Part shown: positions 1 to 64,000 of the stretch, in pieces
How positions within the stretch are numbered: position 1 is the first letter of the stretch
How the letters are laid out: each line of letters starts with the position of its first letter
Assembly (NCBI RefSeq): GCF_000208405.1
Contig: NC_015437.1
Span: 434,001-498,000, forward strand
DNA from: Selenomonas sputigena ATCC 35185
GTDB taxonomy: Bacteria; Bacillota; Negativicutes; Selenomonadales; Selenomonadaceae
Reading direction: 5' to 3'
Length of the DNA: 64,000 nt
The notes under the pieces: model-generated
The model's database searches: none
Told to the model about the DNA's origin: nothing
What the model saw: only the letters and a program-made list of their open reading frames with translations
Position numbers and translations under genes: made by a program

Positions 1-623
1 CGCAGACTTCGCGAGAGGACGAGAGCGGCGGTGCGTTCATCGGGCGAGAGGTAGGTGTTGCGCGAGCTGAGCGCAAGGCCCGATGCTTCGCGCACGATGG
101 GCGCCATGACGATCTCGGCCGTGACGCCGAGGTCGGCGGCCATGCGGCGCAGGACGGCGACCTGCTGCGCATCCTTTTGTCCGAAGAAAGCTCGGTCTGC
201 GTGCGAGAGCAAGAGGAGCTTCAAGACGACGGTCGCCACGCCGCGAAAGTGCCCGGGACGCTTTGCACCGCAAAGTTTTTCCGTGAGCGTGCCCGTGACC
301 TCGACATAGGTCGCATAGCCTGCGGGGTACATCGCCTCGGGGGCGGGGTGAAAGACGGCGTCGACGCCCGCAGCGTCGAGCTTCTCCACATCGGCTTCAA
401 AGGTGCGCGGGTAGGCGGCGAAGTCCTCGTTCGGACCGAACTGCACGGGGTTGACAAAGATGGAAACGATGACGCGGTCGGTACTCTTTCGCGCCGCTTC
501 GACGAGTGAGAGGTGGCCTGCGTGGAGCGCTCCCATCGTTGGTACGAGGGCGATTGTTTCCTTTGCGTTCTTGACGCTTTGCGCATAGGATTGGAGTTCT
601 TTCGGTGTGGTCAGGATTTTCAT
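1..623 (-). CDS. panC: Pantoate--beta-alanine ligase, partial (3' end outside window)
   Basis: Catalyses ATP-dependent joining of pantoate and beta-alanine to pantothenate, the last step of vitamin B5 synthesis, in the cytoplasm. About 207 residues are visible from the ATG at 623. The nucleotidyltransferase signature PTMGALHAGHLSL lies near residue 28, followed by VNPVQFGPNEDF and FFGQKDAQQ, all typical of PanC (family length about 280). The start follows a purine-rich GGAGGCAATCTG. The gene lies 21 bp downstream of a PanS-like transporter on the same strand, so the two probably form one transcript for making or scavenging pantoate. The family is certain; the C-terminus is not visible. Confidence 0.95.
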   Translation of the reverse strand, partial: MKILTTPKELQSYAQSVKNAKETIALVPTMGALHAGHLSLVEAARKSTDRVIVSIFVNPVQFGPNEDFAAYPRTFEADVEKLDAAGVDAVFHPAPEAMYPAGYATYVEVTGTLTEKLCGAKRPGHFRGVATVVLKLLLLSHADRAFFGQKDAQQVAVLRRMAADLGVTAEIVMAPIVREASGLALSSRNTYLSPDERTAALVLSRSL

Positions 624-644
624 CAGATTGCCTCCTGTGGCTTG

Positions 645-1595
645 TCAGAGGGAAACATCGGCGGAAATCTTGCTTTCGTTTGCATCATGGCGCGTGAACC
701 AGTTCGCTGCAAGCGAGCCGGAAATGTTGTGCCAGACGCTGAAGAGCGCCGCGGGAATCGCGGCGGCGGGATTGAAGTAGAGGAGCGCGAGCGATGCCGC
801 CATGCCGGAGTTCTGCATGCCGACTTCGATGCCGATGGCGCGTCGTTTCGGTGCAGAGAGTCCAAGCAGCCCGGCGAGTGCGTAGCCGAGTGCGAGGCCG
901 AATCCGTTGTGCAGGACGACGGCGAGGGCGACGAGCGTCCCGACTTCGGCGAGGCGCGGTGCGCTCATGGAGACGACGACACCGACCAAGAGGGCGACGA
1001 GCAGAGCGGAGATGAGCGGCAGAACCATCAGCGCGTATGCGACACGACGGCGGAAGAAATGGTTGAGTGCCGCGCCTAAGAGGACGGGCAGGAGCACCAT
1101 TTCGGCGATGGAGAGCATCATCGCGGGAGCATTGACAGCGATTTCCTCACCCGCTAAGAGGAGCGTCAGAAACGGTGTGACGAAGGGGGCGAGAAGCGTC
1201 GTCGCCATAGTCATGGTGACCGACAGGGCTACGTCGCCTTTGGCAAGGTAGGTGATGACGTTTGACGCCGTGCCTCCCGGGCAGGTGCCGACGAGAATCA
1301 CGCCGACGGCAAGAGCGGGCGGCAGGGAAAACGCTTGGGTAAGGAGATAAGCGACGAGCGGCATGATGGTAAACTGCGCGAGTACGCCGATGCCCACATC
1401 CCACGGGTGGTGCACCAGATGGCGAAAGTCTTTGAACTCGATCGTCATGCCCATGCCGAACATGACGATCCCTAGGAGAAGCGGCACCTGCGGCGCAATC
1501 CAAGAGAGCGACGCGGGAAAGACCGCACCCGCCGCGCCGACGAGGACGACGAGCCAGACCATGTTCTTGACGATGAAGCGGCCGATGTTTTGCAA
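645..1595 (-). CDS. BASS-family transporter, PanS-like (putative pantoate/ketopantoate importer)
   Basis: Inner-membrane protein of the bile acid:sodium symporter (BASS) superfamily, 316 residues with about nine or ten hydrophobic segments and the family signature GTCPGGTASNVITYLA. I place the start at TTG 1595 because GGGAGGA precedes it by a normal distance. A longer frame opening at 1679 would translate through the terminator-like hairpin. The known member PanS of Salmonella imports ketopantoate/pantoate, and here panC follows directly, so a pantoate-precursor import role is inferred from context. The substrate itself cannot be read from the sequence. A structured leader with an intrinsic terminator precedes it. 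Confidence 0.82.
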   Translation of the reverse strand: MQNIGRFIVKNMVWLVVLVGAAGAVFPASLSWIAPQVPLLLGIVMFGMGMTIEFKDFRHLVHHPWDVGIGVLAQFTIMPLVAYLLTQAFSLPPALAVGVILVGTCPGGTASNVITYLAKGDVALSVTMTMATTLLAPFVTPFLTLLLAGEEIAVNAPAMMLSIAEMVLLPVLLGAALNHFFRRRVAYALMVLPLISALLVALLVGVVVSMSAPRLAEVGTLVALAVVLHNGFGLALGYALAGLLGLSAPKRRAIGIEVGMQNSGMAASLALLYFNPAAAIPAALFSVWHNISGSLAANWFTRHDANESKISADVSL

Positions 1596-1611
1596 ATGGA
1601 TTCCTCCCATC

Positions 1612-1643
1612 AAAAAAGCCTTCCTGCCAAAAGACAGAAAGGC
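1612..1643 (-). terminator. Intrinsic terminator in the panS-panC leader (attenuator)
   Basis: On the minus strand an 11-bp stem (arms at 1633-1643 and 1618-1628, loop TTTT) is followed by six U (1612-1617). It sits only about 17 nt before the TTG start, so it must be read through for panS-panC to be expressed. This suggests attenuation control. Confidence 0.75.
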
Positions 1644-1858
1644 CAAAATACATGCAAAACAGTTACGGCTATGTACCATGTGCGCTGTAATCTTGTGCGA
1701 AACCTTGCTGTCTCAGTCCCGAGGGATCTAAGCAGATGTTTACCGCTGCGGTATTCATTTGTGGCAGGACATAAAGCGTGCGGGCGTCGCTCGCACCTGC
1801 ACGGTAAATACAGCGAAGTACGATTCCCTAAGGATATCATCTTCGCTCCCCTACGATA
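1644..1858 (-). promoter_or_regulatory. Structured 5' leader and candidate promoter of panS-panC
   Basis: About 215 bases with no good ORF. A candidate promoter on the minus strand has -35 TTGCAT (1876-1881), a 17-nt spacer and extended -10 TGC-TATCGT (1853-1858). The leader contains several hairpins: AGCGAAG/CTTCGCT, a nested GCAGG..TGCG/CGCA..CCTGC stem and TACCGC-A-GCGGTA. They are followed by the terminator at 1612-1643. This layout fits a riboswitch or other attenuator. I could not match it to a riboswitch consensus from memory (TPP, lysine, FMN and T-box do not fit). Confidence 0.5.
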
Positions 1859-2035
1859 GCATAGTGGGTGGGAAAATGCAAGGGGAGATATCGATCGTCT
1901 TTCGGCGGAGGGATACGCGCTTATCCGAGTTTAGTGGACTTTTAAGGGAGGATTTCCCCGCTGTTTGCAGAATAAGGCATAAGAGAAATTCTATTTCGTA
2001 TGGAAATCCATGTTTGTTATAAAGGAGGAACTTCT

Positions 2036-2956
2036 ATGTTCTTGAAAAAAATCATGAGCACGGCTCTTTGCGCCGCGCTTTTTGTGACGCAGGTCGGCAT
2101 GGCGAGCGCCGCAGAGGAGACGGTGCAGGGAAAACTCGCCGCCGTTGAGACGGAGACATGGGGCGCGGAGCAGACGGGCGCGTTCCTCGACCGCATCAAT
2201 CATTTGGAGAAGGACTATCTTGGAAAACACAACAAAGGCTCCATGCTCGACCGTGTCAACATCGTCTACGATGACATCTACGACAACACGACAGGACCCG
2301 GCCTCTTGACGCAGCTCAATGCCGTCGAATGGGGGCTCATGCACGAGGTCAGCCCCAAGGCGGTGGATAAGCGCGTGACGGAGATGGAGATGGCGGTCGC
2401 AGGAAAGACGAGCGCAGGCACTTACAAGAAGCGCATCCAGGATCTCGGAACGGCGGCTTTCGGCGGCTATAGCGTGCCGCTTGAGCAGGTGACTGTGCCG
2501 AAGAACACCGTGATCAAGATCGCCTTGACGCAGGAGGTCAACGCGAAGAACCTCAAGGCGGGCGATACCATCCGCTACAAGGTCGCGGAGGATGTCGTGC
2601 AGGGCGGCATGCTCGTATTCGCCAAAGGGCAGCCGGGCGTGGGCACAGTGAAAAAGGTCACGCAGGCGCGCAACTTCGGCCGCGATGCGCAGATTGACGT
2701 AGACTTCCATACGACGAAGGCGATGGACGGCACTGAGGTAAAGACGTTCGTCGGCGAGGAATCGAAGCAGGAGATGAAGAGCTACGCCATGGCTGCCGGC
2801 GCGAGTGTTGCGGGCATGTTGCTCTTAGGACCGATCGGCATCATCGGCGGTGCGTTCGTCAAGGGGAAGAACATCGAATTGCCGGAAGGGACGGAGCTCT
2901 TCATCCAGACGCAGGATGAGACTGTCCTCTATGCGATACCGACGACGGAAAAGTGA
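2036..2956 (+). CDS. Exported protein of unknown function preceding lptD
   Basis: 306 residues. The start is the ATG at 2036, 6 nt after AAAGGAGGAA; an upstream in-frame ATG lacks such a site. Residues 1-25 are a Sec signal peptide ending VGMASA. The mature part begins with charged, probably helical sequence containing LDRINHLEKDY and a similar LDRVNIVYDDIY about 25 residues later. A middle domain (about 140-240) looks beta-rich, and a glycine-rich hydrophobic segment lies at about 249-276. I do not recognise a family. The gene stops 11 bp before lptD, so a periplasmic or outer-membrane role linked to LPS export is inferred from position only. Confidence 0.85.
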   Translation: MFLKKIMSTALCAALFVTQVGMASAAEETVQGKLAAVETETWGAEQTGAFLDRINHLEKDYLGKHNKGSMLDRVNIVYDDIYDNTTGPGLLTQLNAVEWGLMHEVSPKAVDKRVTEMEMAVAGKTSAGTYKKRIQDLGTAAFGGYSVPLEQVTVPKNTVIKIALTQEVNAKNLKAGDTIRYKVAEDVVQGGMLVFAKGQPGVGTVKKVTQARNFGRDAQIDVDFHTTKAMDGTEVKTFVGEESKQEMKSYAMAAGASVAGMLLLGPIGIIGGAFVKGKNIELPEGTELFIQTQDETVLYAIPTTEK

Positions 2957-2967
2957 GAGGAAATTTC

Positions 2968-4521
2968 ATGAAGATGATGGTTCGGCGCGTTTTCCCTCGA
3001 AAGAGCGCCCTTTTGGCCGCAGTTTTTGCGGCGTCCTGTCTGCCTTCGGCGGCATTTGCGGAGTATCATTCGTCGACGGATACGGCGGCGGATGTTCTCG
3101 ACTACATCGAAAACGAGCGGCGTGCGGCAAGGGAGAATCGCCTGTCGGAAGCGCAGGAGCAGCTCGTCCGAGATACGGCAGCGATGCAGGCGCATCTGCG
3201 CCAGCCCATGGAAGACCACCTGAAGCCTCTTCCTACGGCTTTCGAGGGCGACGAACTGTTTTATGACCAGGTGACGGGCGAGTTCTTCGCGCGAGGCAGC
3301 GTCAAGATCACGGAGATCGACAACCGCCGCGTGCTTTCCGACGAGATCAAGGGCAATGCTCTCACGCAGGACGTCGCCGTCGAGAACGAGGCGCACATCG
3401 TGCAGGTGACGCCGGACATGGCGCAAGTGGATGTTCGTGGCTGGAAGCTCTCCTACAACTACGGTACGGGCATCGGCAAGATCGAGGACGCTTCGGGAAA
3501 GGTCAACCACCAGTACGTCTCGGGCAAGCGCATCGAGGTCTATCCCGATAAGGTCATCATCCACGAGGGACGCGCGACGAAATGTCATGCGAAGACACCC
3601 GACTACAGCGTGAGCGCCGAGCGCATTGAGATTTATCCGAACGACAAGATTGTCTTCTATAACAGCGACTTCTGGCTCAAGAAGACGCGCGTCGGTCATC
3701 GTGATAAGTATACGGCGGACATCCGACCAGATCATAAGGATATGCCGCCCTTCCCTTCGGTGAGGTACACGAAGTCGGACGGGCTTATCATCGAGCAGGA
3801 TTTCGCGCTTCCTGTGGCGGAGCGTCTGGACTTTATCCCGACGCTCTTGGTATCGACGAAGGAAGGCGTGCATGGCAGGGCGGAACTTCGCTATGGCGGA
3901 CGCTATGGGACGCTGAGCCTGCAGTATGGCTATTGGCAGGATAACGATGACAGGTGGATTCGTCGTGAGCCAAGCCTGCATTACGAGCTCGGCTACCATT
4001 TCAAGGATGCGCCGATCGGCTGGGGAATCGAAGCAGACCACGGACGCTGGTACAACGACGGCATCAAGAGCACGCACACATACGGGAAGATCGGCGTCTA
4101 CCATGATCCGATTCCCTTGGGGAGAGGGGCGTTGCTTTCGTTTGCGGCGGATTATTCCGTGACGAAGGAATCGTATGATCGATCGAGGATCACGGGATTC
4201 AGTTGGTCGGCTACGCTCGTGAAGAAGTTCAGCGACCGGTTGGCGGCCTATGGAAAGTACAGTTACGCACAGGTCTATGCGGGAAATTCGCTCTTCTACT
4301 ACGATGTGGCGGATTACCATCGCGCCCTATACACAGGATTCAGCTATCAGCTGACGGAGCGCGACCGCTTCGTCTGCGGTACGGCGTATGACATCGACCG
4401 CCGCACTTTGGGCGATGTCGACTACTATTGGTATCACGATATGCATTGCGTGCAGCTCGTCACGCGCTATCGTGCGAAACGCGACAGTTGGAGCGTCCGT
4501 TTGAACTTCACGCCGTGGTGA
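2968..4521 (+). CDS. lptD: LptD-like LPS-assembly outer membrane protein (short form)
   Basis: Probable outer-membrane beta-barrel that inserts LPS into the outer leaflet. Start ATG 2968, 7 nt after AGAGG; residues 1-31 form a signal peptide ending AAFA. An OstA/LptA-like beta-jellyroll region spans about 90-260 (GDELFYDQVTGEFFARG, then repeated short strands). After it come alternating hydrophobic/aromatic strands rich in Tyr and Trp to a C-terminal aromatic end (LNFTPW), as in barrels. At 517 residues it is much shorter than the E. coli protein (about 780). No LptE gene or LptD disulfide cysteines are evident. It lies in the LPS heptose operon. A periplasmic OstA protein with a smaller barrel is the alternative. 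Confidence 0.75.
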   Translation: MKMMVRRVFPRKSALLAAVFAASCLPSAAFAEYHSSTDTAADVLDYIENERRAARENRLSEAQEQLVRDTAAMQAHLRQPMEDHLKPLPTAFEGDELFYDQVTGEFFARGSVKITEIDNRRVLSDEIKGNALTQDVAVENEAHIVQVTPDMAQVDVRGWKLSYNYGTGIGKIEDASGKVNHQYVSGKRIEVYPDKVIIHEGRATKCHAKTPDYSVSAERIEIYPNDKIVFYNSDFWLKKTRVGHRDKYTADIRPDHKDMPPFPSVRYTKSDGLIIEQDFALPVAERLDFIPTLLVSTKEGVHGRAELRYGGRYGTLSLQYGYWQDNDDRWIRREPSLHYELGYHFKDAPIGWGIEADHGRWYNDGIKSTHTYGKIGVYHDPIPLGRGALLSFAADYSVTKESYDRSRITGFSWSATLVKKFSDRLAAYGKYSYAQVYAGNSLFYYDVADYHRALYTGFSYQLTERDRFVCGTAYDIDRRTLGDVDYYWYHDMHCVQLVTRYRAKRDSWSVRLNFTPW

Positions 4522-4537
4522 GCGGAGGAGTGTGGAA

Positions 4538-5545
4538 ATGGCAGCATCGATAAATGATCTAGCATCGGCAGTGGGCTGCTTGAAGGGCACGCGCGTGCTC
4601 GTCCTCGGGGATATGGTCGCCGACATCTACCTCGACGGGCGCATCTCGCGCATTTCGAGGGAGGCGCCTGTACTCGTACTTGAGGAGATGGGCGAGCGTG
4701 TCGTCGCGGGCGGCGCGGCGAACGTCGCGCACAACGCCGCGACCTTGGGCGGCGCGGTATGCGCCTTCGGCATCTTGGGCAAAGACGCGGGCGGTGCGGG
4801 CATTGCCGCGGTGCTCTCTCGCGCGGGCGTCGATACGGCGGGACTTCTGGCGACTTCTGAACGACCGACGATTTCCAAGACGCGCGTCATCGCGGGCGGC
4901 AGGGCGACGGTCAGCCAGCAGATCGTGCGCATCGACAAGGAGAGCCGTGAGCCGCTTTCCTCTGTGCTCGCGGAGGAGTTGGAAGAGCGCCTCTTGACGG
5001 CATTGGCGCACGTCGACGCCGTCGTCCTGAGCGACTACGGCTCGGGTACGATCACGCAGGGGATTCGCGAGCGGCTTCTTGCCGCCTGCCGCGAGCGCGG
5101 CGTGCCGACGATCGTCGATTCGCGCTATGGCGTGCGCTCCTTCTCGGGCGTCGACTATGTGAAGCAGAACGACGCGGAGCTTGCCGCCGCCTTCGAGCGT
5201 CACCTTGATACGGAAGAGGCGCTCGAAGAGGCGGCGCGCGAGCTTGTTGCTGAACTCGGTGCGAAGGGGGCGCTCATCACGCGCGGCGAAAAGGGCATGA
5301 TGCTCTTTCTTGCGGACGGCGCAAGGCATGAGATTCCCGTGTCGGACAAGAGCGAGGTCTACGATGTCTCGGGCGCGGGCGATACGTGTGTCGCAGCATT
5401 CATTCTCGCGCTTGCGGGCGGCGCCTCGCCGCTCGCGGCGACACAGCTGTCGAACATCGCCTCAGGTATCGCCGTGCGGAAGTTCGGCACGGCGACGGTC
5501 AGTGCAGCGGAACTTACGAGGAAGGTACGGGAGCTTTCCGGCTGA
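4538..5545 (+). CDS. D-glycero-beta-D-manno-heptose-7-phosphate kinase (RfaE1/HldA), copy 1
   Basis: PfkB-family sugar kinase, 335 residues, that would phosphorylate heptose-7-P at C1 for ADP-heptose synthesis. Visible motifs are GDMVADIYLDG at the N-terminus, RISREAPV, GGAANVAHN and the ATP/anion-hole signature DVSGAGDT near residue 273. ATG 4538 is preferred over GTG 4532 because GGAGGAG ends at 4530. It is followed after 18 bp by the adenylyltransferase, recreating the two halves of fused HldE as separate genes. It lacks the MLDRYWYG-like segment that copy 2 (8296) matches better, so copy 1 may have drifted or have another substrate. The family is certain; which copy makes heptose-1,7-bisphosphate is not. 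Confidence 0.85.
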   Translation: MAASINDLASAVGCLKGTRVLVLGDMVADIYLDGRISRISREAPVLVLEEMGERVVAGGAANVAHNAATLGGAVCAFGILGKDAGGAGIAAVLSRAGVDTAGLLATSERPTISKTRVIAGGRATVSQQIVRIDKESREPLSSVLAEELEERLLTALAHVDAVVLSDYGSGTITQGIRERLLAACRERGVPTIVDSRYGVRSFSGVDYVKQNDAELAAAFERHLDTEEALEEAARELVAELGAKGALITRGEKGMMLFLADGARHEIPVSDKSEVYDVSGAGDTCVAAFILALAGGASPLAATQLSNIASGIAVRKFGTATVSAAELTRKVRELSG

Positions 5546-5563
5546 AATCTTGGGGGGATTCAC

Positions 5564-6028
5564 ATGCTGATACCGAAGGAAAGGATCGAGGACTTCTGTG
5601 CGACGCTGCGCGAAGCGGGGCAGCGCGTCGTCTTCACGAACGGCTGCTTCGACATCCTGCATGCAGGTCATGTGCGTTATTTGGAAGCGGCGCGTGCCTT
5701 GGGAGACTGCCTCGTGCTCGGACTCAATACCGACGCTTCCGTGCGCCGCTTGAAGGGCGAGACGCGTCCTGTCAACACGGAGCTTGACCGTGCGGCGGTC
5801 GTGGGCGCGCTCGTCGCCGTCGACTACGTCGTGCTCTTCGACGAGCCGACGGCGGAAATGCTCATAGAGAAGGTGCGCCCTGCCGTCTACGCCAAGGGCG
5901 GCGACTACACGCGCGAAACTTTGCCCGAGGCGAAGATTGTTGAAAAATACGGCGGTGAGGTGCATTTCATCGACCTCGTGCCCGGGTGCTCGACGACGAA
6001 GATCATTGAGAAGATTCATCAGAGATAG
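5564..6028 (+). CDS. hldC: D-glycero-beta-D-manno-heptose 1-phosphate adenylyltransferase (RfaE2/HldC)
   Basis: Transfers AMP from ATP to heptose-1-P, giving ADP-heptose. It is 154 residues, the size of the stand-alone C-terminal HldE domain. The cytidylyltransferase-like signature [12 protein letters not shown] has its HxGH at residues 33-36. Conserved [24 protein letters not shown] and [12 protein letters not shown] follow. It lies in an operon between kinase copy 1 and the GT9 genes, 33 bp from the latter. Confidence 0.93.
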
Positions 6029-6061
6029 AAACAGGCTTGCAGGAGAAAGGCGGGAAGCTGC

Positions 6062-7084
6062 ATGAAAAACATCCTCGTCGTCAAGCTCAGCGCCATCGGC
6101 GATGTCATTCATGCGCTTCCCGTCTCCTATGCCATCAAGGAGACGTTTCCCGACGCGCATCTGACGTGGGTCGTCGAGCCAACAGCGTATGACATCTTGG
6201 CGGGCAATCCCTTCATTGACAACATCATCCTCTTTGAAAAGAAGCGTTTCCGCACCGTGCGCGGCTTCCTCGAAGAGTTCCGCCCCTTCCGCCATGAGCT
6301 TCGCGCGAGAAGGTACGACGCGGCTCTCGACCTGCAGGGACTCTTCAAGTCGGCGGCGATCGTCGCGCAGTCGGGCGCGGAACTGCGCCTTGGCACGGCG
6401 AACATGCGCGAAGGCTCCGCCTATGTGAGCCACTCCATCAAGGGGGCGCACGCCTCGGGGCATATCGTCGAGCGGTACCTCGACGTTGCACGCGCCCTTG
6501 GCTGCCGCGTTGATGAAGTGCATTTTCCCGTCGCCGTCTCCCCTGCGGAAGCCGCTTCGGCGGACGCGCTGCTTGCTGCCGAGGGCGTGCGCGAAGATCA
6601 TCGCTTCGCCGTTCTCGCCATCGGCGCGAACTGGCCGAATAAGCGCTGGCCCGTCAAGTACTTCGCCGTTCTCGCCGATTGGCTCTACGGTGAGAAGCTC
6701 ATCCCCGTGCTCGTCGGCGGTGGACGCCTCGACGAAAGCCTCGTGGGCGACATCGAAGCGCTCACCGAAGTGCCGCCCGTCAACCTCGTCGGGCGAACAA
6801 GCCTCAAGGAACTCGCGCACATCTTCAAGCGCGCCGACCTCGTCCTCGGCGGCGACACCGGCCCCGTCCACCTCGCCGCAGGACTCGGCACGAAGACGGT
6901 CATGCTCATGGGCCCGACCGACGCCAACCGCAACGGCCCTTACGGACAGCAGGAAAACGCCATGGAGATTCCGCGCTCCTGCAAAGCGTGCTGGAAGAGG
7001 AGATGCCCCAAGGGACTCGATTGCCTCGCAATCCTCTCCGTCGAGGAAGTAAAGGGGAAGATTCGGGAGGTTTTGGCACGGTGA
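6062..7084 (+). CDS. GT9 heptosyltransferase (WaaF/WaaC type)
   Basis: Uses ADP-heptose to add heptose to the lipid A-Kdo core on the cytoplasmic face of the inner membrane. It has 340 residues. N-terminal VVKLSAIGDVIHALP is typical of GT9, and the C-terminal nucleotide-sugar site GGDTGPVHLAAGLG begins near 264. A cysteine-rich tail (CKACWKRRCPKGLDC, about 305-320) is common in Negativicute and other anaerobe members. GT9 sequence alone does not separate heptosyltransferase I from II. Its place right after the ADP-heptose genes supports a core-heptose role. Confidence 0.88.
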   Translation: MKNILVVKLSAIGDVIHALPVSYAIKETFPDAHLTWVVEPTAYDILAGNPFIDNIILFEKKRFRTVRGFLEEFRPFRHELRARRYDAALDLQGLFKSAAIVAQSGAELRLGTANMREGSAYVSHSIKGAHASGHIVERYLDVARALGCRVDEVHFPVAVSPAEAASADALLAAEGVREDHRFAVLAIGANWPNKRWPVKYFAVLADWLYGEKLIPVLVGGGRLDESLVGDIEALTEVPPVNLVGRTSLKELAHIFKRADLVLGGDTGPVHLAAGLGTKTVMLMGPTDANRNGPYGQQENAMEIPRSCKACWKRRCPKGLDCLAILSVEEVKGKIREVLAR

Positions 7085-7148
7085 AAACAGTAACGGCAGA
7101 CGAACGGAAATCTTTTGCCTGCCGGCAGTCATCATAAGGAAGCATTCT

Positions 7149-8264
7149 ATGCAGCAAAAAAACTACGACAACATCCTCGTCATCAACCTCATGCACATCG
7201 GCGACCTCATGCTCGTGACGCCCGTCCTCCGGACGCTTCGGATGAACTTTCCGAAGGCGCGCATCACGCTTCTCGCAGACAAGAAACTCGCCGATCTCGT
7301 CGTCTGCAACAAGCATATCGACGGCTGTCTTTTGCTCGACAAGAAGGGAGCGGATAATCATCCGCTCGCTTTTTTGCGCTTTATCCGCCGCGTTCGCCGC
7401 GAGCATTTCGACCTCGTCATCAACCTGCATCGCAACGAGCGCGCCTCGGCGCTCGCCGCCTTCTCGGGTGCAGGTCGTATTGTTGGCTATGCAAAGCCCA
7501 TCTTTTCCGCCTTCTTCGACAAGGTTATGGAAAACAAGAAGGCAGTCAAGCACCAGATCCATTCCCACTTCGACGTACTGGAAGAAGCTGTCGGCATCGA
7601 GCGCATCGATGATGCTGGCTTGGAGATGTGGCTGCCCGAAGGCGCAGAAGAAAGCGCGGCAAAGCTCTGGCAGGACGCCTTTCCTGCGGGAGGGAAGGTC
7701 ATCGCCTTGAACATCGGCGCGAGTTGGAAGACGAAGCGCTGGATTGACGACTATTTTGCGCAAACGGCGGACTATTTTCTGGAAAAGGGTTATGGCGTCG
7801 CCTTCTTCGGCGGCCCGATGGACGAAGAACTCGTTTGCGCCTGCCGTGCCAAGATGCGCCACGGCGATCATGTGATGCTGCGGACCTTCACGGGGCGCGT
7901 CACGCTCGCCGAGCTTGCGGCGCTCCTCAAGAAGTGTGCGCTCTTCATTACGACGGATTCCGGCCCTATGCACGTCGGCGTTGCGATGAACGTGCCCATC
8001 GTCACGATGTTTGGCGCAAGCCCCGTGCCGGGATTTTACCCTTACGATGCCAAGGACATCCTCTTGAAGACGCCCGAATCCTGCCATCCGTGCGGCAAGC
8101 ACGAATGTCCGAGAGCGGGGGCAGAAAATATGGCGTGCATGAAGAACATCCCCGTCAAGGAAGTGCTGCGCTATGCGGAGGAACTTCTGTATGAGTATGA
8201 AAATAAAGTCGGCAATATCCCCGCGCACGATGGACAATATTGCTGCAAGGTTGTAGAATTATAA
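7149..8264 (+). CDS. GT9 heptosyltransferase (second copy)
   Basis: 371-residue GT9 transferase with N-terminal VINLMHIGDLMLVTPVLRTL and the donor-site motif TTDSGPMHVGVAMN near residue 269. It ends with a cysteine-rich stretch (CHPCGKHEC..CM) like its upstream neighbour. The 64-bp gap and AAGGAAG site set the start at ATG 7149. It probably adds the next heptose (or another ADP/GDP-linked sugar) to the core. It differs clearly from the GT9 protein at 6062, so it is not a recent duplication. Confidence 0.86.
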   Translation: MQQKNYDNILVINLMHIGDLMLVTPVLRTLRMNFPKARITLLADKKLADLVVCNKHIDGCLLLDKKGADNHPLAFLRFIRRVRREHFDLVINLHRNERASALAAFSGAGRIVGYAKPIFSAFFDKVMENKKAVKHQIHSHFDVLEEAVGIERIDDAGLEMWLPEGAEESAAKLWQDAFPAGGKVIALNIGASWKTKRWIDDYFAQTADYFLEKGYGVAFFGGPMDEELVCACRAKMRHGDHVMLRTFTGRVTLAELAALLKKCALFITTDSGPMHVGVAMNVPIVTMFGASPVPGFYPYDAKDILLKTPESCHPCGKHECPRAGAENMACMKNIPVKEVLRYAEELLYEYENKVGNIPAHDGQYCCKVVEL

Positions 8265-8295
8265 GAGAAATCATCTCGTTGGAAGGGAGCTTTCT

Positions 8296-9294
8296 ATGGA
8301 CATCGAAAAAATGCTCACCCTCGTCGAGGAGCGCCTTTCTCGCTGCAAGATTCTCGTCACAGGCGACGTCATGCTCGACAAATATTACTACGGCGAAGTC
8401 ACGCGCATCTCGCCCGAAGCGCCCGTGCCGATCAATCACATCACGCGCCAGAAGGAGACGCTCGGCGGCGCGGCGAACGTTGCGCACAACCTCGCGCTCC
8501 TCGGCTGCGACACGCTTCTCGCGGGCTTTGTCGGCGAGGACTACCATTGCCGCTCCTTGAAGGAAAAGCTCGTGGAAAACGGCATCGACCATGCGGGACT
8601 CGTGCCGACGAACCGCCCGACGACGACGAAGATGCGTATCATCGGCGGACATCAGCAGATGATGCGGCTCGACTTTGAGAGCACTGAGCCTCTCGAAAAA
8701 ATCTACATCGACAAATTCCTCGCCTTCGTGCGCTGCAAGCTCGCTGAGAGCATCGACGCCATCGTCGTTTCCGACTATGCGAAGGGAACGTGCAGCGAGG
8801 TCACGACGACGGCGATCATCGAAGCGGCGCACGCGCACGGTGTTCCCGTCATCATCGACCCCAAGGGCGCGAACTGGACGAAGTATCGCGGCGCCGACTA
8901 CATCACGCCGAATGTCAAGGAAATCAACGAGATCCTCATCGACCCCATCAAGAATACGAATGCCGAGGTGCTCAAGGCTGCCCACTACATCATGCGCAAG
9001 TATCGCATCAAAAATGTGCTCGTGACGCGTTCGGAAAGCGGCGTGACGCTCGTGCGCGAGGGTGAAGAAGTGCATATTCCGACGCGGGCGCAGGAAGTCT
9101 TCGATGTATCGGGCGCGGGCGATACGGTCATCGCCGTCCTCGCCGCTGGCCTTGCGGGCGGACTCAAGGGCAGGGACGCCGCCTTCCTTGCAAACCTCGC
9201 CGCAAGTGTCGTCGTAAGAAAGCTCGGCACCTACGCCGTGAGCCGTGAGGAGTTGAAGGAAGAATTGCGGAAACTGCCGCGCGAAGAAGCATGA
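8296..9294 (+). CDS. hldA: D-glycero-beta-D-manno-heptose-7-phosphate kinase (RfaE1/HldA), copy 2
   Basis: PfkB-family kinase, 332 residues. This copy matches the E. coli HldE kinase domain closely from memory: GDVMLDKYYYGEVTRISPEAPVP split into GDVMLDKYYYG and RISPEAPVP, then GGAANVAHN, TKMRIIGGHQQMMRLDFE and DVSGAGDT near 270. It therefore seems the better candidate for the true heptose-7-P kinase. It follows the GT9 gene by 31 bp with GGAAGGGAG before the ATG. The next gene is hldD. Two kinases in one operon is unusual. Confidence 0.9.
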   Translation: MDIEKMLTLVEERLSRCKILVTGDVMLDKYYYGEVTRISPEAPVPINHITRQKETLGGAANVAHNLALLGCDTLLAGFVGEDYHCRSLKEKLVENGIDHAGLVPTNRPTTTKMRIIGGHQQMMRLDFESTEPLEKIYIDKFLAFVRCKLAESIDAIVVSDYAKGTCSEVTTTAIIEAAHAHGVPVIIDPKGANWTKYRGADYITPNVKEINEILIDPIKNTNAEVLKAAHYIMRKYRIKNVLVTRSESGVTLVREGEEVHIPTRAQEVFDVSGAGDTVIAVLAAGLAGGLKGRDAAFLANLAASVVVRKLGTYAVSREELKEELRKLPREEA

Positions 9295-9348
9295 GTTTGA
9301 AGGGCGCGTTCCGTACGCGCCTTGCATGAAAAGAGAGAGGGGATCTTC

Positions 9349-10320
9349 ATGATCATCGTCACAGGCGGCGCCGGGTTCATCGGCAGCAATATCGTCAAGG
9401 AACTCAACCGCAAGGGCAGGAACGACATCCTCATCGTCGACGATCTCAAGGATGGGGAGAACTACAAGAACCTGCGCGGACTTCACTTCATCGACTACCG
9501 TCACAAGGACGACTTTTTAGAGAGCATCGAAGATGACGAATTCGGCGGCAGTGACATCGATGCCGTATTTCACGAAGGCGCTTGCTCCGATACGATGGAG
9601 TACGACGTCAACTACATGATGAAGGTCAACTACGAATATTCGAAGACACTGCTGCACTTCTGCCTGCTGCACCGCGTGCCGTTTCTCTACGCCTCGTCCG
9701 CCTCGACGTACGGCGCAGGCCGCCACGGCTTCACCGAGAACGACGCGGCGGAGGACGCTCTGAATCCTTATGCTTACAGCAAGCTCGCCTTCGACCGCTA
9801 TGTGCGTCAGGTCATGCGCGAGAGCCGCAGTCCGATCGTCGGTCTGCGCTACTTCAACGTCTTCGGCCCGCAGGAACAGCACAAGGGCAAGATGGCGTCA
9901 ATCTTCTACCAACTCTACCGCCAGCTCAAGGAAACGGGCGAAGCGCGTCTTTTCCGCGGCACGGACGGCTTCGACGACGGCGAGCAGCGCCGCGACTTCA
10001 TCTACGTCAAGGATGTCGTAAAGGTCAACTTCTGGTTCTGGGAAAACAAAGGGCCGTCCGGCATCTACAACTGCGGCACGGGCAAGGCACACACCTACAA
10101 CGAAGCCGCCGATGCCGTCATCGCTGCCTTGGGCAAGGGATATATCGGCTACCGCGATTTTCCCGAAGTGCTCAAAGGCAAGTATCAGAGCTTCACTGAA
10201 GCCGATCCGAAGCAGCTCCTGAAGGCCGGCTACGACGGAGGCTTCCACGATTTCCGCGCCGCCGTCAAGGAATACGTCGACTTCCTTGAGGACGGAGGAT
10301 ACTTCCGCTATGAAGAATAA
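9349..10320 (+). CDS. hldD: ADP-glyceromanno-heptose 6-epimerase
   Basis: Short-chain dehydrogenase/epimerase (323 residues) that converts ADP-D,D-heptose to ADP-L,D-heptose using bound NADP. The Rossmann motif TGGAGFIGSN is at 5-14. VDDLKDGENYKNL, the catalytic YAYSK, LRYFNVFGPQEQHKGKMAS and the RDFIYVKD segment are characteristic of HldD rather than other epimerases. The start is ATG 9349 after AGAGAGGGG; a longer TTG frame opens at 9322 but has no site. It overlaps gmhB by 11 bp. Confidence 0.95.
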   Translation: MIIVTGGAGFIGSNIVKELNRKGRNDILIVDDLKDGENYKNLRGLHFIDYRHKDDFLESIEDDEFGGSDIDAVFHEGACSDTMEYDVNYMMKVNYEYSKTLLHFCLLHRVPFLYASSASTYGAGRHGFTENDAAEDALNPYAYSKLAFDRYVRQVMRESRSPIVGLRYFNVFGPQEQHKGKMASIFYQLYRQLKETGEARLFRGTDGFDDGEQRRDFIYVKDVVKVNFWFWENKGPSGIYNCGTGKAHTYNEAADAVIAALGKGYIGYRDFPEVLKGKYQSFTEADPKQLLKAGYDGGFHDFRAAVKEYVDFLEDGGYFRYEE

Positions 10321-10828
10321 GGGCGTCCCCGCTGTATTCTTCGATCGTGACGGCACGCTGAACGTCGATATTCATTACCTGCATCGTCCTGAGGATTTCA
10401 TCTGGACGCCCGATACTCCCGCCGCCATCCGCCGCCTCAACGAATGCGGCATCCTCACCATCGTCGTCACGAACCAATCGGGCGTGGCGCGCGGCTACTA
10501 CCCGGAAGAGGACGTCCGCCGCCTACATGACTGGATGAATGAAGAACTGAAAAAAGAGGGCGCACACTTGGACGCCCTCTTCTATTGCCCGCACCATATT
10601 GACGGCAAGATTCCCGAGTACACAAAAAACTGCAGCTGCCGAAAGCCCGCCACAGGCATGATCGACGCCGCCTGTGCGAAGTACGACATCGACCGAACGC
10701 GTGCCGTCCTCATCGGCGACAGCGAAAGTGACATGGAATGTGCAAGACACGCAGGTGTGCGGGGCGTGCGGTATGAGGGCGGGAGTTTGCTGGATGTGGT
10801 GGAGCGAGTGTTGGGGATGTTGGGATGA
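10310..10828 (+). CDS. gmhB: D-glycero-beta-D-manno-heptose 1,7-bisphosphate 7-phosphatase
   Basis: HAD-superfamily phosphatase (172 residues) that removes the 7-phosphate between the kinase and adenylyltransferase steps. FFDRDGTLN at 10-18 supplies both catalytic aspartates. TNQSGVARGY, the zinc-binding CPHH...CSCRKP and GDSESDMECARHAG follow the GmhB pattern. ATG 10310 lies inside the end of hldD, implying coupled translation. With it the window has every step from sedoheptulose-7-P to ADP-heptose except GmhA. It is the last gene before the A+T-richer glycosyltransferase region. Confidence 0.93.
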   Translation: MKNKGVPAVFFDRDGTLNVDIHYLHRPEDFIWTPDTPAAIRRLNECGILTIVVTNQSGVARGYYPEEDVRRLHDWMNEELKKEGAHLDALFYCPHHIDGKIPEYTKNCSCRKPATGMIDAACAKYDIDRTRAVLIGDSESDMECARHAGVRGVRYEGGSLLDVVERVLGMLG

Positions 10829-10909
10829 ATCTGTTCATAGGAAGGGATATGAGTTATATACCTGGTATAAACATCTTTTGAGATTGAAACAAAAGGGGAT
10901 AATTATTTT

Positions 10910-12085
10910 ATGCGGCTTCTGTTAGCAAATTTTTCCAAGATGGTGGGTGACACAGGCGGTGCGGCGAAGGTGCATTGCAGCTTTGCGAACGAGATGAAGC
11001 GGCGCGGTCATGATGTGGCGATGGTGTTTTGTGATGATAAGATTGGCAAGCCGTTCTTTCCTGTCGATGATGGCATTGAATTATGCAACTTGCAGCATTA
11101 TGAAGATACAGATGTCGTTTTCCCGAAGTATCTGAAAGTCAAACGAGAGCTCGTTCGTGCCTTCAGTACGCGAAGAGGGCGTGCTGTGAACAATGGATTT
11201 GTTAAGACGTATCTGCTTGCACCGACAAAACGTGTTTTGGAAAGTTTCAAACCTGATATTGTCATTTGCTGGCAGACGCTTGCCAGCAAGATTTTTCTTT
11301 GTGACTTAGAAACGAAAATACCTGTAATCACTATGTCTCATGGCGATCCGGAAGATATTTTCCATACATACCCGCAGGAAGAAATACCGGCTTTGGGCAA
11401 GAGTACAGCATGTCAAGTCTTGCTGCCGTCCTTTGTGGAAGCAATAAAGAAACGTTTTCCCAATATGAAGACGGTGACCATCGGCAATGTAGTTCCGCAG
11501 TATGAAGAAGCAGCAGATTTGGGATGTGAGAAAGAACAATACAAGATCATTTTCATCGGGCGTCTGGTGAAAAATCACAAGAGGCCGCATCTGCTGATTG
11601 AAGCTTTTGCCAGACTTGCTGATGATTTTCCCGATTGGATTGTGGAAATCTGGGGGGGCGGTGCGAAGAAGTCGTATCAAAAAAGTCTGGAAACGTTGAT
11701 TCAGCGTGCGGGTTTGGAACAGCGAGTTTTTTTGAAGGGTACGACCCATGATGTCGCCTCTGTCTTGCAAAAGGGTGATCTATTCGTTTGTCCTAGCGCT
11801 TATGAAGGCTTTAGCTTAGCTTTAACCGAAGCCATGAGTATGGGACTTCCAGCGATTGGTTATAAGGATAGTATTTCTGTAAATGAATTGATTCAAGATG
11901 GCATCACTGGATTTCTTGCTGAAGATGGTGTAGATGGTATGGTACAAAGTATGAAAATGCTTATGGCAAATCAAGATTTGCGGGTGAGGATGGGGATGGC
12001 AGCAAGGGAATCAATGCGCCAGTATGAAGCCTCCGTAATTTGGGATGAATGGGAAAGCTTACTGGATGAATGTAGGAAATATTAA
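10910..12085 (+). CDS. GT4-family glycosyltransferase
   Basis: 391-residue GT-B transferase. The N-terminal domain starts with GDTGGAAKVHCSFANEMKRRGHDV. The C-terminal GT4 domain shows IIFIGRLVKNHKRPHLLIEAF and the E-x7-E donor site in PSAYEGFSLALTEAMSMGLP. It likely transfers a sugar to outer core or O-polysaccharide; the substrate cannot be told. An 81-bp gap with an A+T-rich stretch separates it from gmhB, with AAAGGGG upstream of the ATG. Base composition drops here compared with the heptose operon, suggesting a variable, exchanged region. Confidence 0.88.
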   Translation: MRLLLANFSKMVGDTGGAAKVHCSFANEMKRRGHDVAMVFCDDKIGKPFFPVDDGIELCNLQHYEDTDVVFPKYLKVKRELVRAFSTRRGRAVNNGFVKTYLLAPTKRVLESFKPDIVICWQTLASKIFLCDLETKIPVITMSHGDPEDIFHTYPQEEIPALGKSTACQVLLPSFVEAIKKRFPNMKTVTIGNVVPQYEEAADLGCEKEQYKIIFIGRLVKNHKRPHLLIEAFARLADDFPDWIVEIWGGGAKKSYQKSLETLIQRAGLEQRVFLKGTTHDVASVLQKGDLFVCPSAYEGFSLALTEAMSMGLPAIGYKDSISVNELIQDGITGFLAEDGVDGMVQSMKMLMANQDLRVRMGMAARESMRQYEASVIWDEWESLLDECRKY

Positions 12086-12174
12086 GGTGCTGGGAAAAAT
12101 TCCTTTGCGTAATCATAGTGGATCAATAGTGGATCAATCTGGTAATGCTTATTTTCGTTAAAATGACTCCAGCT

Positions 12175-13212
12175 TCAAAATTTATCCATCTCGGGACAGA
12201 TTCTGCTTTGGACGAAAGAACGGATCGAGGTGTGGGGAACAGCATCTTTATATCCTTTTTGAGCAAGCTCTCGGCGTAGCTCTTCATGATACAAGTAATA
12301 TTCAATTTTTTCTAGAAGATCATATTCATCAAGAAAAGAGATCGTAGAATCTGCTTGCAATATGCCGTCATCGATGTCTTTTTTGTAGATATGATCTGTC
12401 AGTTGGAAAGAGCCTGTTGCTAGGATCTCGAACGTTCTTGGATTTAGACCGAGATGTTCGATAGCACCGATGTTCAGACAAATTTTACTGCGGCGATATA
12501 TATTTGCCGTTTCGTTGCTGGAAATACGATGATTTAATAAGTAAGGAAATAACTTCGGATGCCTTTTTTGGTACTGCCACTTTTTCCAAAAATATTTTCT
12601 GTCATACCATGGTCCTGCGATAAGCATGGTCAGATGATGCTCCTGACTATATTTCGCTGTAGCATCCAATATAGTTGTCCGATTTGGTAGAGGGATGCCG
12701 ACAAAGGATATGTCAATATCTTTTATAGTTTCTTCGAAAAAGTATGCATTCTCGTCATAGCCTAAAGGACAATATGTAGAAGAGATGCTATATGTTTTTT
12801 GAATGAAAGGTACGTCCTTCGATTCAAAGCAAAAGATGTGCGAGAAATGGGGAATGATTTTACTAAAAAAAGGAAACCTGTTTATTCCATCCCATGTCCA
12901 TAAAAATTTAGGAATATGTAAAGATTCTAGATAAGAAAGAAGACATTCATCTAAATAAAGACCACTGAGGACAAGGATATAATCTGGCTGGAAGTTATCA
13001 TAGCAAAATCTTAATCGTGAGCATTGAGTGTATTCATATCTCTTTTTTGCGGCTTTGTAACCTAGTTTATAGAGTTTTCTTTCCCAGTAGCTACAATCTA
13101 AATAGAATTCGTTGCAATAAAAAAGTTGTGTACGATAGCCAATCTTTTGGAATGCAGATGATACACCGCTAGAATGTGAAAGATACGGGGGAGCTAGAAT
13201 CAGAATTTTCAT
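12175..13212 (-). CDS. CgeB-like glycosyltransferase
   Basis: 345-residue protein resembling the CgeB/DUF3880 group of GT-B transferases: N-terminal MKILILAPPYLSHSSGV, a middle WTWDGINRFPFF, and C-terminal RSKICLNIGAIEHLGLNPRTFEILATGSF, the usual spot for an acidic donor-binding residue. The start is ATG 13212 because the GAGG just upstream serves it; an ATG at 13224 is four codons longer. It is convergent with the GT4 gene and closely follows a GT9 gene. It is A+T-rich with codon use unlike the heptose genes. The sugar and acceptor are unknown. Confidence 0.72.
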   Translation of the reverse strand: MKILILAPPYLSHSSGVSSAFQKIGYRTQLFYCNEFYLDCSYWERKLYKLGYKAAKKRYEYTQCSRLRFCYDNFQPDYILVLSGLYLDECLLSYLESLHIPKFLWTWDGINRFPFFSKIIPHFSHIFCFESKDVPFIQKTYSISSTYCPLGYDENAYFFEETIKDIDISFVGIPLPNRTTILDATAKYSQEHHLTMLIAGPWYDRKYFWKKWQYQKRHPKLFPYLLNHRISSNETANIYRRSKICLNIGAIEHLGLNPRTFEILATGSFQLTDHIYKKDIDDGILQADSTISFLDEYDLLEKIEYYLYHEELRRELAQKGYKDAVPHTSIRSFVQSRICPEMDKF

Positions 13213-13224
13213 AGGGTACCTCAT

Positions 13225-14262
13225 TTATATCGAGCATATAACTTGATTGATTGTAGAGCAAATCATATTAGGCGTAATTTTTGTTAAACACTTTTTTTCT
13301 AAACAGGTGCGTGCCACCTCTGCGTTGCAGGTTGAACTGCATGTCATGTGCATGCTGATGGGATGGCAAAAAGGGCCTGCCCATCGTGAAGGTACATCTG
13401 TCGTAAAGAGCGCGATGGACGGCGTTTTCCTTGCACATGCTATATGCATGGGGCCGCTATCTGTAGCAATGACTAATTGAGCACGATCCAACAAGGCTAT
13501 GAGTTCACGTAAGGAGAGACAGCCGCTTAAATCATATATGTTGTTCGTTCCTTCTTGTTGCTTTAATGATTGTAGATATGACAACGGATGATCGTGGGAC
13601 AGGACAATCTCATAAGGATAATTTTTTTGAAGATGTTCAATCGCTGCCATGACTAAAGATGAAGGAATTGATTGAGCGGTTCTGCCTACCGGGGCAAATA
13701 CAATATATGGTTTCTCCTCGTTCAAGGATCGCCCTAACTGATGAAGCTTCGTTTTTACGGACTGCCACTCTTCTTCCGTCGGGGTAGATACATCGTAATG
13801 TGCATTTATGGACAATTGCATGCCTAAAGCTTGCCCTAGCTGATTGGCAATGGATTGAGGGCGATACTGTGTACCATAAGAGTCTAAATGAGGTAAAACA
13901 AGATGAAAATATTTCCGTTTGAGGTATTTTTCTTTGCATACGCCTGCACAAAAGGAGACTCTCAGAAACTTCAGCATACGAGCGTATAGCGATTGCCATG
14001 TGGTGAAGATGATAATATCTTGTTGGTGTAGTAGTCGAGCCGTTTTTAGGATTCCTGTGACAGATTTATCAATGGGACAAACACGAGAGACGTAGGGTAG
14101 ACGATCCACCATTTTTAAATTTCCTGGATGTGACATGATGGTGATTTCACATCCAGGAAATTGGTTTTTCAGTTCACGTAAGGCAGGTGTCAGCATAATC
14201 AGGTCACCCATGCCAGGAGTACCCTCAACCAATAATCGCATGTTGTTCAGATTGATTTTCAT
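13225..14262 (-). CDS. GT9-family glycosyltransferase (third copy, divergent)
   Basis: 345 residues from ATG 14262 (GAGGAGGG upstream; the frame extends to 14382 without a better site). N-terminal VEGTPGMGDLIMLTPALREL and the C-terminal donor motif IATDSGPMHIACARKTPSIALF mark it as GT9. It ends with a cysteine cluster (CSSTC..CLEKKC). It belongs to the A+T-rich minus-strand set with its two neighbours, so it probably acts on outer core or O-antigen rather than inner-core heptose. Confidence 0.82.
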   Translation of the reverse strand: MKINLNNMRLLVEGTPGMGDLIMLTPALRELKNQFPGCEITIMSHPGNLKMVDRLPYVSRVCPIDKSVTGILKTARLLHQQDIIIFTTWQSLYARMLKFLRVSFCAGVCKEKYLKRKYFHLVLPHLDSYGTQYRPQSIANQLGQALGMQLSINAHYDVSTPTEEEWQSVKTKLHQLGRSLNEEKPYIVFAPVGRTAQSIPSSLVMAAIEHLQKNYPYEIVLSHDHPLSYLQSLKQQEGTNNIYDLSGCLSLRELIALLDRAQLVIATDSGPMHIACARKTPSIALFTTDVPSRWAGPFCHPISMHMTCSSTCNAEVARTCLEKKCLTKITPNMICSTINQVICSI

Positions 14263-14284
14263 GAAGGGGAACCCTCCTCTGTTG

Positions 14285-15247
14285 TTAAATATCTTGCTCG
14301 GGATAAAAATATCTCTTGCATTCGACAAGGAAAGAATCAACAGCATCATCGTTTTCCTTGTGCATCTTATGGATTTGCTCAAACATCTTTTCGCGTGTAG
14401 CTAAGGCGTATTCAATCGCCTCTGGTGTATTGCCCCAAGCAATGCCGTAGCCTTCTTCTTCTTTTCCGATGCAATCGGTACGGGTTTTTCCTTCTTCAAG
14501 CATGACGATCGGGATGCAGCCGCACATGGCGGCGATGAGACTGTAGGAAGTGTACATATCATAGCAATAGCAATATTTTTTCTGATTGAGGATTTCTGCA
14601 ATCTCATGTTTGGAAAGTTTGTCGATGACGGGTCCGTCAAACTGCTTGGGCAAGTCCGCGCGGTCGTGTCCTTTGTGCACGATGTAGCAGCAGCCGGAAC
14701 GCTCTCCGAAATTTGTCTGTTTCCACATGTCTTCGTCTAGAGCTTGTAGATGTAATTTGCGCCCAGAAGGGTTTAATATCTCGTCGTTAAACAGTTCATG
14801 ATAAGTAAAAATGAGAGCATCCTTTGCGTAAGCGTTAGCGTCACCCTTGTAGGGATTGAAAAACAAAAGCCAGTAAATGGTTTTCTTGGCACGTAAAGGG
14901 TTTCCATAGACGATTTCAGGATAGATTACAATGGTTTCGTCATCAATTGTTGGGAGATACTTTTGCTGGCAACCTTTGACTGGAAAGTAGGCGTAGCCGT
15001 TGTAGCGAGGTTTTTTGGTGAACTTCGCCTTGGGAAATAATTGTGCCTTGAGTCGTCGAGGAATATCATGCCGTAAGAAGCAAATGTGATCGAATAAAAA
15101 CGTGGCATAGGATATAGGATATTTTCTTTTAAATGCGGTATAAAAAATTTTTGCATCATGACCGCGATCCATCAATAGTTTGCAGAGGAGGTGGAGAACA
15201 ATAGCGCCTCCACTAGTTTGTCGCGGGCTGACAATGAGAAATTTCAT
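14285..15247 (-). CDS. Putative glycosyltransferase-like protein
   Basis: 320 residues. MKFLIVSPRQTSGGAIVLHLLCKLL opens like a GT-B N-terminal domain (first 20: MKFLIVSPRQTSGGAIVLHL). A later segment CYDMYTSYSLIAAMCGCIPIVML resembles the donor-domain turn of such transferases (key residues YTSYSLIAAMCG). I do not recognise a precise family. It is the first gene of a three-gene minus-strand group with a 22-bp gap to the GT9 gene, and AAAGGATG precedes the start. It is likely involved in surface polysaccharide assembly, inferred from neighbours. Confidence 0.65.
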   Translation of the reverse strand: MKFLIVSPRQTSGGAIVLHLLCKLLMDRGHDAKIFYTAFKRKYPISYATFLFDHICFLRHDIPRRLKAQLFPKAKFTKKPRYNGYAYFPVKGCQQKYLPTIDDETIVIYPEIVYGNPLRAKKTIYWLLFFNPYKGDANAYAKDALIFTYHELFNDEILNPSGRKLHLQALDEDMWKQTNFGERSGCCYIVHKGHDRADLPKQFDGPVIDKLSKHEIAEILNQKKYCYCYDMYTSYSLIAAMCGCIPIVMLEEGKTRTDCIGKEEEGYGIAWGNTPEAIEYALATREKMFEQIHKMHKENDDAVDSFLVECKRYFYPEQDI

Positions 15248-15390
15248 AAGAAAAACATCCTTTCGTTTGGGTTGGGTGGTAATAAAGTGAATGAATTATG
15301 AATATATGAAAGAATTATTCACGGTGCGCCTAAGCACGACAATTGGCTAGAATCATATAAGTGTATGGCTGAAATTACCAGTGTATATGG

Positions 15391-15987
15391 TTATAAAAAT
15401 TTCCTTTTGGACCGTTTCCATTTAAATAAAGTCCATTCATATTTAATATGTTCTCCAATATTGATGAAAAATTTCCCGTTGATATTGAAGAATTCTTTGA
15501 ATGATTTTTCTAGAATCAAAAGGGAAAAACCGATAGCTATACTAGTAAAGGTGTTTGGAATCAGCGATTCAAGAGTTATCGGTTGAGAAAAGTGGATTTC
15601 ATAAACCTGTGTTTGGTTTATGTATGTTTGGAGAAGTGCCTCTCCAGAAATCACTGTTTCAGAGGGGTTATCATATAATGAAGCAGGTTGGAGTACTATG
15701 GCAGAGATAAGAGCGGATATCACGAAAAAGAGCAATGGAAGAAGCGTTATATCTTTAGTGAGGATGCTTTTGAGCATATATGTCACATATGCTGGCATGA
15801 TGGCTACAAAAGCAACTGCGACAAATGGAATGAAAAGGAGCGATTGTACTATATAAAATAGGAATGCAAGGAGAACGACTAGAAATATGCCAAAAAAACG
15901 TCGTTCGGGATCATTCTCGTTATATTTCCAACAATAACGTATGAGAACGAGTGCGCAAAGTATAAGCCAAATAGCCCCCAGGTTCAT
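15391..15987 (-). CDS. Small integral membrane protein, unknown
   Basis: 198 residues with about five hydrophobic segments: an N-terminal pair (AIWLILCALVLIRYC; FGIFLVVLLAFLFYI), two in the middle, and IAIGFSLLILEKSF near 150. It has a basic C-terminus (KWKRSKRKFL). GGGGA precedes ATG 15987. No family recognised. It stands upstream of the minus-strand glycosyltransferases and could be a flippase accessory or modifier of surface glycans, but nothing in the sequence proves that. Confidence 0.6.
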   Translation of the reverse strand: MNLGAIWLILCALVLIRYCWKYNENDPERRFFGIFLVVLLAFLFYIVQSLLFIPFVAVAFVAIMPAYVTYMLKSILTKDITLLPLLFFVISALISAIVLQPASLYDNPSETVISGEALLQTYINQTQVYEIHFSQPITLESLIPNTFTSIAIGFSLLILEKSFKEFFNINGKFFINIGEHIKYEWTLFKWKRSKRKFL

Positions 15988-16413
15988 TTTTTCACATCCC
16001 CACTATTTTGTGTTTTGTTGGCTTCGTCATATTAAGATAACGAAGAATCATGAATGTTTCAATAGACACGAGAGTTGGTGGTATGTTCGTAGAATGCGCA
16101 TAAGGGAATATGCGAGGTAAGAGTCGAATATAGTTTCATCACGGTAAGAGCGAAAATTGCTGAACGAGAATTGACATAGAACGAACGTCACCCTCATGGA
16201 TTTATGATAGTATAAAAATGGGTAAAAATCAATGTCTGAAGCAGGAATGTTAAAATGATTTACGGGCAGTTCTCTCCGAACTGCTCAATAATCATGTTGC
16301 GGGATTTAGGATGGCGGATTCTTCTGTGGAAATGGCTTTTGTACTGGAATGTCTTGTGATATACTTTGAGATGACAGTTTTCGACTGCATTCACCATACG
16401 AGGAGGCCTGGCA
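15988..16413 (+). promoter_or_regulatory. Divergent intergenic region with candidate promoter for the sulfatase-fold gene
   Basis: 426 A+T-rich bases between divergent genes. An extended -10 (TGA-TATACT, 16359-16364) with a weak -35 (TTTTGT, 16336-16341) points toward the gene at 16414, whose TTG is preceded by GAGGAGG at 16400-16406. I see no other gene or repeat here. Confidence 0.45.
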
Positions 16414-18378
16414 TTGCGGCTCGAACAGTTTTTTGCGAATCTGCAGAAGGATTTGAAGGTTTTTCTTTTCCTTCTCTTCGTTATATGTCTCTATCGTGCA
16501 TATTTCATGGCATATATGTCGGAAGCGATAGCGCCGAACACTTCAATGGGGGAAGTGTTTCTTGCGCTTTGGCTGGGCTTTCGTATCAGCTTGAAATCAG
16601 CAGGGGCGATCGCGCTTCTTGTTTTTGCATTCTGCTCTTTGCCGGAACTTGTTTTGCCGAGGCTGCGGCTTGATCGTTTGCGGCTTTGGATCGGAACGGC
16701 AGGGAGCGCGCTTCTTGCCATATTCTTTCAGGCGCGGTTTCCGTATTATGAGGTGTTTCATGCGACGTTCGGCAGGGAGGTCGTGCAGGGGATGCATGAA
16801 GACACGCAGACGATTTTCTCGATGTTAGTTGAATCGTATGCGCTGCCGACACGCCTTTTGGCGGCCGTTGTTTTGACTGCAATTTCCTATTTTCTGCTGC
16901 GTCGCCTGCTGCGTACGGAAACGATGCCTTTGCCAAATTGCTTGAATCGATGGGCGTTAGGTGTGGGGCTTTTTCTATTCATTCCGATATTTTTTATCTT
17001 TATTCGCTTCGGAGGAAGTTTTAATTACGAGCATTCAATCAACTGGGAGAATGCTTCGGTCACGAAAGATCCTTTCCTTAATGAGTGCATTTTGGACGAT
17101 ATTCAGGCGATGTATCGTGTGCGGGATTTTTACCTTAATATGCAAAAGGATGGCGGCGTCAGTTTCATTGATGTATCGCGTGCTGAGGAATACATGGGTT
17201 TCCTAGGGGGGGACATGAATAGGAGAGAGGGGCTTGAGGCGAGCCTCACGCGCACGGCGAGGGGGGCGCGACTACCGAAGCCGAAGCATATCTTCATCAT
17301 CCTTGGCGAAACGTATGCGCAATGGCCGATGCTCCCCGAGTATGCCGATCTTCATGGCGCCGATGGCATCAAGAGTTTGATTGCTGAGGATCGAGCCTTT
17401 TATACGCAGTCTTTTATGCCGAACGGTACATTTACACTCGTGGCGATTACGGGGCTTGTGACGGGCCTCAGCGATGTAGGCATGGATTTGAATTATCAGC
17501 CGAAGAGTTTTCGGGAGGTGTATCTCACTTCGATGGCACCGCAGTTTCAGCGCTTGGGCTATCGTGTGGAGTTTTGGTATGGGGGATATCCGGAATGGGA
17601 TTCCATCAAGAAACTGTCGCTCGCCCAAGGGTTTGATGCATTTTACGGTGCGCCGGATTATAATGCGCCGCAGCAAAATGTTTGGGGAACGACAGACGGT
17701 CATCTCTTCGAGGCACTTTACGATCATTTGGCAGAGGAAGAACCGACGGTTCATCTCATCATGACGATTTCCAATCATCCGCCTTACGATATTGATCTTG
17801 CTGCAGAGGGCATTGATACGGCAGAATTGGAAAGTGCGCTGCAGGGACGCACGGAGCAGCCGAAGCAGCTGGCATTGGAAGTGGGACACTACCGCTATAT
17901 GGACAAGGTGGTGACGGATTTTGTGCGCAGGACGATGGCAGCTTATCCGGACAGCATTTTCGTGATCACGGGCGATCATTCGATTCGCATGGATCCGACG
18001 GCGCAGCCGACGCTTTTTGAGCACGAAAGCGTGCCGTTCGTCTTGTATGGCAATGGAGTGACGAAGGATATCCTGCCCAAGGATGCTGTGGGCGGGCATA
18101 CGGCGATTGTTCCGACGCTGATCGAGCTGATTGCACCTGAGGGATTTTCGTACGCGTCGATTGCACGAAGCATGACGGAAGGAACGAAGTATGCGTTCAA
18201 CTCAGATTGTTGGATCAGTCGCGAAGCTATGGGCAATGTCGACGACGACCGCATGGAGCTTTTACCGGGAATCGCATCGCCGCAGGACGATCTTGCGACG
18301 GAGCGTGAGGCAGCGCTCTATGAAGTCGCCGCGATGAGGACGCTTTCGCGAATTTTAATCGGGGATATGGAACAGTGA
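16414..18378 (+). CDS. Sulfatase-fold membrane transferase (LTA synthase/phosphoglycerol transferase family)
   Basis: 654 residues. About five transmembrane segments fill the first 200 residues. A periplasmic alkaline-phosphatase/sulfatase domain follows, with the metal-binding Glu in ILGETYAQWP (about 301), the nucleophile Thr in MPNGTFTLVAITG (about 340) and GDHSIR near 520. In Gram-positives such enzymes polymerise lipoteichoic acid. In an LPS-bearing Firmicute the likelier job is adding phosphoglycerol or phosphoethanolamine to a surface glycan or lipid, an inference. Start TTG is supported by GAGGAGG 7 nt upstream. It precedes a GT17 gene by 12 bp, probably one transcript. Confidence 0.8.
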   Translation: MRLEQFFANLQKDLKVFLFLLFVICLYRAYFMAYMSEAIAPNTSMGEVFLALWLGFRISLKSAGAIALLVFAFCSLPELVLPRLRLDRLRLWIGTAGSALLAIFFQARFPYYEVFHATFGREVVQGMHEDTQTIFSMLVESYALPTRLLAAVVLTAISYFLLRRLLRTETMPLPNCLNRWALGVGLFLFIPIFFIFIRFGGSFNYEHSINWENASVTKDPFLNECILDDIQAMYRVRDFYLNMQKDGGVSFIDVSRAEEYMGFLGGDMNRREGLEASLTRTARGARLPKPKHIFIILGETYAQWPMLPEYADLHGADGIKSLIAEDRAFYTQSFMPNGTFTLVAITGLVTGLSDVGMDLNYQPKSFREVYLTSMAPQFQRLGYRVEFWYGGYPEWDSIKKLSLAQGFDAFYGAPDYNAPQQNVWGTTDGHLFEALYDHLAEEEPTVHLIMTISNHPPYDIDLAAEGIDTAELESALQGRTEQPKQLALEVGHYRYMDKVVTDFVRRTMAAYPDSIFVITGDHSIRMDPTAQPTLFEHESVPFVLYGNGVTKDILPKDAVGGHTAIVPTLIELIAPEGFSYASIARSMTEGTKYAFNSDCWISREAMGNVDDDRMELLPGIASPQDDLATEREAALYEVAAMRTLSRILIGDMEQ

Positions 18379-18390
18379 GGATGCAGAACA

Positions 18391-19296
18391 TTGGCGATTT
18401 ACGATTGTTTTACGTTTTATAACGAATATGAACTTCTTGAATGGCGTTTGAAGATGCTTTACGATGTTGTCGATTTGTTTGTCATTGTCGAGGGAAATCG
18501 TACGTTTCAAAATAAGCCCAAGGAGTTCAATTTTCCTAAATATGAAAAGCTCTTTGCACCTTACGAGAAAAAAATTCGCTATGTGGCAATTGAGGAAGAA
18601 ATGCCATATGACAGCGACTGGTCAATTGAGATTTTTCAGCGAAATTATATCAAGAATGCTCTTGTTGACTGCAAGGACGATGATATTATCCTTTTGTCTG
18701 ATGTCGATGAATTTGCTGCACCGGAGCTTTTGCAACAAGTGGAAGATGGCTTGGGTGAAGTTCATATTTTTTCTACGTTCGAGCGTGTGGCAGAGCGTGA
18801 AGGCCTGCGCGGTTTGTCGCGCAATACGCGTTGTTTTTTGCGGTCAGTGCCTTATATGGGCAAGCGATCGTCCATACGGGAGTTCTTGCGGTATAGCCCT
18901 GTGGTATGTGAGCAGGCGATGTATAATTTTTTCATCAATTATCGAAGAGATTCGAACTGGTGCGGTTTGATTCTTGCGGAATATGGGCAGATCGTGGATA
19001 TGCAAAAACTGCGTTCACGGCGCAATCAATTTCCGCTGGTATACGGCGGCTGGCACTTTTCATCTTTGGGTGGTTTGAAGATGATTCGCAATAAGATTAA
19101 CTCGACATCCGACGGAATGTGCAATCCCATTTATGGTTTGCCAGAAGAAGAGCAGAATCAAGTGATCGAAGACGCACTGGAGAAGGGCTATATTTGGTGG
19201 CGAGATGAGTATTTGAAAAAATGTACCTTGGAGGATATGGATATTCCGTGGATTGAATGGTTTGCGAAGAAGTATCCGTATATGTATCATGGCTGA
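18391..19296 (+). CDS. GT17-family glycosyltransferase
   Basis: 301 residues starting at TTG 18391. It matches the GT17 (N-acetylglucosaminyltransferase-like) family: AIYDCFTFYNEYELLEWRL, VIVEGNRTFQNKPK, the acidic LLSDVDEFAAPEL near 103, and GGWHFSSLGG. Bacterial members sit in polysaccharide loci and have little-studied acceptors. It is only 12 bp after the sulfatase-fold gene, so they may modify the same glycan. Confidence 0.85.
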   Translation: MAIYDCFTFYNEYELLEWRLKMLYDVVDLFVIVEGNRTFQNKPKEFNFPKYEKLFAPYEKKIRYVAIEEEMPYDSDWSIEIFQRNYIKNALVDCKDDDIILLSDVDEFAAPELLQQVEDGLGEVHIFSTFERVAEREGLRGLSRNTRCFLRSVPYMGKRSSIREFLRYSPVVCEQAMYNFFINYRRDSNWCGLILAEYGQIVDMQKLRSRRNQFPLVYGGWHFSSLGGLKMIRNKINSTSDGMCNPIYGLPEEEQNQVIEDALEKGYIWWRDEYLKKCTLEDMDIPWIEWFAKKYPYMYHG

Positions 19297-19301
19297 GAAC
19301 T

Positions 19302-19385
19302 ATGAGCGAATTTGATTTAAAAAAAGCAATGATAAATGTGGCATTGCCCCTTGGTGTGGCTTTTGGCTTATCGGTGATTTTTTGA
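19302..19385 (+). CDS. 27-codon ORF coupled to the VirK-like gene
   Basis: Starts ATG 19302 and reads MSEFDLKKAMINVALPLG then VAFGLSVIF before TGA. The stop overlaps the ATG of the next gene (TGATG). The product would be a short charged-then-hydrophobic peptide. The downstream gene has no clear ribosome binding site, so this ORF may provide translational coupling, or it may be the remnant of a longer membrane gene. No expression evidence. Confidence 0.35.
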   Translation: MSEFDLKKAMINVALPLGVAFGLSVIF

Positions 19386-20320
19386 TGAAATGGGTTTGGA
19401 GGCTAAGGAGAACAGCTGTGCAAAGTTTTTGGAGCTTAGGGAAGAAAATATACAATATGTCAAATCCGCGCGAAGCGCGTCGCTGTGTGGTGTTTTGTGC
19501 TCGTGCGATGGCGAATCGCTCGCGGATGCGGCAGATTGATGATTTTTTTCATCAGGATGCAGTCTTGCAGCAGGTGGCGGATGTGTGTCCTTTCGTTTAT
19601 GAGCAGCCGACGCGGGCGTTTTTTTATAACAAGTCCACATTTGAGGAACGCGCCGCGCTTGTTGAGGCGCATATAGGATTTTTATGCGATGTGTTGGACG
19701 AGCATGTTTTGCTTGCCTTGTATCGGCATGAGCAGATGCTTCTTTGGCGTGGCGAGTCGTGTATGGAAAAAGAGCTTGCAGCGTTTCTTCTTTTCGAGCC
19801 GGGACAGCGTAAGGAGGGGCTTCTTTCCGTTATGCTGCGGCTTGGTGAGAGTGCGCTCTATCAGATCATCTTCTGGCTGAACAAAGCGCCGGATGGCGAG
19901 ATGGCGATGTGGATCGGTGCGATGCAGGGGCCGAATATGGAAAATGCCAAGGATGTCGTCAAACAGGTGACGAAGGCGTGTCATGCCTACCGCACGAAGA
20001 ATCTCATTCTCTATATGGCGCAGGCCGTCGCAAGATCTTTGGGGCTTAAGCACATCTATGCCGTGTCGAATGAGGGCTATTACGCGAACAATCATATCCG
20101 CCGCGACCGCAAGCTCAAGACGGATTTCGGCACTTTCTGGGAAGAAGCGGGCGGTCAGGTGCTGGCGGATGCACGCTTCTATGAACTGCCGCTCGTCGAG
20201 ACGCGAAAGACGATGGAGGAAGTGCCGACGAGGAAGCGTGCAGTCTACCGCAGGCGTTTTGCCTTCTTGGATGATGTGGACGCGCAGATTGCGGAGAATA
20301 TGGGGAAGATATTGCGCTAG
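19385..20320 (+). CDS. VirK/YbjX (DUF535) family protein
   Basis: 311 residues matching the VirK/YbjX family. In enteric bacteria members of this family are linked to outer-membrane remodelling, peptide resistance and export of virulence proteins; the biochemical role is unknown. Typical segments are VCPFVYEQPTRAFFYNKSTF, LYQIIFWL, IGAMQGPNMENAKDVVKQVT and HIYAVSNEGYYANNHIRRD. The start is taken at ATG 19385 (TGATG overlap with the short ORF); a TTG one codon earlier is also possible. It follows the surface-glycan genes and precedes the toxin/defence-like cluster. Confidence 0.82.
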   Translation: MKWVWRLRRTAVQSFWSLGKKIYNMSNPREARRCVVFCARAMANRSRMRQIDDFFHQDAVLQQVADVCPFVYEQPTRAFFYNKSTFEERAALVEAHIGFLCDVLDEHVLLALYRHEQMLLWRGESCMEKELAAFLLFEPGQRKEGLLSVMLRLGESALYQIIFWLNKAPDGEMAMWIGAMQGPNMENAKDVVKQVTKACHAYRTKNLILYMAQAVARSLGLKHIYAVSNEGYYANNHIRRDRKLKTDFGTFWEEAGGQVLADARFYELPLVETRKTMEEVPTRKRAVYRRRFAFLDDVDAQIAENMGKILR

Positions 20321-20342
20321 AGAAATGCGGGAGGGGGATTGT

Positions 20343-21428
20343 ATGAATCAATTCCAGCTGACGAGGCTTAAGGTGTTGGGATTCAAGTCCATTCAAGAGA
20401 CGGAAATAGAGTTTGGTATGTTGAATGTTTTGATTGGCAGCAATGGTTCGGGTAAGACGAATTTAATTTCCTTGTTTTCGCTTCTACAGGCAATGATTGA
20501 GGGGCGACTGCAATCGTATGTCGCTAAAAAAGGCGGTCCGGATACGTTCTTGCATTGGGGGCGTAAAAGAACCGAAGCATTAAGCGCTGCTTTTTACTTC
20601 GGCAACAATGGCTATGGCTTTTCTCTTGAGGCTACGGCGGATAATCGTTTGATGATTGGCGATGAGGTTTTTTACTGGACGAAAAGTGATGAGCGTTCCA
20701 TTGGCTGTGGCAATATGGAATCTGTTTGGCGCGAAGGTACACACACGGGAATCGATCGATATGTAAAGCCGATTTTAGAGAAACAGAAATGGCGAGTGTA
20801 TCATTTTCACGATACGAGCGATACGGCATTGGTGAAGCAGATTCATGGTATTAATGACAACATTGAACTGGCGACGGACGCAAGGAATCTAGCGGCATTT
20901 CTTTATCGCCTGCAAAAAACAGAAGAAAAATCTTATTATCGTATTGTCAGTGTCGTGCAGATGGCAGCGCCGTATTTTGATGATTTTATCTTGCGCGAGA
21001 ATCCGTTGAATCCGAAAAGCATTGACTTGGAGTGGAGGGCGAAAGGCAGCGATCTGCCGTTTATGGCTTCCCAATTATCGGATGGAACGCTGCGGTTTAT
21101 TTGTTTGGCAGTATTGCTTTTACAGCCAACGTACCTTCAGCCGGAAACTATTTTGATTGATGAGCCTGAATTGGGATTGCATCCTTACGCGATTCAGCTT
21201 TTAGCCTCGTTGATAAAGAAGGCCTCTCGGAAAAAACAGATCATTGTCTCGACACAGTCCGTAGAATTGCTGAATGAATTTCAAGCGAATGACATCATCG
21301 TCGTCGAGCATAAGGACGCCACATCCACTTTTCGTCGCTTGAACAGCGAGGCATTGTCTTTCTGGATTGCAGAAGATTATACTTTGGGAGATTTGTGGAA
21401 ACGAAATATTTTTGGGGGGCGTCCTTGA
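20343..21428 (+). CDS. AAA family ATPase (RecF/OLD-like, AAA_21)
   Basis: 361-residue ATPase of the SMC/RecF/OLD-like class. Walker A GSNGSGKT is at 32-39. An ABC-like signature region (ASQLSDGTLRFICLAVLLL) is near 240 and Walker B ETILIDEPELGLHP near 270, followed by a switch region IIVSTQSVELLNEF. GGGAGGGGG precedes ATG 20343. It is followed one base later by a DUF4276 gene, a pairing widespread in bacterial genomes. By analogy with other ATPase/TOPRIM-like pairs (OLD, AbiL type) a phage-defence role is possible but not shown. Confidence 0.87.
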   Translation: MNQFQLTRLKVLGFKSIQETEIEFGMLNVLIGSNGSGKTNLISLFSLLQAMIEGRLQSYVAKKGGPDTFLHWGRKRTEALSAAFYFGNNGYGFSLEATADNRLMIGDEVFYWTKSDERSIGCGNMESVWREGTHTGIDRYVKPILEKQKWRVYHFHDTSDTALVKQIHGINDNIELATDARNLAAFLYRLQKTEEKSYYRIVSVVQMAAPYFDDFILRENPLNPKSIDLEWRAKGSDLPFMASQLSDGTLRFICLAVLLLQPTYLQPETILIDEPELGLHPYAIQLLASLIKKASRKKQIIVSTQSVELLNEFQANDIIVVEHKDATSTFRRLNSEALSFWIAEDYTLGDLWKRNIFGGRP

Positions 21429-21429
21429 T

Positions 21430-22059
21430 ATGGTGCGCATCAAGATTTATTGTGAGGGATTATCGGAGGAAACGTTTATCAAGAATATCTTGGTTCCTTC
21501 TTTTGTTGAAAAGCAAATCTATCTTACGGCAATTCCTTGCGATGGTGTTTCCAAGTATAGTCGCATACGAAAAGATATTCGCGATCTTTGCAGGGAAGAC
21601 ACTAGAGCGATTGTCACAACAATGCTGGATTATTATGGACTTCCTGCAGAAACTCCAGGATATAGAGAAGCGCCGAAAGATGATGTATATCGGATGGTGG
21701 AATTTGTAGAACGGAAAATCGCGGAAGATATTAGCGAAGAAAACTTTTATCCGAACCTATTGCTGCATGAATATGAGACGCTTTTGTTTTCAAATGTAGA
21801 TGCGTTTTCATTTTGTGATTTGAACCATCAGCAGATGGAGTCCTTGCGTGAAATCAGCAGGTGTTTTCCTACGCCAGAACATATCAATAATAGTCCGAAT
21901 ACTGCACCATCGAAACGTATCTTAAAAATATGTGAGGATTATGATAAAGTTCCTGATGGTTATAAGATTGCGGAAAATATTGGTTTGCATGTTATGCGTG
22001 AAAAATGCTGCCATTTCGATGCGTGGCTTTGTTATCTGGAAAATCTTCAGAATTGCTAA
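21430..22059 (+). CDS. DUF4276 family protein, partner of the AAA ATPase
   Basis: 209 residues: N-terminal IKIYCEGLSEETFIKNIL with the conserved CEG..E of DUF4276, TTMLDYYGLP, and LLLHEYETLLFSNVDAF. The family is thought to have a TOPRIM-like fold with acidic metal-binding residues (EGxxE and DxxG-like), which would suit a nuclease or regulator. ATG 21430 is one base after the ATPase stop, so translation is almost surely coupled. Lower G+C than the housekeeping blocks. Confidence 0.8.
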   Translation: MVRIKIYCEGLSEETFIKNILVPSFVEKQIYLTAIPCDGVSKYSRIRKDIRDLCREDTRAIVTTMLDYYGLPAETPGYREAPKDDVYRMVEFVERKIAEDISEENFYPNLLLHEYETLLFSNVDAFSFCDLNHQQMESLREISRCFPTPEHINNSPNTAPSKRILKICEDYDKVPDGYKIAENIGLHVMREKCCHFDAWLCYLENLQNC

Positions 22060-22090
22060 CAGATACCTGACGGTAGTCGAGGTGAGAGGC

Positions 22091-22234
22091 GTGTACGGTC
22101 TGCCGTCGGAACATTGGAAAGCGATTTATCGCATCTTCTACGCGCAAAAGACGGGGTTTCATTGGGTGAAGCTTTTCGGTTCGCGAGCGCGGGGGGAGGC
22201 ACGGGCGACTTCTGACGTTGAATTTGTACCTTGA
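22091..22234 (+). pseudogene. Truncated MNT-type nucleotidyltransferase (antitoxin) fragment
   Basis: A 47-codon remnant starting near GTG 22091 that keeps the nucleotidyltransferase signature FGSRARGEARATS. The GS-x10-DxD motif here ends DVE, then a stop after three codons. Intact proteins of this type have about 100 residues, as in the copy at 24327. The frame ends where the downstream HEPN-type fragment begins, as if a deletion removed the 3' part of this gene and the 5' part of its partner. Confidence 0.7.
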
Positions 22235-22538
22235 CGCGACGATTCAGCTCTTCGAGTTTTGCTTTGAGCTGGCATGGAAGCTGATGAAAACGGTGCTTTC
22301 CTACGAGGGAATCGAGGTCAGCAGTCCGCGGGCCAGCATACGCGAGGGGTGGAAGCAGGGGCTGGTGCAAGAGGCGGAAGCGTGGCTTGATATGCTCGAA
22401 AAGCGGAAGTTGTCTGCGCATACATACAACGAGCAAACGGCGCAGGTGATTTATGTGGCTGTAAAGGGCAAGTACTTTGCGATGCTGGCGGCGCTGGAGG
22501 GGGAAGTGGCAGCACGATGGGAAGAGGACGAAAGATGA
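22218..22538 (+). pseudogene. HEPN/HI0074-type partner, N-terminally truncated
   Basis: 106 codons readable from a TTG; the sequence aligns from its first residues with the middle of the intact HEPN protein at 24598 (FEFCFELAWKLMK against FEICFEQAWKAMK). About 35 N-terminal residues are missing. It retains the RNase-type RX4HXY motif (RKLSAHTY). It overlaps the broken nucleotidyltransferase fragment by 17 bases. It may be expressed from the TTG, but I think it is decayed. Confidence 0.6.
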
Positions 22539-22539
22539 G

Positions 22540-22714
22540 AATACGATGATATAAAACGGAAATGGAATTTTTGGCGTATGATGGATGGAATATAACAAAG
22601 ATATAAATCTTGTTATATTATTGTGTTGTTATTATATATTTTAGATAACAAACTATAAATTGTTATAAAAACATGTAAAATCATTGAATAGAATTGATGT
22701 TTCTGTTATCATTT
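22540..22714 (+). promoter_or_regulatory. A+T-rich intergenic stretch with inverted repeat
   Basis: About 175 very A+T-rich bases before a dispersed repeat. ATAACAA (22645-22651) and TTGTTAT (22660-22666) form an inverted repeat with an 8-nt spacer, and related TTGTTAT words occur around it. This is a candidate operator/promoter region for the AlbA_2 regulator downstream. No gene seen. Confidence 0.35.
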
Positions 22715-22821
22715 TACCATGAAGCCACAAGAGGTCAAGCCGAAGGCGCAGACCGATTGGCTAGGCTTTTGTAAGGGCGGCGCACAATGTCCACGAAGTG
22801 GACGTTTGTGCGTGTAGCTTA
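22715..22821 (+). repeat. Dispersed repeat, copy A (full length)
   Basis: About 107 bp beginning TACCATGAAGCC and ending TTTGTGCGTGTAGCTTA. It includes the inverted pair around CACAATGTCCAC and GTGGACGTTTGTG. It aligns along its length with the reverse complement of 59120-59229 at roughly 88% by eye, and in part with 45367-45439 and 24273-24315. No ORF inside, so a MITE- or REP-like element. Confidence 0.8.
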
Positions 22822-22842
22822 CTGATATGGAGGAAAAGTAAA

Positions 22843-24330
22843 ATGATTATAGAAGATCTCGTTGGATTGACGCGTTGGGTTTTGCAGAAAAAAACGGAAA
22901 CGCAGATGTTGGAGGTCAAAGCTGCGCATGAAGGATGCCCGCGTCATCTTTATGATACGTTATCGAGCTTTTCCAATCAGGATGGTGGCGGGACGTTGCT
23001 ATTTGGCATTGATGAAGAACAAGATTTCGCTCTTGTGGGTGTATATGATCTGCATGATTTGCAAAAGAAGGTTGGAGAGCAATGCCTGCAGATGGAGCCT
23101 CCTGTGCGAGCGGTCTTTACCGTGGCGGAAGTGGATGGCCTCGATGTTTGCTCTGCGGAAATTCCTGGTTTGGACTTATCGGAGAGACCTTGCTATTATA
23201 AGGGCAAGGGGCGAGTGAAGGGTTCCTATGTGCGTGTCGGGGATGCCGATTACTGCATGTCGGAGTATGAGCTTTACAGCTTTGAAGCGTTTCGCAAGCA
23301 TCTGCATGATGATGAACGGTCAGTAGCTCGGGCAAGGAGCGAAGATCTGCGGTTGGAAGCGACCGAGGCCTATTGGCAGGAGAAATGCAGAGAGCGTCCA
23401 GGGTTTGCACAGATTCCGCGTGAACGTGCCTATGAGCTGCTGAATGTGCTGCGCGACGGCAAGCCTACGTTGGCGGCTCTGCTGAATTTTGGTATATATC
23501 CGCAGGGGTTTCTCACGCAGTTTTGCATTACGGCAGTTGTCGTTCCAGGCAAGGAAGTTGGTGCGACGGATGAGAATGATGCACGTTTCTTGGATAATAA
23601 GCGCATAGAAGGAACTCTGGCCGAGATGCTTGCTGAGGCGCTTGTTTTCTGTCGGCGCAATATGAAGACACAGGTGAGTATTGATAAGGGGACCGGCAGA
23701 CGGTGCGATCGGACGGAGTATCCTGTTGCGGCTATTCGTGAGGCTGTGCTCAATGCACTCATTCATCGAGATTACAGCATTTATACGGAAGGGGCGCCGA
23801 TTCAGATCTACATGTTTACAGATCGATTGGAGATTCATAGTCCAGGCAGTTTGTACGGACGCATGACGGTTGAGCAGTTGGGAAAGGCGAAATTGGATCT
23901 GCGCAATCCGGCGCTCGCAGTTATGGCGGAAATGATCATCGAGGCAGAAAATCGTTATTCGGGGATTCCGACGATGTATCGGGAAATGCACGCCTTTGGT
24001 CTGCCTGAGCCGCAATTTGAGAATAGGCGCGATGAGTTTGTCGTTACGTTTTTCAATCAGCGGGAATCAGAATCTGTGAGAGAGAGCTTTTCGCTTGGCG
24101 AGCAGGATTTGTTGGCTTTTTGCAAGGTTCCGCGCACAAGAGCAGAGATCGCGGCATTCTTGGGAATCGCTACCGTGGGATATGTGCAGCGGCGATATAT
24201 ACGTCCGTTGCTGGCTTCCGGCGCACTTCGCATGACTTTGCCGGAAACGCCGCGAAGCAGCAAGCAGAAATATTACCATGAAGCCCCAAGAGGTCAAGCC
24301 GAAGGATCAGACTGGGAGGTTTTTCGATGA
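22843..24330 (+). CDS. AlbA_2 (Schlafen-like) and HATPase_c_4 domain regulator/RecG-like protein
   Basis: 495 residues from ATG 22843 (GGAGG upstream). The N-terminal AlbA_2 domain runs from LEVKAAHEG to about 130 (NQDGGGTLLFGI). The C-terminal HATPase_c_4 domain (about 290-410) contains AIREAVLNALIHRDYS and FTDRLEIHSPGSL. A winged-helix-like end precedes the stop. Annotated relatives are called transcriptional regulators or RecG-like helicases, though no helicase motifs are visible. The last 18 or so codons come from a partial copy of the dispersed repeat. It overlaps the next gene by 4 bp (ATGA) and lies among toxin-antitoxin genes. Confidence 0.85.
   Translation: MIIEDLVGLTRWVLQKKTETQMLEVKAAHEGCPRHLYDTLSSFSNQDGGGTLLFGIDEEQDFALVGVYDLHDLQKKVGEQCLQMEPPVRAVFTVAEVDGLDVCSAEIPGLDLSERPCYYKGKGRVKGSYVRVGDADYCMSEYELYSFEAFRKHLHDDERSVARARSEDLRLEATEAYWQEKCRERPGFAQIPRERAYELLNVLRDGKPTLAALLNFGIYPQGFLTQFCITAVVVPGKEVGATDENDARFLDNKRIEGTLAEMLAEALVFCRRNMKTQVSIDKGTGRRCDRTEYPVAAIREAVLNALIHRDYSIYTEGAPIQIYMFTDRLEIHSPGSLYGRMTVEQLGKAKLDLRNPALAVMAEMIIEAENRYSGIPTMYREMHAFGLPEPQFENRRDEFVVTFFNQRESESVRESFSLGEQDLLAFCKVPRTRAEIAAFLGIATVGYVQRRYIRPLLASGALRMTLPETPRSSKQKYYHEAPRGQAEGSDWEVFR
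24273..24315 (+). repeat. Dispersed repeat, copy B (first ~40 bp only)
   Basis: Matches the beginning of copy A (TACCATGAAGCCCCAAGAGG, then TCAAGCCGAAGGATCAGACTGG). It is in the same orientation as copy A, and the two flank the AlbA_2 gene directly. It is translated as the C-terminus of that gene. Confidence 0.75.
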
Positions 24331-24671
24331 ATCTGCCGAATCCTATCCGTGAGGGGATCGTGCGGCTCGCACGCAAGTACGGCTTGTCGCGTGTCGTGCT
24401 CTTCGGCTCGCGGGCGCGCGGCGACAACTGGGAGCGCAGCGATGTCGATCTCGCGGTTGCAGGCGGCGACGTTGTGCGGTTTTCGCTCGATGTAGACGAA
24501 GAGCTGCCGACGCTCCTGATGTTCGATGTTGTCAACTTGGATGGTCCTGTGCAGCCGGAGCTTTTGGAAGAGATTCAAAGGGATGGTGTTTTGCTTTATG
24601 AAAAAGGCAGAGAATTTCCTCAAAGCGCTACAGAATCTCAAGGAGATCGAGGGGAAGAAGCCTCCCTATGA
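24327..24671 (+). CDS. MNT-type minimal nucleotidyltransferase (MntA-like antitoxin)
   Basis: 114 residues with the full GS-x10-DxD motif (FGSRARGDNWERSDVDLAV). This is the minimal nucleotidyltransferase fold; in MntA-HepT systems it adds AMP to the HEPN toxin. GGGAGG lies upstream of ATG 24327. It overlaps the partner by 74 bp, a long overlap that could mean its true end is earlier, as the last 25 residues (after GVLLYEKG) do not look like the family. Confidence 0.82.
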   Translation: MNLPNPIREGIVRLARKYGLSRVVLFGSRARGDNWERSDVDLAVAGGDVVRFSLDVDEELPTLLMFDVVNLDGPVQPELLEEIQRDGVLLYEKGREFPQSATESQGDRGEEASL

Positions 24672-24987
24672 TACGATTGCGACGGCGGGCATGGTGTCGC
24701 TTTTCGAGATATGCTTCGAGCAGGCATGGAAGGCGATGAAGGAGCAGTTGGAGGCGAGCGGCTATGGCGAGCATAAGAGCGGCTCGCCGAAGAGCGTCAT
24801 CAAGCTGGCGTATCAGGCGCGGATGGTCAAGGATGAAGAACTTTGGCTTGCGGCCTTGCAGGCGCGTAACAATGTGGCGCATTCTTACAGTGAACCGATC
24901 GCGCTTTCCATCATTCGTGACAGTCAGGAGAAGTTCATCGCGATGTTCGAGCAGCTGGCGGAGGATCTGCGGGAGAGATGGCTTTGA
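24598..24987 (+). CDS. HEPN-domain protein, HI0074/HepT-like (toxin or substrate-binding partner)
   Basis: 129 residues, all-helical HEPN type (nucleotidyltransferase substrate-binding family, like HI0074). It has the RX4HXY motif RNNVAHSY near residue 89, the RNase and AMPylation site in HepT toxins. It starts within the nucleotidyltransferase gene, so the pair is co-translated. Function as a toxin is inferred from the motif and the pairing; HI0074-type members have not all been shown to be toxic. Confidence 0.8.
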   Translation: MKKAENFLKALQNLKEIEGKKPPYDTIATAGMVSLFEICFEQAWKAMKEQLEASGYGEHKSGSPKSVIKLAYQARMVKDEELWLAALQARNNVAHSYSEPIALSIIRDSQEKFIAMFEQLAEDLRERWL

Positions 24988-25055
24988 TGAAAGCTTGACG
25001 TTTATAGAAATAGGCATTTTTATAAACATCAAGCTTTCATCTTTATAAAAATGCC
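24986..25055 (+). promoter_or_regulatory. Two overlapping inverted repeats upstream of the Fic gene
   Basis: Arms of 26 nt (24986-25011 and 25016-25041, two mismatches, 4-nt spacer) overlap a second pair of perfect 14-nt arms (25013-25026 and 25042-25055, 15-nt spacer). The two hairpins cannot form together. The element fills the gap between the HEPN stop and the Fic start and could be a terminator/antiterminator switch or an operator. Confidence 0.65.
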
Positions 25056-25085
25056 CATTTTAGTAAAGGTCAGGTGTAGGGGGAA

Positions 25086-26321
25086 ATGGCATACAAGAGC
25101 CTGAAGAAGATATACTACAAAAAGACGGAGGACGTAGAGGCAGTATATCAGGCGCGTTGTCAATCTGAGGCGGCCTATCACTTCGATATATGGATTAAAC
25201 AGTATAAACATAAAACGTCGTATCCGGCATTCTTGTGCCTTACGCAAGAGATGTTTTTGCTCATGGAGCGCATTTATAAATCGTATGAGGTGTTTCTGTA
25301 CCTCGTCAATACGGTGCCGCATGTTATTCTGCGGCAGTTTTCGCTCTTGTGCATCGTAGATGAAGTGAAGTCGACGAACGATATCGAAGGCGTTCGGAGT
25401 ACTAGGCGTGAAATCAAGGAAATCCTTGATGGGGGGATACGGAAATCCCACCGTTTGGAGAGTATTGTCCAAAAGTATCGGGGACTGCTTTCAAAGGAAA
25501 AGATCGCCTTTGAAACAAGCCATGACATCCGTAAGTTTTATGATGAATTTGCACATGAAGAGGTCATTCGTGACGATCCGCGAAATGAATTGGATGGAGA
25601 AATATTCCGCAAGGATTCTGTTGATATTGCTTCCCCGACGGAACGTACTGTGCACCAAGGGATTTTTCCTGAAGCACGAATTATAGAAGAGATGGAAAAG
25701 GCGTTGGCTGTTCTTCATGATGAGAAGATTCCCGTATTGATTCGGACGGCTGTATTCCACTATTTTTTTGCTTATATTCATCCCTTTTATGATGGAAATG
25801 GAAGAACGGTGCGCTTTATAACGGCGTATTTCCTGGGGAAGCATCTTCATCCTTTGGCAACGGTTCGGCTGTCCGTTATTTTCAAGAAGCATCAGAAGAG
25901 GTATTACAAACTTTTCGAGGAAACGGACAGTGAGCTCAACCGAGCAGAGATGACGTTGTTCGTGGAAGAGTTCATACGATTCATTGCGGAGTCGATTGAC
26001 GATACTGTACGAATATTGGAGCGGAAGAAGGAGCAGGTGGAGCGGTATCGCCAGCAGATCGAAGAAATGAATTTGGAGGATGCGCTGACGAAAGATTTGT
26101 ATTACATTTTGCTTCAGGCTGCTTTATTTTATGGGCAGGGTATTACGATACAAGAGTTGGAGAAGGTGCTGAAAAGATCGCGGGCGACGATTCAGAAAAG
26201 ATTGGACAAGATTCCGCAGAAGGATCTTGTGAAAACGAGGAAACGGGCAATCTACTATAAGATCAATATGCTTCTTTTCAAGAAGGAAAAGGCAGATGGA
26301 GGAAAGGTGAATAGAGCCTGA
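25086..26321 (+). CDS. Fic family protein (class II, self-inhibited AMPylator type)
   Basis: 411 residues. The core motif HPFYDGNGR at 232-240 has the catalytic His and all loop residues for nucleotide transfer from ATP to a protein hydroxyl. An inhibitory helix motif TNDIEG at 97-102 (S/T-x3-E-G/N) lies N-terminal of the Fic fold, as in class II enzymes. The C-terminal 90 residues look like a winged helix (ITIQELEKVLKRSRATIQKR), common in this subgroup and possibly autoregulatory. Its target is unknown. The gene stands alone behind an unusual double inverted repeat. Confidence 0.9.
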   Translation: MAYKSLKKIYYKKTEDVEAVYQARCQSEAAYHFDIWIKQYKHKTSYPAFLCLTQEMFLLMERIYKSYEVFLYLVNTVPHVILRQFSLLCIVDEVKSTNDIEGVRSTRREIKEILDGGIRKSHRLESIVQKYRGLLSKEKIAFETSHDIRKFYDEFAHEEVIRDDPRNELDGEIFRKDSVDIASPTERTVHQGIFPEARIIEEMEKALAVLHDEKIPVLIRTAVFHYFFAYIHPFYDGNGRTVRFITAYFLGKHLHPLATVRLSVIFKKHQKRYYKLFEETDSELNRAEMTLFVEEFIRFIAESIDDTVRILERKKEQVERYRQQIEEMNLEDALTKDLYYILLQAALFYGQGITIQELEKVLKRSRATIQKRLDKIPQKDLVKTRKRAIYYKINMLLFKKEKADGGKVNRA

Positions 26322-26346
26322 GCAACCAATGGAGGAGGAACACAAT

Positions 26347-26853
26347 ATGGCATTCAAGGAGATTCAGCCGCAGGATTTGCAGGATAATGTATTTACGCTG
26401 ATCGGCAAGGATTGGTTCGTCGTCTGCGGCGAGAAGGATGGCAAGGCGAACGCGATGACGGCTTCTTGGGGCGGCATGGGCGTGCTCTGGGGCAAGTCTG
26501 TCGTATTCATCTTCATCCGTCCGCAGCGCTATACGAAGGAGTTCGTCGATGGGGCGGATGGCTTCACGCTTTCCGTGCTCGACGAGTCGAAGCGCAAGGT
26601 CTTGAACTACCTCGGCACGGTGTCGGGGCGCGATGAGGCGAAGATCGAGAAGGTGGGACTTACGCCGCTTTCAGAAGGAGGATTCACCTACTTTTCGGAG
26701 GCGCGTCTGGCGCTCCTTTGCCGCAAGCTCTATGCACAGGAGATGAAGCCCGAGTGCTTCATTGAGCGCGAATGTGATGCAAAGTGGTATCCGGAGAAGG
26801 ATTACCATACGATGTATGTGGCGGAGATCGAGAAGGTTCTCGTCCGAGACTAA
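26347..26853 (+). CDS. Flavin reductase-like FMN-binding protein
   Basis: 168 residues of the split-barrel flavin reductase family (WFVVCGEKDGKANAMTASWG, then a GVLWGKSVVFIFIRPQRYT segment with key residues W..PQRYT). Such proteins bind FMN and act in NAD(P)H-dependent flavin reduction or as flavoredoxin-type electron carriers. The start is ATG 26347, since GGAGGAGGA lies 7 nt upstream; ATG 26329 is part of that site. It is followed 18 bp later by a CRP/FNR regulator, so both may belong to one redox-response unit. Confidence 0.85.
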   Translation: MAFKEIQPQDLQDNVFTLIGKDWFVVCGEKDGKANAMTASWGGMGVLWGKSVVFIFIRPQRYTKEFVDGADGFTLSVLDESKRKVLNYLGTVSGRDEAKIEKVGLTPLSEGGFTYFSEARLALLCRKLYAQEMKPECFIERECDAKWYPEKDYHTMYVAEIEKVLVRD

Positions 26854-26871
26854 GAGTTCTAGGAGGCAGAC

Positions 26872-27600
26872 ATGCGTCAGGAAATCAAGGAGCAGCTCAA
26901 GGGGACGAGCCTTGCGCGCGGCATGACGGATGATGATGTCGAGGCGCTTCTCGCGTCGAGCCAAGTGCGCCTCGTGCACTACAAGAAGGGGGAGATCATC
27001 TTCCATGAGGGTGATGTGCCCGAGCGCCTTTTTCTGCTCGTTTCGGGCGCTGTGCGCATACTGAAGGACACGTATTCGGGGCGGCAGATCTTTCTAGGGG
27101 AGATACGGAAACCGGGCGTGATGTTCGGCGAGGTATATCTCTTCATCGAACGCCATGCCTACGATATGTTCACGCAGGCGCTCGCAGCGACGGAGCTTTT
27201 GGAGATTTCGAGCCGCATGCTGACGCAGGGTGCGGCGGAGGACGATTTCGGCGAGGCAGACGATCCGGAAAGAGCGCAGCGCGTGCGCCTGCAGGGACTC
27301 CTGCAGCGCAATCTTCTGCGCGATTTCGCACGCAAGGCGTACCAGATGAACAATATGCTAAAGGTGCTTGCGAGCGGCTCTTTGCGCGGCAAAATCGCAC
27401 GCTACTTGATGCTGCAGCCGCAGCAGGCAGAAGGAAAGATCTGCCTGCCCGAGAGCCGCGAGTCCACGGCGATCTACCTCGCAGTGTCGCGCCCGGCGCT
27501 TTCGCGCGAGCTGAGCGCCATGCAGAAGGAGGGGATCCTCGCGGTGGAGTCGCGCACGATTCATATTCTGGATCGGGAGAAACTGGAGGAGTATCTGTAA
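26872..27600 (+). CDS. CRP/FNR-family transcriptional regulator
   Basis: 242 residues: an N-terminal cyclic-nucleotide-binding-like barrel (YKKGEIIFHEGDVPERLFLL) and a C-terminal winged helix with recognition helix in YLAVSRPALSRELSAMQKEG. The usual cAMP-binding phosphate cassette and N-terminal FNR cysteines are not seen, so the ligand is unknown. An acidic insert (AAEDDFGEADDPERAQ) lies between the barrel and the dimer helix. It probably regulates nearby redox or stress genes. Confidence 0.87.
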   Translation: MRQEIKEQLKGTSLARGMTDDDVEALLASSQVRLVHYKKGEIIFHEGDVPERLFLLVSGAVRILKDTYSGRQIFLGEIRKPGVMFGEVYLFIERHAYDMFTQALAATELLEISSRMLTQGAAEDDFGEADDPERAQRVRLQGLLQRNLLRDFARKAYQMNNMLKVLASGSLRGKIARYLMLQPQQAEGKICLPESRESTAIYLAVSRPALSRELSAMQKEGILAVESRTIHILDREKLEEYL

Positions 27601-27705
27601 GGGGAATGGAGGAAGCGAATTTCGTCGGATCAGCGCAAGATGCATGTGAAGTGAGGCTCAATGCAATAGGAAACAAGATGAAATGATATAGATAGGTGTG
27701 ACCTC

Positions 27706-27734
27706 TTTCCAAACTCACGATAATCTGCTATAAT
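27706..27734 (+). promoter_or_regulatory. Promoter of the transporter gene
   Basis: -35 TTTCCA (27706-27711), 17-nt spacer, extended -10 TGC-TATAAT (27729-27734). A transcript from here would have a leader of about 165 nt before ATG 27906. Confidence 0.7.
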
Positions 27735-27744
27735 AGGCGCAGGA

Positions 27745-27905
27745 CAATTCAATAAGTGAAATTTAGGCGGAGTCTGTTCAACCAAGGGCTCCGTCTATTT
27801 TTCGGTCGGCTGTCCGTCGTTTCCCTGCCTCTCCAGCTTGACGGGGGAAGGCGGATAGAAAGTGCAGGAGACTGCCCGTGGGCAGGCAAATTCAAGGAGG
27901 TTTTT
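27745..27905 (+). other. Structured 5' leader of the ArsB/NhaD-type transporter
   Basis: No convincing gene. A hairpin (GGCGGAG with CTCCGTC) followed by TATTTTT at about 27796 looks like an intrinsic terminator well before the start. A second stem around GCCCGTGGGC lies just before AAGGAGG. The pattern suggests an ion-responsive riboswitch or attenuator but I cannot assign a class. Confidence 0.4.
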
Positions 27906-29186
27906 ATGGAACAGGAAACAATAGCTGGTATCATCTTCGTCGCGATGTATGCGGTGATCGTCTCTGAGAAGATCCACCGCACGATCATTGCGATGATCGG
28001 CGCAATCCTCATGATCATCATGGGCATCATGACGCAGGAGACCGCCGTCCACCACATCGACTTCAACACGCTCGGGCTTCTGATCGGCATGATGATCATC
28101 GTTGCCATCACGAGCAAGACGGGACTCTTCAACTTTATCGCCGTCTGGGCGGCGAAGAAGGCGAAGGCCGATCCCGTGAATCTCTTGGTCTACCTGTCGC
28201 TGATCACGGCCATTTGCTCGGCGTTCCTCGACAACGTGACGACGGTTCTCTTGATGGTTCCGGTCACGTTCAGCATCACGACGAAGCTCCATGTCGATGT
28301 CATGCCGTATCTTTTGGCGCAGGTCATCGCGTCGAACGTCGGCGGCACGGCGACGCTCATTGGCGATCCGCCGAACATCATGATCGGCAGCGCCGTCAAG
28401 GAGCTGACATTTGCGGCGTTCATTGAGAACCTCGCGATCATCTCGATCATCAACCTCATCCTCATCACGGCGATCTTCGTCCTGCTCTACCGCAAGCATT
28501 TGACGACGAAGCCGGAGCTCAAGGCTCTCGTGATGCAGGAGAACGAGTGGGATGAGCTCAAAGACATCCCGCTTCTCAGGAAGTGTCTGTTCGTGCTCGG
28601 CCTGGTCATCTTGATGTTCTTCCTCCATTCGCTTACGGGGCTTGAGTCTTCGCTCATCGCGATTGCGGGCGCGTTCCTCCTGCTCCTTCTGGTTGGCAAG
28701 GAAGAGTTCGTCGAGCACGCGATGCACGGCGTCGAGTGGCCGACGATCTTCTTCTTCATCGGTCTCTTCATCGCCGTCGGCGGCCTCGTGGAGACGGGCG
28801 TCATCCGCGATCTTGCGGTGCAGGGCGTCAACCTTACGGGCGGCGACGTGACGAAGACGTCGATGCTCGTCCTGTGGATGAGCGCGATCGTTTCGGCGTT
28901 CCTCGACAATATTCCGTTTGTTGCGACGATGATTCCGCTGATTCAGGACATGGGTGCGATGGGCGTCTCGAATCTTGAGCCGGTCTGGTGGAGCCTTGCG
29001 CTCGGCGCCTGCCTCGGCGGCAACGGCACGATCATCGGTGCGTCCGCGAACGTTATCGTCGCGGGCATGGCGGCGGAGAGGGGCGTCCCCATGACGTTCG
29101 TCCGCTTCATGATGGTCGGCTTCCCGTTGATGATCTTGACGATCCTCACGTCGACGGTCTACGTATACCTGCGCTATCTCATGTAA
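27906..29186 (+). CDS. ArsB/NhaD-type (SLC13/citrate-like) membrane transporter
   Basis: 426 residues with about 11-12 transmembrane segments. It carries the ion-transporter superfamily signature ASNVGGTATLIGDPPNIMIG in the first half and a mirrored FLDNIPFVATMIP...GGNGTIIGASAN in the second, the inverted repeat of the ArsB/NhaD family. Likely a cation/proton antiporter or oxyanion/carboxylate transporter; the ion is not readable. The start is ATG 27906 after AAGGAGG rather than an upstream GTG. Confidence 0.86.
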   Translation: MEQETIAGIIFVAMYAVIVSEKIHRTIIAMIGAILMIIMGIMTQETAVHHIDFNTLGLLIGMMIIVAITSKTGLFNFIAVWAAKKAKADPVNLLVYLSLITAICSAFLDNVTTVLLMVPVTFSITTKLHVDVMPYLLAQVIASNVGGTATLIGDPPNIMIGSAVKELTFAAFIENLAIISIINLILITAIFVLLYRKHLTTKPELKALVMQENEWDELKDIPLLRKCLFVLGLVILMFFLHSLTGLESSLIAIAGAFLLLLLVGKEEFVEHAMHGVEWPTIFFFIGLFIAVGGLVETGVIRDLAVQGVNLTGGDVTKTSMLVLWMSAIVSAFLDNIPFVATMIPLIQDMGAMGVSNLEPVWWSLALGACLGGNGTIIGASANVIVAGMAAERGVPMTFVRFMMVGFPLMILTILTSTVYVYLRYLM

Positions 29187-29198
29187 TCTGTATTTTTG

Positions 29199-29236
29199 GG
29201 GCTGTCGCACAAATCATGTGCAACGGCCCCTTTTTC
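29199..29236 (+). terminator. Intrinsic terminator after the transporter gene
   Basis: Stem GGGGCTGTCGCAC with GTGCAACGGCCCC, short loop, then TTTTT. It lies 12 bp after the stop. Confidence 0.85.
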
Positions 29237-29357
29237 GTGTGGAAAAGCGCCTTCTTCATCACCCCTGTCTGTCACTGATGCACATGGGAAGAATTTCTGG
29301 CGAAGCTTCCCGGATCATGGTATGATAGTAGAGAAAGGAAAAAGGAGGCTGTCCGTC

Positions 29358-30365
29358 ATGACGTCATCGAACATCACGCCCGAGGATTTGCTGCTTGGCT
29401 ATGCGAACCCTGCCTACGATCAGCATGCTAAGCGTCTGCTCGCGCAAAAGGATGTCGTGGCGCGAATCCTCAAGGGAGTCGTTCCCGAATTTCGCCAAAT
29501 GGATCTCGCGACCATCATTGGTCGATGCATCGAGGGCGAGCCGGAAATCGGCGCTATCCCCATCGATATGGACAAGACGAACGCTGCAAGGCGGATTCCG
29601 AAGGAGATTCGCGGAGACAATACGGAGAGCGCCAGCCCCACGGAAGGATGGATTCGTTTCGACATTCTGTTCCGTGCAAAAGTGCCTCAGACAGGTGCGC
29701 GTATCACCTTGATCGTCAACATTGAGGCGCAGAAGACGCAGTCGAACAGCCGTCTTGGTTACGCGCTGCTGCGGCGAGCCATATACTATGCCTGCCGCTT
29801 GATTTCCTCCCAGAAGGAAACGGAGTTTGCAAAATCAAACTATAATGACATCAAGAAGGTTTATTCTGTCTGGATCTGTATGGATGCGCCTGATGACAAG
29901 AGCGCCATCAACTTCTACGATATGCAGGAGCGTCACTTTCTGCATCGCACGAAGGCAGAAAAAAGCGATTATGACCTGCTGAACATCATCATGATTTACC
30001 TCGGTGCGGATGATTCGGGCAATGAGCTCGTCCGCTTCCTGAAGCTCTTATTTCGCGACACAGTAAAATCTGCGGCAGAAAAGAAGAAGATTCTCGAATC
30101 CGAATTCGATCTCGACATTTCGGGCGATATGGAAAAGGAGATGAACACCATGTGCAATTTGAGCGAAGGCATCTTCGAGCGCGGCATTGAGCAGGGCATT
30201 GAGCAGGGCATTGAGCAGGGCATTGAGCAAGGTATTGAGCAGGGAGAATCTGGCATGATCCTTTCCATGCTGAAGAAAGGATACGATCTCACGAGCATCG
30301 CCGATATATCTCAATGGTCGATCAAGAAGATCGAGCAGTTGGCAAAGGTGCATCATCTGCTGTAA
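29358..30365 (+). CDS. PD-(D/E)XK nuclease family protein (Rpn/transposase-like)
   Basis: 335 residues. The nuclease core shows RFDILFRA with the metal-binding Asp and LIVNIEAQKTQ with the E-x-Q variant, as in Rpn-type recombination-promoting nucleases and PD-(D/E)XK 'transposases'. C-terminal to the core is a run of five GIEQ units encoded by 12-bp tandem repeats (30184-30243), a site that can gain or lose whole units by slippage. ATG 29358 is after AAAGGAGG. An extended -10 (TGG-TATGAT, 29321-29326) lies upstream. It is bracketed by two similar terminators. Confidence 0.8.
   Translation: MTSSNITPEDLLLGYANPAYDQHAKRLLAQKDVVARILKGVVPEFRQMDLATIIGRCIEGEPEIGAIPIDMDKTNAARRIPKEIRGDNTESASPTEGWIRFDILFRAKVPQTGARITLIVNIEAQKTQSNSRLGYALLRRAIYYACRLISSQKETEFAKSNYNDIKKVYSVWICMDAPDDKSAINFYDMQERHFLHRTKAEKSDYDLLNIIMIYLGADDSGNELVRFLKLLFRDTVKSAAEKKKILESEFDLDISGDMEKEMNTMCNLSEGIFERGIEQGIEQGIEQGIEQGIEQGESGMILSMLKKGYDLTSIADISQWSIKKIEQLAKVHHLL
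30184..30243 (+). repeat. Five tandem 12-bp units (GIEQ codons)
   Basis: GGCATTGAGCAG repeated five times with one or two silent changes in the last units. It is in frame, so copy-number change alters only the linker length of the encoded protein. Confidence 0.9.
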
Positions 30366-30417
30366 ATACGCGCACAAACGTCCGCTGTTTTGAAAAAGAT
30401 GCTTGCACATACACCCA

Positions 30418-30474
30418 AAGAGGGGGCTGTTGCATGAGTCAAATTCGACTTATGCACAGCTCCCCTTTTTTCTT
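30418..30474 (+). terminator. Intrinsic terminator after the PD-(D/E)XK gene
   Basis: GGGGGCTGTTGCATGAGTC with an imperfect complementary arm ending GCACAGCTCCCC, followed by six T. It resembles the terminator at 29199. The following bases to 30706 hold no gene I can support. Confidence 0.8.
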
Positions 30475-30706
30475 TCTGTGCGGCACGCGAAAGAAATGAC
30501 CTTAGTCGAGCAGGATTTATGCCGCGCGGCTAGAAAAGAGGCAGGAGCAATCAAAATCATTGTGCAGCGCCGTTTGACTGTCGATGCATTCGCTGAGGGA
30601 TCGCTGATAAATGAAGTCGCCTGGATGTAGAGAGATGGGCGGTTGAATGAATCCGCGATTTTCTGAATCGTCGAGGCAAGCGGTGTTTCCTTTGGAGGGA
30701 TTTTCT

Positions 30707-30979
30707 GTGAAATTTTCTTCGGGGCGCGGCTTCGGCATGTGCGCCGTATTTGTTTTTACCGGCGCGGTGCTCGGCGGACTCTTGGGCGAAGCTCTGCGCG
30801 GCGTGGAGGCGCTTTCTTCGATTGCGCCGCTTCTTTCCGAGACGCATCCGGCGTTCGTCTTGGCGCCCGTGGCGATCGATCTCTTCGTCGTCAGCGTCAG
30901 TTTCGGCCTTTCTTTCACGCCGAACATCATGAGTCTCGTCGGCGTCATCGTCGCGCTCGTTCTTTTCCGACGTTATTGA
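30707..30979 (+). CDS. DUF4321 family small membrane protein
   Basis: 90 residues with two hydrophobic segments (GMCAVFVFTGAVLGGLLGEA and the C-terminal MSLVGVIVALVLF). It is a conserved small protein upstream of maf/radC/mreB in Firmicutes, consistent with this position; its function is unknown. The start is GTG 30707, with GGAGGG 7 nt upstream; the frame continues to ATG 30647 but without a site. maf begins 12 bp later. Confidence 0.75.
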   Translation: MKFSSGRGFGMCAVFVFTGAVLGGLLGEALRGVEALSSIAPLLSETHPAFVLAPVAIDLFVVSVSFGLSFTPNIMSLVGVIVALVLFRRY

Positions 30980-30991
30980 GGAGGAATATTC

Positions 30992-31564
30992 ATGTTCATC
31001 CTGGCATCGGCTTCGCCACGCCGCCGCGATCTTCTCGCGCAGATCGGCGCCTCGTTCCGCGTGGAAGTGAGCGAGGCGGAAGAGGTGCGCGAGGCGAAGA
31101 CGGCGGAGGAGCTTGTTCGCGTCAATGCGCTCGCCAAGGCACGCGCCGTGGCGGCGCACGCGGCGCTTCCCGTGCTCGGCGCTGATACCGTCGTCGCGCT
31201 CGCCGGACGCATCTTCGGCAAGCCTGCAGATGAGAGGGAGGCGCACGAGATGCTCGCCGCGCTCTCGGGGCGTGCGCACGACGTTCTGACGGGCGTCGCC
31301 TGGTGCAGGGGCGGCCAAGAGTTCTCGACGGTCGAGAAGACGCGCGTCTTCTTTGCCGCGCTTTCAAAAGAGATGATCGCGCGTTACGTCGCTACGGGCG
31401 AGCCTTTGGGCAAGGCGGGCGCCTATGCTGTGCAGGGGCGTGCCGCCGTCTTCGTCGAACGCATCGAAGGCTCGTTCTCGAATGTCGTCGGACTGCCGCT
31501 TCATGCGGCGGCTCATCTTGCAGAAAAAGCGGGGGTCGATCTCTATGACGCTTCTCGTGCGTGA
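30992..31564 (+). CDS. maf: Maf-like nucleoside triphosphate pyrophosphatase
   Basis: 190-residue cytosolic house-cleaning enzyme that hydrolyses non-canonical or modified NTPs (dTTP/UTP-type Maf) to the monophosphate. The signature ASASPRRRDLL, VLGADTVVAL, and the QGRAAVFVERIEGSFSNVVG stretch (key QG..IEGSFSNVVG) place it in the family. It overlaps radC by 20 bp. Together with mreB this is the classical maf-radC-mreBCD order. Confidence 0.93.
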   Translation: MFILASASPRRRDLLAQIGASFRVEVSEAEEVREAKTAEELVRVNALAKARAVAAHAALPVLGADTVVALAGRIFGKPADEREAHEMLAALSGRAHDVLTGVAWCRGGQEFSTVEKTRVFFAALSKEMIARYVATGEPLGKAGAYAVQGRAAVFVERIEGSFSNVVGLPLHAAAHLAEKAGVDLYDASRA

Positions 31565-32234
31565 TCTGCCCGCCGACGAGCGGCCGCGCGAAAGGCTTCT
31601 GGCCGAGGGCGCGGCGAGCCTTTCCAACACGGAACTTCTCGCCGTCCTCCTGCGCACGGGCGTCAAGGACGACTCGGTGCTTCGCGTCGCCGAGAAGGTG
31701 CTCGCGCTCTACAAGGAGCGCGGACTCGCCGCCATCACGCAGATGAGCGCGAAAGAGCTTTCGTCCATCAAGGGCGTGGGCATGGCGAAGGCGGCGACGA
31801 TCCTCGCCGCCGTCGAACTTGGACGCCGCCTCGCGCTCAAGGCGGCGGAGGAGCGGACGATCGTGCACGGCCCTGCCGACGCTGCTTCCTACGTCATGCC
31901 GCGCTTTCGCTTCGAGCGCAGGGAGCACTTCGCCGTGCTGCTTTTGAACGCGAAGAATCATATCCTTGCGCTGAAGACGATCTCCGTGGGAACGCTCACA
32001 TCTTCCGTCGTTCATCCGCGCGAGGTGTTTCAGGCGGCGATCGAGCAGTCGGCGGCTGCCGTCATCCTCGTTCACAATCATCCGTCGGGCGACCCTGCGC
32101 CGAGCGGCGAGGATATCGCCGTGACGCGCCGCATGGTCGAGGCGGGGGAGATCATGGACATCCCCGTGCTCGATCACGTCATCGTAGGTTATGATAAATT
32201 TATTTCCCTAAAAGAAGAAGGTATGATACAATAG
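31545..32234 (+). CDS. radC: RadC-family JAB-domain protein
   Basis: 229 residues. An N-terminal helix-hairpin-helix region (IKGVGMAKAATILAAVELGR) is followed by a metalloprotease-like JAB/MPN+ domain with VHNHPSGDPAPSGED, giving the HxH and Asp metal ligands. Named for a disputed role in DNA repair; the true activity is unknown. ATG 31545 lies within the end of maf. Confidence 0.92.
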   Translation: MTLLVRDLPADERPRERLLAEGAASLSNTELLAVLLRTGVKDDSVLRVAEKVLALYKERGLAAITQMSAKELSSIKGVGMAKAATILAAVELGRRLALKAAEERTIVHGPADAASYVMPRFRFERREHFAVLLLNAKNHILALKTISVGTLTSSVVHPREVFQAAIEQSAAAVILVHNHPSGDPAPSGEDIAVTRRMVEAGEIMDIPVLDHVIVGYDKFISLKEEGMIQ

Positions 32235-32280
32235 AAATCGTATCTTCATCAGCCCTTATATCTATGATTGACAAGGCTTT

Positions 32281-32308
32281 TTGACAGATTTTTGCAGACG
32301 TGTTTTAT
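32281..32308 (+). promoter_or_regulatory. Candidate promoter of mreB
   Basis: TTGACA (32281-32286), 16-nt spacer, TTTTAT (32303-32308). A second TTGACA at 32268-32273 has no matching -10. Confidence 0.55.
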
Positions 32309-32344
32309 GGGATGCGTGTGAAGAGAAGGGAGTTTTATTTCAAC

Positions 32345-33385
32345 ATGTGGAGTCTTTTTGGTGGCTTGTCCCGCGATATGGGCATCGACCTTGGAACCGC
32401 GAATACATTGGTGCATGTGAAAGGCAGGGGCATCGTTCTGCGCGAGCCGTCTGTCGTAGCGATAAAGAGTGAGAACGGCGAGGTGCTCGCTGTCGGTGAG
32501 GACGCGAAGCGCATGATCGGCAGGACGCCGGGCAACATCATCGCCATCCGTCCGATGAAGGACGGCGTCATCGCCGACTTCGACGTGACGCAGGCAATGC
32601 TCAAGTACTTCATCCGAAAGTCGATGAACACGAAGTCCTTCGTGCGCCCGCGCGTCGTCGTCGGCGTGCCTTCGGGCGTGACCGAGGTCGAAAAGCGCGC
32701 CGTCATCGATGCGGCGCAGCAGGCGGGAGCGCGTGAGGCCTACCTCATCGAAGAGCCGATGGCGGCGGCGATCGGCGCAGGTCTTCCCGTCGAGGAGGCG
32801 ACGGGAAGCATGGTCGTCGACATCGGCGGCGGCACGACGGAGATCGCCGTCATTTCGCTCGGCGGCATCGTTACGAGCCGCTCGATCCGCATCGGCGGCG
32901 ACGAGATGGACTCTTCCATCGTGCAGTACATCAAGCGTCAGTACAACCTCATGATCGGTGAGCGCACAGCGGAGGAAATCAAGATCACGATCGGCTCTGC
33001 CATCGTGACGCCCGACGTCGACCGCGATATGGACATCCGCGGCCGCGACCTCGTCAGCGGACTGCCGAAGACGCTCTCGATCCGCGCGAGCGAGGTCAGG
33101 GACGCCTTGAACGAGCCGATCTACAAGATCGTCGACGCCGTCAAAGGCACGCTCGAAAAGACGCCGCCGGAGCTGGCGGCCGACGTCATGGATCACGGCA
33201 TCATGATGACGGGCGGCGGCGCGCTCCTGACGAACCTCGACAAACTGCTGAGCCACGAGACGGGCATGCCCGTCCTCATCGCGGAAGACCCCTTGTCCTG
33301 TGTCGGCGAAGGCACGGGCAAGTCGCTTGAAAACATCGAGCTTCTAAAGCGCGTCGTGATGATCTCTAAGAAGTTGAGACAATGA
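32345..33385 (+). CDS. mreB: Rod shape-determining actin homologue MreB
   Basis: 346 residues. It polymerises under the inner membrane and guides lateral wall synthesis. Phosphate-1 [17 protein letters not shown], connect and phosphate-2 [18 protein letters not shown] (key DIGGGT), and adenosine [13 protein letters not shown] motifs are all present. The start is chosen at ATG 32345 since [11 protein letters not shown] is the usual N-terminus, including an amphipathic segment; an ATG at 32312 would add a basic extension. It overlaps mreC by 4 bp. Confidence 0.95.
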
Positions 33386-34458
33386 GCCGCATACGCAGAG
33401 ACGACCAGGACTCGAACCGCAAGGTCTGGCTGCTCCTCGTTTCGCTCGTCTGCGTCCTCTGCCTCGTGTTCTTTGCGGGAAAGGGCAGGTTTCAGTCCCC
33501 TTTCCTGAGCCGCGCCGCCGCGACGGTGCTGCGTCCCCTCCAGTCCGCGACGGCATGGGTGGGAGACAAGATCCATAGCCTCGGTACGGAGTTTTGGGAA
33601 GTCTATTACGTCTACGACCAGAATCGTATGCTGAAGAACGAGGTGGAGGGGCTGCGCGTGCAGAATCTCGAAGCGAACGAAGCGCTCGCTGAAAATGCAC
33701 GCCTCAAGGCGCTTCTCGGCTACAAGCAGACGAAGACGCAGTTCGACCTCGTGGCGGCCCGCGTCATCGGACGCGACTATGCGACGTGGTCGGGCGTCAT
33801 CGTCATCGACCGCGGTACGGCGAGCGGCGTGCATGAGAACATGCCCGTCGTGACGGAGAAGGGACTCGTCGGCGTCGTCGTTGAGGCCGCGCCGTACTCC
33901 TCGAAGGTGCGGCTGATCCTCGACCCGCGCGCCGCCGTCGGCACGATCGTGCAGCGGCAGGAGTCGCGCGTCGCGGGCATCGTCGAGGGCGATCCGGCCA
34001 ATCCCCTGATGCCGCGCATGAAAAACATTCCGAAGTCTGCCGATGTCGTTGAGGACGATGTCGTCGTGACGTCGGGCTACGGCGGCGTCTATCCGAAGGG
34101 GCTTCTCGTCGGCACGGTCAAGGCATTGAAGAACGACGAGGGCGGCCTGTTGAAGTACGCCGTCTTAGAGCCTGCCGTCGACTTCCAGCGTTTGGAGGAT
34201 GTCGCTGTCATCGTGGCGTCGCGCGAGGCGCCGCCCGCTCCGATCACGCCGCCCGCGCAGACGCCGGGCACGGAGACGGATCCGGCGGCAGAGAAGGCGG
34301 CAGCAGAAGCGGCGAAGCGCGCGGCATCGCAGCCTGCGCCTGCGCCTGCTCAGCCGGCCGCACCGGCGCAGCCGAAGCAGCCGGCGAAACAGCAGAACGC
34401 CCAGCCTGCCGTGCAGCCGCAGGGCGCACAGAAGCGCGAGGCAGGTGCGCGGCCATGA
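33382..34458 (+). CDS. mreC: Rod shape-determining protein MreC
   Basis: 358 residues. It has one N-terminal membrane anchor ([15 protein letters not shown]), then a coiled coil (about 75-115: [20 protein letters not shown]) and the two beta-barrel MreC domain ([39 protein letters not shown]). It bridges MreB to the PBP2/RodA machine. A C-terminal tail of about 80 residues rich in Pro, Ala and Gln is an unusual extension, probably disordered in the periplasm. Stop/start overlaps with both mreB and mreD. Confidence 0.94.
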
Positions 34459-34955
34459 TCAGCTATCGCAGGATCTTCTTTTGGCTTGCGTTCGTGATCG
34501 CGCTCTTCGTCCTGCAGACCTCATTTTTCCCCGTATTTTCATGGAACGGCGTTTCGGTGAACCTCATGCTGGTTCTGACCGTTTCGTGGAGCCTCCTTTA
34601 CGGGGCGCGCCGCGGTGCTTTTCTGGGCTTCATGACGGGACTCCTGCAGGATCTCACCACGGGCATGTTCTTCGGCATGGACGTTTTCGCCTTGACGATC
34701 ATCGGCTATGCCACGGGCGCATTTTCGCGCAACGTGTTCAAGGATCCCGTGTTCCTGCCTGCGATGGCGACGATGTGGGCGACGGCCGCGCACTATTTCT
34801 TTGTGCTCGTTCTCATGCTGCTTCTCGGCTACGGCTTTAGTCTGCTCTATGTTGTCAAGACACTTCTTCCGGCGCTTTGCTGGAACGTTCTTTTCGCCTA
34901 TCCCGTCTATCGCGCGGCGAGCCGCATGCAGTTGTGGCTGGGGCGGCGAAAGTAA
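34455..34955 (+). CDS. mreD: Rod shape-determining membrane protein MreD
   Basis: 166 residues with about five transmembrane segments (FFWLAFVIALFVLQTSFFPV opening; DLTTGMFFGMDVFALTIIGY typical of MreD). Overlaps mreC by 4 bp and is followed by the PBP2 gene after about 80 bp, the standard order. Confidence 0.92.
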   Translation: MISYRRIFFWLAFVIALFVLQTSFFPVFSWNGVSVNLMLVLTVSWSLLYGARRGAFLGFMTGLLQDLTTGMFFGMDVFALTIIGYATGAFSRNVFKDPVFLPAMATMWATAAHYFFVLVLMLLLGYGFSLLYVVKTLLPALCWNVLFAYPVYRAASRMQLWLGRRK

Positions 34956-35036
34956 TGGCCGGGGCGCAGCGCCTCTCAGGGAAAAGATCAAGGCGCCTTG
35001 CGGGGCGTCTTCTTGTCTGAATGGGGAGATATACCT

Positions 35037-36854
35037 TTGGAAGAAAATGAAAACGAGTATGCAGGGCGCATGCATGTGCTCGGCGGCGTCATCGTCGCCG
35101 TCATCGCCGTGCTTCTGCTGCGGCTCGTCTATCTCCAAATCTATGACGGCGACTATTATGCGAGCCTTGCGGACGGCAACCGCATCCGCATCATCCCGAG
35201 CGTTGCGCCGCGCGGCAATTTCTTCGACCGTAACGGCACGCCTCTGGTCATGAACCGCCCGAGCTTCACCGTGTCGCTTTTGCCACTGTCGGGTACGATT
35301 CCCGAGGACGTCATCGAGCGATTGTCCGTGCTCCTTCATGTGCCGACGGAAGAGATCCACAAGAAGATCGACGCGCATGTCGGCTTCGATCCCATACGCA
35401 TCAAGCAGGACATCGGCCCTGAGGTCTATACGATCATCGAGGAACAGCGCGACAAGTATCCGGGCGTCATGATCGAGGCGCAGCCGATCCGCGATTACGT
35501 CTACAAGACGTGGGGGGCGCATGTCTTCGGCTACGTCAGCGAGATCAGTAACGAGGAGCTGGAAAAGCGCAAGGCGGAAGGCTACAAGTCGGGCGACATC
35601 GTCGGCAAGTTTGGCTTGGAGCGCGTCTACGACAAGACGGTGCGCGGCACGGACGGCGGCAGGCAGGTCGAGGTCGACGTTGCGGGCAAGCCCGTGAACA
35701 ACCTCGGCACGAAAGAGCCGGTCGCGGGCAACGACCTCGTCCTCACGATTGATGCGACGATCCAGGTCGCCGCCGAACGCGCCATCGATCAGCAGCTTTC
35801 CGCCATCGGCGCCAACGCGGCGGCGGCGGTCGTCATGAATCCGCAGACGGGCGAGGTGCTCGCTCTCGTGAGCCGTCCGTCCTTCGATCCGAACCTCTTC
35901 GTCAACGGCATATCGACGAAGGATTGGAAGGTTATCAACGAGAATCCGTATCATCCGATGGACAACAAGGCGATCACGGGCGAGTATCCGCCGGGCTCGA
36001 CCTTCAAGATCGTCACGGGCACTGCCGCACTGCAGGAAAATGTCGTCTCGCCGAATGAGATCATCTACGACTCGGGACGTCATTGGATCATTCCGAAGGG
36101 AAACGCGGGCGGCGAAGCGCTCGGCCCTATCAATTTCATCCAGGCGCTCGCCCACTCGGATAATGTCTACTTCTACGAGATGGGCAATCGCCTCGGCGTC
36201 GACCGTCTGGGCGAGTACGCGCGCATGTTCGGCGTCGGCTCGAAGACGGGCATCGACCTGCCCTACGAGGCCGAAGGTCTCGTGCCGAGCCGCGAGTACA
36301 AGAAGAAGGTCTACGAAGACGACTGGTATCTGTCGGAGACCTTCGATGCGGCGATCGGGCAGGGATTCGACCTTGTGACGCCGCTGCAGGCGGCCGCCAT
36401 CATGGGGGCGATTGCAGCGAACGGCGACCGCTATCAGCCGCATCTCGTGCAGCGCATCGTAGGCCCTGACGGCAGTACGGTCGAGACGATAAAGCCCAAG
36501 CGCATCGGCAGGCTCGATGTGCGCCCGGAGGTCATCGCGCTCGTGCAGCAGGGGCTCAGGGACGTCACGAAGTACGGCACAGCGGCGTCGGCCTTTGGTG
36601 CGAAGTATCCCATCGACATCGCGGGCAAGACGGGCACGGCGGAGAACTCGCACGGGCGCGACCACGGCTGGTTCGTCGCCTACGGGCCGTTCAACAGCCC
36701 GACGATCGTCGTCGCGGTCATCGTCGAGCAGGGCGGCTTCGGCTCTCTGTCCGCCGTGCCGATCGGCAAGAAGATCCTCGACGCGGCTTTTGGCCTCGAT
36801 ACGCCCGAAGTCAAAGCTGTTCGGCAAGAAGTGGCGGCGCGGCAGAAATCTTGA
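35037..36854 (+). CDS. mrdA: Penicillin-binding protein 2 (peptidoglycan transpeptidase)
   Basis: 605-residue monofunctional class B PBP working with RodA to elongate the side wall. One N-terminal membrane segment precedes the PBP dimerisation domain (RIIPSVAPRGNFFDRNGTPL, key APRG..FDRNG). The transpeptidase has the active site STFK (PPGSTFKIVTG), SDN (AHSDNVYFYEMG) and KTG (AGKTGTAEN). The start is TTG 35037, 8 nt after GGGGAG; an earlier in-frame ATG at 34998 lacks a site. Confidence 0.93.
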   Translation: MEENENEYAGRMHVLGGVIVAVIAVLLLRLVYLQIYDGDYYASLADGNRIRIIPSVAPRGNFFDRNGTPLVMNRPSFTVSLLPLSGTIPEDVIERLSVLLHVPTEEIHKKIDAHVGFDPIRIKQDIGPEVYTIIEEQRDKYPGVMIEAQPIRDYVYKTWGAHVFGYVSEISNEELEKRKAEGYKSGDIVGKFGLERVYDKTVRGTDGGRQVEVDVAGKPVNNLGTKEPVAGNDLVLTIDATIQVAAERAIDQQLSAIGANAAAAVVMNPQTGEVLALVSRPSFDPNLFVNGISTKDWKVINENPYHPMDNKAITGEYPPGSTFKIVTGTAALQENVVSPNEIIYDSGRHWIIPKGNAGGEALGPINFIQALAHSDNVYFYEMGNRLGVDRLGEYARMFGVGSKTGIDLPYEAEGLVPSREYKKKVYEDDWYLSETFDAAIGQGFDLVTPLQAAAIMGAIAANGDRYQPHLVQRIVGPDGSTVETIKPKRIGRLDVRPEVIALVQQGLRDVTKYGTAASAFGAKYPIDIAGKTGTAENSHGRDHGWFVAYGPFNSPTIVVAVIVEQGGFGSLSAVPIGKKILDAAFGLDTPEVKAVRQEVAARQKS

Positions 36855-36860
36855 TATAAT
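36852..36860 (+). promoter_or_regulatory. Extended -10 promoter before minC
   Basis: TGA-TATAAT (36852-36860) overlapping the mrdA stop region; no good -35. It could start the minCDE-rodA transcript. Confidence 0.5.
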
Positions 36861-36966
36861 AGAATCGTATTACAGCAAGGAGAAACGACAGGGCAAATGC
36901 ACCGAAGCCGTTTCTTGACCCTTCGTGCGGCGCATCGCCGCACACGCACGCAAAAGCGAGGAAATC

Positions 36967-37668
36967 ATGGAGAAAGAAAGCGTATTGTTTAAGGGGCTGA
37001 AGACGGGGCTTCTGCTCGTGCTGGCAGGAAAGCCCGAGTTTTCTGTTGTTGAGCGCGAGATTCGTGAAAAGCTGGAATCGAGCGCCCTGTTCTTCCGGCG
37101 CGGCACGGTCATCGAGTGGCGCACGGGGACGTTCACGGCGAAGGAAAGCCTCGCTTTGAAGAAGCTCTTCCTGCAGCACGGCTTGTACTTCCGTGAGATG
37201 AAGGAAGAAGCTGATGCAAAGAAGCCTGCCGTCAGCGCGGTGAGCGGGGCGGCGGCAGCGGCGCGGGCGGGAGCCGTCCTCGGCAGGAAGAGGGCGGAGT
37301 CTTCTGAGATGAAGGCAGAGCCGGACGCGGACAAGAAGGACGTGCAGATGCTCGTCGTGAACCGCACGCTTCGCGGCGGACAGGAGGTGCAGAGCCAAGG
37401 CTCGGTGCTCGTTCTCGGCAACGTGAACCCCGGGGCGCAGGTCATCGCGGGCGGCAGCATCGACATACGCGGCACCTGCCGCGGCATCGTCCATGCGGGC
37501 GCTTACGGCGACAGGGACGCCATCATCATCGCGGATCACCTGATGCCCGTGCAGATCCGCATCGCCGACGTCATAGCGCAGTCGCCCGAGCAGTATGAGA
37601 AGCCGGAGCTTGCCGAAAGGGCGAGCGTGCAGGATGGACGAATCGTGATTGAACCGATAGAAAGGTAG
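36967..37668 (+). CDS. minC: Septum site-determining protein MinC
   Basis: 233 residues. It inhibits FtsZ polymerisation near the poles. The N-terminal domain runs 1-95. The Ala-rich linker (about 100-125, AVSGAAAAARAGAVLG) is longer and more basic than typical. The C-terminal right-handed beta-helix follows (LVVNRTLRGGQEVQSQGSVL, then GNVNPGAQVIAGGSID). ATG 36967 after GAGGA; an upstream ATG at 36925 has no site. minD follows after 10 bp. Confidence 0.92.
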   Translation: MEKESVLFKGLKTGLLLVLAGKPEFSVVEREIREKLESSALFFRRGTVIEWRTGTFTAKESLALKKLFLQHGLYFREMKEEADAKKPAVSAVSGAAAAARAGAVLGRKRAESSEMKAEPDADKKDVQMLVVNRTLRGGQEVQSQGSVLVLGNVNPGAQVIAGGSIDIRGTCRGIVHAGAYGDRDAIIIADHLMPVQIRIADVIAQSPEQYEKPELAERASVQDGRIVIEPIER

Positions 37669-37678
37669 GAAGCAGCCG

Positions 37679-38482
37679 ATGGCAGAAGTTATCGTTATCA
37701 CCTCAGGCAAGGGAGGAGTCGGCAAGACGACGACCACGGCGAATATTGGCGTGGGACTCGCGAAGCGCGGCAAGAAGGTCGTGCTCATCGACACCGATAC
37801 GGGGCTCAGGAATCTCGATTTGCTCCTTGGACTCGAACGCCGCATCGTCTATACGCTCGTCGACGTCATCCAGAAGCGCACGACGTACAAGCGGGCGCTC
37901 GTGCGCCACAAGAAGTATGAGACGCTCTTTTTGATGCCGACGTCACAGGTCGCGGACAAGTCGGCGATCGAGCCCGAGCAGATGAAGGAGCTCATCGCTG
38001 AGATGAAGGAGGAGTTCGACTACATCCTCGTCGACTGCCCGGCGGGCATCGAGCAGGGTTTCCAGACGGCGGTCATCGCAGCGGATTGGGCGATCGTCGT
38101 CACGATGCCCGAGATCGCCGCCGTGCGCGACGCCGACAAGATCATCGGCAGACTGCAGAACGACGGCAAGGAGATCAAGCTCGTCGTCAACCGCATCCGC
38201 TCGCAGATGGTCAAGGACGGCACGATGCTCGACATGGATGCGATCAACGACATCCTGTCCCTGCCGTGCATTGGACAGATTCCCGACGATGAGAAGGTCA
38301 TCGATTCGGCGAACCGCGGCGAGCCGGTCATTGACAATGCGAATTCGCTCGCGGGCAAGGCGTATGCCAACGTCGTCTCGCGCATCATGGGCGAGGACGT
38401 GCCCTTCCTTGAAACGCCGAACGAGAGCTTCCTGCAGCGGCTCAAGAACATGATCCTCGGAAGGGGGAAGCGTGATGATTGA
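37679..38482 (+). CDS. minD: Septum site-determining ATPase MinD
   Basis: 267 residues. A deviant Walker A motif GKGGVGKTT and VDCPAGIEQGFQ (Walker B/switch) mark it as MinD. It recruits MinC to the membrane in an ATP-dependent manner. The C-terminal amphipathic membrane-targeting sequence is LQRLKNMILGRGKR. It overlaps minE by 8 bp. Confidence 0.96.
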   Translation: MAEVIVITSGKGGVGKTTTTANIGVGLAKRGKKVVLIDTDTGLRNLDLLLGLERRIVYTLVDVIQKRTTYKRALVRHKKYETLFLMPTSQVADKSAIEPEQMKELIAEMKEEFDYILVDCPAGIEQGFQTAVIAADWAIVVTMPEIAAVRDADKIIGRLQNDGKEIKLVVNRIRSQMVKDGTMLDMDAINDILSLPCIGQIPDDEKVIDSANRGEPVIDNANSLAGKAYANVVSRIMGEDVPFLETPNESFLQRLKNMILGRGKRDD

Positions 38483-38753
38483 AGCTTTGCTCAAGATTTT
38501 CGGCAAGCAGGGCAAGTCGTCGCGTGAGATCGCCCATGATCGCCTGAAGGTCGTCCTGATTCATGATCGACTGAGCGTTTCGCCCGAGGTCATGGACAAG
38601 ATTAAGACCGACATCATCCACGTCATTTCCAACTATGTGGAGATCAATCAGAAGGATATGGAGATCTCGCTCGCCAACGACCAGGATTCCGTCGCGCTCA
38701 TCGCGAACATTCCCGTGAGCCGAATGAAGCCCAAGGAAAGCAGCAGACGCTAG
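38475..38753 (+). CDS. minE: Cell division topological specificity factor MinE
   Basis: 92 residues with the MinD-binding helix region DRLKVVLIHDRLSVSPEVMD and C-terminal beta sheet. With MinC and MinD it forms a complete oscillator set. The start is ATG 38475 (GGAAGGGGG upstream; a GTG one codon earlier). Confidence 0.93.
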   Translation: MIEALLKIFGKQGKSSREIAHDRLKVVLIHDRLSVSPEVMDKIKTDIIHVISNYVEINQKDMEISLANDQDSVALIANIPVSRMKPKESSRR

Positions 38754-38768
38754 GAGGCGCAGGGGAAA

Positions 38769-39872
38769 ATGAACAAGCGTTGGCTCAGGCGCATGGACTT
38801 CACGCTGATCGGTGCGACGGCGGCGATCGTCGTCATGAGCCTCATCGTCATCGGCAGCGCCACGCACATCAATACGGCGGGCGGCGATCACTACTGGTTC
38901 GTGCAGAAGCAGGGCGCATTCGTCGTCTTGAACGTGCTCTTCGCCATATTCCTCATGAATTTTGACTACAAGGCGCTGCAGAATTATGGCAGGAATCTTT
39001 ACATCTTCAACGCTGTCATGCTTCTCCTCGTCATGATCATCGGACAGACGGCGCTCGGCGCACAGCGCTGGATTCAGCTCGGCCCCATCACCCTGCAGCC
39101 GTCGGAGTTTTCGAAGATCATCATGATCATCGCGCTCGCCGCCATGTTGGAAGATCGCGTGGGAAAACTCAACACCGTGAGCGACATCCTGCCCGTCCTC
39201 GGCTATGTGGCGCTGCCGTTCTTCCTCGTCCTCAAGCAGCCCGATCTCGGCACGTCGCTCGTTTTCATCGCCATTCTCTTGGGCATGATGTTCGTCGCGG
39301 GCGTGAACCTTCGCATACTGGCGGCAGGCTTTGCGGCGGGCGTGGCGGCGTCGCCCCTTCTCTGGCTCTTTTTGAAGGATTACCAGAAGATGCGCCTCAA
39401 GGTTTTTCTCGATCCGAGTGTCGACCCGCTTGGCTCGGGCTATCACATCATTCAGTCGAAAATCGCCATCGGATCGGGACTGATCTTCGGCAAGGGGCTT
39501 TTCGGCGGTACGCAGAGCCAGCTGAACTTCCTGCCCGAGAACCACACGGATTTCATCTTCGCCGTCGTCGGCGAGGAACTGGGCTTCGTCGGTGCGGCGG
39601 CGCTGCTTCTTTTGTACCTCGTCGTGCTCTGGCGCGGCGTGAAGATCGCGCGTGACGCGAGCGACACTTTCGGCCGGCTGCTCGCCGTCGGCATCACCTC
39701 GATGCTCGCCTTCCATGTGCTCGTCAACGTCGGCATGACGACGGGCATCATGCCCGTCACGGGCATACCGCTGCCGCTCATGAGCTACGGCGTCAGTTCG
39801 CTGACGACGAATTTGATCGCGATCACGATCTTGCTCAACATCCACATGCGCAAGGCAAAGTTTGTATTCTGA
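38769..39872 (+). CDS. rodA: Rod-shape SEDS glycosyltransferase RodA
   Basis: 367 residues with about ten transmembrane segments. It polymerises lipid II into glycan strands, paired with PBP2. SEDS motifs: GAQRWIQLGPITLQPSEFSK, LKQPDLGTSLVF, and FGGTQSQLNFLPENHTDFIF near 240. The final GIPLPLMSYGVSSL is diagnostic. It follows minE by 15 bp, so cell elongation and division placement genes share a transcript. Confidence 0.94.
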   Translation: MNKRWLRRMDFTLIGATAAIVVMSLIVIGSATHINTAGGDHYWFVQKQGAFVVLNVLFAIFLMNFDYKALQNYGRNLYIFNAVMLLLVMIIGQTALGAQRWIQLGPITLQPSEFSKIIMIIALAAMLEDRVGKLNTVSDILPVLGYVALPFFLVLKQPDLGTSLVFIAILLGMMFVAGVNLRILAAGFAAGVAASPLLWLFLKDYQKMRLKVFLDPSVDPLGSGYHIIQSKIAIGSGLIFGKGLFGGTQSQLNFLPENHTDFIFAVVGEELGFVGAAALLLLYLVVLWRGVKIARDASDTFGRLLAVGITSMLAFHVLVNVGMTTGIMPVTGIPLPLMSYGVSSLTTNLIAITILLNIHMRKAKFVF

Positions 39873-39898
39873 GAAAGGAATTATTCCGGGGAGGATTT

Positions 39899-41752
39899 AT
39901 GGTCAAGTTGGAACAGGAGATGCTTCAGGCTGTCGAGAAACCCGCACGCTATACGGGCGGTGAATGGAACGCGCAGCCGAAGGACTCCGCCGCCGTCCTT
40001 TGCCGCATCGCGCTCGCGATGGCGGACGTCTATGAGGTCGGCATGTCAAACCTCGGGCTGAAGATTCTCTATGAGATTTTGAACCGCCGCGATGACATCG
40101 CGGCGGAACGTGTTTATGCGCCTTGGCTCGATATGGAAGAGGAAATGCGCCGCCGCGGCATCCCGCTCTTTTCGCTCGAAACCTTCCGGGAGATTTCTTC
40201 CTTCGACATCCTCGGCTTCTCGCTGCAGTACGAACTTCTCATCACGAACACGCTCAACATGCTTGACCTCGCAGGGCTGCCGCTCCATGCGGCGGAGCGC
40301 ACGGACGAGCAGCCCTTCGTCATCGGCGGCGGCCCCTGCGTATACAACACGGAGCCGATCGCCGACTTCTTCGACTTCTTCGTGCTCGGCGACGGCGAGG
40401 AAATCGTCGTCGAGGTGTGCGACGCCTTGATCGCCTGGAAGAAGGAGGGTCGCCCGGACGGCAGGCGCGGCTTCCTGCGCCGCGCTGCGCGGATTCCGGG
40501 CGTCTACGTGCCGTCCTTTTATGCGCCCGAGTACGATGCGCAGGGCATGTTCACGGGGCTTCGCATCCTCGATGCGGCAGCTTCGCCGCAAATCTATCGG
40601 CGCGTCGTCAAGGATCTCGATGCCGCGCCCTTTTTGGAAAAGCCCGTCGTGCCGTACCTCGGCATCGTGCACGACCGCCTCATGCTCGAGCTTTTCCGCG
40701 GCTGCACGCGCGGCTGCCGCTTCTGTCAGGCGGGCATGGCGTACCGCCCCGTGCGCGAGCGCCGTCCCGAGACGCTCGAATCCTTGGCACGCACCCTCTT
40801 CGACTCGACGGGCTACAACGAGATGTCCTTGACGTCGCTCTCGTCCGCCGACTACTCGTGCCTCTCGCCGCTCGTCGACGGGCTTCTTGCCGGCACTCAG
40901 GGCGAGCGCGTGAGCTTTTCCCTGCCGTCTTTGCGCATCGACAGTTTCTCCGTCGACATCGCCGAGCGATTGCAGCAGGTGCGAAAGAGCGGCCTGACGT
41001 TTGCGCCCGAGGCGGGCACGCAGCGCCTCAGAGACGTCATCAACAAGAACGTGACGGAAGACGACTTGCTGCACTCGGTGCGCACGGCGTTCGAGCAGGG
41101 CTGGAAGGCGGTCAAGCTCTACTTCATGATGGGTCTGCCGACCGAGACGGACGAGGACATCGTCGGCATCGCAGAACTCGCGCAGAAAGTCGTCGACTGC
41201 TACAAGGAAGTCAAGGGAAAGCGCGGCGTCAAGGTCACGGTGTCCGTCTCGTGCTTCGTGCCCAAGGCGTACACGCCGTTCCAGTGGTTCGCGCAGGTGC
41301 CGCAGGAAGAATTCGAGCGAAGACAGCGGCTTTTGAAGGAGAGCATACGCGATCGCGCGATCTCGTTTCACTACCATGACGCACGCGCGAGCGTCCTCGA
41401 AGGAGCGCTGTCACGCGGCGATCGCAGGCTCTCAGCCGTCATTGAGACGGCGTGGCGAAACGGCGCGAAGTTCGACGGCTGGACGGATCAGTTCAAGGAC
41501 GAGGTCTGGAAGGACGCCTTTTGCCGCTGCGGCATTGCGCCCGAGTTCTACAGCCGGCGCACGCGCGATCTGGAAGAAGTCCTGCCGTGGGCGCACACGA
41601 GCCCGGGCGTGTCTGAGGACTTTTTGCGCCGCGAGTGGCAGCGTGCACAGGAAGCGGCGCTCACGCATGACTGCCGGCGCGAAACGTGTACGGGCTGCGG
41701 CGTCTGTCCCGAGCTTGGCTGCGACGTCGTCGATTGGAGGGGAGAAGCATGA
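39899..41752 (+). CDS. TIGR03960-family radical SAM protein
   Basis: 617 residues. An N-terminal B12-binding-like domain (about 1-220) is followed by the radical SAM core with CxxxCxxC at 269, 273 and 276 (RGCTRGCRFCQAG). The C-terminus carries additional cysteines (CRRETCTGCGVCPELGC), which may bind another cluster. The reaction is unknown. It is almost always next to the DUF2344 protein, as here, and near rng and rodA. GGGGAGG precedes ATG 39899. Confidence 0.92.
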   Translation: MVKLEQEMLQAVEKPARYTGGEWNAQPKDSAAVLCRIALAMADVYEVGMSNLGLKILYEILNRRDDIAAERVYAPWLDMEEEMRRRGIPLFSLETFREISSFDILGFSLQYELLITNTLNMLDLAGLPLHAAERTDEQPFVIGGGPCVYNTEPIADFFDFFVLGDGEEIVVEVCDALIAWKKEGRPDGRRGFLRRAARIPGVYVPSFYAPEYDAQGMFTGLRILDAAASPQIYRRVVKDLDAAPFLEKPVVPYLGIVHDRLMLELFRGCTRGCRFCQAGMAYRPVRERRPETLESLARTLFDSTGYNEMSLTSLSSADYSCLSPLVDGLLAGTQGERVSFSLPSLRIDSFSVDIAERLQQVRKSGLTFAPEAGTQRLRDVINKNVTEDDLLHSVRTAFEQGWKAVKLYFMMGLPTETDEDIVGIAELAQKVVDCYKEVKGKRGVKVTVSVSCFVPKAYTPFQWFAQVPQEEFERRQRLLKESIRDRAISFHYHDARASVLEGALSRGDRRLSAVIETAWRNGAKFDGWTDQFKDEVWKDAFCRCGIAPEFYSRRTRDLEEVLPWAHTSPGVSEDFLRREWQRAQEAALTHDCRRETCTGCGVCPELGCDVVDWRGEA

Positions 41753-42432
41753 AGCTGCGCGCACTCTTGACGAAGGGCGAGGAGATCCGCTTCATCTCCC
41801 ATCTCGATTACGCTGCGCTCATCGAGCGGGCGATCCGCCGCGCCAAATTGCCTGTCGTCTATTCGGAGGGGTTCAACCCGCACATGAAGTTCTCGTTCGC
41901 CTCGGCGCTCGCCGTGGGCGTGACGAGCGAGGCGGAGGTCATGGACGTGGAGCTTTCGCGCCCCGTCGCGCAGCCCGAGGCGTGGGACAGGCTCGCCACC
42001 GCCCTGCCGTCGGGCGTGCGCCTCGGTCGCCTCGTCCCGTACGAGGGCAAGGCGAAGTCGCTGATGGCGGCGGTCGACCGCGCCGAGTACCGCGTGCGCG
42101 TGCCTTATGCGGGCGCGGAGGAGGAGGCGCGGCGCGCTGTCGCTGCCTTCTTCGCTGCGCCCGAGGCCATCTATCGGCGCGTCCTGCCGAAGAAGACGCG
42201 CGAGGTCGACGCGAAGGCGTACCTGAAGGAAATCCGTGTGGAAAAAGAGGGCGGCGATCTGCTGCTCTTTCTCGCCATCGCCGTCACGCCTGAGGGCAGT
42301 CTGAAGCCTGGCGAGGCGATCGGGCTTCTGGCGCATGACTTCGGTCTCGCCGTCGAGCCGAGGGAGGCCGAGATCTGCCGCACGGCGCTTCTTTCGGGCG
42401 GCAAAGACCTTTTCGCCCTGATCGAATCGTAA
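41749..42432 (+). CDS. TIGR03936/DUF2344 protein
   Basis: 227 residues: EIRFISHLDYAALIERAIRR and YSEGFNPHMKFSFASALAVG are diagnostic for DUF2344. It is a partner of the upstream radical SAM gene (4-bp overlap), often fused to it in other genomes, and presumed to work on the same substrate, possibly tRNA or translation-related given its neighbours. Function unknown. Confidence 0.9.
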   Translation: MKLRALLTKGEEIRFISHLDYAALIERAIRRAKLPVVYSEGFNPHMKFSFASALAVGVTSEAEVMDVELSRPVAQPEAWDRLATALPSGVRLGRLVPYEGKAKSLMAAVDRAEYRVRVPYAGAEEEARRAVAAFFAAPEAIYRRVLPKKTREVDAKAYLKEIRVEKEGGDLLLFLAIAVTPEGSLKPGEAIGLLAHDFGLAVEPREAEICRTALLSGGKDLFALIES

Positions 42433-42461
42433 GACCGATACTCATCGATGGAGTTGATGTG

Positions 42462-43901
42462 ATGAAAACCATTCTTGTAAACTGCGCCCCCGAAGAGACG
42501 CGCATGGCGATCGTGGAAAGCGACGAGCTTCTGGCGGTCGAGGTTGAGCGCGAGTCGCAGTCGCACCTCGTCGGCAACATCTACAAGGGACAGGTGCAGA
42601 ACGTCCTGCCGGGCATGCAGGCGGCTTTCGTCGACATTGGCTGGGAGAAGAACGCGTTCCTCTACATCGGCGACGGCGTGCCGCACGAGGGCGCACAGAA
42701 AACGACGCCCGTCGCACGCATCCACATCGGCCAGCGGCTGCCCGTACAAATCACGAAGGACGCCATCGGCACGAAGGGGCCGCGCGCGACAATGCACCTG
42801 TCGATTCCGGGCAGGAACGTCGTACTCATGCCGACGGCCGCCTACATCGGCATTTCGCGGCGCATCGAAGGCGAGGCCGAGCGTGCGCGGCTTCGGGAGA
42901 TCGCTGCGCGCATCTGCCCGGCGGGCATGGGACTCATCATCCGCACGGCGGCGCACGGGCAGACGGAAGAGAGTTTCCAAGAGGACGTCGATCGCCTCGT
43001 GCGCCTCTGGCAAACCCTGCAGGCGAAAAACAAGATGGCGAAGGCGCCGGCGCTCCTCTACCGCGACGCCGACCTCATCGTGCGCCTCGTGCGCGACTCC
43101 TTCACAGAAGAGATTGATGCGCTCTACATTGACGACGCTGACGCCTGCCGCCGCGTGAAGGAACTCGTCGAATCCATCTCGCCCGAGCTTGCACAAAGAG
43201 TCCATCTCTACGAAGAGCGCGAGCCGCTCTTTCGTCGCTACGGCGTGGAGGGAGAAATCGAGCGCCTCGGCGAGCGCGAGGTCGTGCTTCCCTCGGGCGG
43301 CTCCATCGTCATCGACAAGACGGAGGCGCTGACCGCCATCGACGTGAACACGGGGCGCTACGTCGGCAAGGCGAACCTCGGCGACACGGTCTACCGCACG
43401 AACCTCGAAGCGGCGGCTGAGATCTTGAAGCAGATCCGCCTCAGGGACATCGGCGGCATCATCCTCGTCGACTTCATCGACATGGACACGGACGAGCAGA
43501 AGGAAAAGCTCCTCGCCTTCCTGCGCGACCGCGTGCGCTTCGACCGCACGAAGACGAACATCGTCGACATCACGGCGCTCGGCCTCATCGAGATCACGCG
43601 CAAGAAGTCGCGGCAGAATTTGGAGAGCATCATCTACAGCCCGTGCCCTTACTGCCACGGTCGGGGCAGGGTCGAATCGCCCGAAACGATCGCCATCCGA
43701 ATCTGCCGGGACATCCGTCGCTTGGAGAGCAAGGCGCACGCGGGCGCATACGAGATCGAAGTGGCGAGCCGCATCGCACGCGCCGTGGAAATTGCCGAGC
43801 CGCTCGCACACCTCGCCGCCGAACTCGCTCTTCGCCTGACCGTCGTCGCCAAGGACGTCATGGCGCTCGAAAGCTACACGATCTTGCCGAAGGAAGATTG
43901 A
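42462..43901 (+). CDS. rng: Ribonuclease E/G family endoribonuclease (RNase G type)
   Basis: 479 residues, RNase G size. An S1-like domain starts NIYKGQVQNVLPGMQAAFVD (about 35-125). The catalytic DNase I-like domain has AIDVNTGRYVG and ILVDFIDM aspartates that bind Mg2+, and the zinc-link CPYCHGRGR is near 400. It cleaves single-stranded A/U-rich RNA and trims rRNA 5' ends. ATG 42462 follows GATGGAG by about 12 nt; a GTG precedes it directly. Confidence 0.93.
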   Translation: MKTILVNCAPEETRMAIVESDELLAVEVERESQSHLVGNIYKGQVQNVLPGMQAAFVDIGWEKNAFLYIGDGVPHEGAQKTTPVARIHIGQRLPVQITKDAIGTKGPRATMHLSIPGRNVVLMPTAAYIGISRRIEGEAERARLREIAARICPAGMGLIIRTAAHGQTEESFQEDVDRLVRLWQTLQAKNKMAKAPALLYRDADLIVRLVRDSFTEEIDALYIDDADACRRVKELVESISPELAQRVHLYEEREPLFRRYGVEGEIERLGEREVVLPSGGSIVIDKTEALTAIDVNTGRYVGKANLGDTVYRTNLEAAAEILKQIRLRDIGGIILVDFIDMDTDEQKEKLLAFLRDRVRFDRTKTNIVDITALGLIEITRKKSRQNLESIIYSPCPYCHGRGRVESPETIAIRICRDIRRLESKAHAGAYEIEVASRIARAVEIAEPLAHLAAELALRLTVVAKDVMALESYTILPKED

Positions 43902-43982
43902 GGCGCATGCGGCGGATTTTGGGAATGTTGTTTTGCTGTGCATTTATGCGTACTTTTTATATATGAATACGGAGGCTTTTTC

Positions 43983-45350
43983 ATGCAGGAAACGAAAGAA
44001 TACCAGAATTTGATCCTTGGATTCGGCAAGGCGGGCAAGACTTTGGCGGGGCTTCTGGCAAAGCGCGGCGAGTCCGTCGCGCTTGTCGAGCGTTCGAAGG
44101 AGCGCTACGGCGGCACTTGCATCAATGTCGCCTGCATCCCGTCGAAGTCGCTAGAGTACAGTGCGAGGCTTTCTGCTGCGGCGGGCGGCGATTTTGCGGC
44201 GAGGGCGGCGCGCTATCGGGCGGCAATCGCTGAAAAGCGGCGTCTGACGGCGATGCTCCGCCAGAAGAACTACGAGAAGGTCACGGCGACGGGGGCGGAG
44301 GTCATCGACGGTGAGGCTTCCTTCCTAGACGCGCATACGGTGCGCATCGTGACGGAGACGGGAGAAAGAATCGTGCGCGCCGGGCGCATCTTCATCAATA
44401 CGGGCGCGGCACCCTTCGTGCCGCCGATTCCGGGGCTTAAGGAGAGTGTGCATGTCTATACGAGCGAGGGAATGATGGAGCTTGACGAGCTGCCTGAAAA
44501 GCTTGTCATCATTGGCGGCGGCTACATCGGCTTGGAGTTTGCCTCCTACTATGCAAATTTTGGCTCCGACGTCACGGTCGTGCAGGATGCGGCGGAATTT
44601 ATTCCGCGTGAGGATAAGGAAATCGCTGCCTGCGTGGAGAAAGTGCTTGAAGAACGCGGCATATCCATCGTGAAGAGCGCGAAGGTGCTCGGTGTCAAGG
44701 ATGAGGACGGCGGTGCCGTGCTCACGGTCGAGGCGGCCGGGAGTGAGCGTCGGCTCGCGGCGGACGCCGTTCTCGTTGCGACGGGCAGGCGGCCTGAGCT
44801 TGCCGCTTTGCAGTTGGAAAAGGCAGGCGTAAAGCTTTCGGATCGCGGTGCGGTTGCGGTCGATGAGAAACTGCGGACGACGGCAGAGCATATATGGGCG
44901 ATGGGCGACGTCGCGGGCAGCTTGCAATTCACATACATTTCGCTCGATGATTTCCGCATCGTCAAGGACACGCTGTTTGGCAAGGGCGAACGCACGACAA
45001 AGAACCGCGGCGTCGTGCCCTATTCGGTGTTCATCGATCCGCCGCTTTCTCGCGTGGGCATGACGGAAGAGGAAGCGCGAGCCGCAGGCTTCGAGGTCGC
45101 CGTGCGAAAGCTCGCTGTCGCCGCTATCCCGAAGGCACAGGTGCTGCGAAAGCCTGCGGGGTTGTTGAAGGCGGTCATTGATGCAAAGACGGACAAGATC
45201 TTAGGGGCGCATCTCTTTTGCCCGGAGTCGCAGGAAATGATCAATATCGTAAAGCTCGCCATGGATGCGGGCATCCCGGCAGGCACGCTGGCGGATGCCG
45301 TTTACACGCACCCGACGATGACGGAGGCATTCAACGATCTTTTCGCTTGA
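43983..45350 (+). CDS. Pyridine nucleotide-disulfide oxidoreductase, RclA-like (putative hypothiocyanous acid reductase)
   Basis: 455-residue FAD enzyme. N-terminal ILGFGKAGKTLAG, redox pair C46/C51 (GGTCINVACIPSK), an NAD(P)H domain GGGYIGLEFA and C-terminal THPTMTEAFNDLF. The motifs resemble E. coli RclA more than lipoamide dehydrogenase or MerA. RclA-type enzymes reduce hypothiocyanous acid, the oxidant made by lactoperoxidase in saliva. I infer this role from the motifs, with a general disulfide reductase as alternative. ATG 43983 after GGAGGC. Confidence 0.8.
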   Translation: MQETKEYQNLILGFGKAGKTLAGLLAKRGESVALVERSKERYGGTCINVACIPSKSLEYSARLSAAAGGDFAARAARYRAAIAEKRRLTAMLRQKNYEKVTATGAEVIDGEASFLDAHTVRIVTETGERIVRAGRIFINTGAAPFVPPIPGLKESVHVYTSEGMMELDELPEKLVIIGGGYIGLEFASYYANFGSDVTVVQDAAEFIPREDKEIAACVEKVLEERGISIVKSAKVLGVKDEDGGAVLTVEAAGSERRLAADAVLVATGRRPELAALQLEKAGVKLSDRGAVAVDEKLRTTAEHIWAMGDVAGSLQFTYISLDDFRIVKDTLFGKGERTTKNRGVVPYSVFIDPPLSRVGMTEEEARAAGFEVAVRKLAVAAIPKAQVLRKPAGLLKAVIDAKTDKILGAHLFCPESQEMINIVKLAMDAGIPAGTLADAVYTHPTMTEAFNDLFA

Positions 45351-45366
45351 ATGAAAAAGAGTAGAA

Positions 45367-45439
45367 ATTACATGCACAAACGAAAGTTACCCAATCAGTC
45401 TGCGCCCTTCGGGCTTGACTTCTTGGACTTTCATAGTAA
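45367..45439 (-). repeat. Dispersed repeat, copy C (central part deleted)
   Basis: Reverse-complement match to the two ends of copies A and D (ACTATGAAAGTCCAAGAAGT, then TCAAGCCCGAAGGGCGCAGA; end TTTGTGCATGTAATTTC). The middle ~35 bp, including GGCGGCGCACAATGTCCAC, is missing. It lies 16 bp after the RclA-like gene's stop. Confidence 0.7.
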
Positions 45440-45556
45440 AGCCACTAATATCATGAAACCGACGGCGTTTCCGCATATCGCAGGATACAGATTTATTTGG
45501 TGAGCAATGGCATCGAACTTTCTGCAGCACCTTTTGAAAAAAATCATCGCTCTGCT

Positions 45557-45583
45557 TAAGGAAAATGCAGGAAGCGACGATAT
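45557..45583 (+). promoter_or_regulatory. Sigma-28 (SigD/FliA)-type promoter of flagellin
   Basis: TAAG (45557-45560), exactly 15 bases, then GACGATAT (45576-45583), compared with the consensus TAAA-N15-GCCGATAT: one mismatch in each half. Transcription would give a leader of about 115 nt. Confidence 0.75.
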
Positions 45584-45703
45584 AATTGCTGTAAAGTGAT
45601 AGGGAGGTCGGCGGAGACCTCTGGGCATATCAGGGAAGACAGTCGCAGCGTAGGGAAGCGCGTCTCTTTGGCTGTGGCGTCAATGATCAGGGAGGTTTTT
45701 GCT

Positions 45704-47062
45704 GTGCCACTAGTAGTAAAGAACAACATGCAGGCAGCGAATACGCTGAACACGCTGAACAAGAACGAGAAAGACCGTGCGAAGAGCCTTGCACAGGTCT
45801 CATCGGGCATGAAGATCACGAGCGCGGGCGACGATCCTTCGGGCATGTCGATCTCCGAGCGCATGCGCGTGCAGATCCGTGCGCTCGATCAGGACAACCA
45901 GAACACGCAGAACGGCAACAGCATGATGAAGGTCGCCGAGGGCGCTGTCGCCTCGACCGTCGAGATCTTGCGCACGCTCAAGGAGAAGTGCATCAACGCG
46001 GCGAACGACACGAACACCGATGACGACCGCGCGACGATCCAGAAGGAAATGGACGCGATGGTCGACCAGATTAACGACAACGCGAACATTCAGTACAACG
46101 GCAAGATCCTGATGAGCGGCACGTACAACAACCAGGTGTCGGTTGCGGGCGGCACGCAGTCCACATGGGCGAATCAGGCCTTTGCAGAGGGAACGAATCC
46201 GTCGGGTACGGCATTGACCAATTACAAGGATCGTAACGGGAATAGTTTGGGGATTTTGCCAACAGACAGGATGACTGTTTCCTATGTCAAAGATGGCAAG
46301 ACATACGAGAAGACATTCCGCGTCGGAAACTTTAACTTGACGGCTTGTTTTACTAACACTACAAGTGGAACTGGAAAGTTTGTTCCAGATCCAGGCGATA
46401 CGGATTTGGAGGCTTATCAAGGCCCGGCACCTAATGGATTGTCCAAGGTCGGCATTGATCAGTATGGGCATGATGTCGTTACGGCGGACGGCAAGGATGC
46501 TCTGACGATTCGCGCGAAGAATGGCGGCACGACGGGTCAGATTGGCGGCGTGACGTTCTGCTTGACCGATTCACAGGGCAATATCAAGAAGGCACAGAAC
46601 AATATGTTCGACAAGTTCCAGATGACGGTACGCGCCCAAGATCCGACACCCGACAATGCCATGGTCTTCCAGATCGGCACGCGCTCGAATCAGGCGGTCA
46701 AGGTTGGCTTCACCGATATGCACGCGAAGGCGCTCGGCATGATGGGGTCCGACTCGAAGGCGATTCAGGTCACGACGCGTGCACGCGCCAATGCGGCGGT
46801 CAATGTCATTGAGAACGCCATCGGCATGTGTCTCGACCAGCAGACGGTGCTCGGTGCGGCGCAGGCTCGCCTGCAGTTCACGTCGTCGAACATCATCACG
46901 GCGAGCGAGAACACGCAGTATGCCGAGTCGACGATTCGCGACGCCGATATGGCGAAGGCGATGACGGACTACACGAAGAGCAATATCCTCACGCAGACAG
47001 CGCAGGCTATGCTCGCACAGGCGAACCAGTCGTCGAGCGGCGTGCTGAGCTTGCTACAGTAA
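45704..47062 (+). CDS. Flagellin (long form, 452 aa)
   Basis: Structural protein of the flagellar filament, exported by the flagellar type III system. Conserved helical ends: an N-terminal region (LVVKNNMQAANTLNTLNKNE, then AQVSSGMKITSAGDDPSGMS) and a C-terminal D0 end (QAMLAQANQSSSGVLSLLQ). About 180 residues of variable surface domain lie in between. The start is GTG 45704: GGGAGG is 8 nt upstream, and the translated region before it is not flagellin-like. Driven by the sigma-28 promoter above. It may be co-transcribed with the giant exoprotein gene behind it. Confidence 0.95.
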   Translation: MPLVVKNNMQAANTLNTLNKNEKDRAKSLAQVSSGMKITSAGDDPSGMSISERMRVQIRALDQDNQNTQNGNSMMKVAEGAVASTVEILRTLKEKCINAANDTNTDDDRATIQKEMDAMVDQINDNANIQYNGKILMSGTYNNQVSVAGGTQSTWANQAFAEGTNPSGTALTNYKDRNGNSLGILPTDRMTVSYVKDGKTYEKTFRVGNFNLTACFTNTTSGTGKFVPDPGDTDLEAYQGPAPNGLSKVGIDQYGHDVVTADGKDALTIRAKNGGTTGQIGGVTFCLTDSQGNIKKAQNNMFDKFQMTVRAQDPTPDNAMVFQIGTRSNQAVKVGFTDMHAKALGMMGSDSKAIQVTTRARANAAVNVIENAIGMCLDQQTVLGAAQARLQFTSSNIITASENTQYAESTIRDADMAKAMTDYTKSNILTQTAQAMLAQANQSSSGVLSLLQ

Positions 47063-47121
47063 GATACAGGTGGCTTTTGCCGCCTCAATGCCCTGCCGAG
47101 GCAGGAGTCGAGAAGGAAAGA

Positions 47122-47151
47122 AAGCCACCACATCTTGTGGTGGCTTCTCTT
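47122..47151 (+). terminator. Hairpin between flagellin and the giant exoprotein gene
   Basis: AAGCCACCAC-ATCTT-GTGGTGGCTT (47122-47146), a perfect 10-bp stem, followed by CTCTT. It is a weak or partial terminator because the T tract is short. It ends about 22 nt before the next start. Confidence 0.65.
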
Positions 47152-47173
47152 GCGATAGAAAGGAAGATAAGAA

Positions 47174-50100
47174 ATGAGAGGAATGAGCAAGAAGGACGCC
47201 TTGGCGTGTCAGGTCAGCCTCGGTCTCTTTGCCGGCCTCCTCGGCATTGCCTCGACGGCGCATGGTGCGCCGATCCATGACGGTGGCACGCTTGCCGCTG
47301 ACGGCAAGAAGGCAGGGAATGTAACGATTGATACGGCGACGGCAAATACGACGAAAATTACGAGTACGCAGTCGAACAACGTCATTGGCTGGAAGGATTT
47401 CTCGATTAAAAGTACGGAAACTGTAGAATTTGACGGCGGTGTGACGACGGGACCGAATGCGAAAAACTACCTCAATATCGTCACGGGCAATGTGACGTCG
47501 CATATCGACGGCAAGATGACGGGCGGCAACAATGTCTATATCGCCAATTCGCATGGCGTGATCTTCGGCAAGGATGCGAGCGTCGATGTCGGCAACCTCT
47601 ATGTGACGACGCAGGATTTGACGGGCGTCGACTATTCGCAGGCGGCGAACAGCAGCAAGATCGGCGCTGGTACTGTCATTGACACGCCAGCAAACGGGAA
47701 GGCGGCTGCATCGGCAAAAGCCGATGTCGTCAGTCTTGTCGATAATGCCTCTGGGAAGAACTTGAAAGCAGATAAGATCGTCCTCGAAGGCAGGAGCGTT
47801 CGCATCATGAACGATGCGAATATTGAGTCGAGCGAGGTATATACGCTTGCCAATACAGATCCGCTGAAGGTGGAGGCTGGCGGCGAGAAGGAAGTGCGTC
47901 CCTATACGGGCTATGTGCATGTCGGTCATACAAATACCGGCATACCGACAGATCCTCTGCCGACCGTAGGATCTGGAGGAAAGTATAAGAACTTGACGCA
48001 GGACAATCTGTACAAGTTGATCGGTTCGGAAGCAGACTTGGATCTCATCGAACTTAACAAAAACTATATGCTGAGTCGGGATATTACCCTCACAGGCACA
48101 CAAAGTCCTATTGGGACATCGGCAACTCCTTTCACAGGCAAATTCGATGGCATGTTCCATACAATCTCGGGTTTGACGCTTGGCGCGGGCACGAGTACAG
48201 AATATACAGGACTATTTGGTACGACGAATGGCGCGACCATTATGAACGTCGGACTGAAGAATGCGAATCTCTCCACTGTTCAATATGGTGGCGGTCTTGT
48301 CGGTCATGCCAAAGGGAACACGGTTATTAGTGCCGTCTATAATGAATCGACGACAAGTATTGGTGCGGGAAGTTATGCAGGCGGCATCGTTGGAATGTTG
48401 GATGGTTCATCATTAGATCATGCCTATAATACTGCGACTGTGACGCAAGGGGGAGGACTGGCTGGAGCTATAACTGGCAATGTCAAGATATATGCTGTTT
48501 ATAATACTGGGACAACTATAGGTGGAGTTTCTGCTGGTGTTTATCAGGTTTTGGACAGTTATGTTGCAGGCAGTTTTATTAAAGACGCATATACTACGAC
48601 TGCCGATTTGACTGCACCAACGACCCAAAATTTTATTTTTAACTCCTATACCAAGAATTCTAGTGGTGAAGCAACCCTTGTTGTGCCTAGCGGTACATCA
48701 ACTGCTAAGAATGCAAAACAGGCCGCCACTTACGAGGGGTGGGACATCTCCGACGAGGGCGGCGCGAATACGACGTGGCGCATCTTCGAAGGTCATTCGA
48801 CGCCGCTTTTGACCGCCTTTATGAAGGGAACGGTGCAGGCGGAGTATTCGTATGCCGATTTTCAGCAGGCGGGTCACGGGCATTCGGACAATATCGCTTC
48901 AGGCTATACGGTGCAGGCGGCGGACAAGCAGACGGACGGCAGCTATGTCGCGCGTGCGGGCAAGGAAAGCAACGACGGCAAGAGCATTAGCCGTGTCTAC
49001 AATGCCGACTATTTGAAGATTGCGAAGAAAAATAACGATGGTTCTTACTCTGCCATCACGGATGTTAATGATGCGGATCTTAAACTCTATGGCGCAGATG
49101 ATCGCTCGCTCGTACATCTTTCCCAAGGTACGGCCGGTGGCGGTCGCCGCAATGCGGGATCCAATGCAGCCTATGATGGAGTCGACGGCAAGGGCGGCCG
49201 CGAGGCTATGCTCTATGGCGAACAGCACGGCTATGATATCGCGGGCGCGAACGTCACGATCGGCAAGCGCAAGGTTATCGGTGATGTTGGCCAGATGGGC
49301 AAAATCCAGCGTGAGTACGACGGCACAGCGAATGCCGGAGATGCGTTCAAAGCAGCGCTCACGGCGGGCAATGTCGTCGTGCGAACCGAAGGGCTCGTCG
49401 ACGGTGACGGCGCAACGATGACCATAAATACCGACGGCGTGACGTTCCGCGAGAAAGGCAACTGGACGTCAGGCGCGGCTCTAAGTCCCAATGCTGGATA
49501 CAACAAGTCGATCTATGTAGACAGCTCCAAGGTGAATTTCGGCGACGCCGATGGTAATTACGAATTTGATGCGACGAAGATCAATGACAAGAATCTCACG
49601 GGTAATATCCTTCAGAAGACGATCAAGGCGAAGCTGACTACGGATACGGGGATCAACAAGACGTATGACGGCACGTCGAAAGTTCTTAAAGCCCAATACC
49701 AGCCCGACCCCAATCTCATCCTAGATTCGTCGACACCGCTTGTCGGGACGAATGATGTGACCTTGAATCAGGCTGACGTCACAGTGAAGTACAAGGACAA
49801 GACGACCAAAGCGGAAGTGGAGAATGCGGGGACTGGGCACGGCGTCGCCTATGAGGGCATCAAACTTAAGAGCACGACCGCTGGGATGACGAAGAACTAC
49901 AAGCTCGTCGATAAGGAGGGCAATGTCCTTTACCGTGAGGCCATTGACGACGATCCGAATGCAGCTGCCGCCGTGACTTCAGGCGGCACGCTCTGGGGCA
50001 CAGGCACGATCGAAAGGCGCAAGCTCGATGCAAGCCACTTCAGCATCACGGGCGCTTCAAAGATCTACGATGGCAAGGACTACCTCCTCGTTGACGGCAC

Positions 50101-53100
50101 GGAGAATAAGGTGGAGGTTGCGGTCAATGAAGATGCCGGCAAGGCTACGGACACCACGCAAAAAGGTCTTGTCGACAAGGACAAGGACAACCTCAAGTTC
50201 ACGATCAGCGCCGCAGATGGCAAGGCATACTACAAGAACGCCAGCAATGCCAATACGAAGGACGTTTACTCAGCTACGAGCCCCAACGGCGCGCAGTTTC
50301 TTTCCTATACCCTTAAAGCGAGCGGCTCGGCGCTCCAAAACTATGCGTTCGACGATGGTGCCACGACGAAAGACCTTACGACTGCAGACACGTATGACAT
50401 CAAGAATGCAGCCGCAATCAAGCCGCGCGAGATCACGGTCGACCTCTTGAAGAAGACGGGCATCGACAAGGTGTATGACGGTAATGAGAACGTCAAAGAT
50501 GAGAACAAGGTCTTCGGCACGAACTTCGGCTACGCCGATGGCACGACGGACAAGACCAAACTCGTCGAAGGCGACGGCGCGGAGATCAAGGCGACGTCTG
50601 CCGTCTACAAGAAGAAGACGAGCGGCTCGGAGGCTGGCGACAAGGACGTCTCGCGCACGGCGGCGGGCAATGTCATCGAGGATGGCAAGGACGTCGAGTA
50701 CAAGATCGAGCTTACGGGTGCGGACGCGACGACGGCTGCGGCTGCAGCGGCGAACTATCGCCTCAAATACAGCGTGGGTACGCAGACGACGAATGGCACC
50801 GTGGGCAGCGCCATCACGATGACGGGCACGGGCAAGATCACGCCGCGCGAGCTTGTGCTGAACAATCTGCCCGAGGTCGTGCGCTCCTACGACAGGACGT
50901 CAAACGTCTACGCTAAGCAGCTCAAAGACAAGGGCTACAACAGCGTCACGTCGGATCTGGGCGAGAACGTGGCTCTGACGCTCGGTGCGGATACGGATGT
51001 CGTCGGCACATATTATGAGAGTGCGGCTGCGGACGCCGAGAAAGCGACGGATGCCAACTACAGGTCGGACGGCACGACGCAGATCTCCGGGAAGCCCGCG
51101 CAGTATACCGTCCGCTACAAGTCTGACTTCAAGCCGACGATCACGGACGGCAACTACGTCCTCAAGGATGCATCGACGAGCACGGGTACGGGCAAGATCA
51201 CGACGTTCGTCGCGAACAGTACGAACTTCAAAATGGATTTCGGCGTGCAGAGCAAGGTGTTTGACGGTACGGCGGCTGCCGGGGATCACAATCAGCTCAG
51301 CAAGCTGGAATTGGATTTCGGCAATGGACAGAAGCTGGATTTCCTCCATACGCCGCAGAAATCGTATGAGCGCATCGGCGAATTCGGGAACGAACATGCC
51401 AATGTGGACAAGGACGGCAACGCCCTTGTCATCGGCGGCACGACGAAGACGGCGTATAGTTTCACCTTCAAGGTGAAGCCCATCCTGGGGACGAACGCTT
51501 CGGACAACTACGATCTCAGCGCCTTGTCGCCGTCTGCCGACGGCTATATCTCCATGACGAAGGCGTTGCATGGCAAGATCGCGCAGAGGAAGCTCCAAGC
51601 GACGCTCGTGAATCCGCAGCATGAGAAGGTCTATGACGGCACGAAGGATGTGACGAACGGCAAGGGCGAGAAGCTTACCGGTTCTTCCATCGTCCTCTTG
51701 GACAACCTCGCGCCGAAGGAACTTGGCGGCACCTATGGCGATGGCAGTGACATCGTCGGGGAGTATGATAATAAGAATGTCCAGTCCAACAAGCATGTCG
51801 TGACCTACAAGCTCAAGATTTCTCCGAATGGATACGAGAACGACTACTACTTCGTGGACAAGAATAATACGGTCGTGACGGAGCTCAAGGGCGAAGGCGT
51901 CATCAAGCCGCGCGAGATCGATGTGGACTTCAACTATGCACGGAAGACCTACGACGGCACGTCGGCTGTAGACAAGAGCGTGCCTCCTTCGGGCACCTGG
52001 GGCTACACGCTCAAGCCGCACGACGAAAGCGCGGATATGCGGACGAAGGTGCAGACCCTGCTCAACAATGAGCATCCGACGCTCAATACGGCGGTGCTCA
52101 CGGGAACCTATGTGGGCGAGAACGGCACGACGCCGCAGAGCGATGCCGGCGAGTACACGGATCGCGTGAAGTATTCGAACATCCAGGCGGCTCTCCAGGA
52201 TTCCAACTACAAGATGGTCTCCGACACGAGAATTGGGTCGGGCAAGATCGACAAGCGCACGTTCAATGCGGCTGATCTCAACCTCGACATCTCTGCCGCA
52301 CGCAAGACCTACGATGGCACGACGCTCGTCAAGAAGGCCGGCGGAAAAGCCGAAGACTATATCACTGGTCTGACGATGAACCTCGGCGGCACGCCGAAGA
52401 CGTACGTCAAGAACACGGACTACTCGCTCAAAAGCGCGACGTATGCCAACCCGAACGTCTCGGCGAACACGGGCACGGGCAGCGTTACCTACACCATCTC
52501 GCTGAAGAAGAGCGACGGCACGAACGGCTCGCTTCTGAACAATTATGAGTTCACGAACCTTCCTACAGGCTATTCGTTCGATGCGGCGAACGGCACGCTC
52601 TCGCGTACGGTGGCGAACGGCACGATCGACAAGCGCAAGGTCTATGCGCATGTCAAGGACGTGTCGAAGATTTACAATGCAGATATCGATGTGCGAGGCG
52701 GAAGCGGCAATGGACATCCGCTCTCGAGCAGCGAGCTTGTGACGTTTGACAACAAGCTCAATGGCACGGCTGTCGATGACACGGGTCTGATCGAGGCGCA
52801 CAAGAGCCTCAATGCCACGACGGCCTCCTATCGCGATAAGACGGCGGGCACGGGCAACAAGACGGTCGACTACACGCTCTCGATCGACTCGGATCCTGCG
52901 ATCGCGGGCAACTACGCATTTCACGACGGCAAGACGGGAGCGGCGGTTCCTGTCAATGGTTCGGGCAAGTACGTCCTCACGACGACGACGAACACGATCA
53001 ATCGCCGCGCCCTCAAGATTCAGACGCAGGCTGGCGTTACGAAGGCGTTCGACAACACGGACGTCGTCAAAGTCGGCAATGCGCCTTCTACGACAGGGCA

Positions 53101-56100
53101 AGGCCTAAGCTTCGTCGGCGGCGACAAGCAGGGCAGCGATACGGTCGATCTCAATACGACGTACACGCGCGTCTACAAGTCGAAGAATGCGACGAAGACC
53201 GCCGCTTCGAAGAAGAATAACATCAAGTACAACAATATCCAGCTCACGGGCGCGGATGCTGCGAACTACTATCTCGCCGACAGCACCGGCAAGGCGCTTG
53301 ACGCCGACACGACACTGGGATTCTTCAAGACGACGGGCGACGGCGAGATCACGCCATTCCAAGTCACGAAGAACAATTTCAAGCTGAAGTTCCGCACGCA
53401 GCCGATCAAGAAGACGTACGACGGCACGGCGAACGTCGGCGTCGGGGATGCGGCGCACAATCAGCCGGCGAGGTGGGAAGACTACATCACGGACAGCTAC
53501 GTCACGGACGGCGGCGGCACGAAGCTCTTCGACATCGATGTCGAGAAGGTCAAGTCGGCGACGTACCGCAATGCCGGAAATACGGCGGATGACAAGAACG
53601 TGGGGCAGAACAAGAAGGTGCTGTTCAACCTCAAGTTCTCGGATGCGGCGCAGAACAACTTCGAGTTCTCCAGCGACTTCTATACGGCGGACGCCGACGG
53701 CAACCAGATGCTCTCCGACGGCACCTACAACCGCTATACGAAGGGCGACATCGAGAAGCGCGTGCTGCAGGCGAATCTCGCTCATGGTACGGACATCCGC
53801 AAGGTCTACGACGGCACGAAGGCGGCGGACAAGTCGAACCTTTCCATTTTGAACTTTGTTGAGGCGGATAAGGACAAGCTGACGACGACAGCGACGTTCG
53901 ATAAGGCGACGGCGACGGTCGACCCGGGTGCAGCGGCGACGAACACGCGCCAGATCACCTACACGGCGACGCTCACAGGCGATGCTGCGGACAACTACGC
54001 CTTCGATACGCTCACAGGCCCTGCGAGCAAGACGCTGACGGCTACGGGAGACATTGAGAGACGCAAGGTCTACGCGAAGGTCACGGGAGCGCGTGAAAAG
54101 ACGTACGACGCCGACACGAAGGTGCTGATCGGCGGCACGGAGCGAGAAGGTGAAGCGCTCGTGAGCTTCGGCAAGAGCGCGGACAATAACAAGGACACGG
54201 GTCTTCTTACGGGCTACGGCACGAATAAGACGACGGCGGCCTATGCGGGCGCCAATGCCGCTGATGCTTCCGATACGGCGAACAAACGCGTGGACTACAC
54301 GCTCAAGATCGACGGCAAGGATGCCGACGGCACGGACTATGCGAACAACTACGTTGTCTATGATGCAGTGAATCCCAATACCGTCGTTTACAACAAAGCG
54401 GCGGGGACGAATCTCGGCCTTACGACGACGAACAACAAGATCGACCGTGCGCCGCTCTATCTGACGGCGACCCATGCCACGAAGCAGTATGACGGCACGA
54501 AGACGGTCAAGAAGCCCGAGACGCTTCTCAACATCACAGGCGGCTGGCAGGGCGGCGAAGGCGGCAATCTGAACCGCACGGGTACAGGAAGCTATACGGC
54601 GGAATATCAGGACGCCAACGTCAACACGAAGGGCGTCGACTACAAGAATGTCAAGATTGTCGGCACGGGGACGAAGCCTGCGAAGGCATCGAACTACTAT
54701 CTGTCGTACAACGGCGCGAAGCTCACGCCGTCGAGCAGCGAGACTTATGCGCTGCACGGTACGGGCGACATCACGAAGCGCCAGCTCACGGGCGGTGCGC
54801 TCAAGGTCGGCTTCAAGACCGATCCGATTCGCAAGTACTATGATGGCACGGCGGACGTCAAATCGCCTGCGCCCAAGACCTATGTCAACAACATTCGGGC
54901 GACGTACAAGGACGAGAACGGTCACGACCAGACAATCGATGTGAAGAACTACACAGTCGAGCGTGCCGACTACCTCGCGAAGTCGGCTGACGTGGCGGCG
55001 AAGGACGTCGGCAAGGGCAAGGACGTCAAGTTCCAGTTCGCCATGAACGACGGCAACTTCGACTACTCGGGTGTCACGGGCGCCACGCTCGGCGCCGACG
55101 GCGTCTACCGCTTCAGCCAGAACTACGACCGCGATGCGGCGGGCGTCGGGCGCGGTGAGATCATCGGCAGGCGCGTGGCTCTGACGCTCCATCTCGTGCA
55201 GAAGGTCTACGACGGCACGAAGGACGTCAAGAACGGCTACTATACGAAAGACGCAAAGACGGGCAAGCTCGTCGAACACAATCCGAACCTCGACTGGAAG
55301 AAGGTCATTACGCTCGACGGCGACGGCAAGATCGGCGGCGACGAGAACAGCGGCTTCGCCCACGGCGAGAAGCTCGACTTCAACGCGACGGGCGAATATA
55401 AGGATGCCAACGCGAACCGCGATCCGCATTACACGGGGGCGATTCAGCCGGCGAACAAGGACGTCACCTACAAGATGCGCCTCAAGGATGCGACGGCGAA
55501 CAAGAACTACACCTTCCAGATCCGCGTCGTTGACGAAGCGGGCAATACGCTGAAGACCGCCACGTCGCAGTCGTTCATCGACCCGCAGACGGGCGAAGGG
55601 CACATGTTCGATGGCCTTGGCAACATCTGGCAGAAGCAGCTGACGCTCACGAAGACGAACGGCTGGGGCAAGAACTACGACGGCAACGCCAATGTCACGG
55701 ACGCCGTAAAGAAGGGGCTGCAGTTCGACGGTGTCGCACAGAGCGACAAGGGGTTCTTCAACTTCAGCGACCCCGCGAATGCGAGAGCCAACACCTTCGC
55801 AGGGAAGCTCTCGGGACGTTACGGCGACCGTGCCGTGGAAGGTTCCTTCCTCGACACACCGGGCAATACGGCTGTCTACAAGCATGTCAAGCGCCCGCAG
55901 GGCAATCTCAACGGTACGCCCGAGGCGCGCGACGTCGAGCTTACGGGTGTCAAGGATGCCCTTGCCAGCCTGCAGACACCCGGTTCCGTCGCAAACAACT
56001 ACTTCTACGACGGCGACAACACCGTTTACGGCACGGGCGTCATCAAGCCTTTGACTCTCGACCTCAAGAAGACGTGGCTGAAGAACGGCGCGGACTTCTC

Positions 56101-59098
56101 CAAGACGTACGACGGAGACCCGCTCGCCAAGATCGGCGGCAAGGCGCTGAGCCCTGAGAACAAGCAGGCCTTCCACGACAAGCTCAAGCTCAGTGTCGAT
56201 CTCGGCACGGGTGAGAAGCCCATCGAGCTCGACTATACGCTGTACGGCGATGAGAAGGGCGACTACGAGGGCTACCGTCCGCACTACGAGAACCTCTCGG
56301 GCGGACATGCGCATCACGGCCAGAGCGACGCCAATGTGAAAAACAGTGCCGATCCGGCGGATACGCTGAACAAAGACATCGTCTACAAGCTCAAGCGCAT
56401 CAACGGCGACAAGGCGTGGGCAAACCAGGCCGAAGGCGCTCGCTACAAGGATTGGGAGCTTTCGGAGAACCCGAGCGGCGCCGATCTCCGCTTGAGCGAC
56501 GCTGCGACCGATACCCATACCGACAACAAGTCGGGACTCAGGGCGGTGATCACGCCGAGGAAGGTCGAGGTGCAGGCGGACGCCTACAGCAAGATCTACG
56601 ACGGCACGTCGTCTCTGACCGCACCTTCCCTGAGCGCCGGCGAATTGGCGAAAAAGCAGCAGGAGCTTCGCTCCAAGCTGCACGTCACGGACAAGGATGC
56701 GGCGAAGATGCTCAAGGACGATGGCATCGACTTCACGGTTGATACAGCTGCCTCGCATTTCCTCAACAAGGACTCGCGCAAGGCCGATGCCGATGTGGCA
56801 AGGGACGGCGCGGGCAACGTGCTCAAAGACGCCAAGGGCAATGTCCTCAAAGACGGCAAACTCGTGGAGTATAGACTCCAGAAGACGGGCGACGCCGTCA
56901 AGCAGGGGAACTATGAGCTGCCGTCGGCGGCACTTCCCTCGGGCGTGCAGACCGACACCGTGCTCGGCACGGGCAGCATCACGCCGCGCATCGTGCGCGT
57001 AGCGTTTGATCCGGCGAGCACGGCTGCGCCGGACAAGATTTACGATGGCACGCAGTATGCCGTCAAGGACGGGAAGATCCACAGCCGCACGTTCAAACTC
57101 GTGGATGCCGTAGGCGATGAAGGTGTCGTCGCTGCAGACGCGGGTGATGTCAAGCTCAATCAGACGCATAACGTCGGCAAGTTCGCCTCGCCGAACGTCA
57201 AGAAGGACAAGAACGGTGTGCAGGCGCAGGACGTCACCTACCATGAGAGCATAGAGCTGACCAATGGCAGGAACAAGGCGGGCAACTATACGCTCGTCAA
57301 GTCCAACCTCAAGGATTCGGCGAAGATCACGCCGCGCCCGATCACGGCGACGCTCAAGCACGAGCCGATCGTCAAAGAGTATGACGGCACGGAAACGGTC
57401 AAGGATTTCGTCCACCGCACGAGCGCGGGCAAGGTCGAGACGACCCTGCAGCGCGAGGGCAACATCAATCTCGTGGACAAGAATGCGAAAGTCACGGGCA
57501 TTTCCGCCCCGGCACAGCCGACTTGGGAGGCCAAGGACAAGGCGAGGGGCATGACGCTGACAAAAGCGGAGTACGACAATAAGAACGTTGGCAAAAACAA
57601 GCACGTGACGTATGACATTGCCATGAACAGCCACAACTACATGCTGGTCGATGCAGCGGGCAGTTCGCTGATGTCGGGTGACCGCAAGGCGCAGATCACG
57701 TCGGACAAGGGCCAGATCGACCGCCGCAAGGTCTTCGTCGGTCTGGGCAAGTCTGCGGACAAGGTCTATGACGGCAATCGCGTCGTGCGCGATGCGCTCG
57801 ACGATTTGAGCTTCACGTACAACGGGACGGGCGTGGAATCGCCACAAAAGGGTCTCGTGGCTGAGGAAGCGCAGAAGGTTAAGAAGGCGCTGCGTGTCTC
57901 CGGCGTCTACACGGACGATGCGGACGCCGCGAAAAACGATTCAGAGGAATACAAGCATCACAAGGTGCGCTATACCTTCGAGAAGGACGAGACGCGAGAT
58001 CCCATCCTAGCGAACTATGAGATCACGACGAAGAATGGCAACAATACAATTGATGATACCAAGGGCATCATCCGCCGCCGCACGCTGAATGTCGTTCCGG
58101 ATTCGCAGGCGACGTATGAGCGCCGGGGCAATGTGAACTACACGGGTCATATCGAGGACGGCTCGAAAGCGGCGAACAGGGGAAGCGACCTGACGCAGGA
58201 AGTCAAGAATGATCTGCAGCGCTTCAACAGCGGCGTCTTTACCTACGGCCCGACTAAGGGATCGGTGGACTATGACACACCCGACTGGAACGAGCTTCAG
58301 GGCTGGTACATGAGGGACGGCAAGAAGACGCTCGCGAGCGGCGCCTACGATAAGAACTATACGCTCAATCCGGTGCCGGCACGGCTCTTCGTCGCACCGC
58401 GCACGGACGGCGTGGATCGCACGCTGCGCCCCGACGGGCAGGTGTACGTCCGTGCAAGCTACGATGAAAACGATACGTTCGGCGCACATCGTGGCTCGGA
58501 CGCCTCGCTCGCCTATACGGGAACGGGGGTCAACTACGGCGGCATGAAGCCGCAGCAGGGCACGAGCACGAATGCCGGCGATGCGGGTATCCGCCAGCAA
58601 GGAACAGGCACGAACATTGGCAGCAGCGCGGGCGTTGGCGGCGCTGCAGTTGCGAACGGCAAGGTGCAGGGCGCGACGGGCGCGGTGAATGAAGCCGCGC
58701 GCGCAGCAGGCGCACAGCCAGGCGCAAGTGTTAAGCCGCAGGGCGCACAGTCGGGCGCAGCTGTCAAGCCGCAGGGCGCAGCGAGTGCTGTCGGTTCTGC
58801 AGGCAGCGCTGTCGGTGCGGGCAATGTCGTCGACCGCGGCCTTGCCGCCGCGGCGGGCATGAGCGTCGGCGCTTCGAGCGATGCTCGCACAGGCGCGAGC
58901 AGCAGTCGGCGGAGCGCGGACTATTCGAGCAGTGCAGGCTCCTATGCGGACGGCTCTTCGAGAGCCGCTGACAGAGGCCTCGCCAATGCCTTGGGCAAGG
59001 GCGTGGGCAGTGCCGGCTACTACAGCGGCAAGGGCTACAGCCATACCAACGATGACGAAGAGGAGGAAATCAAGAAGAAGACGAAGGCGTCGGCATGA
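47174..59098 (+). CDS. Giant secreted exoprotein with TPS haemagglutinin domain and ~23 YDG repeats
   Basis: 3974 residues. A Sec signal peptide ends STAHGA (about 32). Residues 33-250 are a filamentous-haemagglutinin/TPS domain (NNVIGWKDFSI; NVYIANSHGVIFGKDASVDV), as in TpsA proteins secreted by a TpsB outer-membrane pore. Residues 270-500 hold GLUG-like repeats (GLFGTTNG, GGLVGHAKG, AGGIVGMLDG). From about 715 to 3535 run some 23 YDG-type units (K-x-YDGT core) about 120 residues apart. A Gly/Ala/Ser/Gln-rich tail (about 3790-3974) ends with DDEEEEIKKKTKASA. No C-terminal barrel or SLH anchor and no TpsB gene are seen. ATG 47174 or 47183. It probably is a surface fibre or adhesin. Confidence 0.92.
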   Translation: MRGMSKKDALACQVSLGLFAGLLGIASTAHGAPIHDGGTLAADGKKAGNVTIDTATANTTKITSTQSNNVIGWKDFSIKSTETVEFDGGVTTGPNAKNYLNIVTGNVTSHIDGKMTGGNNVYIANSHGVIFGKDASVDVGNLYVTTQDLTGVDYSQAANSSKIGAGTVIDTPANGKAAASAKADVVSLVDNASGKNLKADKIVLEGRSVRIMNDANIESSEVYTLANTDPLKVEAGGEKEVRPYTGYVHVGHTNTGIPTDPLPTVGSGGKYKNLTQDNLYKLIGSEADLDLIELNKNYMLSRDITLTGTQSPIGTSATPFTGKFDGMFHTISGLTLGAGTSTEYTGLFGTTNGATIMNVGLKNANLSTVQYGGGLVGHAKGNTVISAVYNESTTSIGAGSYAGGIVGMLDGSSLDHAYNTATVTQGGGLAGAITGNVKIYAVYNTGTTIGGVSAGVYQVLDSYVAGSFIKDAYTTTADLTAPTTQNFIFNSYTKNSSGEATLVVPSGTSTAKNAKQAATYEGWDISDEGGANTTWRIFEGHSTPLLTAFMKGTVQAEYSYADFQQAGHGHSDNIASGYTVQAADKQTDGSYVARAGKESNDGKSISRVYNADYLKIAKKNNDGSYSAITDVNDADLKLYGADDRSLVHLSQGTAGGGRRNAGSNAAYDGVDGKGGREAMLYGEQHGYDIAGANVTIGKRKVIGDVGQMGKIQREYDGTANAGDAFKAALTAGNVVVRTEGLVDGDGATMTINTDGVTFREKGNWTSGAALSPNAGYNKSIYVDSSKVNFGDADGNYEFDATKINDKNLTGNILQKTIKAKLTTDTGINKTYDGTSKVLKAQYQPDPNLILDSSTPLVGTNDVTLNQADVTVKYKDKTTKAEVENAGTGHGVAYEGIKLKSTTAGMTKNYKLVDKEGNVLYREAIDDDPNAAAAVTSGGTLWGTGTIERRKLDASHFSITGASKIYDGKDYLLVDGTENKVEVAVNEDAGKATDTTQKGLVDKDKDNLKFTISAADGKAYYKNASNANTKDVYSATSPNGAQFLSYTLKASGSALQNYAFDDGATTKDLTTADTYDIKNAAAIKPREITVDLLKKTGIDKVYDGNENVKDENKVFGTNFGYADGTTDKTKLVEGDGAEIKATSAVYKKKTSGSEAGDKDVSRTAAGNVIEDGKDVEYKIELTGADATTAAAAAANYRLKYSVGTQTTNGTVGSAITMTGTGKITPRELVLNNLPEVVRSYDRTSNVYAKQLKDKGYNSVTSDLGENVALTLGADTDVVGTYYESAAADAEKATDANYRSDGTTQISGKPAQYTVRYKSDFKPTITDGNYVLKDASTSTGTGKITTFVANSTNFKMDFGVQSKVFDGTAAAGDHNQLSKLELDFGNGQKLDFLHTPQKSYERIGEFGNEHANVDKDGNALVIGGTTKTAYSFTFKVKPILGTNASDNYDLSALSPSADGYISMTKALHGKIAQRKLQATLVNPQHEKVYDGTKDVTNGKGEKLTGSSIVLLDNLAPKELGGTYGDGSDIVGEYDNKNVQSNKHVVTYKLKISPNGYENDYYFVDKNNTVVTELKGEGVIKPREIDVDFNYARKTYDGTSAVDKSVPPSGTWGYTLKPHDESADMRTKVQTLLNNEHPTLNTAVLTGTYVGENGTTPQSDAGEYTDRVKYSNIQAALQDSNYKMVSDTRIGSGKIDKRTFNAADLNLDISAARKTYDGTTLVKKAGGKAEDYITGLTMNLGGTPKTYVKNTDYSLKSATYANPNVSANTGTGSVTYTISLKKSDGTNGSLLNNYEFTNLPTGYSFDAANGTLSRTVANGTIDKRKVYAHVKDVSKIYNADIDVRGGSGNGHPLSSSELVTFDNKLNGTAVDDTGLIEAHKSLNATTASYRDKTAGTGNKTVDYTLSIDSDPAIAGNYAFHDGKTGAAVPVNGSGKYVLTTTTNTINRRALKIQTQAGVTKAFDNTDVVKVGNAPSTTGQGLSFVGGDKQGSDTVDLNTTYTRVYKSKNATKTAASKKNNIKYNNIQLTGADAANYYLADSTGKALDADTTLGFFKTTGDGEITPFQVTKNNFKLKFRTQPIKKTYDGTANVGVGDAAHNQPARWEDYITDSYVTDGGGTKLFDIDVEKVKSATYRNAGNTADDKNVGQNKKVLFNLKFSDAAQNNFEFSSDFYTADADGNQMLSDGTYNRYTKGDIEKRVLQANLAHGTDIRKVYDGTKAADKSNLSILNFVEADKDKLTTTATFDKATATVDPGAAATNTRQITYTATLTGDAADNYAFDTLTGPASKTLTATGDIERRKVYAKVTGAREKTYDADTKVLIGGTEREGEALVSFGKSADNNKDTGLLTGYGTNKTTAAYAGANAADASDTANKRVDYTLKIDGKDADGTDYANNYVVYDAVNPNTVVYNKAAGTNLGLTTTNNKIDRAPLYLTATHATKQYDGTKTVKKPETLLNITGGWQGGEGGNLNRTGTGSYTAEYQDANVNTKGVDYKNVKIVGTGTKPAKASNYYLSYNGAKLTPSSSETYALHGTGDITKRQLTGGALKVGFKTDPIRKYYDGTADVKSPAPKTYVNNIRATYKDENGHDQTIDVKNYTVERADYLAKSADVAAKDVGKGKDVKFQFAMNDGNFDYSGVTGATLGADGVYRFSQNYDRDAAGVGRGEIIGRRVALTLHLVQKVYDGTKDVKNGYYTKDAKTGKLVEHNPNLDWKKVITLDGDGKIGGDENSGFAHGEKLDFNATGEYKDANANRDPHYTGAIQPANKDVTYKMRLKDATANKNYTFQIRVVDEAGNTLKTATSQSFIDPQTGEGHMFDGLGNIWQKQLTLTKTNGWGKNYDGNANVTDAVKKGLQFDGVAQSDKGFFNFSDPANARANTFAGKLSGRYGDRAVEGSFLDTPGNTAVYKHVKRPQGNLNGTPEARDVELTGVKDALASLQTPGSVANNYFYDGDNTVYGTGVIKPLTLDLKKTWLKNGADFSKTYDGDPLAKIGGKALSPENKQAFHDKLKLSVDLGTGEKPIELDYTLYGDEKGDYEGYRPHYENLSGGHAHHGQSDANVKNSADPADTLNKDIVYKLKRINGDKAWANQAEGARYKDWELSENPSGADLRLSDAATDTHTDNKSGLRAVITPRKVEVQADAYSKIYDGTSSLTAPSLSAGELAKKQQELRSKLHVTDKDAAKMLKDDGIDFTVDTAASHFLNKDSRKADADVARDGAGNVLKDAKGNVLKDGKLVEYRLQKTGDAVKQGNYELPSAALPSGVQTDTVLGTGSITPRIVRVAFDPASTAAPDKIYDGTQYAVKDGKIHSRTFKLVDAVGDEGVVAADAGDVKLNQTHNVGKFASPNVKKDKNGVQAQDVTYHESIELTNGRNKAGNYTLVKSNLKDSAKITPRPITATLKHEPIVKEYDGTETVKDFVHRTSAGKVETTLQREGNINLVDKNAKVTGISAPAQPTWEAKDKARGMTLTKAEYDNKNVGKNKHVTYDIAMNSHNYMLVDAAGSSLMSGDRKAQITSDKGQIDRRKVFVGLGKSADKVYDGNRVVRDALDDLSFTYNGTGVESPQKGLVAEEAQKVKKALRVSGVYTDDADAAKNDSEEYKHHKVRYTFEKDETRDPILANYEITTKNGNNTIDDTKGIIRRRTLNVVPDSQATYERRGNVNYTGHIEDGSKAANRGSDLTQEVKNDLQRFNSGVFTYGPTKGSVDYDTPDWNELQGWYMRDGKKTLASGAYDKNYTLNPVPARLFVAPRTDGVDRTLRPDGQVYVRASYDENDTFGAHRGSDASLAYTGTGVNYGGMKPQQGTSTNAGDAGIRQQGTGTNIGSSAGVGGAAVANGKVQGATGAVNEAARAAGAQPGASVKPQGAQSGAAVKPQGAASAVGSAGSAVGAGNVVDRGLAAAAGMSVGASSDARTGASSSRRSADYSSSAGSYADGSSRAADRGLANALGKGVGSAGYYSGKGYSHTNDDEEEEIKKKTKASA
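49317..57770 (+). repeat. Array of ~23 YDG-type protein repeats
   Basis: Units are recognised by the core [KR]-x-[YF]-[DN]-[GNRA]-[TNKDA], for example KTYDGTANV at 53413 and KVYDGTKDV at 55204. Four or five units are degenerate (KIYNADIDV, KAFDNTDVV, KTYDADTKV, RSYDRTSNV). Unit spacing averages about 367 bp. DNA identity between units is partial, so they were copied long ago or diversified. Confidence 0.8.
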
Positions 59099-59119
59099 TC
59101 GCCACGCGCGTCTGAGCAT

Positions 59120-59229
59120 AAACTACACGCACAAACTTCCACTTTGTGGACATTGTGCGCCGCCCTTACCAGAAACCTAACCAATCAGTCTGCGCCCTTT
59201 GGGCTTGACCTCTTGGGGTTTCATGGTAA
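59120..59229 (-). repeat. Dispersed repeat, copy D (full length)
   Basis: Reverse complement of copy A, same ends (TACCATGAAACCCCAAGAGG ... TTTGTGCGTGTAGTTTA). Contains the hairpin CGCACAA..TTGTGCG with an inner TCCAC/GTGGA stem. It begins 22 bp after the giant gene's stop. Confidence 0.85.
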
Positions 59230-59230
59230 A

Positions 59231-59264
59231 GAAGGAGGCTCCCGCCGCGGCGGGAGCCTCCTTC
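59231..59264 (+). terminator. 34-bp perfect palindrome, probable bidirectional terminator
   Basis: GAAGGAGGCTCCCGCCG followed directly by its exact complement, G+C-rich with no spacer bases. No strong T tract follows, but it sits between the giant gene and a promoter. The -10 (TGA-TATAAT, 59290-59298) for the next operon follows. Confidence 0.7.
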
Positions 59265-59324
59265 TGCTATGTGCATGGGGGGTGGTTTATGATATAATGG
59301 AAATCGAAGAAGGGAGTGTTCGAC

Positions 59325-59558
59325 ATGAATGCATTACGTCAAGAGGCATTTCGTATGATGGAATCCATGCCCGACGAGGGAATAGCGGATCTGATCCAAT
59401 ACATGAATGAATATCATCGCAAATTCGCCGCGCGGGAGCAACGGCAATATGATGCTCGTGAGAAGGCCTTCACCGTCTTGGAGAGCATGAAGCGCAAGGT
59501 TCCCGAGTTGGATTATGCTAGAGAACTTGCAGAATACAGGGAGGAGAAGTATCTTTGA
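59325..59558 (+). CDS. Putative antitoxin of a VapBC-like pair
   Basis: 77 residues, mostly helical and charged, beginning MNALRQEAFRMMESMPDEG. No AbrB or ribbon-helix-helix motif is obvious, but size, position and overlap (TGATG) with a PIN gene fit an antitoxin. ATG 59325 is preferred to GTG 59316, since GAAGGGAG ends at the GTG. An extended -10 lies about 30 bp upstream. Confidence 0.7.
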   Translation: MNALRQEAFRMMESMPDEGIADLIQYMNEYHRKFAAREQRQYDAREKAFTVLESMKRKVPELDYARELAEYREEKYL

Positions 59559-59974
59559 TGCGGATCTTGCTGGACACGAACCTTTTGCTTGATTATTTAA
59601 CGGAGCGAGAACCTTTTTACCAGGCGGCATATCGAATTGTGTTAGGATGCAAAAATCGCGACTATGAGGGGATTGTGGCGGCTCATTCCATTGTGGATAT
59701 GTTTTATATCCTTCGAAAGCATTTTACAAATTCGGAACGGCGCAAGCTTCTGTTGGCTTTTTTTGAAATTTTGCAAGTAGAGGCTGTTGATGGAGAGAAG
59801 TTGTGCACAGCTTTGAAAAATGGGATGTTTGCTGACTTTGAGGATTGCTTGCAAGTCGAGTGTGCCAAATCTGCGGCTGCTGACTTCATCATAACACGCA
59901 ATGCCAAAGATTATGCTCTGAGTGATGTACCAATCTTGTCGCCAGAACAGTTCGTAGAGAAATTTGGCGGATGA
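59558..59974 (+). CDS. PIN-domain toxin (VapC-like ribonuclease)
   Basis: 138 residues. The PIN metal site includes the N-terminal LLDTNLLLDY (Asp6), a mid-protein Glu/Asp region DFEDCLQVECAK, and ADFIITRNAKDY near the end. Such proteins cut RNA when freed from the antitoxin. ATG 59558 overlaps the antitoxin stop. Confidence 0.87.
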   Translation: MRILLDTNLLLDYLTEREPFYQAAYRIVLGCKNRDYEGIVAAHSIVDMFYILRKHFTNSERRKLLLAFFEILQVEAVDGEKLCTALKNGMFADFEDCLQVECAKSAAADFIITRNAKDYALSDVPILSPEQFVEKFGG

Positions 59975-60006
59975 GAAGGCCTTTGAATCATGAGGGAAAC
60001 AGGCAA

Positions 60007-60038
60007 TAAAAAATCCGACCGCTAGGCCGGATTTTTTT
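60007..60038. terminator. Bidirectional intrinsic terminator between PIN gene and short flagellin
   Basis: AAAAAATCCGACC-GCTA-GGCCGGATTTTTTT: G+C stem flanked by an A tract and a T tract, usable by both convergent genes. Confidence 0.85.
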
Positions 60039-60046
60039 GTGTTATG

Positions 60047-60871
60047 TCAGCGAAGCAGAGCCAAGGCGGAGTAGTGGGATGCCATCGTGCTCATCTGCGC
60101 TTTCTGTGCGAAGAGGAAGAGTTTCTGCTGCGTATCGCTGTTCTTGAATTCGCTCGCGGCCTTTGCCATGTCGGTGCCGTTGCTCGTCGTCGAGGCGGCC
60201 ATGAGGTTTTCTTCCTGCGTGACGAAGTTCGCCGACTGGTAGTTGAGACGCTGCTGCGCTGCACCGATGGTCGTCGCCTGGTCGAGTGTCTTGTTGAGCG
60301 CCGTCGTGACCTTGTCGAGCGCGTCGGCGATGCCTGCGTCCGTGCCGAGGTTCAGCGTGGATTTGCCGTTCGCGTCCGTCAGGCCGAGCGCGGAAGAGCG
60401 CATGTCGCCGAGGTTCGTGATGCTCGTCGAGCCGTCGAGCGAGGCGACGTTCGCGGACTTCGAGCCGTCGAGGAGGTTCATGCCGTTGTACTGGATGCCG
60501 GCGTTGTCATTGAGCGTGGCGATCGTCTGATCGACCATCTTGCCGAGATCGCGGCGGTCGGAGTCGCTGTTCGTGCCGTTGGCGGCATTGAGGAGCGTCT
60601 GCTGCAGCTGGCCGAGCGCTTCGACGGAGGAGCTTACGCCACCTTCTGCCGTCTTGAGCATGGCGTTCGTGCGCTGCGAATTGACATCCGACTGGCTGAC
60701 GGCGGCGATGTTCGCATTCATGCGCATGTCGATGGCGTAGGCGGAAGGTCCGAATACGGCGGACGGGTGCTTCGTGCCGCTCGAAATCTGACGCGCGAGG
60801 TTGTTCGATGTATGGTTGATGCGGTTCAAGGTCGAGTGCTGGATGAGGTTGTTTCCGAGTGTGATCGCCAT
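60047..60871 (-). CDS. Flagellin-like protein (short form, 274 aa)
   Basis: N-terminal helix AITLGNNLIQHSTLNRINHT and C-terminal end (LFAQKAQMSTMASHYSALAL) match flagellin D0/D1, with only about 90 residues between, so little or no surface domain. It resembles minor flagellins or hook-associated forms. The start is ATG 60871; an in-frame ATG at 60883 abuts the GAAAGG site. Its sequence and promoter differ from the flagellin at 45704, so the two are probably regulated separately. Confidence 0.9.
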   Translation of the reverse strand: MAITLGNNLIQHSTLNRINHTSNNLARQISSGTKHPSAVFGPSAYAIDMRMNANIAAVSQSDVNSQRTNAMLKTAEGGVSSSVEALGQLQQTLLNAANGTNSDSDRRDLGKMVDQTIATLNDNAGIQYNGMNLLDGSKSANVASLDGSTSITNLGDMRSSALGLTDANGKSTLNLGTDAGIADALDKVTTALNKTLDQATTIGAAQQRLNYQSANFVTQEENLMAASTTSNGTDMAKAASEFKNSDTQQKLFLFAQKAQMSTMASHYSALALLR

Positions 60872-60919
60872 GAGGCAGCACATCCTTTCGTTGGTGACGA
60901 CAGATTATTGTACATCTGT

Positions 60920-60948
60920 ATTATAAAAGAAAAAAAGAAGAAAAGCAA
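60920..60948 (-). promoter_or_regulatory. Sigma-A-like promoter of the short flagellin
   Basis: On the minus strand -35 TTGCTT (60943-60948), 17-nt spacer, -10 TATAAT (60920-60925). No sigma-28 pattern was found here. Confidence 0.7.
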
Positions 60949-61089
60949 GACTTTTTATCTAGAAAATCGTTGATGATGCAGCAGTATTCCCATGGAAAAG
61001 CAAAAGTAGGCGCAGGCGGCAAAGTGTGGTATACTATACTATAGGGCAAGGAAAAGAACGCATTTCCGAGGCGCGAGGAGGGGTGTGCC

Positions 61090-61242
61090 ATGGGCAAGCC
61101 AATGACGAGTGCAAGAAATGAGGAAAAGATGGAAAGAAAGACGAGCCGGACGAGCCTTGAAGCGGCAAAGCTGATTCGGCAGACTTCCATAGAGCTGATG
61201 AAGAAGAACGCGAAGCTCTACAAGGAGTTGGAGAACCGATGA
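61090..61242 (+). CDS. 50-residue antitoxin-like protein upstream of doc
   Basis: Highly charged, helical (MGKPMTSARNEEKMERKTSR start; ends KLYKELENR). ATG 61090 after GAGGAGGGG. Its stop overlaps the Doc start (ATGA). The size and arrangement fit a Phd-like C-terminal antitoxin, though the DNA-binding half of Phd is missing. An extended -10 (TGG-TATACT, 61030-61035) lies upstream. Confidence 0.7.
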   Translation: MGKPMTSARNEEKMERKTSRTSLEAAKLIRQTSIELMKKNAKLYKELENR

Positions 61243-61652
61243 GCAAGATTCAGTTGGTGGTGGAGGATGTGCTTTATTTCCACGAGGAGATGGAGCGCAC
61301 GTCCCGCATGGAGAAGGGCGTGCGCGACATGGGGCTGCTGGCCTCGGCGGTCAATGCGCCCTTCCAGAGTTTCGGCGGCGTGGAGCTTTATCCGACATTG
61401 ACGGAAAAGGCGGCGCGGCTGTGCTACGGCATTGCGAAGAACCACCCGTTTTTTGACGGCAACAAGCGCACGGCGCTTCATTCGATGCTGGTGTTCCTCG
61501 CGGTCAATGGCTGTGCCTTGGAGGAAGAGGACGCTGTGCTCGAAGAGGTCATCATCGACGTGGCAGCGGGCAATATGGCGTCCGATGAGCTGGCCGTATG
61601 GCTGGGCGAGAAGGTGCGGCGTCGGGAGATGGAAGGGATGTGGCATGGATGA
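61239..61652 (+). CDS. Doc-family (Fic fold) toxin
   Basis: 137 residues. The core HPFFDGNKRTA at 69-79 has the catalytic His and the Doc-type N-K-R loop; Doc phosphorylates elongation factor Tu and stops translation. Preceded by the 50-residue gene (4-bp overlap) and followed by a dehydrogenase gene whose ATG overlaps this stop. An upstream operator was not identified. Confidence 0.88.
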   Translation: MSKIQLVVEDVLYFHEEMERTSRMEKGVRDMGLLASAVNAPFQSFGGVELYPTLTEKAARLCYGIAKNHPFFDGNKRTALHSMLVFLAVNGCALEEEDAVLEEVIIDVAAGNMASDELAVWLGEKVRRREMEGMWHG

Positions 61653-62701
61653 AGGCATTGCGGCTGTACGGGGCGCGTGATCTGCGTCTGGAGGAAGTGG
61701 AGCGCCCCGAGCGCACGAAGGACGAGGTGCTGCTTGAGGTCAAGGCGTCGGGCATCAGTATGTCCGACGTCAAGAGCGTCTATGAGACGGGTGCGGCGGG
61801 GGACAATGCGCCGCAGATCCTCGGGCATGAGTTCGCGGGGCGCATCGTCGAGGCGGAGGATGTCGCTCTCGTCGGCCGCGCGGCGGCGGCGTACCCGATG
61901 CTTTTTTGCGGGCGCTGCATGGCGTGTCTTGACGGCAGGCCGCGCGACTGCGGCGAGATGCAGCTCTACGGCGCGGGGCGCGCGGGCGGCATGGCGGAGT
62001 TCGTGGCGGTGAAGAAGCAGAACCTCGTATTTTTGCCGCCCGACGTGAGCTTCCGTGCAGCGGCGCTGACGGGAGCGGCGGCGGTGGCTCTGCATGCTTT
62101 CCGCAAGACGGGCGTAGGCCCCGGCTCGACGCTCGTGGTCTTCGGACTCGGCTCGATCGGTCTGGCGCTGGCAAGCTGGGCGCGCGAGGCCGACGTCCGA
62201 AACATCGTGCTCGTGGCGCGAACGATGGAAAAGGCGGCTTTCGCTCGCTCGCTGGGCTTTTTGCAGTCGGTCGACATCGAGGGCTCGGATGTCTACAACT
62301 ACGTCATGCGCCTGACGGGCGGGCGCGGCGCCGATGCGTGCATCGAGGGGCTCGGCGAGGGTGGTGCACTGGAGACGGCGCTGCTGTCCGTGAAGCGCGG
62401 CGGGCGCGTCGTCGTCATGGGAAGGCCGGAGAAGAGCCTTGAGATGACGGGTCTCATGTACGATCTCTTGCTGCAGAAGGAGGTCGAGCTGCACGGCGCA
62501 TGGAAGAGCAGCCTCAACACGCGCCCTGCCGAATGGCTCGACGCGATGAACGCGATGCGCAGCCATGCAGTCGATGCTGAGGCGCTCGTGACGCATACCT
62601 TTCCGTTTGAAAAATACGAGGAGGCGTTCGCCTTGCTGCACGACAAGCAGGAGATGTACTGCAAGGTGCTCTTCGTGAACGGGGAGGAAGCGCATGGCTA
62701 A
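61649..62701 (+). CDS. Zinc-type MDR dehydrogenase (galactitol/threonine dehydrogenase-like), catalytic Cys replaced
   Basis: 350 residues of the medium-chain dehydrogenase family: GHEFAG (His60), the four structural-zinc cysteines C87, C90, C93 and C101, and a cofactor-binding FGLGSIGLALA. The first catalytic zinc ligand, usually Cys in GICGSD, is Ser37 here (GISMSD). The enzyme may bind zinc poorly, or act without it. It overlaps doc by 4 bp and the GT41 gene by 8 bp, so it is co-transcribed with both. Substrate unknown. Confidence 0.82.
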   Translation: MKALRLYGARDLRLEEVERPERTKDEVLLEVKASGISMSDVKSVYETGAAGDNAPQILGHEFAGRIVEAEDVALVGRAAAAYPMLFCGRCMACLDGRPRDCGEMQLYGAGRAGGMAEFVAVKKQNLVFLPPDVSFRAAALTGAAAVALHAFRKTGVGPGSTLVVFGLGSIGLALASWAREADVRNIVLVARTMEKAAFARSLGFLQSVDIEGSDVYNYVMRLTGGRGADACIEGLGEGGALETALLSVKRGGRVVVMGRPEKSLEMTGLMYDLLLQKEVELHGAWKSSLNTRPAEWLDAMNAMRSHAVDAEALVTHTFPFEKYEEAFALLHDKQEMYCKVLFVNGEEAHG

Positions 62702-64000
62702 GCGCGGCAAGCGTCAGAAGAAGGGGCTGGGCGGCTCGGCGAAGAAGCCGCTCGCGGCGTTTGCAGGCGGCTCGCCTGCCGAGTTGCTCGGCGAGGCGAG
62801 CCGCCTTTTTGCCGCCGCGCGGTACACGGATGTGCGTGCGCTGCTCACGGCTGCGTTTGCCTCTTGGACGGGGGCTTCTGCCGGCGAGGCGGCGGCTTTT
62901 CATGATCTCGTGGAGCTTCGCTATGTGTTGGCGGCGTCTCTCGTGCAGCTTGGCGACTATGGGGCGGCGCGTGCGGAGATCGCACGTATCCGCGAGAGCG
63001 CTGCCGCGCACCCGGGCGCGGCGCTGCAGGAGATCTACATCGAGAAGGCCGAGGGCAGGACGCGCACGGAGCTTAAGCATCTCGCGGCGCTCATCTCGTA
63101 TTTGGAGGAGCGGCTTGCCGAGGAGCCGCCCGCGCCGCTTGCCGCCTACTATCGAAAGTTCCTCGCGGAAGGCTATAGCCTCAGGGGTTCTGCGCTGACG
63201 CTCGCGGGAAGCGCGGCAGAGGGCGTCCGTGCCTTTCTCGCCGCGAGCCGCATGGAGGCAGATGAAGCGCAGGCCGTGGCGGAATACAGCAACGCGCTCT
63301 TCGCGCTCAACTATGTCGCCGTGGAGGAGCGTGCGCCTTTTGCGGGGCTGGCCGAGGGCTTCGACGGCTTCTTTTCCGATGTGGAGCGCATGGCGCACAC
63401 GAGGGTGCGGCACGCGCATGCGCGGCTTCGCATCGGCTATATCTCGCCCGATCTCCGTCGTCACGCGGTCGCCTTCTTCCTGCTGCCGCTCCTCCGTGCT
63501 TTCGACCGCGAGCGCTTCGAGGTCTTCTGCTATGCGAACAATAGCGAGGACGCTGTGTCGCGCACGATGGCGCAGCAGCCGGGCGTTCACTGGACGAATA
63601 TCCTCGGGCTTTTGCCCGAGGAGGCGGCGCGGCTCGTCGCGGCGGACGAGATCGACATCCTTTGCGACCTCTCGGGGCACACGAAGGACAACTGCCTCGC
63701 CGTCCTCGCGCGAAAGCCCGCGCCCGTGCAGATTACAGGGCTAGGCTACATGGGATCGACGGGGCTTTCGGCGATCGACTATGTGCTTGGGGATCGGGTG
63801 CTCGATGCGGCGGAGGACGTGGCGGAAGATGCGAAAATGGCGGCAGAGCGCACGGCAGGAGGGAACTGCCGAGGCGCGGCGGAGGACGGCGCGTCGCAGG
63901 GCGCTCGGGAGAAGCGGAGCGAGCGTCCGCTCTCCCTGCCGCACAGCCACTTCTGCTACCTGCCGTTCGTCGTGATGCCGGATGTCGCGCCGCCGCCGTG
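62694..64000 (+). CDS. GT41 (OGT/SPINDLY-like) protein O-glycosyltransferase, partial
   Basis: 435 residues visible, open at the window end. The N-terminal 240 residues are helical, TPR-like, starting MAKRGKRQKKGLGGSAKK. The GT41 catalytic part shows RIGYISPDLRRHAVAFF near 245, CDLSGHTKDN and PVQITGLGYMGSTG. Bacterial GT41 enzymes glycosylate Ser/Thr, including flagellin in several species. Its location near both flagellin genes makes flagellin a likely substrate, an inference. About 40 low-complexity residues (372-412) are inserted before the LPHSHFCYLPF block. It overlaps the dehydrogenase gene by 8 bp. Confidence 0.85.
   Translation, partial: MAKRGKRQKKGLGGSAKKPLAAFAGGSPAELLGEASRLFAAARYTDVRALLTAAFASWTGASAGEAAAFHDLVELRYVLAASLVQLGDYGAARAEIARIRESAAAHPGAALQEIYIEKAEGRTRTELKHLAALISYLEERLAEEPPAPLAAYYRKFLAEGYSLRGSALTLAGSAAEGVRAFLAASRMEADEAQAVAEYSNALFALNYVAVEERAPFAGLAEGFDGFFSDVERMAHTRVRHAHARLRIGYISPDLRRHAVAFFLLPLLRAFDRERFEVFCYANNSEDAVSRTMAQQPGVHWTNILGLLPEEAARLVAADEIDILCDLSGHTKDNCLAVLARKPAPVQITGLGYMGSTGLSAIDYVLGDRVLDAAEDVAEDAKMAAERTAGGNCRGAAEDGASQGAREKRSERPLSLPHSHFCYLPFVVMPDVAPPP

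Follow-up and report, generated by a model that had tools for sequence, protein, structure and literature searches.

Two probably separate insertions of a dispersed repeat with predicted hairpins bracket an AlbA_2 gene in Selenomonas sputigena

The window analysed here, 64,000 nt of the single-contig, 2,568,361-bp genome of Selenomonas sputigena ATCC 35185 (G000), contains an AlbA_2-domain gene flanked by direct copies of a dispersed repeat, raising the question of whether gene and repeats form one unit or were brought together by separate insertions. A preliminary description had placed the bracket at 22715-24315, with both copies in the same orientation and the second encoding the C-terminal residues; this was confirmed, the coordinates being correct to a few bases. 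The gene (22843..24330, + strand) encodes 495 aa, with its stop codon at 24328-24330, and its SLFN_AlbA_2/HATPase_c_4/Fic-like_C assignment comes from Pfam and homologues. SLFN_AlbA_2 scores 44.3 bits (cut-off 25.3) over residues 19-137, and HATPase_c_4 (317-403) and Fic-like_C (432-477) are also above their Pfam cut-offs. Copy A (22713-22821, + strand) is a full repeat of 109 nt, including a TTTA-like tetranucleotide at each end. Copy B (24273-24312, + strand), 1,560 bp away in the same orientation, is the 5′ part of the repeat, read in frame as H479-D490 (residues 479-490); WEVFR (residues 491-495) and the stop codon follow after its end. The repeat-coded tail begins at residue 479, outside all three Pfam domains.

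Being in frame and common to the two closest homologues, copy B might be gene sequence that only resembles the repeat. However, its 40 nt are 92.5% identical to positions 2-41 of a repeat that the model matches at least 64 times in the genome, and the E value of 2e-11 means that the match is not due to chance. Moreover, the match in a second Selenomonas genome (G001, the only same-genus genome compared) extends past the stop codon, over repeat positions 2-65, and the tail is absent in the other eight aligned homologues. We consider an origin of copy B as gene sequence extremely improbable, and treat it as a repeat copy.

The homologue search gave matches, many of them distant, in 48 of 100 genomes, and the protein alignment has ten rows, the window and nine homologue loci. 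The family ends in ...[KN]Q.[YF]; beyond this motif, eight of the ten rows carry short tails that differ from one another. The repeat-coded HE.PRGQ.EG tail occurs only in the window and G001, which are sisters in the tree (100/100; long branches belong to L063 and L065), and it is absent from four further homologue ends that were inspected. The earlier proposal that the repeat altered the protein end is borne out by this distribution, and no repeat-free homologue among those aligned or inspected shares the C-terminal residues of the window. Because homologues bear many different tails at this position, the tail is probably near-neutral and the change mild.

The age of the two copies can be compared in G001, of which 76 kb, a part of the genome, were fetched for the window comparison. 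The order in G001 is a DUF535-like gene, an intact MNT-HepT-like pair, AlbA_2, a repeat remnant, a MntA-HepT-like pair, a flavin reductase and Crp (DUF535, flavin reductase and Crp are presumed names, given from the protein sequences). G001 has the gene and copy B and lacks copy A, indicating two separate insertions, B the older and A the later. Its copy B is longer and degenerate (64 nt matched, 78%, repeat positions 2-65), runs past the stop codon and is followed by another 3′ module. Judging from the sequences, a small chance remains that copy B was inserted in parallel in the two alleles. We consider it very probable that the bracket reflects two distinct insertion events of a single mobile-looking, non-autonomous repeat, following the four steps set out below, and is not a cassette.

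The cassette alternative holds that the direct copies form a composite unit that imports the AlbA_2 gene or deletes it by recombination. The copies do have the same orientation and 40 nt in common at 92.5%, with the gene between them, and the divergence of the allele suggests that exchange at the locus probably did occur. Against this, G001 carries gene and B without A, and the drop in identity, from ~22437-22500 to ~24400, extends past both repeats. The gene was not found to move with both copies, as in a composite transposon, copy B being a 40-nt remnant. The preliminary description had proposed to seek an empty site with one repeat and no gene; none was seen in the one same-genus genome compared. 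Its notion of a removable cassette is therefore unsupported, and we regard a cassette as very unlikely. The two copies, 1,560 bp apart and alike over 40 nt at 92.5%, could possibly recombine and so remove the gene, and the locus shows no sign of it.

Between the window genome and G001, AlbA_2 has a dS of 1.19, a dN of 0.113 and 81.8% aa identity, vs. dS values of 0.290, 0.364, 0.349, 0.094, 0.117 and 0.282 for six neighbours. The low-identity block ends at ~24400 inside the mntA-like gene, and identity is 91-98% on both sides of it. Identities near the gene are 93.0% (DUF535-like gene), 91.4%, 93.6% and 94.7%, and 10.8 kb further left show 95.0%. From the sequences, AlbA_2 is best read as a divergent allele that arrived by homologous exchange in one lineage. 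Genes of defence-like islands can evolve quickly, and the divergence could instead reflect fast evolution in place; yet the excess is also synonymous (dS 1.19 vs. 0.09-0.36), and identity climbs to 91-98% on both block sides, making this quite unlikely. The block edges fall outside both copies, so the exchange did not have its end points in the repeats. The first BLAST segments had placed the right edge at copy B; this was rejected, since a finer alignment puts the rise in identity near 24400. The 78% DNA identity would fit a donor about as far removed as S. lamontii ATCC 33150, for which PMC13339959 gives 80% ANI to S. sputigena strains.

A second divergent patch at window positions 10922-12073 (76% to G001 over 1.15 kb, beside a 95% stretch) shows that AlbA_2 is not the sole one, a point against the preferred reading. 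For window positions 12073-19406 and the part past 27601, the 76 kb of G001 compared gave no match longer than 150 bp. At 20337-22056, an AAA_21 ATPase and DUF4276 pair, whose best PADLOC match is HEC-01A/HEC-01B, is absent from the corresponding G001 place. The upstream MNT-HepT-like pair (22091-22538) is broken in the window, with ~275 bp of G001 missing and the MNT part shortened.

The order in which the repeat acted on the gene can be read from a relative as an old 3′ insertion, a later truncation and a later insertion in the leader. The copy B target is empty in a further genome, G020 (...CAGCGATATTATGCC vs. ...CAGCGATATTACCATG in G001), indicating that copy B was inserted behind ATTA. 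By this comparison, the first step is a repeat insertion behind ATTA at the gene end, before the AlbA_2 alleles of G000 and G001 split and just after Fic-like_C, providing a new tail and stop. Secondly, the alleles would have diverged, and one lineage would have taken the other allele by homologous exchange with ends outside the repeats. Thirdly, a ~73-bp deletion in the window lineage would have removed the 3′ part of copy B and the stop; the difference is observed, and its direction is probably that of a loss. The order of these three steps rests on two alleles and the outgroup G020, whose downstream gene differs. The fourth step, which is observed, is insertion of a full copy A at TTTA between a –10-like box and the AlbA_2 Shine-Dalgarno. 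The locus carries a caution: a gene flanked by direct repeats is not necessarily a cassette, and here one near relative separated both events.

The truncation moved the AlbA_2 stop into overlap with the next gene. In the window, the copy B remnant ends after GACT and joins GGGAGG, with 73 columns absent relative to G001 in the pairwise alignment. The resulting junction (24313..24330, + strand) contains WEVFR and the stop, the SD-like GGGAGG and an ATGA overlap, in which the TGA of the frame, now ending ...SDWEVFR*, overlaps the next ATG. The G001 protein ends ...QRYYHEIPRGQDEGAD*, with its stop codon within copy B. The next gene (24327..24671, + strand) encodes an MntA-like nucleotidyltransferase, with Pfam Polbeta and NTP_transf_2 above cut-off, and is followed by a HI0074/NTase_sub_bind (HepT-like) gene (24595..24987, + strand; start codon provisional). 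The NCBIfam MntA antitoxin equivalog scores 46.2 bits, below its cut-off of 60, and the HepT-like partner passes the HI0074 subfamily model (92.9 vs. 55.8). By this MntA model, the pair does not qualify as a MntA-HepT type VII toxin-antitoxin system, and we call it ‘MntA-HepT-like’.

By the third step, the overlap of the AlbA_2 TGA with the mntA-like ATG may lead to translational coupling. A stronger claim would be that selection keeps the repeat tail and the ATGA overlap, AlbA_2 being coupled to the MntA-HepT-like pair as an operon with its regulator. The overlap is preceded by the SD-like GGGAGG, and in both genomes the pair follows the gene immediately. However, G001 has the same neighbours and no overlap, tail sequence and length differ between the alleles and tails vary among homologues, and the 150 nt downstream in G020 begin a different gene (by eye). 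Selected coupling is thus unlikely, and we retain the near-neutral tail. Beyond the pair, an inverted repeat at 24996-25072 (two 37-nt arms, 81% complementary) lies between the HepT-like and Fic genes and is also present in G001 (by eye). The Fic-family gene (25086-26321; Pfam Fic above cut-off) is reduced in G001 to its first codons, before the flavin reductase.

At the 5′ side of the gene, a consensus scan finds a promoter-like site of sigma-70-like form (hexamers TTGAAT and TATCAT 17 nt apart, the second preceded by TG; 22684..22712, + strand). Promoter scans exceed expectation in AT-rich stretches (8 vs. 2.0 sites in the window region, and 6 vs. 1.3), so only conservation carries weight for this site. 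G001 has the same layout (TTGTAA-17-TATCAT), and TTGAA boxes can be made out by eye ahead of the homologues L057-L060, three of which also have a second box of the TG type. Copy A stands immediately 3′ of the second hexamer and upstream of the Shine-Dalgarno. When the window flanks are joined at TTTTA, they align with G001 ...TCTGTTATCATTTTCGTAAATGGAGG, an imperfect empty site in which G001 has TTTTCG vs. TTTTAC in the joined flanks.

If the promoter-like site is used, the mRNA leader would be copy A with its two hairpins. The RNA fold of 22717-22848 has a predicted energy of –47.5 kcal/mol (z –4.0); the first GG of GGAGG pairs with the leader start, and the bases that follow, up to the AUG, stay unpaired. 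The DNA fold, the leader RNA fold and the consensus structure predict hairpin 2 of copy A (22780..22813, + strand). Folding of copy B, which is truncated, is unremarkable (RNA z +1.3; DNA z +0.5). On the minus strand, an outward promoter-like consensus match (TTGACC-16-TAAAAT with TG; 22711-22738) lies across the left end of copy A. It consists mostly of repeat sequence, and other copies might carry the same.

The repeat is a unit of ~105 bp with at least 53 DNA matches (40 of 103 candidates scored) and at least 64 by the covariance model (which scored 64 of 1591 candidates) in the window genome. A hairpin-2 core pattern with one mismatch allowed gave 69 matches, vs. 1 for the reversed-pattern control. 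Further copies in the window lie at 45388-45440 (partial) and 59119-59230. Forty loci of the genome were numbered as repeat loci (L009-L048), including two that duplicate the window (L009 and L029), and their 56 places gave 41 full-length copies (39 distinct) for an alignment of 113 columns, in which column identity averages 88%. Copies that are truncated or cut by an IS were omitted from this alignment, so intact hairpins are favoured. Most copies start with TTTA and finish with TTTA or CTTA, and tandem copies have a TTTA-like junction in common.

Two hairpins are predicted in the repeat, and their consensus structure pairs in 97.5% of cells. Seven of the 27 pairs have changed on both sides, a number reached by 2 of 500 shuffles, and the covariation score is 0.171, vs. 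0.094 for shuffled and ≤0.036 for slid alignments; the copies are related, and the shuffle figures do not equal probabilities. The paired changes fall mainly in hairpin 1, defining the sub-types GAAGCC/GGCTTC, GAAACC/GGTTTC and GAAAGT/ACTTTC, with one such pair in hairpin 2. Three loci of the window genome (L033, L039 and L042) join hairpin 1 to a different 3′ module (GTGAGGACATATG ... CTGAAAG), which recurs in several G001 loci. The occurrence of hairpin 1 with another 3′ module indicates that the element is modular. The G001 copy B resembles a shortened form of this alternative module.

Across 60 genomes, searched with stricter filters, the repeat model has matches in 14 at E 0.001, and the best E is below 1e-18 only in G000, G001, G020, G004 and G027. 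Rfam gave no match at gathering score in the window and four sub-threshold matches in 5 loci, none of them on the window repeat positions. A protein-pattern search of genome contigs for named relatives matched 10 stretches and confirmed none. The exact repeat core occurs in 28 stretches (L152-L179) of two uncultured ‘Mitsuokella’ MAGs, from a pattern search in which the window's own and near records were possibly omitted; one of these two MAG genomes has no AlbA_2 match and the other has distant matches only. No description of the Selenomonas repeat was found in a limited search of the open-access literature or in the available part of PMC13339959.

Insertion of the repeat can be followed at three sites without a copy in G001: L010, L015 and copy A. 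Both flanks lie beside a compared G001 locus for 15 of the 40 loci (for L009 this holds through copy B, and L031 is rearranged on its left); the remaining 25 do not count as absences, the comparison having covered part of G001. At L010 the window genome has TTTA - 101 nt - TTTA vs. a single TTTA in G001, a clean 105-bp difference, and L015 is a similar, less tidy insertion site. These two were picked among loci lacking a G001 match, and both of the two directly tested are empty in G001. The TTTA-like tetranucleotide thus stands on both sides of the repeat and once in the L010 empty site, with an almost fixed sequence. As a sequence pattern, it may reflect target choice rather than target-site duplication. 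By eye, without scoring, no terminal inverted repeats, the mark of a MITE of the DDE transposase type, were found in the 41-copy alignment (5′ TTTACYATGAA; 3′ end reversed TAAACTACACG).

Hairpins near both ends, the lack of visible terminal inverted repeats and a left-hand AT-rich tetranucleotide of nearly constant sequence are features of IS200/IS605-derived palindromic elements and of REP/RAYT. The resident Y1 transposase elements differ, however. The six Y1 copies of the window genome stand behind TTAT and have ends unlike those of the repeat (read by eye), and in G001, where the repeat is matched at least 64 times, a Y1 search at E 0.001 found nothing. A resident IS200-like element was rejected as the mobiliser on these two grounds. 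The transposase may since have been lost from G001. Y1 matches accompany the repeat in G000 (6), G020 (4) and G004 (1), and there are none in G027 (82% complete; 30 repeat matches) or G028 (17, weak repeat matches). Two of the six Y1 IS200-like elements (L051 and L053; G000:C1:1180936-1181292 and 2040773-2041129) lie at a repeat 3′ end, one of them between two tandem repeat copies, and at L052 a weak repeat copy is ~60 bp from a Y1 element. The family could serve as a test case for mobility: two related genomes each have 64 or more matches, three sites are occupied in one genome and empty in the other, and one genome lacks a Y1 match.

We tentatively propose, with slightly less than an even chance that all of its parts hold jointly, that the repeat represents a mobile, non-autonomous element family, so far undescribed, of Selenomonas and relatives, whose insertions rewrite gene ends and leaders and whose mobiliser is probably not the resident Y1. 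This element would be ~105 bp long, with two predicted hairpins, paired changes in hairpin 1, TTTA-like sites and interchangeable 3′ modules. At the locus, one copy would have turned the leader of the AlbA_2 regulator into a structured RNA; the other would have set its C-terminus, after which a deletion coupled the gene to the MntA-HepT-like pair.

BOX elements are modular, hairpin-forming and present in many copies, mainly between genes, and no agreed mobiliser is known for them. The modules of the two families differ: in the Selenomonas repeat, hairpin 1 joins hairpin 2 or the other 3′ module. PMC10969869 names the BOX elements of pneumococcus and describes Rickettsia palindromic elements as often joined to genes. 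According to PMC2759123, the enterobacterial RU-1, RU-2 and RU-3 are mobile, 103-168 bp long, and have open frames joined to genes; like the mobile-looking Selenomonas repeat, they are small sequences joined to genes, a likeness drawn from their description and in other bacteria. A close parallel to the gene end described here concerns Coxiella burnetii Dugway, where the C-terminal 33 aa of EnhC come from QMITE2; in another strain, the stop is shifted by an indel (PMC5896051). As in that case, a dispersed short repeat at a gene 3′ end supplies C-terminal residues. By description only, QMITE2 differs in having 7-11-nt direct repeats of variable sequence, whereas the Selenomonas repeat occupies TTTA-like sites with no terminal inverted repeats read. 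Repeat-coded C-termini are thus already known elsewhere, and the Selenomonas case adds to a known kind.

A coding scan of 57 copies (L009 and L029 omitted) flagged L013, L019, L031 and L036, in which, except for L019, the gene stops at or just before the repeat. The scan missed AlbA_2 itself and is therefore an undercount; a looser ORF scan of the repeat loci gave many overlapping frames. At L019:441-556 the gene runs into an oppositely oriented repeat copy, which supplies its last residues and stop. The protein ends ...ENSLAEA*, vs. ...ENALTEA* with a repeat remnant in G001 and ...QKQEE* in G020, where the repeat is absent in the stretch read. Together with AlbA_2, L019 brings the number of repeat-coded gene ends in the window genome to at least two.

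Follow-up and report, generated by a model that had tools for sequence, protein, structure and literature searches.

The window analysed here, 64 kb of the Selenomonas sputigena ATCC 35185 genome (positions 434001-498000), carries one very large gene that has a flagellin gene on either side (Table 1). Its frame begins with an ATG immediately preceded by a Shine-Dalgarno-like purine stretch and contains zero internal stops, and the long antisense frames lying within it look like overlap artefacts. The product is a giant exoprotein of the TpsA type. A PIN-domain ORF (59555-59974) lies between this gene and the short flagellin gene, 457 bases downstream of the giant. The flagellins of the genome are found at 352, 480 and 494 kb, a spacing that fits the flagellin-like genes SELSP_0329, 0429 and 0433 named in PMC13339959. 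An Rfam scan of the 64-kb window gave no match.

Table 1. Features of the giant tpsA locus (positions in the window)
Feature	Position	Strand	Evidence
Sigma-28-like promoter, TAAG-N15-GACGATA, 5' of flagellin	45557..45582	+	Pattern search
Flagellin (Flagellin_N + Flagellin_C), probable true start GTG ~45704	45596..47062	+	Pfam: PF00669, E 1.4e-30; PF00700, E 9.8e-20
Stem-loops in the flagellin-tpsA gap	47067..47147	+	RNA fold of 47060-47180, z -3.9
Giant TpsA exoprotein gene, 3974 aa	47174..59098	+	ORF, Pfam and NCBIfam domains
Signal peptide, residues 1-32, likely cleavage after AHGA	47174..47269	+	Sequence reading by eye
TPS secretion domain, residues 42-206	47297..47791	+	Pfam, AlphaFold model, profile against PDB
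GLUG-like repeats, about residues 300-500	48071..48673	+	By eye only
23 tandem YDG units, residues 689-3632	49238..58069	+	Iterated profile search
Conserved terminal module, residues 3640-3795	58091..58558	+	Profile from other genera, E 6e-7
Tail rich in Ser/Gly/Ala, specific to the genus, acidic-basic at its end, residues 3796-3974	58559..59095	+	Comparison with congener and other genera
Second, short flagellin, 278 aa	60047..60883	-	Flagellin_N, E 3.7e-16; Flagellin_C, E 5.6e-8

The N-terminal segment contains a putative Sec signal that is clear by eye and is kept in 18 orthologues. It is followed by the two-partner secretion (TPS) domain that an earlier note on this DNA had proposed, recognized by Pfam (PF05860, E 1.4e-12) and, as a filamentous-haemagglutinin N-terminal domain, by NCBIfam (TIGR01901, E 3e-14). 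The GLUG-like repeats of the same note can be seen by eye but did not prove significant, no Pfam match in that stretch reaching E 1. Its count of about 23 YDG repeats was accurate: nine stretches exceed the Pfam threshold for PF18657 (E 1.3e-18), and a profile trained on units of the same genome and then iterated on relatives delimits exactly 23 contiguous units of ~128 aa each. The low-complexity tail, which ends in DDEEEEIKKKTKASA, is composed as the note described and has no anchor domain known to Pfam; for the giant, Pfam detected no C-terminal beta-barrel, SLH or sortase anchor at E <= 1.

The AlphaFold model of the TPS domain (pLDDT 75.5) retrieved only TPS domains as top matches in Foldseek, including those of EtpA, HxuA, HpmA and FHA, with a probability of 1.00 and modest TM-scores of about 0.4. 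When the TPS-domain profile was compared with PDB sequences the best match was EtpA (E 1.4e-21). Since TPS domains are all alike, this match supports secretion by the TPS route and says little on flagellin binding. The YDG unit found no sequence match in the PDB, and its model (pLDDT 84) found no structural match by Foldseek.

Part of the tail is shared between genera, its end alone being genus-specific. A profile built from the tails of other genera matches residues ~3529-3825 of the giant (E 6e-7), with tail-less and reversed control sequences negative; this tail-only profile was used because one of the whole C-terminus is uninformative, containing YDG units. The module so defined consists of the last repeat-like unit and the motif PD...Y.R.S.D...Y...GVN. 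The last ~170 residues vary among genera, and in many relatives the giant finishes with an acidic-basic stretch and then an I.IE..G..VNL strand. Between S. sputigena and its congener these last ~170 residues are 87% identical and the N-terminal 400 residues 57-66%, whereas identity falls to 28-44% over the bulk of the YDG array, with one stretch at 72%; flagellin is 91% identical between the two species. This comparison indicates that the array evolves very fast while both ends are kept, as is expected of an exposed adhesin.

No TpsB gene was found anywhere in the 64-kb window, in agreement with the earlier note, which saw none within 12 kb. Its description of the giant as having no visible secretion partner does not hold for the genome (2,568,361 bases, single contig), in which the search for FhaC/TpsB-like genes that it had recommended revealed five TpsB genes together with four TPS-domain genes. 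Three of the five adjoin their own TpsA (89/91 kb, 664/669 kb and 1176/1177 kb), and the TpsB at 1078 kb adjoins a CdiA-like haemagglutinin-repeat gene without a TPS domain, beside an IS200-like transposase. The TpsA at 91 kb is composed of a TPS frame (687 aa) overlapping a second long frame (1834+ aa), which suggests a frameshift or a phase-variable site. The remaining TpsB gene (genome 589167-590807) is the sole one without an exoprotein neighbour and is placed 96 kb from the giant, between genes that we named by eye as purF-like and metG-like. Its product matches PF03865 (POTRA plus barrel) and FhaC (E 9e-15), and is 94% identical to that of the congener. We found neither a tpsB remnant 3' of the giant gene, nor a tpsA remnant next to the orphan tpsB, nor a sigma-28-like site 5' of the latter.

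Orthologues of the N-terminus of the giant in relatives are themselves giants, of about 2000-4800 aa, and in a class-wide search they were confined to Selenomonadaceae, a single further family yielding only a looser relative. An orthologue of the 589 kb TpsB is present in 53 of the 55 genomes that encode such a protein. In 43 of the 55 it is directly downstream of the giant gene (median gap ~116 bp), in five, S. sputigena and its congener included, both genes are on one contig yet apart, in five they are on separate contigs (one of these being a contig break within tpsA), and two have no strong TpsB; the count covers genomes with the giant, fragmentary TpsB-only genomes being excluded, and is uninformative on TpsB without TpsA. 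The named loci of the genome scan agree with the adjacent pattern, and the two genes are separated in Mitsuokella oral taxon 131, S. artemidis, S. sp. F0473, S. massiliensis and Centipeda. Adjacency of tpsA and tpsB is usual but not obligatory in two-partner secretion (PMC5422565); most relatives show it, whereas in S. sputigena the two genes are 96 kb apart.

In a maximum-likelihood tree of TpsB the orphan was placed among the linked TpsB proteins, the paralogous ones being split off by a branch with support 96/100; resolution of the finer order is poor, and a Succiniclasticum row labelled as linked groups with the paralogues. Distances of TpsA and TpsB correlate (r 0.53), a value that we do not count in favour of pairing since any two vertically inherited genes would correlate. 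As the orphan is orthologous to the TpsB found beside the giants of relatives, the giant does not lack a partner; only its tpsB is separated, and this relocation accounts for the apparently partnerless TpsA. Judging from these sequence relationships, the giant is very probably paired with the 589 kb TpsB for export.

The feature that now gives interest to this gene, and which was absent from the earlier note, is its conserved linkage to flagellin and late flagellar genes. A flagellin gene is found no more than 1.5 kb upstream of the giant tpsA in 36 of 39 loci, and farther upstream in the other three, while the loci of other TPS proteins showed no such linkage (0/16). The order flagellin-tpsA-tpsB is conserved in dozens of related genomes. 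In S. ruminantium GACV-9 it continues into the late flagellar genes, the Pfam assignments reading flagellin-tpsA-tpsB-flgM-flgN-flgN-like-flgK-flgL-fliW-fliD-fliS. One Selenomonas genome has four tandem flagellin genes upstream of the giant. The giant is absent from all eight flagellin-negative genomes, which would happen by chance with a probability of ~0.013 (about 1 in 80), a figure weakened by incomplete assemblies. It is also missing in about half of the sampled genomes of the family, most of them flagellin-positive, and flagella therefore do not need it. Among open-licence papers we found none on a linkage of flagellin and TPS in Selenomonas or Negativicutes.

The sigma-28-like site before the upstream flagellin is the only match in the window, on both strands, to TAA[AG]N14-16[GA][CA]CGATA, a pattern that is partly post hoc, a first one having been matchless and this second one chosen after viewing the sequence upstream of flagellin. 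Similar sites precede another flagellin gene of this genome, at 352 kb, as well as four flagellins of relatives. The gap of 111 bases between flagellin and tpsA contains strong stem-loops that are nearly identical in the congener and could be a terminator or an attenuator. No sigma-70-like promoter was found in this gap of the window, while in several relatives a sigma-70-like sequence was seen by eye immediately before tpsA. Read-through from flagellin into tpsA may occur, but the stem-loops in the window and the sigma-70-like sequences in relatives make co-transcription uncertain.

By mechanism the giant is best read as an ordinary two-partner (type Vb) exoprotein and, from the gene order, as belonging to a TPS locus that in Selenomonadaceae is linked to the flagellum. 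The explanation that we consider best, and rather probable, is that it is a flagellum-linked type Vb TpsA with an unlinked transporter, acting as an adhesin made together with flagella. We infer export by the 589 kb TpsB, a surface location, adhesion and flagellar contact as follows. The protein would cross the inner membrane via Sec and the outer membrane through the FhaC-like TpsB, and folding at the surface would begin at the TPS domain. The 23 YDG units, which diverge fast, would then make up a long stalk or an array for display, capped or retained by the conserved C-terminal end. Ancestrally, tpsA and tpsB would have been neighbours right behind flagellin, in some species within the flagellar late-gene cluster; in the genus of S. 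sputigena tpsB would have been relocated and tpsA kept beside flagellin. The likeliest job is that of an adhesin produced with the flagella and perhaps acting together with them, like EtpA of enterotoxigenic E. coli.

Gene linkage can outlast or lack a physical interaction, so that synteny raises the prior for a contact with flagella, and shared regulation would explain the linkage too. On synteny, we regard a functional coupling of the giant to flagella as an evenly balanced question, and physical binding to the flagellar filament as rather unlikely. The reading of a dedicated flagellum-coupled TPS of Selenomonadaceae, in which the fast-evolving YDG giant would be made with the filament and, placed on it or at its base, would serve as an adhesin or as a component resembling a sheath, is put forward tentatively.

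The alternative that fares best, with a little less than an even chance in our estimate, is an ordinary TPS surface adhesin, or a protein of the biofilm matrix, of the kind of CdrA or FHA and without flagellar contact, the position beside flagellin reflecting inherited synteny or shared regulation. A TPS domain followed by repeats is an architecture typical of adhesins, and the promoter-like sequences before tpsA in several relatives also fit. The TPS biofilm adhesin CdrA, with its partner CdrB, of Pseudomonas aeruginosa is a case in point; to our knowledge it has no flagellar-cluster location and no YDG array. FleQ controls flagella. It also regulates the biofilm adhesin operon cdrAB (PMC5422565). 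This alternative does not, however, explain well why the linkage to flagellin was kept over many genera, in some of them inside the late flagellar cluster, when the other TPS loci tested lack it.

In our preferred reading the giant is likely an adhesin that resembles EtpA and is associated with flagella or with the cell surface. EtpA, also a TPS exoprotein with a TpsB (EtpB), and the nearest solved structure to the TPS profile of the giant, is an adhesin that binds the conserved N-terminus of FliC at flagellar tips and bridges flagella to host glycans (PMC4009794, PMC10284417). Unlike EtpA, which has four beta-helical repeats of 228 residues, the giant has YDG units, is about twice as long and is encoded beside flagellin. 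We know of no linkage of etpA/etpB to flagellin. FhaB/FhaC of Bordetella resembles the present system in its TPS domain, FhaC-like transporter and giant adhesin, but differs in the type of repeats; the giant, moreover, has the flagellin linkage and no identified FHA-type C-terminal prodomain.

EtpA is a precedent for a TPS adhesin that works through flagella, and here a TPS pair is found in or beside the filament genes throughout a family of mouth and rumen bacteria, which makes a link between flagella and the giant adhesin, physical or regulatory, directly testable. Oral S. sputigena becomes non-motile and forms biofilm structures together with streptococci by a mechanism reported as unknown (PMC10202936), and the flagellin-linked giant may bear on both.

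It is improbable that the giant is exported by the 669 kb TpsB and that the orphan serves other cargo. That TpsB is the adjacent partner of the YDG exoprotein at 664370-668962 (TpsB at 669175), which shares the TPS and YDG architecture and has the TPS domain nearest to that of the giant within the genome, but is of 1530 aa with 8 YDG units, a different tail and no flagellin linkage. Certain TpsB proteins do export more than one TpsA (PMC5422565) and the orphan and the 669 kb TpsB share 42.5% identity; the gene found beside the giant in relatives is, however, orthologous to the orphan and not to the 669 kb gene. That the giant is an orphan in the strict sense, secreted or anchored in a novel way, is suggested by a window without TpsB and a tail without known anchor, but is very improbable given a TpsB orthologue that is elsewhere in this genome and directly adjacent to the giant in 43 relatives, and a terminal module that relatives have too. 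The undescribed surface system of the earlier note is thus not sustained, the TpsB elsewhere and the homologous part of the tail leaving no undescribed system of secretion or anchoring.

A CdiA-like effector of contact-dependent inhibition with a toxic tail, to which TPS secretion, large size and a conserved end might point, is hardly credible for a protein whose low-complexity tail has no Pfam toxin domain and is conserved between species rather than polymorphic at its end, and whose next downstream gene is the PIN-domain ORF 457 bases away; Pfam scans of the giant and its neighbours detected no haemagglutinin (CdiA-type) repeats, toxin C-terminus or immunity gene. The contact-inhibition and autotransporter readings were both rejected on domain content. 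At genome 1083 kb, beside the TpsB described above, a CdiA-like frame marks what is apparently a broken contact-inhibition locus.
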